This document shows, one piece after another, positions 1 through 26,824 of a DNA stretch of 26,824 nucleotides (positions are counted from its first letter, which is position 1; the number at the start of each line of letters is the position of its first letter). The notes under the pieces were generated by a model that saw nothing but the letters and a program-made list of their open reading frames with translations, made no database searches and was not told the DNA's origin. This DNA is from a virus: the IMG/VR virus record IMGVR_UViG_3300042509_002657, positions 1 to 26,824 of that record. One strand, written 5' to 3'. The position numbers and the translations under genes were made by a program.

Positions 1-1
1 T

Positions 2-94
2 AAGGGTGAGAGGTACAACCTCCTCTCTATTCCTTCCCGTGAGAAGTGTTTTGAAAGTGCTGATGCTTTTGGTGGTTATCTGTACGCACGATGA
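2..94 (+). CDS. C-terminal end of a hypothetical protein (5' truncated)
   Basis: An open frame enters from the left edge and runs for 30 codons to a TGA at 92-94. The visible tail ends in FGGYLYAR. The stop overlaps the next start in an ATGA arrangement (ATG 91-93), which suggests translational coupling and supports this frame as a real gene end. Too little is visible to name a family. Confidence 0.6.
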   Translation, partial: KGERYNLLSIPSREKCFESADAFGGYLYAR

Positions 95-354
95 CTTACT
101 CTAACCTTTCAAAGATTCGTCCGAAACTGAGAACATCAGGTAATGTAACAGGTAACTTCGGCCGCCCAAAATCAAAAGCAGGTTCATCACTGAATGAGAT
201 TGGAATGAGTACTAAAGAAAGCATTAAATGTGCTACACAGGATGAGTATCTGAATCGTCTTTATTCTGCATTTGATAATACTGATGATGCAAAGTTAAAA
301 AAGTTTCTGTATCAAGAGATTCGTAAGATTCTTATCACACAAGGAAAGTGGTGA
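91..354 (+). CDS. Small hypothetical protein, 87 aa
   Basis: An 87-residue ORF whose ATG overlaps the stop of the upstream frame by four bases. The N-terminal half is basic and rich in Ser, Gly, Lys and Arg (for example NFGRPKSKAGSS). The C-terminal half is likely helical, with alternating charge (YLNRLYSAFDNTDD, then LKKFLYQEIRKIL). There is no signal peptide or membrane segment. It is followed after four bases by the first, degenerate copy of the 31-base repeat. I do not recognise the family; an accessory early phage protein is the likely category. Confidence 0.7.
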   Translation: MTYSNLSKIRPKLRTSGNVTGNFGRPKSKAGSSLNEIGMSTKESIKCATQDEYLNRLYSAFDNTDDAKLKKFLYQEIRKILITQGKW

Positions 355-358
355 GAAA

Positions 359-389
359 TAGTGGGCCCTGTAAAATGTTCTAGTAGTAT
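359..389 (+). repeat. 31-base intergenic repeat, copy 1 (divergent)
   Basis: This copy aligns without gaps to copies 2-6, with 23 of 31 positions matching the consensus. GTGGGCCC and TAGTAGTAT are kept. The left arm reads AGTGG and the right arm CTAGT, so the ACTGG/CCAGT pairing is partly lost. It begins four bases after the stop of the 91-354 gene, and its last two bases are the AT of the next gene's ATG. Confidence 0.75.
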
Positions 390-636
390 GAACAACACTA
401 CCGACCGCAAGTTTCACAACATCTCTCTTGAAGATCGTGAAATGTTTGCTTACAACAACTATCAAGAGCGTAAGAAACAGCAACTCGCTGCAGTTGCACC
501 TGAACTGCGTATCAAATACTGCTTCGAGTTTCTGAAAGGTTACGTCGCTGAAGGTGATACTGAGATGGCAAAGCGTTGCTATGATGGTATTGCTAAGTAC
601 AGCGAAGTTCTTGACTATTCCGAAGCACACTTCTGA
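388..636 (+). CDS. Small hypothetical protein, 82 aa
   Basis: The start is placed at ATG 388 (MNNTTDRKFHN). The frame can be opened earlier from a GTG at 361, but that stretch is the intergenic repeat and would not be coding. No Shine-Dalgarno sequence precedes the ATG. The protein is soluble, mixed-charge and probably helical in the middle (YQERKKQQLAAVAPELRIKY), with a short C-terminal segment rich in Ala, Lys and Tyr. It heads a three-gene cassette with the two small genes downstream. The family is unrecognised. Confidence 0.7.
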   Translation: MNNTTDRKFHNISLEDREMFAYNNYQERKKQQLAAVAPELRIKYCFEFLKGYVAEGDTEMAKRCYDGIAKYSEVLDYSEAHF

Positions 637-642
637 TTCACA

Positions 643-735
643 ATGACTGGTGGCATTATCTTCCTGATCGCTTATGCAATGGGCGCAGGACATGTTTTTC
701 TGATTCGTTATCTCTCACGTAAAGGTATTATTTGA
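643..735 (+). CDS. Mini membrane protein, 30 aa (paralogue of 3883-3972)
   Basis: A 30-residue ORF six bases after the preceding stop. It starts MTGGIIFLIAYAMGAGHVF and ends in a basic tail (RYLSRKGII). Residues 5-21 form one hydrophobic, probably transmembrane, segment, with the positive charges after it. The peptide matches the product of 3883-3972 over most of its length, sharing a TGG-x-IFL-x2-YA-x-GAGHV-x-LI pattern. A second copy in another repeat-delimited cassette is strong evidence that this very short ORF is translated. A role in host membrane modification would be a guess. Confidence 0.65.
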   Translation: MTGGIIFLIAYAMGAGHVFLIRYLSRKGII

Positions 736-737
736 TT

Positions 738-881
738 ATGAAATACGAAGTCACTTTATACGTTTCTGGACGTAACTTCAAGGACATTGTAATTGCTAAT
801 TCACCAACAGATGCAAGAGTTACAGCTGAAGCACGCAATCCTACAGCACGTGTTGTAGCAGTCAACGGAACGTTTAAGTAA
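738..881 (+). CDS. Small conserved-looking phage protein, 47 aa
   Basis: The ORF starts two bases after the previous stop and begins MKYEVTLYVSGRNFKD. A beta-rich N-terminus is followed by a helix-like stretch and a final strand (ARNPTARVVAVNG). The layout resembles short cyanophage hypothetical proteins with an ARNP-x-AR-V-x-VN ending that I recall; no function is known to me. The stop codon TAA shares two bases with the start of repeat copy 2. Confidence 0.7.
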   Translation: MKYEVTLYVSGRNFKDIVIANSPTDARVTAEARNPTARVVAVNGTFK

Positions 882-910
882 CTGGGCCCCCGAAACTGTA
901 CCAGTAGTAA
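880..910 (+). repeat. 31-base intergenic repeat, copy 2
   Basis: This copy differs from consensus at three positions (T12C, G17C, T31A). The ACTGG arm (881-885) and the CCAGT arm (901-905) are perfect and could form a 5-bp stem around GGGCCC. It overlaps the upstream stop codon. A 16-base CA-rich leader without a Shine-Dalgarno sequence follows before ATG 927. Confidence 0.9.
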
Positions 911-926
911 CACCACACATCAAACC

Positions 927-1124
927 ATGAACTACTACAAAATCACTGAAATTGACTTTGACTTTGACGGTGAAGATATCACTCAAGAAGAGATTGATAC
1001 TATCGTCACTGAAACAAAAGGTTGCCTCTGGACTTCACCAACTGAAGAAGATCTATCAGACATCATCTCAAATAACACTGGTTGGTGCATTAACTCTCTG
1101 TCCTATGATGTGATTGCTGCCTGA
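927..1124 (+). CDS. Small acidic hypothetical protein, 65 aa
   Basis: A strongly acidic 65-residue protein. The N-terminal part has the run DFDFDGEDITQEEIDTI and the middle has SPTEEDLSDII. It contains two cysteines and no membrane segment. The start follows repeat copy 2 and a CA-rich leader. Its TGA overlaps the next ATG by one base (TGATG), so the next gene is probably translated by reinitiation. Acidic mini-proteins of phages often bind host proteins or mimic DNA, but nothing here shows that directly. Confidence 0.75.
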   Translation: MNYYKITEIDFDFDGEDITQEEIDTIVTETKGCLWTSPTEEDLSDIISNNTGWCINSLSYDVIAA

Positions 1125-1264
1125 TGATTGAAACTGATTTCTTTATTCTCACTGGCGAACAATACCAGCAATTCAATTCTGAAGCATCAGAACTTGGTTT
1201 AAGTATTGATTATTATCTCAGTGAGTTTTGTGATGTCGAAGGACCAGACATCTACATTGATTAA
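1124..1264 (+). CDS. Small acidic hypothetical protein, 46 aa
   Basis: A short ORF whose ATG shares one base with the stop of the upstream gene. It begins MIETDFFILTGEQYQQF and ends VEGPDIYID. It is acidic and aromatic-rich, with no membrane segment. Its stop codon abuts repeat copy 3 with no gap. The tight packing on both sides supports it as a real gene. The family is unknown to me. Confidence 0.65.
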   Translation: MIETDFFILTGEQYQQFNSEASELGLSIDYYLSEFCDVEGPDIYID

Positions 1265-1295
1265 AACTGGGCCCCTGAAACTGTACCAGTAGTAT
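1265..1295 (+). repeat. 31-base intergenic repeat, copy 3
   Basis: One difference from consensus (G17C, shared with copy 2). ACTGG (1266-1270) and CCAGT (1286-1290) pair perfectly. It starts on the base directly after the upstream TAA and is followed by a 20-base CA-rich leader before ATG 1316. Confidence 0.92.
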
Positions 1296-1315
1296 CACCA
1301 CTCACCACTGAAACC

Positions 1316-1630
1316 ATGAGAACCATCGAACGCCAAATGAACCAAGCAATCCAACAGGAAAAGGATTGGAAAAAGGATAATACTGAGGTTATCAATTGCA
1401 CTCATGTAAGCGATGTTTATCTTCACAACAATCTCATTGCTCGCATTGGTGAAACCTGGTTAGAGTTGTTCGATGGGGGATACCAAACCGCAACAACTAA
1501 ATCCCGTCTCAACTCAATCCTCCAAGCCCATGGTAATGGAGAGCGTATCTTCTCCAAGAACTTTGAATGGTTCATTGTAACTGATAATGGCGAAACTGTT
1601 CCCTTCTTCTCCGGTATGCGCCTGAACTGA
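1316..1630 (+). CDS. Phage hypothetical protein, 104 aa
   Basis: The protein starts MRTIERQMNQAIQQEKDWKK. It has a central block with VYLHNNLIARIG and LFDGGYQTATTKSRLNSIL, then a C-terminal part with IFSKNFEWFIV and VPFFSGM. From memory this pattern (hydrophobic strand, FDGG-x-Q, TTKSRLN, F-x-K-N-x-x-W) belongs to a small protein family seen in many phages and of unknown function. It appears full length. It opens the longest cassette, five genes up to the terminator at 2246. The next ATG follows its stop with no gap. Confidence 0.8.
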   Translation: MRTIERQMNQAIQQEKDWKKDNTEVINCTHVSDVYLHNNLIARIGETWLELFDGGYQTATTKSRLNSILQAHGNGERIFSKNFEWFIVTDNGETVPFFSGMRLN

Positions 1631-1690
1631 ATGTTGTTTAATCTAGTTCTGTTCTCATCTCTCATTGTCCGCTATCACTTTCACCACTGA
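1631..1690 (+). CDS. Possible mini-ORF, 19 aa, hydrophobic
   Basis: A 19-codon ORF starting on the base after the upstream stop (TGA then ATG). It begins MLFNLVLFSSLIV and ends YHFHH. Its TGA overlaps the next ATG by one base. Position in an otherwise unbroken chain of touching or overlapping frames is the only support. The hydrophobic stretch is short for a membrane span. It may serve only to keep ribosomes moving to the next gene. Confidence 0.35.
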   Translation: MLFNLVLFSSLIVRYHFHH

Positions 1691-1842
1691 TGATTGAACT
1701 CCTCATCTCTTCAACTATCATCGGTCAAAGTATCATTGGACCTAATCTTCTTCGGACTGATTATCTCACTGACCAAAATCAAATCATCACGATTCAAGAG
1801 ACAATCACAGAATTCCCAGAAGACCAACCGTGTAACCTATGA
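1690..1842 (+). CDS. Small hypothetical protein, 50 aa
   Basis: A 50-residue ORF with an Ile/Ser-rich N-terminus (MIELLISSTIIGQSIIG) and a polar, acidic C-terminus (ETITEFPEDQPCNL). The N-terminal segment could be a weak membrane anchor. Its start overlaps the previous stop by one base, and its stop overlaps the next start by four (ATGA). The family is unknown. Confidence 0.55.
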   Translation: MIELLISSTIIGQSIIGPNLLRTDYLTDQNQIITIQETITEFPEDQPCNL

Positions 1843-1964
1843 CTAAGTTCCTCATGGGCACAATTACTGGAATCATTCTTTCAACAGTAGGATTCCAAGG
1901 GTTAGCAAACCTAGGTAATCGTACAATCACAACCATCGAATCATTCGCTCAATCACAACAATGA
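1839..1964 (+). CDS. Small protein with N-terminal hydrophobic segment, 41 aa
   Basis: It begins MTKFLMGTITGIILSTVGF, a lysine followed by a glycine-rich hydrophobic stretch that could be a membrane anchor or signal-like segment. The rest is polar (NRTITTIESFAQSQQ). It overlaps the genes on both sides by four bases (ATGA each time), a typical translational coupling layout. No family is recognised. Confidence 0.55.
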   Translation: MTKFLMGTITGIILSTVGFQGLANLGNRTITTIESFAQSQQ

Positions 1965-2149
1965 ACAACAACCAAAAGGATTCAATGCTTGCTATTATCC
2001 TAGAGCAAGTTCAACAACAAATCGTTAATCTAGTAGAGCAAGATCTAATTGAAGAGTCTTACTCCTTATACAAAGAATGGGAAGAACATTTCAACAATAA
2101 TATCACTGAACTAGAAATCATTACTATCAACGACCTCACCACTATCTGA
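1961..2149 (+). CDS. Small hypothetical helical protein, 62 aa
   Basis: Last gene of the cassette. It begins MNNNQKDSMLAIILEQVQ and is rich in Glu, Gln, Ile and Leu with a heptad-like hydrophobic spacing through about residue 45, which suggests a coiled coil or helical hairpin. It is acidic overall. Its ATG overlaps the upstream TGA by four bases. About 95 bases of non-coding sequence and the terminator at 2246 follow. Confidence 0.65.
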   Translation: MNNNQKDSMLAIILEQVQQQIVNLVEQDLIEESYSLYKEWEEHFNNNITELEIITINDLTTI

Positions 2150-2245
2150 TAGTAACAAGAGGAAGGGAGTTTGCCTCATCTAAGTAAACAAAGTGACTTC
2201 CATAGAGTGTAGATAATCAAGGTTATTTGGTGATGTGGTTTATAG

Positions 2246-2274
2246 GCAGAGGACTGGTAATCCTCTGCTTTTTT
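2246..2274 (+). terminator. Intrinsic terminator of the first small-gene array
   Basis: A perfect 8-bp stem, GCAGAGGA (2246-2253) with TCCTCTGC (2261-2268), encloses a 7-base loop and is followed directly by six T (2269-2274). It ends plus-strand transcription of the upstream mini-genes just before the 3' end of the convergent endonuclease gene. The T-run lies only on the plus-strand side. Confidence 0.88.
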
Positions 2275-3079
2275 ATTGCTTATAATACCAATAACAACCC
2301 ATCCAACTATACTTACCAGGATTTTTAAGAGAAGAAATTAACCCTGTTCCACGTTTGCCTCTTAGAGTTAATGATGCTTTATTTGCACTATCAAACTCAT
2401 AAACAAGCTCGCCTGTTTTCTTATCGTATCCAACAACAGGTCTAACAATAGGTCTATTATCAAGTCGTTTCCATTTATATCCGTATGCTCCAATTCCATC
2501 TCTTATTGCTCTACTAATGTTTCCAGATCCACCTTTTAACCCTAACTCTTTTTTTGCAGATGCTATACTATCAAATTCAATAACTTCACCAGTTGTTATA
2601 TTTGTACCTTGAACTTTTCTCTTAGCATGTGTTCCTCCTTCATTTTTAGAGAGAAAGAATCCCCATTTTTCTCCACGTTCTAATTTGTTCTTAAGACCGA
2701 TACTTACATTACTTACCCATTCATCAGAACGTAAAACATTACTCATAGACTGTGATATTTTATCTCTTACATCTTCTCTTATGTTCTTATTACTCTCTCC
2801 ACCTGTTGTAGCATTATAACCACGATTATAGGAATTAAAGTGTTCTATCCAGTAGATTTCTCTTTCACTGAGTTTATCTTCTGTTGTCTCTTCTAGAACC
2901 TTAACGTTAAAGTTATCCAATCCATATTTGTTCATTGCTCTATACAATGGACGTTCAGAAAAGGTCTTACTTTCCTGAATATGTGCTAACCAACGCTTAT
3001 TCAAAGGCATCACAGTCTGTCCAACGTACTTATTACCATTGACCTTATTTTCGATTAAGTAGATTGTACCTTGACGCAT
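2273..3079 (-). CDS. GIY-YIG homing endonuclease, free-standing, 268 aa
   Basis: The N-terminal ~90 residues are a GIY-YIG nuclease domain: TIYLIENKVNGNKYVG supplies the GIY and YIG elements, an Arg follows in NKRW, and a conserved Glu lies in EREIYWIEHF, before GYNATTGG. The C-terminal half holds two copies of a NUMOD/IENR-like DNA-binding module (around TGEVIEFDSIASAKKEL and TGELVYEFDSANKASL), each ending in an aromatic/basic strand. This matches T4 Seg-type mobile endonucleases that cut a site and spread by repair. The frame opens upstream at a TTG (3103), but ATG 3079 puts the start right at the nuclease fold. It is the only minus-strand gene here and converges on the array terminator. 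Confidence 0.88.
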   Translation of the reverse strand: MRQGTIYLIENKVNGNKYVGQTVMPLNKRWLAHIQESKTFSERPLYRAMNKYGLDNFNVKVLEETTEDKLSEREIYWIEHFNSYNRGYNATTGGESNKNIREDVRDKISQSMSNVLRSDEWVSNVSIGLKNKLERGEKWGFFLSKNEGGTHAKRKVQGTNITTGEVIEFDSIASAKKELGLKGGSGNISRAIRDGIGAYGYKWKRLDNRPIVRPVVGYDKKTGELVYEFDSANKASLTLRGKRGTGLISSLKNPGKYSWMGCYWYYKQ

Positions 3080-3111
3080 TTTGATTGATAAGTTGCTAGA
3101 CAATTTGATGG

Positions 3112-3119
3112 TATTTATG
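3112..3119 (-). promoter_or_regulatory. T4-type late promoter motif for the endonuclease
   Basis: On the minus strand this reads CATAAATA, matching the NATAAATA form of the T4 late promoter (TATAAATA). It lies 32 bases upstream of the ATG at 3079 in the right orientation. This suggests the endonuclease is expressed late by the phage-modified polymerase. The call rests on motif match and position only. Confidence 0.5.
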
Positions 3120-3152
3120 ATAACTTACTCTCTTTTCTTAAGTTGTTCACAA

Positions 3153-3171
3153 TTTCCACAACCTGTGGAAA
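3153..3171. repeat. Perfect 8-bp inverted repeat
   Basis: TTTCCACA (3153-3160) and TGTGGAAA (3164-3171) are perfect complements separated by ACC. No T-run follows on either strand, so it is not a terminator. It lies just upstream of the minus-strand endonuclease promoter. The halves resemble degenerate DnaA boxes (TGTGGATAA) but miss the consensus. An operator-like protein site or a small hairpin is possible. Confidence 0.55.
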
Positions 3172-3427
3172 ACCTTTATAAAAATAGCTGTGTGTGAAGT
3201 ATTATAAGTAATAGGTTTATCTTTATATCTCTTAGAGTCGTTATCTTTGCTTGCGAGCTTAGACGAACTCGCCCGAAATGTCAAGACCCCCCATAAGACT
3301 TTACCGGACACATAAGTTCTCACACGTCAACCCCCACTTTCCCGGAATATCATAAAATCCCCACACAACTCCCAGAATACTCTGAGACCCCTCTAAAATC
3401 GCCCACAAGGACACTAAATACCAACAC
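3172..3427. other. Non-coding stretch with C-rich, G-poor tract
   Basis: No convincing gene is visible. A small GCGAG/CTCGC hairpin lies at 3253-3272. From about 3281 to 3425 the plus strand is rich in C and A and poor in G, with several runs of four or more C. A plus-strand CTAAATA late-type motif lies at 3414-3420, just upstream of the sigma-70 promoter, so the 3489 gene may have both an early and a late promoter. Confidence 0.5.
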
Positions 3428-3456
3428 TTGACAGATACTCCCAGATCCCTTATAAT
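3428..3456 (+). promoter_or_regulatory. Perfect sigma-70 promoter
   Basis: TTGACA (3428-3433) and TATAAT (3451-3456) match both consensus hexamers exactly with a 17-base spacer. Transcription should start near 3463, giving a leader of about 26 bases that contains AAGGAGA (3476-3482) before ATG 3489. The host RNA polymerase would recognise it without phage factors, so the gene is probably expressed immediately on infection. Confidence 0.92.
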
Positions 3457-3488
3457 TGCCTCATACAACACATTCAAGGAGAACACTT

Positions 3489-3662
3489 ATGTCAGTTGCC
3501 TACAGTCAAGCACAGAAGCAGCGTTATCGTATTACCCTTGACATCTCAGCATATCCTGATTTCGACCCGCACAACATCAACTGGAATAAGTTATTTGAAC
3601 TCGAAGGATCTGAGAACTGTGAGGCTTATGTGGAAGACCTAAGTCGTCCTGATAAGTGGTGA
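3489..3662 (+). CDS. Small early protein, 57 aa, in its own transcription unit
   Basis: The protein begins MSVAYSQAQKQRYRITLDI and continues with an acidic, aromatic C-terminal part (NINWNKLFELEGSE, then YVEDLSRPDKW). The start is ATG 3489 because AAGGAGA sits six bases upstream. The alternative in-frame TTG at 3456 lies in the promoter's -10 box, so it would not be transcribed. It resembles a short cyanophage family I recall (YRITLDI, then NINW, then ELEG) without known function. A strong promoter, an intrinsic terminator and a good ribosome site imply high early expression. Confidence 0.85.
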   Translation: MSVAYSQAQKQRYRITLDISAYPDFDPHNINWNKLFELEGSENCEAYVEDLSRPDKW

Positions 3663-3690
3663 CATAAGAGCATACAATAAGACTCCTTAA

Positions 3691-3715
3691 GAGACTCCTC
3701 TATGGGGTCTTTTTT
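3691..3715 (+). terminator. Intrinsic terminator after the 3489 gene
   Basis: AGACTCC (3692-3698) pairs with GGGGTCT (3704-3710), seven pairs including one G-U, around the loop TCTAT, and is followed by five T (3711-3715). A second AAGACTCC at 3679-3686 could pair with the same right arm, giving an alternative longer fold. It closes the one-gene unit just before the next promoter. Confidence 0.85.
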
Positions 3716-3721
3716 AATGAC

Positions 3722-3750
3722 TTGACATACCTTACTGTATCGTGTACAAT
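3722..3750 (+). promoter_or_regulatory. Strong sigma-70 promoter for the second small-gene array
   Basis: TTGACA (3722-3727), a 17-base spacer and TACAAT (3745-3750) match the sigma-70 consensus at 11 of 12 hexamer positions. Transcription should start near 3757. The roughly 75-base leader before repeat copy 4 contains a possible hairpin, AATCAC (3807-3812) with GTGATT (3824-3829). It probably drives the genes from 3883 to 5015 early in infection. Confidence 0.88.
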
Positions 3751-3830
3751 GTCCTTGTGGAGGATGAAAAGCAATAAGGTAGCTTAACATAGAGCCACCG
3801 TTAGGTAATCACGAACGTAGTGAGTGATTG

Positions 3831-3861
3831 AATTGGGCCCCTGAAAGTGTACCAGTAGTAT
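3831..3861 (+). repeat. 31-base intergenic repeat, copy 4
   Basis: One difference from consensus (C3T), which turns the left arm into ATTGG. It can still pair with CCAGT through a G-U pair. It is the only copy with no gene directly upstream; it sits instead in the leader of the promoter at 3722-3750. A 21-base A/C-rich leader follows before ATG 3883. Confidence 0.92.
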
Positions 3862-3882
3862 AAGGACCACTGAAAACCACTC

Positions 3883-3972
3883 ATGATCACAGGCGGCGTA
3901 ATCTTCCTTCTCTCTTATGCTCTCGGTGCTGGACATGTTCTTCTCATTCAGCGCCTGAACCGTAAGTACTGA
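3883..3972 (+). CDS. Mini membrane protein, 29 aa (paralogue of 643-735)
   Basis: The peptide begins MITGGVIFLLSYALGAGHVL and ends in a basic tail (IQRLNRKY). One hydrophobic segment spans about residues 6-21, with a GAGHV motif at its end. Aligned with the 643-735 product, most positions are identical or conservative, including TGG, IFL, YA, GAGHV and the basic tail. The start follows repeat copy 4 and an A/C-rich leader without a Shine-Dalgarno sequence. As the first gene after the 3722 promoter it is probably expressed early. Its function is unknown; insertion in the cyanobacterial membrane is the natural inference. Confidence 0.7.
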   Translation: MITGGVIFLLSYALGAGHVLLIQRLNRKY

Positions 3973-4004
3973 GAACTCTTCACCCTCTAAGTATCAGTTA
4001 ACTC

Positions 4005-4190
4005 ATGATGGTTAGTGTCACTGAGACCCGCCCATTCTTCGTTGAGCAAGCAAAGTCGGGAAGATGGAATGTATGGGTCTTTCAGAGAGAAACTGAAAGC
4101 GGTTACAAGTATTCTGTTAAGCAAACATTGAAGAACCCCGATGATGCTTACTCATGGGGACTACAGTATATCAACACTGTCGTAAGGTAA
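4005..4190 (+). CDS. Small hypothetical protein, 61 aa
   Basis: The protein begins MMVSVTETRPFFVEQAKSG, with WNVWVFQRE and a C-terminal helix-like stretch (NPDDAYSWGLQYIN). It looks like a compact alpha/beta fold with no membrane segment. ATG 4008 is an equally possible start. A 32-base gap separates it from the mini membrane protein, with which it shares a cassette. Its TAA is three bases before repeat copy 5. I recall similar short cyanophage proteins but no function. Confidence 0.72.
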   Translation: MMVSVTETRPFFVEQAKSGRWNVWVFQRETESGYKYSVKQTLKNPDDAYSWGLQYINTVVR

Positions 4191-4193
4191 GTT

Positions 4194-4224
4194 AACTGGG
4201 CCCCTGAAAGTGTACCAGTAGTAT
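4194..4224 (+). repeat. 31-base intergenic repeat, copy 5 (consensus)
   Basis: Identical to the consensus and to copy 6. ACTGG (4195-4199) pairs with CCAGT (4215-4219). It begins three bases after the upstream TAA. Its last two bases are part of an ATG (4223), but the homologous leader pattern points to the second ATG at 4244 as the real start. Confidence 0.94.
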
Positions 4225-4243
4225 GACCACCACTACCAAACCA

Positions 4244-4492
4244 ATGACTAACACTCTCCAAGCAAAAGTACAGGACACCACCTATAACGGTTGGACCAAT
4301 TATGAGACCTGGAATGTTGCACTCTGGATCAACAATGATGAGGGTCTGTATAACATTGCCAATGAGTGCAGTTGCTATCAGGAATTCATTGATAATATCA
4401 GTGAGTTTATGACACAAACTCCTGATGGTGTTAAGTTCAATGACCCCGCTGTAAATGTCATCGAACTGAATAGCGAAGTGTTCGACTTCTGA
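4244..4492 (+). CDS. DUF7249-like small phage protein, 82 aa
   Basis: The core YNGWTNYETWNVALWINND is the signature of a small phage protein family I recall as DUF7249, of unknown function. A helical part follows (GLYNIANECSCYQEF), then an acidic C-terminus. The frame also opens at ATG 4223, which overlaps the repeat and would add MTTTTKP. I prefer 4244: the 19 bases between the repeat end and this ATG match the CA-rich leaders after the other copies, whose starts lie 16-21 bases away. It forms a one-gene cassette. Confidence 0.8.
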   Translation: MTNTLQAKVQDTTYNGWTNYETWNVALWINNDEGLYNIANECSCYQEFIDNISEFMTQTPDGVKFNDPAVNVIELNSEVFDF

Positions 4493-4496
4493 TATT

Positions 4497-4527
4497 AACT
4501 GGGCCCCTGAAAGTGTACCAGTAGTAT
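4497..4527 (+). repeat. 31-base intergenic repeat, copy 6 (consensus)
   Basis: Identical to copy 5, including the preceding TT. It begins four bases after the upstream TGA. It is followed by a 33-base leader, longer than the others, before ATG 4561. The leader contains CACACAGT, which recurs twice more downstream. Confidence 0.94.
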
Positions 4528-4560
4528 AAGGGACACACAGTTCTCATCACTCCAAATCTC

Positions 4561-4761
4561 ATGTTCAAAAACGTCATCAATCAGGTCCGCACTTTTGGTT
4601 ACACGATGAAGAATCCGATGCCCCGCAAAATCTTCTTCCTGCGGAACTTTGCTCCCCAACGTTATACTGAGTTCAAAGACCTGATGAATACTCTGAACAC
4701 ACAGTTTCATCAAGGTCTTATCAATGAGGAGCAAATGGATTCGGCACTCCTTGCCTTCTGA
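4561..4761 (+). CDS. Small basic/aromatic hypothetical protein, 66 aa
   Basis: The protein begins MFKNVINQVRTFGYTMKN. Residues 20-35 are rich in Arg, Lys and Phe (PRKIFFLRNFAPQRY), and a helical C-terminus follows (GLINEEQMDSALLAF). It has no clear membrane span. It follows repeat copy 6 and a CA-rich leader and has no Shine-Dalgarno sequence. The family is not recognised. Confidence 0.7.
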   Translation: MFKNVINQVRTFGYTMKNPMPRKIFFLRNFAPQRYTEFKDLMNTLNTQFHQGLINEEQMDSALLAF

Positions 4762-4874
4762 TTGTAGTTCTTCATTCACACATAAGACACACACAGTAAG
4801 CATCACACATGGGAATAAGTGCGCCCTATAAAGACACTTACTTCACACACAGTTACTAACACACAACAACACAA
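4762..4874 (+). promoter_or_regulatory. CA-rich intergenic leader with weak promoter-like motif
   Basis: The 113-base gap is rich in CACAC. TATAAAGA (4827-4834) is one base from the T4 late box TATAAATA. It lies in the loop of an inverted repeat, TAAGTG (4816-4821) with CACTTA (4835-4840). Either could control the 46-residue gene at 4875. The evidence is weak. Confidence 0.3.
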
Positions 4875-5015
4875 ATGTCTAAGCAAGTTCTCATCTCCAT
4901 GCTCGCACAAGGTAACAACGGAAACGACATTCTTTCGATTCTTGATGTTATTGTGTCTGAGCAATCTTCTGAGTCTGATGATAACGGTCCGACTTTGAAT
5001 ACGATTGAGTTCTGA
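4875..5015 (+). CDS. Small conserved-looking phage protein, 46 aa
   Basis: The protein begins MSKQVLISMLAQGNNGND, then has a short Ile/Leu helix (ILSILDVIV) and an acidic Ser/Asp tail (SEQSSESDD) ending TLNTIEF. The pattern of a Leu-rich helix, a GN-x-G turn, a second helix and a polar tail matches a short cyanophage hypothetical protein I recall. No Shine-Dalgarno sequence is present; the leader is A/C-rich (AACACACAACAACACAA). A stem-loop follows nine bases after its stop. Confidence 0.72.
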   Translation: MSKQVLISMLAQGNNGNDILSILDVIVSEQSSESDDNGPTLNTIEF

Positions 5016-5023
5016 TACCTTAG

Positions 5024-5050
5024 GGGCGCAGGGTTTGACACTCTGTGCCC
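5024..5050 (+). terminator. Stem-loop after the second array, possible weak terminator
   Basis: GGGCGCAG (5024-5031) pairs with CTGTGCCC (5043-5050), eight pairs with one G-U, and an 11-base loop. It starts nine bases after a stop codon, where a terminator is expected, but the sequence after it (TCTTATGTT) is only modestly T-rich. It could instead be an RNA processing or stability element. The loop contains TTGACA (5035-5040), which could also be a -35 box. Confidence 0.45.
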
Positions 5051-5071
5051 TCTTATGTTAGGATGGACAGT

Positions 5072-5185
5072 ATGCGTGAAACGGCAGTGATTGGTGCCGG
5101 TTTCTTATGGTGCCGCGGGGGCGTAGCGTGTTTAAGGCGCCCCCCCGTATATAAAAAAGCAAACTACCCTAACCTACAGAGGTGA
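5072..5185 (+). CDS. Mini-protein, 37 aa, Cys/Arg-rich
   Basis: The ORF reads MRETAVIGAGFLWCRGG, then VACLRRPPVYKKANYP. A hydrophobic N-terminal half (residues 4-13) is followed by a basic, proline-containing tail, and two Cys lie nine residues apart. The start at 5072 is chosen because AGGA (5060-5063) sits eight bases upstream; an in-frame ATG at 5063 would add three residues. It looks like a real peptide of a kind I recall from cyanophages. However, a GC-rich hairpin lies inside it, so an RNA function for this stretch cannot be excluded. Confidence 0.55.
   Translation: MRETAVIGAGFLWCRGGVACLRRPPVYKKANYPNLQR
5114..5147 (+). other. GC-rich hairpin inside a mini-ORF
   Basis: GGGGGCG (5117-5123) pairs perfectly with CGCCCCC (5138-5144) around a 14-base loop. 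Two more pairs (5114-5115 with 5146-5147) follow beyond one mismatch. In a region of about 35-40% GC this is the most GC-rich structure in the window. It is followed by TATATAAAAAAG rather than a T-run, so it is not a standard terminator on the plus strand. Confidence 0.6.
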
Positions 5186-5196
5186 CAATTCGACCT

Positions 5197-5203
5197 CTAA
5201 ATA
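5197..5203 (+). promoter_or_regulatory. Late-type promoter motif (CTAAATA)
   Basis: CTAAATA, the same seven bases found before gp25 and gp8. It lies 34 bases upstream of the GTG at 5238 and just after the end of the 5072 gene. It probably starts late transcription of the 5238-6778 block. No -35 element is expected for T4-type late promoters. Confidence 0.5.
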
Positions 5204-5237
5204 TCACATTCATAAAATTTTTCCGGAGTACCAAAAA

Positions 5238-5315
5238 GTGGCAAAATGGATTCATAAGGGTGGATATTCTCGCCCCGATAAGAGAACGGTAAAGAAGGGT
5301 GGTAAGAAGAAGTAG
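5238..5315 (+). CDS. Basic mini-protein, 25 aa
   Basis: A 25-codon ORF with a GTG start and GGAG at 5224-5227 upstream. The product begins VAKWIHKGGYSRPDKRTV and ends in a Lys/Gly tail (KKGGKKK). Nearly half of its residues are Lys or Arg, so it could bind nucleic acid. The late-type motif upstream, the ribosome site and a stop that overlaps the next frame by 17 bases support it. It is too short for a family call. Confidence 0.5.
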   Translation: MAKWIHKGGYSRPDKRTVKKGGKKK

Positions 5316-5445
5316 ACCTTATTGGAATTTCTGGAAGGTAGTCTTTGCAGGATGGTTAATAAGGTATCCACGACAATGCTTTACGATATTCGGAGGCACT
5401 GTTGGATTTCTGATTGTTCTGATATATAATGCGGTAACAAAATGA
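5299..5445 (+). CDS. Small membrane protein, 48 aa
   Basis: A GTG-started ORF overlapping the preceding gene by 17 bases in another frame. It has a basic N-terminus (VRRRSRP), an aromatic segment (YWNFWKVVFAGWLI), a polar turn (RYPRQC), and a hydrophobic segment (FGGTVGFLIVLIYN) ending VTK. This predicts one or two membrane passes with the positive N-terminus inside. It resembles short cyanophage membrane proteins with an RYP turn that I recall. The exact start is uncertain because no clean Shine-Dalgarno sequence precedes the GTG. Confidence 0.55.
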   Translation: MVRRSRPYWNFWKVVFAGWLIRYPRQCFTIFGGTVGFLIVLIYNAVTK

Positions 5446-5478
5446 AAAGTTACTGAAAAATTTCCGGAAAAAATTTTT

Positions 5479-5673
5479 ATGACTGAAAATGTTTATCACA
5501 TTTACGCAAAGGGTCAGTGCATCTATCACAGTTTATCAGAGAGTAGATTCTCTGAGACCTGGGAAATGATTCACCGAATGATTGATCTTCTTGATTTAGA
5601 TCTTACAAAAGAAGATTTGTGTTATGAAGAACTGTGTGTGAATAAGGAAGTAGTACTCAACTCTTCTCATTGA
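5479..5673 (+). CDS. Conserved-looking cyanophage hypothetical protein, 64 aa
   Basis: The protein begins MTENVYHIYAKGQCIYHSL and has a helical middle (SETWEMIHRMIDLLDLDLT), an acidic stretch (KEDLCYEEL) and the tail VVLNSSH. The whole pattern (VYH-x-YAK, C-x-YHSLSE, YEEL, N-x-SS at the end) matches a short family common in T4-like cyanophages as I recall, with no assigned function. It seems full length. An AT-rich leader with TTCCGGAAAAAA precedes the ATG. Confidence 0.8.
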   Translation: MTENVYHIYAKGQCIYHSLSESRFSETWEMIHRMIDLLDLDLTKEDLCYEELCVNKEVVLNSSH

Positions 5674-5722
5674 CAGAAGCATATATAGACTGATAAAATT
5701 GATCTGAAGGTTATTTTCACTT

Positions 5723-6490
5723 ATGGCAAAAGGATTTACAGTTAAAGCAGCATCCCCTAAGGCATCAGAAGCTGATTGGGATTATGATGCTATCAAAGAA
5801 CGAATGAAGGGAAAGAGTATTGTATTCTGTCTACCTGGACGAGGATGCTCTTTTATTTTTCTAAAAGCATTTGTACAACTATGTTTTGATCTTGTACAAA
5901 ATGGAATGAGTATTCAAATTTCTCAAGATTACTCATCTATGGTTAACTTTGCACGTTGTAAAGTATTAGGTGCAAATGTACTTCGTGGACCAAAGCAAAT
6001 TCCTTGGGATGGGAAGTTGCAGTATGATTATCAACTTTGGATTGACTCGGATATTGTCTTCACCACAGAAAAGTTCTGGCAACTCTGTGATCTTGCTCTG
6101 AATGCAGAGGGAGAAGAGAAGGAGATTGTTGCTGGTTGGTATGCCACAGAAGATGGTCACACAACCTCAGTAGCACACTGGTTGGAAGAAGATGACTTCC
6201 GCAAGAACGGTGGTGTGATGAATCATGAGACCGTAGATTCAATCTCTAAGCGTCGCAAACCTTTCACTGTTGATTACACTGGATTTGGTTGGGTACTCAT
6301 CAAGAAGGGAGTCTTTGAGAATCTTGAGTATCCTTGGTTCGCTCCTAAGATGCAAGTCTTTGAGTCTGGTGCAGTACAAGACATGTGTGGCGAAGATGTC
6401 TCATTCTGTCTTGATGCAAAAGAAGAAGGCTTTGATATCTGGTGTGATCCTCGTATTAGAGTTGGTCACGAAAAAACTCGCGTTATCTGA
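5723..6490 (+). CDS. Glycosyltransferase-like protein (GT-A fold), 255 aa
   Basis: Residues 31-60 form a first strand and helix (KSIVFCLPGRGCSFIF). Residues 101-113 read YDYQLWIDSDIVF, where DSD (108-110) fits the metal-binding DxD motif of GT-A glycosyltransferases. Later come GFGWVLIKKGVFENL, then GEDVSFCLDAKEEGF with a candidate catalytic ED, and finally a His in RVGHEK that could bind the metal. This order is typical of family-2-like enzymes, which move a sugar from a nucleotide-sugar to an acceptor. Acceptor and sugar cannot be read from sequence; virion or host-surface modification are options. Its stop overlaps the next ATG by one base. Confidence 0.78.
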   Translation: MAKGFTVKAASPKASEADWDYDAIKERMKGKSIVFCLPGRGCSFIFLKAFVQLCFDLVQNGMSIQISQDYSSMVNFARCKVLGANVLRGPKQIPWDGKLQYDYQLWIDSDIVFTTEKFWQLCDLALNAEGEEKEIVAGWYATEDGHTTSVAHWLEEDDFRKNGGVMNHETVDSISKRRKPFTVDYTGFGWVLIKKGVFENLEYPWFAPKMQVFESGAVQDMCGEDVSFCLDAKEEGFDIWCDPRIRVGHEKTRVI

Positions 6491-6660
6491 TGAAAGAGAA
6501 AACCTACGATATCTTATATAATGGTCGTAGACTTTACCAGAACCTCACTCTAGAGTCTTGTAGTGAGGTTCTACAAGGGATCTCAGAGCGGTTTTGCTCG
6601 GGAGATAATATTGATCCTAATTTAATTGAACTGGAGGAAACTCAAAATGGCACTGAATAA
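6490..6660 (+). CDS. Small hypothetical protein, 56 aa
   Basis: It starts within the stop of the glycosyltransferase-like gene (TGATG) and begins MKEKTYDILYNGRRLYQNLT. The C-terminus is acidic (NIDPNLIELEETQNG). Its last 14 bases overlap the next gene, so the GGAGG that serves the next start lies within this coding region. The overlap on both sides suggests tight coupling of the three products. It resembles a short cyanophage family ending in DPNLIELEE; the function is unknown. Confidence 0.72.
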   Translation: MKEKTYDILYNGRRLYQNLTLESCSEVLQGISERFCSGDNIDPNLIELEETQNGTE

Positions 6661-6778
6661 ACTTATTTTTCAACCCGGCGCGCCGAAGAAAACTCGTCAA
6701 GGACGTTCACCTCGTACTCTACTAAGTCCAACGTCTCGTAATGGACGTAAGAAGAAGTATCGGGGACAAGGCAAATAA
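6647..6778 (+). CDS. Small basic protein, 43 aa
   Basis: The protein begins MALNKLIFQPGAPKKTRQG and ends RNGRKKKYRGQGK. About a third of the residues are Arg or Lys and there is almost no acid, which suggests nucleic-acid or membrane-surface binding. A strong ribosome site (GGAGG at 6633-6637) sits nine bases before the ATG. It overlaps the previous gene by 14 bases in another frame. I recall similar short basic proteins in cyanophages; no function is assigned. Confidence 0.75.
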   Translation: MALNKLIFQPGAPKKTRQGRSPRTLLSPTSRNGRKKKYRGQGK

Positions 6779-6783
6779 TTTAA

Positions 6784-6990
6784 ATGATTCAACTAAATCC
6801 TCAAATCCCAGTCATTACTCCAAAGGGTAATGGTTGGGCATTTTTTTTAATTGACCGTTCACAAGAACATGATTTAGAGTGGGTTGTTTTTCTAGATAGT
6901 AGTGGAGAATGTTGGACCTTTAAAAACTCAGATATTAGAATACAAAAAAACTATACTTTACATCGTTCAAATCCATCTAGCATTGAATAA
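6784..6990 (+). CDS. Conserved-looking hypothetical protein, 68 aa
   Basis: The protein begins MIQLNPQIPVITPKGNGWA, followed by FFLIDRSQEHDLEWVVFLD, SSGECWTFKNSDIR and a short tail. The layout of beta strands with LxPxIPVxTPKG and GECWTF motifs matches a small protein often found in T4-like cyanophages, of unknown role. A run of eight T encodes FFL and could be a slippage-prone site. The TAA overlaps the next ATG by one base. Confidence 0.8.
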   Translation: MIQLNPQIPVITPKGNGWAFFLIDRSQEHDLEWVVFLDSSGECWTFKNSDIRIQKNYTLHRSNPSSIE

Positions 6991-7607
6991 TGTATCATTT
7001 AGAAACTTCGGATGAATGGGAATCAATTCACATAAAAGATCTTTGGGTTTATAATAAACTTATATTATCCAGGTCATTAGGATACTTATGTGGCCCAACT
7101 GGAGTGTCTGTACCAATTCCAAATCATTATATCGTCCGTCCAAGCATTAATTTCCTTGGTATGGGACGATTTTCTCGTATGGAATGGATATCCGACAAAA
7201 CTGACCACTTTCACCCATCAGAATTTTGGTGTGAAAGATTTTATGGTGAGCATATTAGTGTGGATTTTGAAGATAAGCAATCAAAATTAGTTGTTATTGG
7301 GGAAAGGGATTCGAACAATCCTTTGTATAAATGGGAAAAATGGACTAAAATTGATAGGAGGGTGGAATTTCCTTCACTCTTAGATGATTTGGTCGGCAAT
7401 TATGAACATATTAACTGCGAATTTATTGGTGATAAACTAATAGAGGTTCATTTTAGACAAAATCCAGATTTTAGATACGGGAATACTGTTGCAATTCCCG
7501 TATGGAAAGGAGAAAAAATTGAAAAAATTGAAAATCTGTCATTTGTAAGAGATGAAGACTATCTAAGAGAAGGTTTTTATATTGATTTCGGGATAGAAAC
7601 CCCGTAA
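6990..7607 (+). CDS. Conserved-looking phage protein, possible ATP-grasp-like fold, 205 aa
   Basis: The product begins MYHLETSDEWESIHIKDLW. Notable blocks are YLCGPTGVSVPIPNHYIVRP, INFLGMGRFSRMEW, FWCERFYGEHISVDF, LYKWEKW, and near the C-terminus INCEFIGDKLIEVHFRQNPDF. The last block, with an acidic residue, a strand and E-x-H-x-R-x-N, recalls the metal/ATP-binding end of ATP-grasp ligases. The middle GEHISVDF also fits such a fold. The usual glycine-rich loop is not obvious. I recall a cyanophage family with these blocks, without experimental function. It lies just upstream of the baseplate operon. Confidence 0.65.
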   Translation: MYHLETSDEWESIHIKDLWVYNKLILSRSLGYLCGPTGVSVPIPNHYIVRPSINFLGMGRFSRMEWISDKTDHFHPSEFWCERFYGEHISVDFEDKQSKLVVIGERDSNNPLYKWEKWTKIDRRVEFPSLLDDLVGNYEHINCEFIGDKLIEVHFRQNPDFRYGNTVAIPVWKGEKIEKIENLSFVRDEDYLREGFYIDFGIETP

Positions 7608-7639
7608 AAAGTTCTGATCTAAAAAATCAGGAGAAAAAA

Positions 7640-7894
7640 ATGACCAAAAAAGTCGATAAAGACGAAAATTTCATGAAAAATGAGTGGGGGACTCAATTTT
7701 TGTCAAGTGAGTATGGATGGGATGAAAAAATTAAACAACAAAAGATGCTTAGGGAGATTTCAAATGATGATTTGACGCCTAAAAAACACGATTTTGTTGT
7801 TCAAAATGAAATTCATTCTAAAATTCGTAATGATGATGATTATGACGATTGGGAATATGGAACAGAACCACTTTATGAGTCAAAACCACTCTAA
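7640..7894 (+). CDS. Small acidic hypothetical protein, 84 aa
   Basis: The product begins MTKKVDKDENFMKNEWGTQ and is highly charged, with an acidic run (RNDDDYDDWEYGTEP) near the C-terminus. It looks largely disordered. A good ribosome site (AGGAG, 7629-7633) precedes the ATG. A short hairpin, CTGAT (7614-7618) with ATCAG (7626-7630), reaches into this site and might modulate it. The stop codon lies inside the late-type motif that precedes gp25. It may be a structural or assembly accessory by position only. Confidence 0.7.
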   Translation: MTKKVDKDENFMKNEWGTQFLSSEYGWDEKIKQQKMLREISNDDLTPKKHDFVVQNEIHSKIRNDDDYDDWEYGTEPLYESKPL

Positions 7895-7897
7895 ATA
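7891..7897 (+). promoter_or_regulatory. Late-type promoter motif before gp25
   Basis: CTAAATA, ending 21 bases before the gp25 ATG and overlapping the stop of the preceding gene. It resembles the T4 late box TATAAATA. By position it would start the main structural operon (gp25, gp6, giant protein). Confidence 0.6.
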
Positions 7898-7918
7898 AGA
7901 TATAATCGAATGTAAAAT

Positions 7919-8320
7919 ATGCCTCTAGAGAGGATAAGTAAAGGATTCAAAGATATTAGTATGACATTCCAGTCAAATCCTCTCAACAGAGATTTGATTG
8001 GAATAAAAAATGAGACTGCGATTTCGAGATCGGTGAAAAATCTTGTTCTTACTTCTCAGGGAGAAAAATTTTTTGATTCTAGTTTTGGTACTAAAGTTTC
8101 AAAACTCTTATTTGAAAATATTGATGAAATGACCGCATCTATCATAAAAGATGAAATATCATTTACATTAACTACATATGAACCTAGGATTGAACTGATT
8201 AATATATCAGTAAAACCAAATTATGATGAAAATGAATTTGCTGTTACCATACAATATAAAATTATTGGTATTGATGTACTTCCTCAGCAATTATCATTTG
8301 CATTACAACCAACAAGATAA
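7919..8320 (+). CDS. gp25: Baseplate wedge subunit gp25, 133 aa
   Basis: The sequence matches the gp25-like family in length (T4 gp25 is 132 residues) and pattern: an N-terminal arm (KGFKDISMTFQSNPLNRDL), IKNETAISRSVKNLVLTSQG, the typical F-x-SSFGTKVSKLLFE turn, TYEPRIELINISV and a final beta strand. In T4 this protein joins gp6 and gp53 in the baseplate wedge and belongs to the gpW/gp25 family also found in contractile injection machines. The stop is directly followed by the gp6 ATG with no gap, so the two are co-translated. No Shine-Dalgarno sequence is obvious. Confidence 0.93.
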   Translation: MPLERISKGFKDISMTFQSNPLNRDLIGIKNETAISRSVKNLVLTSQGEKFFDSSFGTKVSKLLFENIDEMTASIIKDEISFTLTTYEPRIELINISVKPNYDENEFAVTIQYKIIGIDVLPQQLSFALQPTR

Positions 8321-10231
8321 ATGACTCTAGTAAATTTTACAAATCTAGACTTTGATCAGATAAAAGTATCTTTAAAGGAATACTTAAGATCAAATTCAAA
8401 TTTCACTGATTATGATTTTGAAGGATCAAATCTTTCAACAATCATAGACCTATTAGCTTACAACACATATATTTCTTCATACAATGCTAACTTTGTTAGT
8501 AATGAGGTTTTTATTGATAGTGCAACACTCAGAGAAAATGTTGTTTCTCTGGCTCGTAATATTGGATATGTTCCTCGTTCCAGAACTGCGGCAAAAGCAA
8601 ACATATCTTTCTTTGTAGATACAAGTACTTTTAGTACAAATCCACTTACACTAACTCTTAAAAAAGGTACTGTTTGTCTATCAAGTTCTACATTTGGTGA
8701 CACTAATTTTTCCTTTGCAATTAAAGGTGATGTAACCGTTCCAGTTGTTAATGGTATTGCACTGTTTGATGACATCGAAGTTTATGAAGGATCCTTAATA
8801 ACTGCTAATTTTACAGTAAATAGCAATAATCCAAATCAAAAATATATTTTAGAAAATTCAAGTATAGACACATCAACGATTTCTGTTCTTGTTAGAAACA
8901 CTGAGTCTAGTTCTGTTTCAAGAAACTTTGTTTTTTCTGATAGCATATTAAATGTAACCTCAGAATCAAGAGTTTTCTTTATACAGGAAATTGAGGACCA
9001 GAGATATGAGTTAATATTTGGAGACGGTATATTTGGTAAAAAGTTAGATAATTTAAATTACATTGATGTTTCTTATATAATTACCAGTGGTGAATCTGGA
9101 AATGGTGTTAGTGACTTTAAGTTTGGCGGAAGAATAGTTGATAATAATGGAAGAGTTGTTACTGATGGAATATCGTTAGTGACAACTAACGTGGCATCAA
9201 GGAGTGGTAAGGAAATTGAATCTGTAGAGTCAATTAAAAAATATGCTCCAAGAATATATGCAGCGCAAAATAGGGCAGTAACTGCAAACGATTATGAAAG
9301 TATAATACCAAAGATATATCCAGAAACGGAATCAATTTCTGTTTATGGTGGAGAAGATCTTGAACCCCCAAGATACGGTAAAGTTTTTATCAGTATAAAA
9401 CCTTTTAATGGACCATTTGTATCAAGTCAGGTAAAAGACAATATCAAAAAACTTTTGCGCAAGTATAGTGTTGCTGGTATTGTTCCTGAAATAGTAGATT
9501 TAAAGTATCTTTTTATTGAATTTGATACTACCATTTATTATAATACTAACCTTGCTTCTTCTCCAGACAGTGTGAGAAGTATAGTCAGTCAAAATATAAC
9601 TAAGTATGCAGAATCTAGTGAACTGAACAAATATGGCGCAAGGTTTAAATATAGTAAATTTTTGAAAATAATCGATGATGGTAGTAATTCCATTACTTCA
9701 AATATTACAAAAATTAGAATGAGAAGGGATTTATTTCCTCTCGTGAATCAATTTGCTGATTATGAAATATGTTTTGGTAATAGATTTCATATAAAAGATC
9801 GTAATGGATTTAATATTAAATCATCTGGATTTAGAATAAATGGTTTAAGTGAAACATTATACATAAGTGATGTACCTGATTCTAATTTGAGAACAGGTAA
9901 GATTGTAATTTTTAGACTTATCTCGCCAACTGAGTTTGTGATTGTAGCATCAAATGCTGGAACAATAAATTATGAAAAAGGTGAAATTATATTATTCCCA
10001 ATCGATATCAGAGAAACTATTAAATTCAGTGGGGGTAATCCAGTTATAGAAATATCTACAATTCCTAAATCCAATGATATTATTGGATTACAGGATCTTT
10101 ATTTGCAGATAGATATTAATAACAGTATTTTAAATACTGTTTCTGATGAAATTTCATCTGGTGCTGATGCATCAGGTACATCATATACAGTAACATCAAG
10201 CTACGAAAACGGAAATCTTGTAAGATCATAA
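8321..10231 (+). CDS. gp6: Baseplate wedge subunit gp6, 636 aa
   Basis: The N-terminus (FTNLDFDQIKVSLKEYLR, then FEGSNLSTIIDLLAYNTYI, NEVFIDSATLRENVVSLARN and IGYVPRSR) is characteristic of gp6/baseplate J proteins. The central part holds YELIFGDGIFG and YAPRIYAAQNRAVTANDYES, a hallmark of the gpJ core. Length is close to T4 gp6 (660 residues). In T4, gp6 dimers form the inner ring linking the six wedges. It follows gp25 with no gap and is separated by one base from the giant gene, so the three form one translational block. Confidence in the family is high. Confidence 0.93.
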   Translation: MTLVNFTNLDFDQIKVSLKEYLRSNSNFTDYDFEGSNLSTIIDLLAYNTYISSYNANFVSNEVFIDSATLRENVVSLARNIGYVPRSRTAAKANISFFVDTSTFSTNPLTLTLKKGTVCLSSSTFGDTNFSFAIKGDVTVPVVNGIALFDDIEVYEGSLITANFTVNSNNPNQKYILENSSIDTSTISVLVRNTESSSVSRNFVFSDSILNVTSESRVFFIQEIEDQRYELIFGDGIFGKKLDNLNYIDVSYIITSGESGNGVSDFKFGGRIVDNNGRVVTDGISLVTTNVASRSGKEIESVESIKKYAPRIYAAQNRAVTANDYESIIPKIYPETESISVYGGEDLEPPRYGKVFISIKPFNGPFVSSQVKDNIKKLLRKYSVAGIVPEIVDLKYLFIEFDTTIYYNTNLASSPDSVRSIVSQNITKYAESSELNKYGARFKYSKFLKIIDDGSNSITSNITKIRMRRDLFPLVNQFADYEICFGNRFHIKDRNGFNIKSSGFRINGLSETLYISDVPDSNLRTGKIVIFRLISPTEFVIVASNAGTINYEKGEIILFPIDIRETIKFSGGNPVIEISTIPKSNDIIGLQDLYLQIDINNSILNTVSDEISSGADASGTSYTVTSSYENGNLVRS

Positions 10232-10232
10232 A

Positions 10233-13200
10233 ATGACAGAGAGCAGAATCAAAATTAGTTCAATTGTTGAAAATCAACTTCCGGATTATGTAAAAGAAGA
10301 ATTTCCGCTAGTTACGGAATTTCTTTCTCAGTACTATCAAGCAATAGAAAATCAAGGAAGTACACTTGATATTCTGCAGAATATTGATCATTATATAAAA
10401 GTTGATAACTTAACTAATTTAATTGATTCTACGCAGACAACATCGAATGTATCTCTGTTTGATGGAACAATTAATGTTGAAAGTACTTTTGGATTTCCAG
10501 ATTCATATGGATTAATTAAGATTGATAATGAGATTATTACTTATAAAAGCAAAACATCCACATCATTTGATGAATGTGTAAGAGGATTTGTTGGAATTGA
10601 AGAATATTTTAATAATGATCAATTGAAATTTTCTGATACAAATGTAGAGTCTCATGTTGAAGATTCTACTGTTGTTAATTTGAGTGTTCTTTTCCTTAAA
10701 GAATTTTTTAATAAAATTAAAATTCAGGTTACTCCTGGATTTGAAAATCGTGCTTTGAGTTCTCAAATAAACGAAGGACTTTTTATTAAACAATCTAAAG
10801 ATTTTTATTCATCAAAAGGAACAGCGCACTCTTTTGAAATTCTTTTTAGAGCTCTATATGGTAAAGACGTTGAAGTTATTCTTCCGCGCGATTTTCTTAT
10901 CCAACCTTCGGATGCTCAGTATAGAATTACTAAAGATCTTGTAGTTGAAGCAATTGAAGGAAATCCTACAGATTTAATAAACTTAACTCTATACCAAGAT
11001 TCAGTTTACGATATTCCTGCATCAAGGGGTACAGTATCTAATGTAGAAAAAATTATTCGTTCAAATAAAGAATATTATGTAATTAGTTTAGATTTTGGAT
11101 ATGGCAATAATGTAAATGATACTGGTCTTGCGCTCGGGAACTTTACGGTACACTCAAAAACAAAAAATATAATTGATATTGTCCCCAGTTCTGATACTAT
11201 CACGGTAGATTCTACGTTAGGTTTTCCATCTTCCGGAAATTTAACAGTAGATCTAGAAAATGGAACTCAATTATTAATTAATTATACATCAAAATCATCA
11301 ACTCAGTTTTATGGTTGTACTGGAATAAATCAGAATGTTCCAAAAAACAGTGAATTAAATTTAGACGCTTTTGCTTATGGATATACTGACGTTGAACAAA
11401 CTAAAATTGCAAAAGTAAGAATTACTGGTGTTCTTTCAAATATAGATTTAGATTCTCCCACCAAATATTACGATAGAGGTGACTTAATAAAGATTGTAAC
11501 TATTGGTAAGCAATCTAATGACTTTAGAGCAAATAAATGGTTATTTAATATTTCTTCAACTCATAATATAAAATCTATAATCGAGTTAGATGCATTAAAC
11601 TTTAGATATAATATTGATCTATATGATCGACATTTTTTCTATATTGGAGATTCAGTTACAATCATATCTCCCCAAGGACAACCTGCATCCGAAATTAGAG
11701 GTGTTGTAAGTGCGGTTAAAAACTCCACTTCTATTACTATTTCTTTAGAGCAAAAATTAAATTCTCTTGTACCTTTCCAAATAAAGAAAAATATAGTAAA
11801 TGTATCATCAAAAAATGACTTAAGTTTGAATAAGTATGTTGCGAATGTTCAAAACACTTATATTGATAGTACAAACTCAGTATACGTAACATCACTTTCT
11901 TTACCATATTATGCAAATAATTCTCTTGATATAAGAGATAAGAAAATAACCTTTTCCGGAACATTTTCCGGAGATTCTCTTACAGTTCCAAATCATAAAT
12001 TTTATACTGGCGATAAAATTGTTTATAACCCAGATCAAAATGAAAATAAACTTGATTTGGGAGCCGGAAAATATTTTGTTCGTAGAATCGATTCTAGCAC
12101 AATAAAGTTAAGTAGAAGTGTCGCAGATCTTTTTAATAATAGGTATTTGAATGTTTCTGGTACTGTAGTTGATAATGTTTTTTATTATGAACCTTTTACT
12201 TTTGAAAATTTAAGTCCAAAGACTGTACTACCTCAAAATTTAATTAGACAAATTCCAATTCCATCAATAACAAATACTCGCTTTATAACTCCCACTGGGT
12301 TTACTGGTATTTTTGTAAATGGTGTTGAACTCTTAAACTATAAATCAAATGATTATGTTTATTATGGACCAATAACATCTATTGATATATTATCTAGAGG
12401 AGGTAATTATGATGTTATTAATCCACCAATAGTACAAATTAGTGATTTGGTAGGATCTGGTGCTACCGCACATTGCACTGTCAGTGGATCATTGGTAAGA
12501 ATTGATGTTATAGATGGTGGAGTAAATTATTTACAAAATCCAGAAATAATCATAACTGGGGGAAATGGTTCTAATGCTAAAGCTATTCCAATTTTAGAAT
12601 CATATGATTATTCGGTTTCTTTTAGTTCTAATCAGTCCGCAGGATATGTGAATTTAATTGATAATACTATTGGATTCTCATCTTTCCATAAACTTAATAA
12701 TGGAGATGAATTAATATATCAAACAAATGAGCAGCAGGGAATTGGTGGAATTACAACCAATTCATCTTATTTTGCCTCAGTAGTTGACGCGAATACTATA
12801 AAATTACATACCAAATTAACTGATGCTTTTGATAGAACTAATCCTGTAAATTTATCTTTACCATATGGTACAGGTGTTCATACATTAAAGTCAAAATTCA
12901 AAAGAAGAAAAATACAATCAATAAATGTAATAAATCCAGGAACTAATTATAGAAATAGAAAATTATTTGTTGGTTCTATTGGTATTAGCACTGCAAATAA
13001 TTCAATCAATATTAATAATCATAATTTTAATAATAAAGATATAGTCACATATCAATCTACCGGCGAAGTAATAAGTGGATTAGACACATCAAAATATTAC
13101 TATGTCGAAAAAATTGATGATAACAATTTTAGATTATTCGATCAGTATACGCTAGATGATAAAAATCAAATAGATTTTTATTATGAGACAAATCAACCAG

Positions 13201-16200
13201 TAAACTTAACAAGTGTTGGTAGTGGTCTTCATATTTTCAGAGATGAACCAATAAGAATTCAAATTATTGGACCTGTTGGAGTAACTACATTTGCAAATCA
13301 AAATTTTGATGCCGAACTTCAACCTATTTTCCGAGGAAGAATTGAGTCTGTATTCTTAGAGGATGGTGGTTCTAACTATGGAACTGAAGAAATCTTTAAT
13401 TATAACCGACAACCTAATATTACACTTAACTCAGGAACTGGTGCTGAGATAAGACCTGTAATTTTGAATGGTTCTATTGTTAATGTTTTTGTTGTAAATC
13501 CGGGAATAGGTTATAATTCTCCCCCAGACATATTCATTGAAAGTCCAACAGGATCTAGTGCTATCTTAGTCCCAATAGTCAATGAAGGACTTTTGGTTGA
13601 AGTTAAAGTTGTATCTGGTGGAATAGGGTACGAACAATCAACAACTACGATGATTGTTTCTTCTGCTGGACAAGAAGCAAAATTTAGCGCAAATATAAAA
13701 TCTTGGCAAGTAAACCTGGTTGAAAGAAATATTATTTCGGGTGAAATAACAAATGATGATGGTATTATTGCAGAATCATTAAACAATAAATTTGAACTTG
13801 AATATTCTCACGGATATGCTCCAAGAAGTCTTAGAAGATCAATACTAGCAGAAAAGTTCACTGACGAGGGAATTATTTACATTCCGGATTTAAATATCCA
13901 AAATGGCAGTGAAACTTTATCGGACGTACATTCCCCTATTATTGGATGGGCATATGATGGAAACCCAATCTATGGCCCCTATGGATACTCAACTGCTTCA
14001 GGTGGAGCAGCAAAACTTTTAAAATCTGGATATTCAATTTCACTGCAAGATAATAGACCAAGTTTAGATCTTTATCCTGAAGGATTTTTTATAGAAGATT
14101 ATCAATATACTGATAATGGTGATTTGGATGAGTCTAATGGAAGATTCTGCGTTACTCCAGAATATCCTACTGGGACATATGCTTATTTTGCAACTATATC
14201 CGAAAATATTGAAACATCAGGAACCTTTGTAAATTATAGAAGACCAATATTCCCATATGCAATTGGTGATTACTATCATTCAAATATTGGTGTAGTTAAT
14301 TTTTCACCGGTCTTAAATCAAGATGATTTTGATCTCAATCAAACTAATTTATTAAGAAATACGACTCCATATTATTTGAATAGTGATAACAGTTTTTATG
14401 AGTATCTAGAAGATCCTAATAAAATTAAAGAGCAAAATTCTAAAGTTATTAATGTATCTTCCGGATCAGTAACATCAATTGATATTATTGATCCTGGCGA
14501 GAATTATAATGTAGGTGATCAAATTTTATTTGATAATGCTGGAACTGGAGGAAGAGGTGCGAAGGCCTATGTCTCTGGCATTCAGGGTAAAAATATTGTA
14601 GGCATTTCAATTACAACACTTCAAGTAGACAATGTTGAATTAATTGGAAATGTTGGAATATCTTCTTCACAATTAAATTTGAAAAACAGAGATTTTCTTA
14701 CTATAACTGGAAAAATTCCAAATCAATTTAGTACAACTCAAAGAATTGAAATAGTTAATAGCACTCTTATTCTTTCTTCTGGAATTGGATCTGCTTTTTA
14801 TACTGGAATAGTGACTTATATGAGCGTTTATCCTCCAATAAATGCTATAGAGAATGATTTATTTTATCTTGGCAATGAAGTAGTTAAAATACTGAATATT
14901 GACAAATTAAATTCCAGGGTCAGAATACTTAGAAATCAGAAAGGAACGACCGGAATATCTTCATATTCTGCTGGATATGCATTAACAGAATCTCCAACAA
15001 AATTTGTTTATAATTCTTCTGGTATTGGTGCTACTTTCTTTGATAATAGAGAATTTTATTTTAATCCAATAGAGTCTGTTGGACTAGGAACTACAAGTGG
15101 AGTTGGAATAGGACTGACACTATATTTTTCAAATCCAGGAGCTGGCGGAACATCAATATTTGTTCCAACGAGAACCATTTATATTCCAGATCATCAAATT
15201 CCTACCGGAACTGAACTTTTATACCGTTCAAATGACGGTAGTCCATTATCAATTTCTACTGATGGCGTTAGTTCATATAATTTGAGTAATAATTCTATAG
15301 TATATTCCGCCAAAATATCTGAAGATCTAATTGGAATTTCTACAGTTCTTGTTTCTTTGGGAAATACTGGAACTTTTGTTGGAGTTGGGTCCACAAATAT
15401 TGGAACTTTACTGTATTTTACTAGTATTGGGTCAGGTGTTAATCATAGCTTAAAATCAAATCCAACCAAAACAGTTAAAGCAGATCTATCAAAAAACACT
15501 GTGAATGTTTCTACTGCGGAAACTCATGGATTGTTTGAAAGAGAAAACATAAAAATAACAGCTTTACCTCAGTTGTCTACAAGTGTATATGTATCTTATA
15601 GTGATTATAATAGAAGACTTTGTATAAACAAACTATCATTTAGTTCTCCAAATGTTGATATTGTTAGCAAAACAATTACAATAAATGATCACAAATTACC
15701 GACTGGGCAGAGTGTTGTATACAGAGAAATCACACCTGTTGGTGGATTAGTTGATAGTAAAATTTATTATGTAATTGAGTACGGAAAAAATTCCATTAAA
15801 CTTGCGGAGTCACTTTATGATATATCAATTAATAAAGTTGTAAACATAACATCCACCGGTTCTGGTACTATTTCTGCAATAAATCCTCAGATTGTTGTAA
15901 CCAAAAATAATACTATCAATTTTGATTTATCAGACTCGTCATTGGCTTTCAAAAATAATGCTATAGACTACACTGCTTTCGACTTTAATATTTACGAAGA
16001 CGCTCTTCTGAATAAAAAGTTTGACAAAACACCAAATTCATCTACATTTAATGTAATTAAAAACGGAAGAATTGGTATTGACACTACGGCATCAATATCT
16101 TTAATTTTTAATAATGAACTGCCCAATAAACTTTATTATAGATTAGAACCAAAAAAGGATAATCTTTTACCAAGTTCAAAAAAAGAGATTATATTTGATG

Positions 16201-19200
16201 ATCAGATAAGTGGAGCTGGAGAAATTATTTTTGTTGACAGTGTATTATCAGGATCTGCTTCAATATCTGGAGTAGGAAGTACAACATTTACTTATACAAT
16301 TCCTTTCGCTCCCCCAGAAAGTTCATATAATAAATCTAATGGAATTTTTGAATATGAAAGATTTAGAGGTAAAGGAAAAATAAAGAACATTTATTTAGAG
16401 TCTGGTGGAACAAAGTATAAATCGCTACCATCTATTTCTCAAGTATTATCTGAAGACGGTAAGGGTGCATTACTATATTCCAACGGAACTGATATTGGAT
16501 CTGTAAGTAATGTTGAAATTATTGATATTGGATTTTCATATCCAAAAGATTACACTCTAAGACCAACCGCAAAACTACCAAATATTTTAAAACTTTATTC
16601 TTTATCAATATTTGATAGAATTGGTATTTCATCACAAGGAATTAATTATGTCATTCCACCTGATTTGGTTGTTATTGATAAAAAAACTAACAAACAGGTA
16701 GTTGATGTAGATTTATCTTACAACTTAGGTGACAATGAGGTTAGAATAAACAGGAATGTATCTGGAATTTATGACACAAATCCATCTATAATACCCATAA
16801 ACAATTCAAATGGTATCGGAATTAATTCTATTACCTATGATTCGACAACCAAAAATGTCACCTTATACTTAAAACCAAGTTATAGTGATCTAGAATCTTT
16901 CCCATTTGCAATTGGCGAAAGGATTTTGGTGGAATCTGTTGGCGTTACTTCCACTACATCTACAATTAGAGGATATAATTCAGAAAATTATGGATTTTCT
17001 TTATTTACAGTAACATCTACCGATCCCAATATTGGTGGATCTAATCCCTCTATTACTTATAATTTATCTGAATATCTTTCATCGGGAGAATCGCCGGGAA
17101 CTGTGAATCTTAATGGATTTGTAGTACCGGAAAGATATTTGCCTATTTTTAATATTTCTTTGAAAAAATTAGAGTTCTTGAATGGAGAAACTGTATCATC
17201 AAAATCAGCAAGTGGTATCGTACAACTTTGGGATTCTAAAAATAATAATTTAAAAATAGCAACAAATAAAGATTTTGTTATTGGTGAGGTTATTATTGGG
17301 GAATCATCAAGAGCAAGTGGAATAATTAATGAAATTTATATATCCGACTCATCTTACAATGTTGACTCTTATTCTATTGTGAGAAAAGGGTGGTTTAGTG
17401 AAACTGGATTCTTGAATAAAGACACACAAAGAATTCAAGATAGTGATTATTACCAATATTTCTCATATTCACTAAAATCAGAAATTTCTTTTGATGTGTG
17501 GGAAGATAGTGTAAGCACTTTGAATCACACTGCAGGATTTAAAAAATTTAGTGATTTGGTAATTAATTCTACTTCAGGTTTTGTTGGATTATCAACATCA
17601 ATAGATGCTAATAATAGCCAATTTACTGGAATTGCCGATTTATACAGCGTAAAGAGTTTACATTGTTTTGATGATTTCGATTTAGTTTCTGAAAACAATA
17701 TAGTTATGAATAATAAAAGTTATTCAGATACTATAAACTTTAAATCAAAAATACTTCAGGATTACATAGAGTCTATTGGCAATAGAGTATTAAAAATTGA
17801 TGATATAAGTTCGGAATTTAATAGCAATCCAAGAACAACTAATTTTAGTGTAATTGATTCATTCGACATTAATGATTTTCGGTCTAGAAAATATGTCATT
17901 TATATAACCGATAGAACTCTACCAAATGAAAAAGAAACAATACTTGTATCTTTAATTCATGATGGATCTACCGCATATTTAAATCAGTATGCAAGTGTCA
18001 CTAGTGAAGAAGATCTAGGTCATTTTGATTTCAATATTACTGGAGTAGATGCTAATTTACTATTTTATCCAAATAAAAGTGAACTTAATAATTATAACTT
18101 AGAATATCTATCGTTTGGTATTCGAGACAATGTATCTGGCATAGGAACTCTACATCTTGGAGATGCAATAACCATAAGATCAGATACATCTGAAATTTTA
18201 GCAGGAAGTATTTCTACCACTGTTGTTGGCATTGCTTCTACCTACAGAGCATCTAAAGTATTAGTTCAAATTGGAGCTACTGATAGATCATATTTCGAAT
18301 TTAATGAGTTTACTTTACTGCATGATGATAGTAATGTTTATTTTATTGATTATGGACAATTAACTACTGGTAATTTTAGTTCTTATTCATCTATTGGTAT
18401 TGGAACGTATCATGCTTACTTAAATGGTTCTGAACTAAATCTTGACCTAATTTTAGACAATCCGTCAACAGTAAATTACAATATAAATTCAGTTATTGTT
18501 TCTATTGCAAACACTTCCTCTAGTGGTCTTGGAACAGGAACTGTCGGTGGAACTTTCTTGGAATCTAATCATACCTCTATTGCATCCACTTCTTCTCCCA
18601 CTGGAACTCTTGTATCTGAATATGACCTGGTAAGTAACTCTTCATATTATATTGCTGTTGTTGAGGATCTTACTAATGGAAATTCTCAAGTATCTGAAAT
18701 AGTTGTAACTAATTCTAGAACAGAAAGTTATTTGAGTGAATATGGATTAGTAAAAACTAGTGAGTCTTTTAATTCTCTTGGACAGTTTGATGCAAATACT
18801 ACAGGAAACACCGGAAACTTGTGGTTCACTCCAAATGCTAATATTGAATGTGAAGTTAGAATTTTTGCAATTCATACTGGATTAGATGAAACTTCTGGAA
18901 TGATTGATTTTACTAATTCAGCGTTAGATTCATCTTATGGATTATATAATGGTTCATCGCTAGATGTTAAGAGAGAATTTGAACTTAAGCACAATTCAAT
19001 ACCAATTTTCAAACGACAGTTTGATGGATCAAGTTCGGATATTGTTGACGTGGTTAGAAATACGATTCGTATTCCGGAACACTACTTTATTACCGGTGAA
19101 GAAATAACATACTCATATCAAGGTGCGCCAATAGGAATAGAGACTACATCTATCGCGGGAATAGGAACCACCGATAAACTTCCACCAAATCTTTATATTG

Positions 19201-22200
19201 TAAAGGTTAATGACTTGGATGTACAAGTAAGTGCTTCCGCATCTCATGCATTATCGTCCACACCAAATGTTTTAAGTATAACATCTGTTGGAAGTGGTAC
19301 TACACACCATTTCTCAGCAAAAAATCAAAATTCAAAATTATTACTGGCTCTTGACAATGCAATACAATCACCAATTGTATCTACTGCAATAACAACCAAA
19401 TTGGTCAATAATATAGAGATATTTGAGAACATTTTAACTTTTGCTGGAATTACATCTTTTTATGGTGGAGATTTAATCAAAGTTGATAATGAAATAATGA
19501 AACTTACTGGTGTAGGAATTGGAAGTACTAATTTCGTGACAGTACTACGTCCTTGGATGGGTTCAACCCTAGCAATACACACATCAGGTGCTCTTATAAG
19601 TAAAGTTGAGGGTGATTTTAATATAGTTGATAATAATATTCATTTTATCGACCCACCTCAGGGATTAGTTCCCTTAGAAAATCCAAATAAATTTGATGAA
19701 ACAGATTATTCGGGTATAACTACCAGTTCTAAATTTAGTGGAAGAGTTTTCTTAAGATCTGGTATAGAAAATTCCTCTCAGGAACCATATTCTAGAAATT
19801 ACATATTCAACGATATTTCCAATCAATTTAATGGAGTAACTTCTGATTTTAGATTAACTTCAAATAATAGTAATGTAACAGGTGTTTCTACTAGCAATTC
19901 TATCATTTTAATCAATGGAGTATTTCAGATTCCATCGAGACCTGGTGCGGTAAGTATTGTTGGTGGTTATGATTTAGAAGAATCTAGTGGTATTAGCACT
20001 ATTTCTTTCGTTGGAACAACCAGTTCTATTGGATCAGACATCAATATCTCCAATATACCAAGAGGGGGTATTATTGTATCTGTTGGTTCTACTCGCGGAT
20101 TTGGATATCAACCTCTAGTTTCTGCTGGAGGAACTGCTGTAGTATCGGTTGCTGGAACAATTCAGTCTGTAAGTATTGCTAATAGTGGTTCTGGATATAG
20201 AAGTGGATATCAGGTAGTGAATGTTGGTGTCGGTACTTCTAGTCTGTACAGTCCAAACATTGAATTTATTGGAACTGCTACCGTCAGCGGAGGTCATGTT
20301 GTAAGTGTTGCGATTACAAATCCGGGTGTAGGATATACTGCATCAAATCCACCATATGTATTTTTTGATTCTCCACTTTCTTATACTAATATTCCTCTAG
20401 TTCATAGTTCTTCTTCACTTACGGGGTTTGGAACTGGTGCTCGTGTTGACATTATCGTTGGTCAGGGATCAAGTGTAATTAGTTTTGAACTTAAGAATTT
20501 GGGATATGGATATGGACAAAGAGAGATATTAACTATTCCTATCAGTGGAAATATAGGTATTCCAACAAATACTAATCTAATTTTCAAAGAATTTTCAATT
20601 ATTGTTGAACAAACATATAATGATAGTTTCTCGGGATGGGCTATTGGTGATTTGCAATTATTGGATCCTTTAGATTCTTTATTTGATGGGGAAAGAACAG
20701 AGTTTCCAATTTTAATCAATGGAAATCAAACAACAATTAGGAAGAAGGTTGGATCTAATATTGATATTGAATCTACTCTCTTAATATTCATAAATGATGT
20801 ATTGCAAGTACCCGGAGAAGGATATACTTTTGCTGGGGGAAGCGTAATCACATTCACTGAACCTCCAAGTCAAGGTGACACTTCAAAATTAGTTTTCTAT
20901 AGAGGAACAGGTGATGTTGATACTGTTCTTGTGGATATTTTAGAAACAATAAAACCTGGAGATACTCTTCAGATAAATTCGGATGATGAATCATATAAGC
21001 AAGATGAGAGATCAGTTTCTGAAATTATTTCTTCAGATGCTGTTAGAACTAACATGTATTCTAGAAGTGGAATATCAAATGATTCAAATCTACTGAGACC
21101 TGTTACTTGGTGTAAGCAAGAATTTGACATGGTGATGAACGATCAACAAGTGACAAAAGATAGAATTCAATATGAACCATATATCTATCCTATTAGTAAT
21201 ATTATTGAACATGTGGGAACTTCATCTACGGTGATATATGTTGAAAGTGCTAAGACATTTTTTGATAGTGTGGATGAATATGTACAAGATGGTTCCACAG
21301 AAAAACCACAAAAATCAATTAAAATTGTAGAGCAAGAAACATTGGTTCCAGCATTTGCTACCGCTATAGTTTCTTCTGCAGGTACTATAGGATCAATATT
21401 AATTTCAAATTCTGGTATTGGATATACGTCATCAAATGTTCCTTCAGTTATAATTGGAAATACTATTGGCGTTGCTCTCACACAAAGAGCAACTGCAACA
21501 GCAGTGGTTTCTCCATTTGGAACAATATCAAATATTATTGTGAATTATCCTGGAGTTGGATATACTTCTTCAAATCCACCTCAAGTTTTAATTGAACTCC
21601 CAGAACCAAAAGTGGAAGTTATTCGTGAGGTTAATTATAGTGGAGATTTTGGAATCATAGTTGGTTATGGAATTTCAACTATGTCAGGTTCTGATAAGAA
21701 CATTTTTGATTTATACGTTCCACAAAATTCATTCTTACGTGACACCAACATAGTTGGAACAGCAATTACATTGAGCCAAATTCAAGTTGGAGACTTTTTT
21801 GTCGTACAAAACTCAAATGTAGGATCTGCATCTACTAATTTCTTCACATACAGAAATGATAACTCAATTATTGGACTTTCTACTCAATATGTTGATGGTA
21901 TATATCAAGTCAATGCAGTAGAAACGATTTATAGAAGTGTTGCTGGGGTTGGAAGTACATATGTGAAGAGAATTTTTGCAATTGTAGAACCGACAACGGG
22001 AATAAGCACTATTGGATTAGGAGCATCTACAATATTCTTCGATTCAACATATTACACTTGGGATCACTTAGGAATTACTACTTATTCTGGCGGAACTATA
22101 AGTACTTCAAATTACTTTGGTGACTATAGTTGGGGTAAAATTTCTGGTTTAACTAGATTCAATTCTCAATCTTTTACTTCTAATGGATTTAATGGAATTA

Positions 22201-22259
22201 GTACTTCACCTAGCGTAATTAGATTGAATCCACTAAAGTATGAAAATTACACTAACTGA
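10233..22259 (+). CDS. Giant baseplate/tail structural protein, 4008 aa (gp7 position)
   Basis: An uninterrupted 12-kb frame between gp6 and gp8, where T4 has gp7 (1032 residues). The N-terminus (SSIVENQLPDYVKEEFPLV, then FLSQYYQAIE) resembles cyanophage wedge proteins I recall. Repeated modules follow. A GFP-x2-G / IDNEIITY / RG unit occurs near residues 75-120 and 322-368, with a related unit near 3070-3120. An H-x3-TGD-x-V-x-Y unit with a YYV strand appears near 587, 818, 929, 1653, 1819 and 2949. An NPGxGYxSxPP-type strand unit recurs many times, densest near 3310-3376 and 3723-3790. Residues 1230-1325 are YHYH-like (GWAYDGNPIYGPYGY) with the namesake motif changed to TYAYFAT. It is probably a virion protein with many beta domains. 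gp7 equivalence rests on synteny. Confidence 0.8.
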   Translation: MTESRIKISSIVENQLPDYVKEEFPLVTEFLSQYYQAIENQGSTLDILQNIDHYIKVDNLTNLIDSTQTTSNVSLFDGTINVESTFGFPDSYGLIKIDNEIITYKSKTSTSFDECVRGFVGIEEYFNNDQLKFSDTNVESHVEDSTVVNLSVLFLKEFFNKIKIQVTPGFENRALSSQINEGLFIKQSKDFYSSKGTAHSFEILFRALYGKDVEVILPRDFLIQPSDAQYRITKDLVVEAIEGNPTDLINLTLYQDSVYDIPASRGTVSNVEKIIRSNKEYYVISLDFGYGNNVNDTGLALGNFTVHSKTKNIIDIVPSSDTITVDSTLGFPSSGNLTVDLENGTQLLINYTSKSSTQFYGCTGINQNVPKNSELNLDAFAYGYTDVEQTKIAKVRITGVLSNIDLDSPTKYYDRGDLIKIVTIGKQSNDFRANKWLFNISSTHNIKSIIELDALNFRYNIDLYDRHFFYIGDSVTIISPQGQPASEIRGVVSAVKNSTSITISLEQKLNSLVPFQIKKNIVNVSSKNDLSLNKYVANVQNTYIDSTNSVYVTSLSLPYYANNSLDIRDKKITFSGTFSGDSLTVPNHKFYTGDKIVYNPDQNENKLDLGAGKYFVRRIDSSTIKLSRSVADLFNNRYLNVSGTVVDNVFYYEPFTFENLSPKTVLPQNLIRQIPIPSITNTRFITPTGFTGIFVNGVELLNYKSNDYVYYGPITSIDILSRGGNYDVINPPIVQISDLVGSGATAHCTVSGSLVRIDVIDGGVNYLQNPEIIITGGNGSNAKAIPILESYDYSVSFSSNQSAGYVNLIDNTIGFSSFHKLNNGDELIYQTNEQQGIGGITTNSSYFASVVDANTIKLHTKLTDAFDRTNPVNLSLPYGTGVHTLKSKFKRRKIQSINVINPGTNYRNRKLFVGSIGISTANNSININNHNFNNKDIVTYQSTGEVISGLDTSKYYYVEKIDDNNFRLFDQYTLDDKNQIDFYYETNQPVNLTSVGSGLHIFRDEPIRIQIIGPVGVTTFANQNFDAELQPIFRGRIESVFLEDGGSNYGTEEIFNYNRQPNITLNSGTGAEIRPVILNGSIVNVFVVNPGIGYNSPPDIFIESPTGSSAILVPIVNEGLLVEVKVVSGGIGYEQSTTTMIVSSAGQEAKFSANIKSWQVNLVERNIISGEITNDDGIIAESLNNKFELEYSHGYAPRSLRRSILAEKFTDEGIIYIPDLNIQNGSETLSDVHSPIIGWAYDGNPIYGPYGYSTASGGAAKLLKSGYSISLQDNRPSLDLYPEGFFIEDYQYTDNGDLDESNGRFCVTPEYPTGTYAYFATISENIETSGTFVNYRRPIFPYAIGDYYHSNIGVVNFSPVLNQDDFDLNQTNLLRNTTPYYLNSDNSFYEYLEDPNKIKEQNSKVINVSSGSVTSIDIIDPGENYNVGDQILFDNAGTGGRGAKAYVSGIQGKNIVGISITTLQVDNVELIGNVGISSSQLNLKNRDFLTITGKIPNQFSTTQRIEIVNSTLILSSGIGSAFYTGIVTYMSVYPPINAIENDLFYLGNEVVKILNIDKLNSRVRILRNQKGTTGISSYSAGYALTESPTKFVYNSSGIGATFFDNREFYFNPIESVGLGTTSGVGIGLTLYFSNPGAGGTSIFVPTRTIYIPDHQIPTGTELLYRSNDGSPLSISTDGVSSYNLSNNSIVYSAKISEDLIGISTVLVSLGNTGTFVGVGSTNIGTLLYFTSIGSGVNHSLKSNPTKTVKADLSKNTVNVSTAETHGLFERENIKITALPQLSTSVYVSYSDYNRRLCINKLSFSSPNVDIVSKTITINDHKLPTGQSVVYREITPVGGLVDSKIYYVIEYGKNSIKLAESLYDISINKVVNITSTGSGTISAINPQIVVTKNNTINFDLSDSSLAFKNNAIDYTAFDFNIYEDALLNKKFDKTPNSSTFNVIKNGRIGIDTTASISLIFNNELPNKLYYRLEPKKDNLLPSSKKEIIFDDQISGAGEIIFVDSVLSGSASISGVGSTTFTYTIPFAPPESSYNKSNGIFEYERFRGKGKIKNIYLESGGTKYKSLPSISQVLSEDGKGALLYSNGTDIGSVSNVEIIDIGFSYPKDYTLRPTAKLPNILKLYSLSIFDRIGISSQGINYVIPPDLVVIDKKTNKQVVDVDLSYNLGDNEVRINRNVSGIYDTNPSIIPINNSNGIGINSITYDSTTKNVTLYLKPSYSDLESFPFAIGERILVESVGVTSTTSTIRGYNSENYGFSLFTVTSTDPNIGGSNPSITYNLSEYLSSGESPGTVNLNGFVVPERYLPIFNISLKKLEFLNGETVSSKSASGIVQLWDSKNNNLKIATNKDFVIGEVIIGESSRASGIINEIYISDSSYNVDSYSIVRKGWFSETGFLNKDTQRIQDSDYYQYFSYSLKSEISFDVWEDSVSTLNHTAGFKKFSDLVINSTSGFVGLSTSIDANNSQFTGIADLYSVKSLHCFDDFDLVSENNIVMNNKSYSDTINFKSKILQDYIESIGNRVLKIDDISSEFNSNPRTTNFSVIDSFDINDFRSRKYVIYITDRTLPNEKETILVSLIHDGSTAYLNQYASVTSEEDLGHFDFNITGVDANLLFYPNKSELNNYNLEYLSFGIRDNVSGIGTLHLGDAITIRSDTSEILAGSISTTVVGIASTYRASKVLVQIGATDRSYFEFNEFTLLHDDSNVYFIDYGQLTTGNFSSYSSIGIGTYHAYLNGSELNLDLILDNPSTVNYNINSVIVSIANTSSSGLGTGTVGGTFLESNHTSIASTSSPTGTLVSEYDLVSNSSYYIAVVEDLTNGNSQVSEIVVTNSRTESYLSEYGLVKTSESFNSLGQFDANTTGNTGNLWFTPNANIECEVRIFAIHTGLDETSGMIDFTNSALDSSYGLYNGSSLDVKREFELKHNSIPIFKRQFDGSSSDIVDVVRNTIRIPEHYFITGEEITYSYQGAPIGIETTSIAGIGTTDKLPPNLYIVKVNDLDVQVSASASHALSSTPNVLSITSVGSGTTHHFSAKNQNSKLLLALDNAIQSPIVSTAITTKLVNNIEIFENILTFAGITSFYGGDLIKVDNEIMKLTGVGIGSTNFVTVLRPWMGSTLAIHTSGALISKVEGDFNIVDNNIHFIDPPQGLVPLENPNKFDETDYSGITTSSKFSGRVFLRSGIENSSQEPYSRNYIFNDISNQFNGVTSDFRLTSNNSNVTGVSTSNSIILINGVFQIPSRPGAVSIVGGYDLEESSGISTISFVGTTSSIGSDINISNIPRGGIIVSVGSTRGFGYQPLVSAGGTAVVSVAGTIQSVSIANSGSGYRSGYQVVNVGVGTSSLYSPNIEFIGTATVSGGHVVSVAITNPGVGYTASNPPYVFFDSPLSYTNIPLVHSSSSLTGFGTGARVDIIVGQGSSVISFELKNLGYGYGQREILTIPISGNIGIPTNTNLIFKEFSIIVEQTYNDSFSGWAIGDLQLLDPLDSLFDGERTEFPILINGNQTTIRKKVGSNIDIESTLLIFINDVLQVPGEGYTFAGGSVITFTEPPSQGDTSKLVFYRGTGDVDTVLVDILETIKPGDTLQINSDDESYKQDERSVSEIISSDAVRTNMYSRSGISNDSNLLRPVTWCKQEFDMVMNDQQVTKDRIQYEPYIYPISNIIEHVGTSSTVIYVESAKTFFDSVDEYVQDGSTEKPQKSIKIVEQETLVPAFATAIVSSAGTIGSILISNSGIGYTSSNVPSVIIGNTIGVALTQRATATAVVSPFGTISNIIVNYPGVGYTSSNPPQVLIELPEPKVEVIREVNYSGDFGIIVGYGISTMSGSDKNIFDLYVPQNSFLRDTNIVGTAITLSQIQVGDFFVVQNSNVGSASTNFFTYRNDNSIIGLSTQYVDGIYQVNAVETIYRSVAGVGSTYVKRIFAIVEPTTGISTIGLGASTIFFDSTYYTWDHLGITTYSGGTISTSNYFGDYSWGKISGLTRFNSQSFTSNGFNGISTSPSVIRLNPLKYENYTN

Positions 22260-22265
22260 TAAATA
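22258..22265 (+). promoter_or_regulatory. Late-type promoter motif before the fibre-like gene
   Basis: GATAAATA matches the NATAAATA form of the T4 late box. It overlaps the stop of the giant gene and ends 21 bases before ATG 22287, the same distance as for gp25. It could give the fibre-like protein and downstream genes a transcript independent of the 12-kb gene. Confidence 0.55.
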
Positions 22266-22286
22266 TTTCTAAAGGTATAACTATCA

Positions 22287-23441
22287 ATGGCTAAGTTAGG
22301 AATAAACACTGGTAGTGCCCCCGATGCTGGAAATGGCGATTCTATGTTGGTAGGTGCCATTAAAATTAATAGTAATTTTAATGAACTTTATAATGTTCTT
22401 GGTGATGGTACAAATCTCAATAACAGCATTGGCTATGCATTAACTTCGGGAATTTCTACAGTTTCTCAAGGTCTCACTGGAACTCCGAATATTAGTGTTG
22501 GAACTCTAGGAGCCTCTTTTGCTAATGTAACTGGAAGTGGAACATCAACAACTCAACTTCGGGTTATTGGCATTTCAACACTTAGTTCAACTAATATAAG
22601 TGGCGACTTAACATTTACTGGAAATAATGACATATATCTAAAAGATAATGGAGTTGCTAATTTTGGAAATAGTAATGATCTCCAAATCTATCACAATGGA
22701 TCGGCAAGTGTAATCAGAGATGCTGGAACTGGTGGATTACAAATAGATTCTGATAGTGAAATTACACTTGCAAAATCAACTGGCGAAAATATGCTAGTTG
22801 CTACAACTGATGGATCGGTAAGTCTTTATCATGATAACTCTAAAAAATTTGAAACTCTTGGAACTGGAGTGACAGTTACAGGAACTACTTTTACAAATCA
22901 ATTAAATGTTTCTGGTATTTCTACTTTCAATAACCAGGTGAATGTTTTTAGCAATGTCAACACAACTGGTGTTATAACTGCTACCACCTTTAGTGGAAAT
23001 GCAACTACAGCATCATATGCAACTTTAAGTGGTGTTTCAACTTATTCAAATACTTCGGGGATCGCAACCTACTCAAATATTGCCGGAATAGCAACCTATT
23101 CATCAAATTCTGGAATTTCGACTAATGTAATTGGTGGTGTGGGGTCATTGTCGCAATTATCAGTAAGTGGAGTTGCAACTTTCACTTCAGGGCCATTATT
23201 CATAGGTACTGACACCTCAACAGGAACTTCTAATCAACTAATTCAAATTAATAGTGGTGCTTATATTTCTGGATCTGTTGGTATTGGAACCACAAATCCA
23301 ACATCAAAACTAACAGTCAGTGGCGGTGATATTTCTGTTGGTGTCAGCACCTCCCATGGTGTTATTTTAACATCACCAAATGGAACTCAGTACCGTTTAA
23401 TCGTCAATGACTCTGGGAATCTTAGCACGGTTACCGTATAA
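22287..23441 (+). CDS. Tail fibre-like structural protein, 384 aa
   Basis: The N-terminus (LGINTGSAPDAGNGDSML, then INSNFNELYNVLG) is a virion attachment segment I associate with cyanophage fibre-like proteins. The middle has beta-helix-like repeats (YLKDNGVANFGNSNDLQIYH; DGSVSLYHDNSKKFETLG). Residues ~250-280 contain a short tandem repeat of the type SGIATYSN, four units. The C-terminal part has VGIGTTNPTSKLTVSGG, a motif of trimeric phage fibres, and a short end domain (QYRLIVNDSGNL). It is probably a trimeric fibre or baseplate decoration. The ATG follows a late-type motif. Host-recognition function is inferred from architecture. Confidence 0.72.
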   Translation: MAKLGINTGSAPDAGNGDSMLVGAIKINSNFNELYNVLGDGTNLNNSIGYALTSGISTVSQGLTGTPNISVGTLGASFANVTGSGTSTTQLRVIGISTLSSTNISGDLTFTGNNDIYLKDNGVANFGNSNDLQIYHNGSASVIRDAGTGGLQIDSDSEITLAKSTGENMLVATTDGSVSLYHDNSKKFETLGTGVTVTGTTFTNQLNVSGISTFNNQVNVFSNVNTTGVITATTFSGNATTASYATLSGVSTYSNTSGIATYSNIAGIATYSSNSGISTNVIGGVGSLSQLSVSGVATFTSGPLFIGTDTSTGTSNQLIQINSGAYISGSVGIGTTNPTSKLTVSGGDISVGVSTSHGVILTSPNGTQYRLIVNDSGNLSTVTV

Positions 23442-23444
23442 CTA

Positions 23445-23451
23445 CTAAATA
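23445..23451 (+). promoter_or_regulatory. Late-type promoter motif before gp8
   Basis: CTAAATA, three bases after the stop of the fibre-like gene and ending 16 bases before the gp8 ATG. It is identical to the motifs at 5197 and 7891. Confidence 0.58.
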
Positions 23452-23467
23452 GATAAAAAACTGCAAA

Positions 23468-25021
23468 ATGTCTGCAATTATAACTGATCAATTAAGAATA
23501 CTGAATGCAAAAAAGTTTGTTTCTGGTATAACCGAAACTGGCAATGCTTATTATTCTTTTATAGGATTGCCTAATGCAACTGATTATTCTCCTACCTGGG
23601 ATGTAACCCCACCAGCACCTAAAGACAACTTTGATCAGGAGAATGATTATTGGGATACAATGATTGCGTTGAAGAGAATTCGAACAGATGATGTTAGACA
23701 AATGATCCGAAAGATCAATTGGACATCTGGAATAACTTATGATATGTATCGGCATGATATCAATCGTGATAAAACTTCAAAACCCTCTGGAGCAACAAGT
23801 CTTTATTATGCAAATTATTATGTATTGAATAGTGATTATCGTGTTTACATTTGCTTGAATAATGGAGTAAGTCCAGAAACTCCAAATGGAAGGCCTTCAT
23901 TAGATGAACCAACCTTTACTGATTTAGAACCAAGATCAGCAGGAAATAGTGGAGATGGATATATTTGGAAGTATCTTTATACAATTAGACCTAGTGAAAT
24001 TGTAAAATTTGACTCAACTGATTACATACCAGTTCCTATTGACTGGGAAACAAGTGATAGAGATTTTGCGGTTAGGAATAATGCTGCAACAAGTGGGCAG
24101 TTAAAAGTTATAACAATTACTAATCGTGGTGTTGGTGTTGGAACTGCAAATAGAGTTTATAATAGAGTTCCAATTGAAGGTGATGGAATTGGTGCTGAAG
24201 CAACTATTATTATTAATAGTGAATCCAAGGTTGAATCTATAACTATTTCGAATGGGGGATCTGGTTATACCTTTGGAACTATCGATTTAGAAACTGGGGG
24301 AGTACCGACTGGAACAACCAGACCTACTTTTGATGTAATTATTCCACCCAAAGGGGGTCATGGTGCAGACATTTATAGAGAACTTGGTGCATTTAACGTT
24401 CTAGTTTATTCTAGGATTGAAAATGATATTCAAAATCCAGATTTTATAACCGGTAATCAGATAGCAAGAATTGGTTTAGTTGAAAATCCAGAAGCATTTG
24501 GCACAAATTCAATACTTGATGTTGACAAAGCAAGTTCTGCTTATGCACTCAAATTAACTGGTGTGGCTTATAGTACAACTACATTTAATCCAGATTCAAG
24601 GATTTTCCAAACAGTTGGGACAGGAATAACTGCGGTTGGAAGAGTTATTTCTTATAATCAAAATACTGGAGTTCTTAAATATTGGCAGGATAGAACTTTT
24701 GTTGGATTTAATACTGATGGTACTCAAAATAATTCCCCTGTATATGGATTTGGATTGAACAGATTTACTTCTTCTCCATCTACTGGCGGAAGCGTTACGA
24801 TTACTGGCGGTTCTTCAAATCTAGGAATTGAAACCTCATTTACTGGGGTAACCACCACTATAAATAATAGAAATTATTACTTGGGACAGTCCTTTGTGAA
24901 TGGAGTGTCTAACCCAGAAGTTAAAAAATCATCTGGAAATATAATTTACGTGGACAACAGACCATCAATAACTAGGTCTCAAAACCAAAAAGAAGATATA
25001 AAAGTTATTTTGCAATTCTAA
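23468..25021 (+). CDS. gp8: Baseplate wedge subunit gp8, 517 aa
   Basis: The N-terminus (MSAIITDQLRILNAKKFVSG, then YYSFIGLP) and blocks such as DVRQMIRKINWTSGITYDMY, YYVLNSDYRVYICLNN, GDGYIWKYLYTI and IIPPKGGHGADIYRELGAF identify the gp8 wedge family. In T4, gp8 is 334 residues and forms a dimer bridging the wedge to gp10 and gp7. This version is about 180 residues longer. Part of the extra length around residues 210-280 is an SNGGSGYTFG-type unit also found in the giant protein. The start follows a late-type motif. The next gene begins seven bases after its stop. Confidence 0.9.
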   Translation: MSAIITDQLRILNAKKFVSGITETGNAYYSFIGLPNATDYSPTWDVTPPAPKDNFDQENDYWDTMIALKRIRTDDVRQMIRKINWTSGITYDMYRHDINRDKTSKPSGATSLYYANYYVLNSDYRVYICLNNGVSPETPNGRPSLDEPTFTDLEPRSAGNSGDGYIWKYLYTIRPSEIVKFDSTDYIPVPIDWETSDRDFAVRNNAATSGQLKVITITNRGVGVGTANRVYNRVPIEGDGIGAEATIIINSESKVESITISNGGSGYTFGTIDLETGGVPTGTTRPTFDVIIPPKGGHGADIYRELGAFNVLVYSRIENDIQNPDFITGNQIARIGLVENPEAFGTNSILDVDKASSAYALKLTGVAYSTTTFNPDSRIFQTVGTGITAVGRVISYNQNTGVLKYWQDRTFVGFNTDGTQNNSPVYGFGLNRFTSSPSTGGSVTITGGSSNLGIETSFTGVTTTINNRNYYLGQSFVNGVSNPEVKKSSGNIIYVDNRPSITRSQNQKEDIKVILQF

Positions 25022-25027
25022 AAAATT

Positions 25028-26824
25028 ATGCCTCAAGAAACTAATCTTAACGTATCTCCTTATTTTGACGATTTTGATGCGAATAAGAACTTTTATAAGG
25101 TTCTTTTTAAACCCGGACAACCAGTACAGGCAAGAGAACTAACTGGTCTTCAGTCCATACTTCAAAATCAAATTGAAACCTTTGGAAATCATATTTTTAA
25201 AGAGGGTTCATTAGTAATTCCTGGAGGCATAGATTATAACGGCCAACTAGCGGGAGTAATAATTAATCCCACTTTTAATGGTCTCACTGTTGATAGTTAT
25301 ATTGATAATTTATTATACAAAGATATTGTGGGTGAAAGGTCAGGTACTAGGGCAAGAGTCGTACATATTTTAAAAGCAGGTGAAGATAGTAATCCATCCA
25401 CTGTTTTGTATTGCACTTTTCAATCTGGATCAACTGCATTCCAAAGTGGAGAAAATTTACTTACTGAGTTTGTAGTTTCTCCTGGATTTTCATCTTTATC
25501 TCAGATAAACGCGGGGCAGGCTTTTTGTACTACGTCAAATGAAGTCACAAATGTAATTGGTTCTGCTCTTACGGTAAATGAGGGAGTATACTTCATTCGC
25601 GGATATTTCATAACTGTTCCAACACAAGAAATTATCTTAGGGTGGAATACATCTACACCATCTTATAGTGCTGGATTTGAAATATTTGAAGAATTAATCA
25701 CTGCAGATGATGATCCTACGTTATATGATAATGCAAGAGGATTTTCTAATTTTGCGGCTCCCGGTGCGGATAGATTAAGAATTACAACTAATCTAACAAA
25801 AAGACCGATTACTCGCAATGACATAAATTCAGTATCTGATAAAAATTACATTGAAATTTTTAGAATTCTTGGTGGAGAACTTAGAAAACTCAATAGAAAT
25901 GCTCAGTATGATGAAATTGCAAAAGAGTTTGCCAGAAGAACTTACGATGAATCTGGAAACTATTATGTAAAACCATTTGTAGTTGAAGTAAGAGAATCTT
26001 TAAATGATTTAAAGGGTAATGATGGAATTTATTCTCCAGGAGAGACTACCTCCCAGGGACTTAGGACAAATGAACAACTAGGAGTTTATAAAATATCTCC
26101 GGGAAAGGCATATGTTCAAGGTTATGAAGTAGAAAGTCTTGGAACTCAACTTCTAGACTTTACAAAACCTAGAACTACGAAAGATCTCAAAAATCAGTTC
26201 ATTAACTTTTCAACTGGTTCATCATTTACTTTAAATAGAGTTTATGGTGCTCCTTCTCTAGAAGTAGATGGATCTTATATAGTGAGTCTTAGGGATTCTA
26301 GAGTTGGTACATCTCAAATTACTGCTCCAGGAAAAGAAATTGGATTAGCAAGGGTTTATGACTTTGCATTGGAATCAGGAATTTATAATGAAAGTGTAAA
26401 GAATCTCAATGAATGGGATATTTCATTATACGATATTCAGATGTATAATGAATTTGTTTTAAATGAAAGTATTACATTACAAATTCCTACCCACATTAAA
26501 GGAAAAGCAAGTGGTGCAACTGCATTTTTAAGATACTCTGCAACTAATTCTGGAATTATTACTGCATATAATATTGACGGAAACTTCCAGGTAGGAGAAA
26601 GATTAATTTTTGATGATAACGAAACTAATACCAGAGTTTCTACTGCGATAACTGAGTATGGAGTATCTGATGCAAGTTCTTTATATGGAATTATTGGCAC
26701 CGGGTATACATTCACTGCAGATATTAAACCTACTATTGTTTCGGATTTTGGTCCGGTTTCTATTAGTACTGCCTCAGCTGGCGTTAGCACAGTTAGAACA
26801 AGTGACCCTAATGTGTTCTTTAAT
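25028..26824 (+). CDS. DUF4815-like virion structural protein (3' truncated by window)
   Basis: An open frame of 599 codons from ATG 25028 to the last base of the window without a stop. The N-terminus (NLNVSPYFDDFDANKNFYKV, LFKPGQPVQARELTGLQSIL, QNQIETFGNHIFKEGS) is the signature of the DUF4815 family of phage structural proteins, as I recall it. Further blocks are VNEGVYFIRGYFITV, RRTYDESGNYYVKPF and YKISPGKAYVQGYEVE, all typical of that family. Position after gp8 suggests a baseplate or fibre-attachment role, as for T4 gp9/gp10, but homology to these is not visible. A few internal SGATAFL-type units resemble those of the giant protein. Confidence 0.85.
   Translation, partial: MPQETNLNVSPYFDDFDANKNFYKVLFKPGQPVQARELTGLQSILQNQIETFGNHIFKEGSLVIPGGIDYNGQLAGVIINPTFNGLTVDSYIDNLLYKDIVGERSGTRARVVHILKAGEDSNPSTVLYCTFQSGSTAFQSGENLLTEFVVSPGFSSLSQINAGQAFCTTSNEVTNVIGSALTVNEGVYFIRGYFITVPTQEIILGWNTSTPSYSAGFEIFEELITADDDPTLYDNARGFSNFAAPGADRLRITTNLTKRPITRNDINSVSDKNYIEIFRILGGELRKLNRNAQYDEIAKEFARRTYDESGNYYVKPFVVEVRESLNDLKGNDGIYSPGETTSQGLRTNEQLGVYKISPGKAYVQGYEVESLGTQLLDFTKPRTTKDLKNQFINFSTGSSFTLNRVYGAPSLEVDGSYIVSLRDSRVGTSQITAPGKEIGLARVYDFALESGIYNESVKNLNEWDISLYDIQMYNEFVLNESITLQIPTHIKGKASGATAFLRYSATNSGIITAYNIDGNFQVGERLIFDDNETNTRVSTAITEYGVSDASSLYGIIGTGYTFTADIKPTIVSDFGPVSISTASAGVSTVRTSDPNVFFN

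Follow-up and report, generated by a model that had tools for sequence, protein, structure and literature searches.

What are six near-identical copies of a short element doing between the small genes of this phage? Judging from sequence comparisons, we think it probable that the element would be a promoter or start element of a T4-like cyanophage, read by a protein of the SSM2_065 family.

All six plus-strand copies listed in an earlier note on this DNA were borne out. Pattern ACTGGGCCCCTGAAAGTGTACCAGTAGTAT, searched with up to 3 mismatches on both strands of the window (the whole 26,824-nt stretch that was analysed), gave five matches, all on the plus strand, at 881, 1266, 3832, 4195, and 4498, with none expected by chance (0 matches in 100 shuffles). 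Copy 1 (360-389) carries a diverged AGTGGGCCCTGT box and has 7 mismatches in 30 to the pattern; relaxing the pattern revealed no seventh copy anywhere in the 26,824-base record. Copies 5 and 6 are identical, copies 3 and 4 show one change and copy 2 three, and copies 1, 2, 3, 5, and 6 lie next to an upstream stop codon, as the note had described. Copy 4 has a sigma70-like TTGACA-17-TACAAT 80 nt upstream, at 3722-3750. The 31-base element itself is real, but its supposed end at base 31 is not, since conservation reaches into the start-codon region. In copies 1 and 5, the downstream ORF begins in frame with an ATG at element positions 29-31 (388-390 and 4223-4225): ORF 388-636 (MNNTTDRKF...) after copy 1, and after copy 5 (4195-4224) ORF 4223-4492 (DUF7249, PF23907), which has a second in-frame ATG at 4244. 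Without an internal ATG, copies 2 (881-910), 3 (1266-1295), and 4 (3832-3861) are followed by a 65-aa gene starting at 927, a gene starting at 1316 (Kyano_Gp96, PF23790), and a 29-aa ORF at 3883-3972, respectively, while copy 6 (4498-4527) precedes a 66-aa gene starting at 4561.

The element is not private to the window; it belongs to a large family. Many phage contigs share the core AAAGTGTcCcTATAGTATgAgCAC (positions 13-36, 4207-4230 in copy 5), preceded by a box of about 12 nt (positions 1-12, 4195-4206 in copy 5, type TGGGCCCYTG) that is nearly uniform inside one contig and different between contigs, with about 16 types. Among 82 contigs with at least 4 copies each, the mean Hamming distance of the box is 1.12/11 within contigs versus 5.14/11 between them, and that of the core 4.16/24 versus 5.13/24; thus, the box and not the core is lineage-specific. 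These comparisons establish the division into box and core and, at the level of sequence, the concerted evolution of copies within contigs. Box positions 4-7 are the four most variable bases, and C8 is unvarying in all 16 types. The search of phage genomes that the note had proposed showed that other phage contigs hold copies by the hundred, always on a single strand per contig and with no mixed contig, whether 351 unique GGGCCC-type contexts or 699 copies of the wider family are counted. That many contigs, as well as the cultured phages S-SM2 and SynMITS9220M01, carry copies rules against scatter in coding DNA or an assembly artefact. Of the note's alternatives, function or recent spread, function is strongly supported by the hundreds of copies elsewhere, their strandedness, their link with start codons, and a protein that varies with them; the claim stands, while the start-codon overlap, the lineage-specific box, and the protein had all escaped the note. 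The note knew of no described element of this sequence; the open-access literature gave no description, and a text search with core strings returned primers and the like, with none on cyanophages among the matches listed. Spread through hosts was considered and rejected; the exact pattern of the GGGCCC type, the one type scanned, had 0 matches in genome contigs. Diverged cores in two loci (L292 and L352) were missed by a strict regular expression.

How does the element relate to the genes that follow it? An ATG lies inside 378 of the 699 copies and opens the downstream gene in frame in 363 of these 378. Positions 29-31 read ATG in 378 copies, GTG in 10, ATA in 83, and GTA in 204, so that G31 is coupled to A29 (Fisher p about 2e-89, the rows being related). 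Such overlap and coupling, evident from the sequences, indicate that ribosomes see positions 29-31. No other in-frame start occurs within 12 codons in 153 of the 378 ATG copies, or within 25 codons in 76, and in L038, L045, and L116 an ATT/ATA-type codon has replaced the ancestral ATG, leaving that of the element. Annotators should be warned that gene calls which begin at an in-frame ATG of the element gain a short N-terminal extension, as in MSTKP-MQNKHLEHPED.

Might the element then act in RNA, with upstream promoters transcribing the copies and the co-varying protein or a nuclease acting on the mRNA in processing or translation initiation? The visibility of positions 29-31 to ribosomes, the location of copy 4 downstream of a sigma70-like promoter, and an A/C-rich, G-poor stretch downstream of the element, which suits translation, would agree with this reading. 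We nevertheless consider it unlikely, since the element shows neither a stable nor a conserved fold: its folding does not surpass that of shuffled sequences (z -0.52; three contexts, 0.83 to 1.34). A possible ACTGG...CCAGT hairpin was rejected as weak, its 3' half varying while its 5' half is constant. For window positions 1-6000, Rfam 15 gave nothing above threshold, and no sub-threshold match fell at a copy. The S-SM2 genome holds no sequence complementary to its box within 3 mismatches, and an antisense guide RNA in that phage is therefore rejected. Furthermore, 22 of the 699 copies have an intrinsic terminator in the 60 nt upstream, compared with 16 of 2097 random windows, and in 17 of 19 distinct terminator hairpins the U-run stands 11-18 nt before element position 1; five terminator-preceded copies (in L003, L046, L106, L170, and L172) have no other nearby start codon, which argues against transcription from upstream.

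Where would transcription begin? TATAGT in the core (element positions 23-28) is a fair -10, spaced as in a T4 middle promoter, although the window's own element type reads AGTAGT there. One could propose that a sigma70 -10 at 23-28 directs a start near 35, that the box replaces the MotA box, and that the ATG at 29-31 serves read-through transcripts only. The spacing of 11-13 bp from box to -10 resembles that of MotA boxes (12 +/- 1), and T4 itself combines read-through with middle promoters (PMC2988021). A C34-A35 step in the element and the sigma70 cassettes of S-SRM01, in which TATAAT-AAGCACA and TATACTGTAAGCATCAACAC resemble TATAGTGTAAGCACAAC, are also in keeping with it. Such a start would, however, fall downstream of an ATG that is used: in many copies it is the only in-frame start nearby, and the three loci with a changed ancestral ATG keep only that of the element. 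Leaders would also be shorter than at sigma70 promoters of the same phages, where an ATG follows the -10 by 20-26 nt in 96 of 256 cases (control, 11 of 93). Hence we regard this arrangement as improbable. Either transcription starts upstream of position 29, where there is no ordinary -10, or the genes are read from longer transcripts.

What could read the box? The sole S-SM2 ORF present in all three other element genomes tested and in none of four element-less ones is SSM2_065, which represents a family of basic, unannotated phage proteins of about 190 aa; the window itself contains no gene of this family, and a reader of GGGCCC type would be marked by YTRDEKK..VR.GK. The protein accompanies the element in 10 of 15 element-bearing records and 0 of 4 element-less records, and in the five element records that lack it (G001, G002, G009, G010, and G015) the array reaches the contig end. 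Conversely, when the protein alone was used to find loci, 71 of the resulting 77 had the core, with 224 copies on the protein's strand and 0 on the opposite one; at 5 mismatches 76 had it, with 300 copies versus 16. The protein also led to elements missed by core searches, in P-TIM68 (13), S-B05 (2), AG-345-E15 (3), and G024/L292 (11). Co-occurrence is thus established, and co-variation accompanies it. In partial Mantel analyses of 56 proteins, box distance correlates with the C-terminus given the N-terminus (0.59, p 0.0005) and not with the N-terminus given the C-terminus (-0.12); the C-terminal segment, therefore, tracks the box. For 54 loci, a set biased to S-SM2 relatives and including S-SM2 itself (L375), the nearest C-terminus predicts the box with 2.3 mismatches in 11, the nearest N-terminus with 5.6, and a random choice with 5.95; as the sequences are related, the counts are not independent. 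Boxes tied to the SSM2_065 and SynMITS9220M01 proteins read GGGGGGTCGCCT and TTACTCACCTCT. Excess mutual information with box class peaks at residues that include 150, 151, 154, and 158 of S-SM2, which occupy about one helix face; columns beyond the helix (e.g., S-SM2 residues 47, 53, and 138-142) show an excess too. In the structure model, this C-terminal segment forms the helix with the best scores (pLDDT about 82-92), and the protein as a whole is a single helix amid disordered chain (mean pLDDT 64, pTM 0.22). No convincing match to the family was found in Pfam (best E 0.014, in 1 of 9 proteins), PHROGs (0.019, in 1 of 8), NCBIfam (0.066, in 1 of 8), or the PDB (0.68). On this evidence, a protein of the SSM2_065 family is the likely reader of the element, and a box varying in step with one protein helix suggests that each virus may carry a private, matched gene switch. 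The basic helix could bind RNA instead.

We infer that the element acts on DNA, as a promoter, each copy being a compact transcription-initiation element. The terminators upstream of some copies, and the sigma70/stem-loop cassettes that take its place in element-less relatives, speak for this. The C-terminal helix of the SSM2_065-family protein would read positions 1-12 as a recognition box and direct host RNA polymerase, the presumed transcribing enzyme, to it; positions 13-36 would provide a common core where initiation takes place and the mRNA begins, in many copies with the start codon included. In this manner, the small-gene arrays would be switched on one after another. The 5' ends of the mRNAs would lie within the element; an origin near 24-29 fits most of the evidence and would leave copies with an internal ATG leaderless or with very short leaders, and one near 35 is less likely. 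A single-subunit RNA polymerase (PF00940) was found in 0 of 7 records at E 0.1, a search in which control genomes were silent as well. The element presumably resembles the SP6 promoter, AGGTGACACTATAG. The family's N-terminus, MKTFxxFxxEA, resembles MKSFFQFLSEA of T4-GC190, which has been found in virions of S-SM1 (PMC3037559), and the reader may be delivered with the DNA. More tentatively, we can imagine a modular recognition code, in which a small packaged, disordered protein injected with the DNA would recruit host RNA polymerase to private promoters, its C-terminal helix residues changing with box positions 4-7, so that each lineage would have its own specificity for its early small genes and entire arrays could be traded together with their reader. 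Control of early and middle small genes in T4-like cyanophages is poorly known; an element and a candidate reader are now named, testable in cultured S-SM2, SynMITS9220M01, and P-TIM68. For working out a recognition code, the approximately 16 matched protein-DNA pairs are well suited as natural data, and they would supply cyanobacteria with a family of promoters and factors that each work independently of the rest.

Is there a precedent? T4 middle promoters, with a MotA box, a sigma70 -10, and MotA acting with AsiA, likewise place a phage-specific box upstream of a -10-like core, in many copies, with a phage-encoded reader, at early or middle genes of a T4-like phage. They differ in that here about 16 box types have matching protein variants, the candidate reader is unrelated by any family search, and the core reaches into the start codon. 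None of the 16 box consensi matches the MotA box consensus TGCTTtA, and the S-SM2 annotation names no MotA or AsiA; T4-like cyanophages are not known to encode either. PeSL (promoter-early-stem-loop) cassettes are repeated regulatory units that T4-type phages place between small genes, as the element is placed; unlike them, the element lacks both a stem-loop and a TTGACA-like -35, and a terminator adjoins only the 22 copies noted above. The repeats of halovirus HF2, likewise intergenic, have been shown to carry promoters (PMC8707807). They are AT-rich motifs of an archaeal virus, and no lineage-matched reader is known for them. The SAS/ESAS repeats of cluster K mycobacteriophages are short, lie in one orientation, and stand at the start codons of non-structural genes; next to them is a part that, like the box, varies in consensus between subclusters, and the authors propose a DNA-binding protein and a possible promoter role (PMC3203893). 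By contrast, ESAS consists of two 17-bp inverted repeats, and the 13-bp SAS, GGGATAGGAGCCC, contains a Shine-Dalgarno-like AGGAG (PMC3203893). The SAS belongs to phages of other hosts and differs from the element consensus; moreover, a candidate reader is identified here.

In relatives without the element, some orthologous genes have sigma70/stem-loop cassettes in its place, and S-SSM7, Bellamy, DSL-LC02, S-SRM01, and S-SCSM1 carry stem-loop and sigma70-like repeats in the same genome region. This bears on whether the copies might be operators at which a protein blocks transcription. The stoperators of cluster A mycobacteriophages are asymmetric, oriented, intergenic, lineage-specific sites that co-evolve with a cognate phage protein, as the element does, and are repressor sites that stop elongation. 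For the element, we judge such a role very improbable, given promoters in the same place in relatives and a core, kept across box types, that looks like an initiation region and extends over start codons. The element-bearing phages, which we take to be lytic T4-like phages, also count against it.

On a marker tree of 17 element loci, 13 loci with another cassette, and 9 unlabelled ones, labelled with a looser core count, 5 label changes are needed, 3 of them forced by well-supported branches, compared with a shuffled mean of 10.0; the element is thus clustered, yet has been gained or lost several times. This switching of arrays between systems, together with the two box types found within single contigs (L114, L118, and L126), could be read as the mark of a repeat that is selfish or serves recombination and regulates nothing, a reading that the strandedness and the coupling to start codons and to the protein make hardly credible. 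Outside the block, 4 of 7 records hold one core match with 1 mismatch.

The six plus-strand copies reported in the earlier note (at 359, 880, 1265, 3831, 4194 and 4497 of the window) were confirmed; five lie within three mismatches of ACTGGGCCCCTGAAAGTGTACCAGTAGTAT, where shuffled sequence is expected to give none, and copy 1 differs at seven. The motif scan across phage sequences proposed in that note was run and revealed a large family with copies far beyond the window. Scanning for the GGGCCC type, the window's own, returned 30 stretches with an exact pattern and 93 with a degenerate one (80 of them listed), while a common-core scan returned at least 120. A position matrix recovered 351 unique contexts from 94 sources (765,727 bases), and first-order resampled controls yielded none at 5 bits or more. 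Each contig carries its copies on a single strand, and none has them on both. The cultured phage S-SM2 has a homologous repeat, AAGGGGGGTCGCCTAAAGCGTCCCTATAGTATGAGCAC, in 12 copies, all within 42.7-58.5 kb and absent outside that interval in the 190,789 bases scanned. The window, a 26,824-base virus record, has baseplate genes in its later part, which we assign to a T4-like cyanophage because they are syntenic with gp25-gp6-gp7-gp8 of S-SM2; one 4008-codon ORF (10233-22259, plus strand) occupies the gp7 position.

Aligned on AAA at positions 13-15, 699 unique copies share a core at positions 13-36, and positions 1-12, the box, fall into about 16 types, assigned by eye (544 copies typed, the other 155 mostly near variants). 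Boxes differ at 1.12 of 11 positions within contigs versus 5.14 between them, and the 24-base core at 4.16 versus 5.13; some contigs (L114, L118, L126) mix box types. All 16 box consensi have C at position 8, and positions 4-7 are the most variable.

What reads the box? SSM2_065 (S-SM2 49,522-50,103) is the sole S-SM2 ORF that matches element presence or absence in seven genomes: SynMITS9220M01, G019 and G020 have it, and Bellamy, S-SSM7, S-SRM01 and S-SCSM1 lack it. It matched no known protein family, and one representative of its own family has a pI of about 10.6. The family's gene sits within the arrays, with an element starting 15-54 nt past it in 32 of 66 loci and 0.26-2.9 kb upstream in 35 of 54. 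Among loci retrieved by the protein only, 71 of 77 have the core, and two of the remaining six (L408, L415) have diverged repeats. By tblastn the protein was present in 10 records, RN05-S and RB11-B among them. AG-345-O18 was already known from element searches; P-TIM68, S-B05 and AG-345-E15 had been missed by them, and the protein led to their diverged elements.

In a set of 56 distinct proteins, the box varies with the C-terminal segment, not with the N-terminal block. This pattern also holds for the 455 pairs whose N-termini are most alike, in which the mean box mismatch climbs from 1.0 to 7.0 as the C-terminal difference grows. Box TGGGCCC goes with YTRDEKKkmVRaGK, GGGGGG[AT]CG with ERKAL[YT]KKGER, TTACTCACC with TRAERDK, GGGGCCTT with SRxxRKxITRxG and [AT]AGCC with ERxKLKRAGDRL; G024 pairs EKKQMVRAGK with 11 GGGCCC elements, S-B05 pairs GGGMTRKERD with TTACTCACC, and AG-345-E15 pairs YSRAERQK with CTGAAGC. 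At 54 other loci, which include S-SM2 itself (L375) and many of its relatives, the nearest C-terminus predicted the box with 2.3 mismatches of 11, versus 5.6 for the nearest N-terminus. The element is probably a promoter or start element read by the SSM2_065-family protein. The protein might bind RNA instead of DNA, which we consider less likely; if DNA is the target, the C-terminal helix would read the box in the major groove, which is plausible because a structure model gives this segment as a single confident helix and the rest of the chain as disordered. The N-terminus is similar to that of T4-GC190, a protein detected in S-SM1 virions. It also seems to resemble the sequence that targets internal proteins of T4 to the capsid, and because of these two likenesses the protein could possibly be delivered together with the phage DNA. 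The nearest described systems are MotA boxes, SAS/ESAS and stoperators; the literature searched, mostly open-access, contained no description of the element or the protein, and a map of cyanophage start sites may have been published.

Positions 29-31 are ATG in 378 of 699 copies, and this ATG opens the longest frame in 363 of them; in 361 its frame stays open for at least 30 codons. The remaining 321 copies have chiefly GTA or ATA there, and most of their first long ORFs begin at positions 44-53 (mode 47, median 50). G31 is nearly confined to copies with A29, and the ATG is therefore under selection. Orthologs in element-less phages start either from the second in-frame ATG or from precisely the ATG of the element (MKNTHLQHPED), and annotated S-SM2 genes (L100 3885, 15563, 16497) start at the element ATG. 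A gene often served by the element encodes a DUF6267 protein (L100 14640-15545 and orthologs) with a KxDG-like motif, VKIDGAPAI, which we take to be reminiscent of nucleotidyltransferase ligases. P-TIM68 (L371) carries 13 copies within the interval 22042-31012; in those inspected the diverged core has ATG at 27-29 followed immediately by TAA, or a 6-codon ORF whose TGA overlaps the gene's ATG.

Where would transcription begin? A terminator-like hairpin lies within 60 nt upstream of 22 of 699 copies, compared with 16 of 2097 windows taken at random (Fisher p 1.4e-5, the copies being related). In 17 of 19 distinct hairpins the U-run stops 11-18 nt short of position 1, which leaves no space for another promoter; five terminator-preceded copies (L003, L046, L106, L170, L172) lie upstream of the MKN... 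gene. A start at 24-29 would fit the start-codon and terminator evidence, and one at 35 would fit the placement of the -10 in T4 middle promoters (PMC2988021). Among 256 sigma70-like matches lying up to 60 nt upstream of a long ORF (eight whole genomes and one partial), 96 have the ATG 20-26 nt past the -10, and a scrambled control pattern gave 11 of 93; from matching this leader length, we infer an element start near positions 27-31.

The core, at one mismatch or fewer, is absent from all five whole records of element-less relatives (S-SSM7, Bellamy, S-SRM01, S-SCSM1, DSL-LC02), in which stem-loops and sigma70-like sequences precede several of the genes that the element serves elsewhere. A tree of a neighbouring conserved gene from 30 loci implies at least 3 to 5 switches between element arrays and other-cassette arrays; close relatives differ in box type (L350, GGGCCC; L352, TAGCTCACC). 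Relatives L205, L203, L099, L207 and L206 carry other repeated cassettes with GTGCCAGT...ACTGGCAC stem-loops, joined with CCCTATAATAAGTACATAACAAAC in S-SSM7 and with GTATTATTAAAGAGTCAAAGG in Bellamy, DSL-LC02 and S-SCSM1. A further repeat, CCCCTATACTGATCTCAGTTC, precedes small genes in L303 and L295 and may represent a third type of promoter. Tandem repeats of 69-72 nt (CATTCGTGATTAGATAAGATTCGTATAG) lie upstream of a glycosyltransferase-like marker gene at L346 3988-4254, L327 1890-2151 and L324 3512-3761.

The two window arrays are separated by a free-standing GIY-YIG/NUMOD homing endonuclease gene (2273-3103, minus strand). By eye, a hairpin with a T-run adjoins it at about 2246-2275, and near-perfect sigma70-like promoters lie on the plus strand at 3428-3456 (TTGACA-17-TATAAT) and 3722-3750 (TTGACA-17-TACAAT), the latter with a terminator-like hairpin immediately upstream (about 3692-3716) and a possible 7-codon ORF, MKSNKVA, downstream (3764-3787). 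Each array also encodes one of two alike membrane-like proteins of 29-30 aa (643-735 and 3883-3972, plus strand; MTGGIIFLIAYAMGAGHVFLIRYLSRKGII and MITGGVIFLLSYALGAGHVLLIQRLNRKY).
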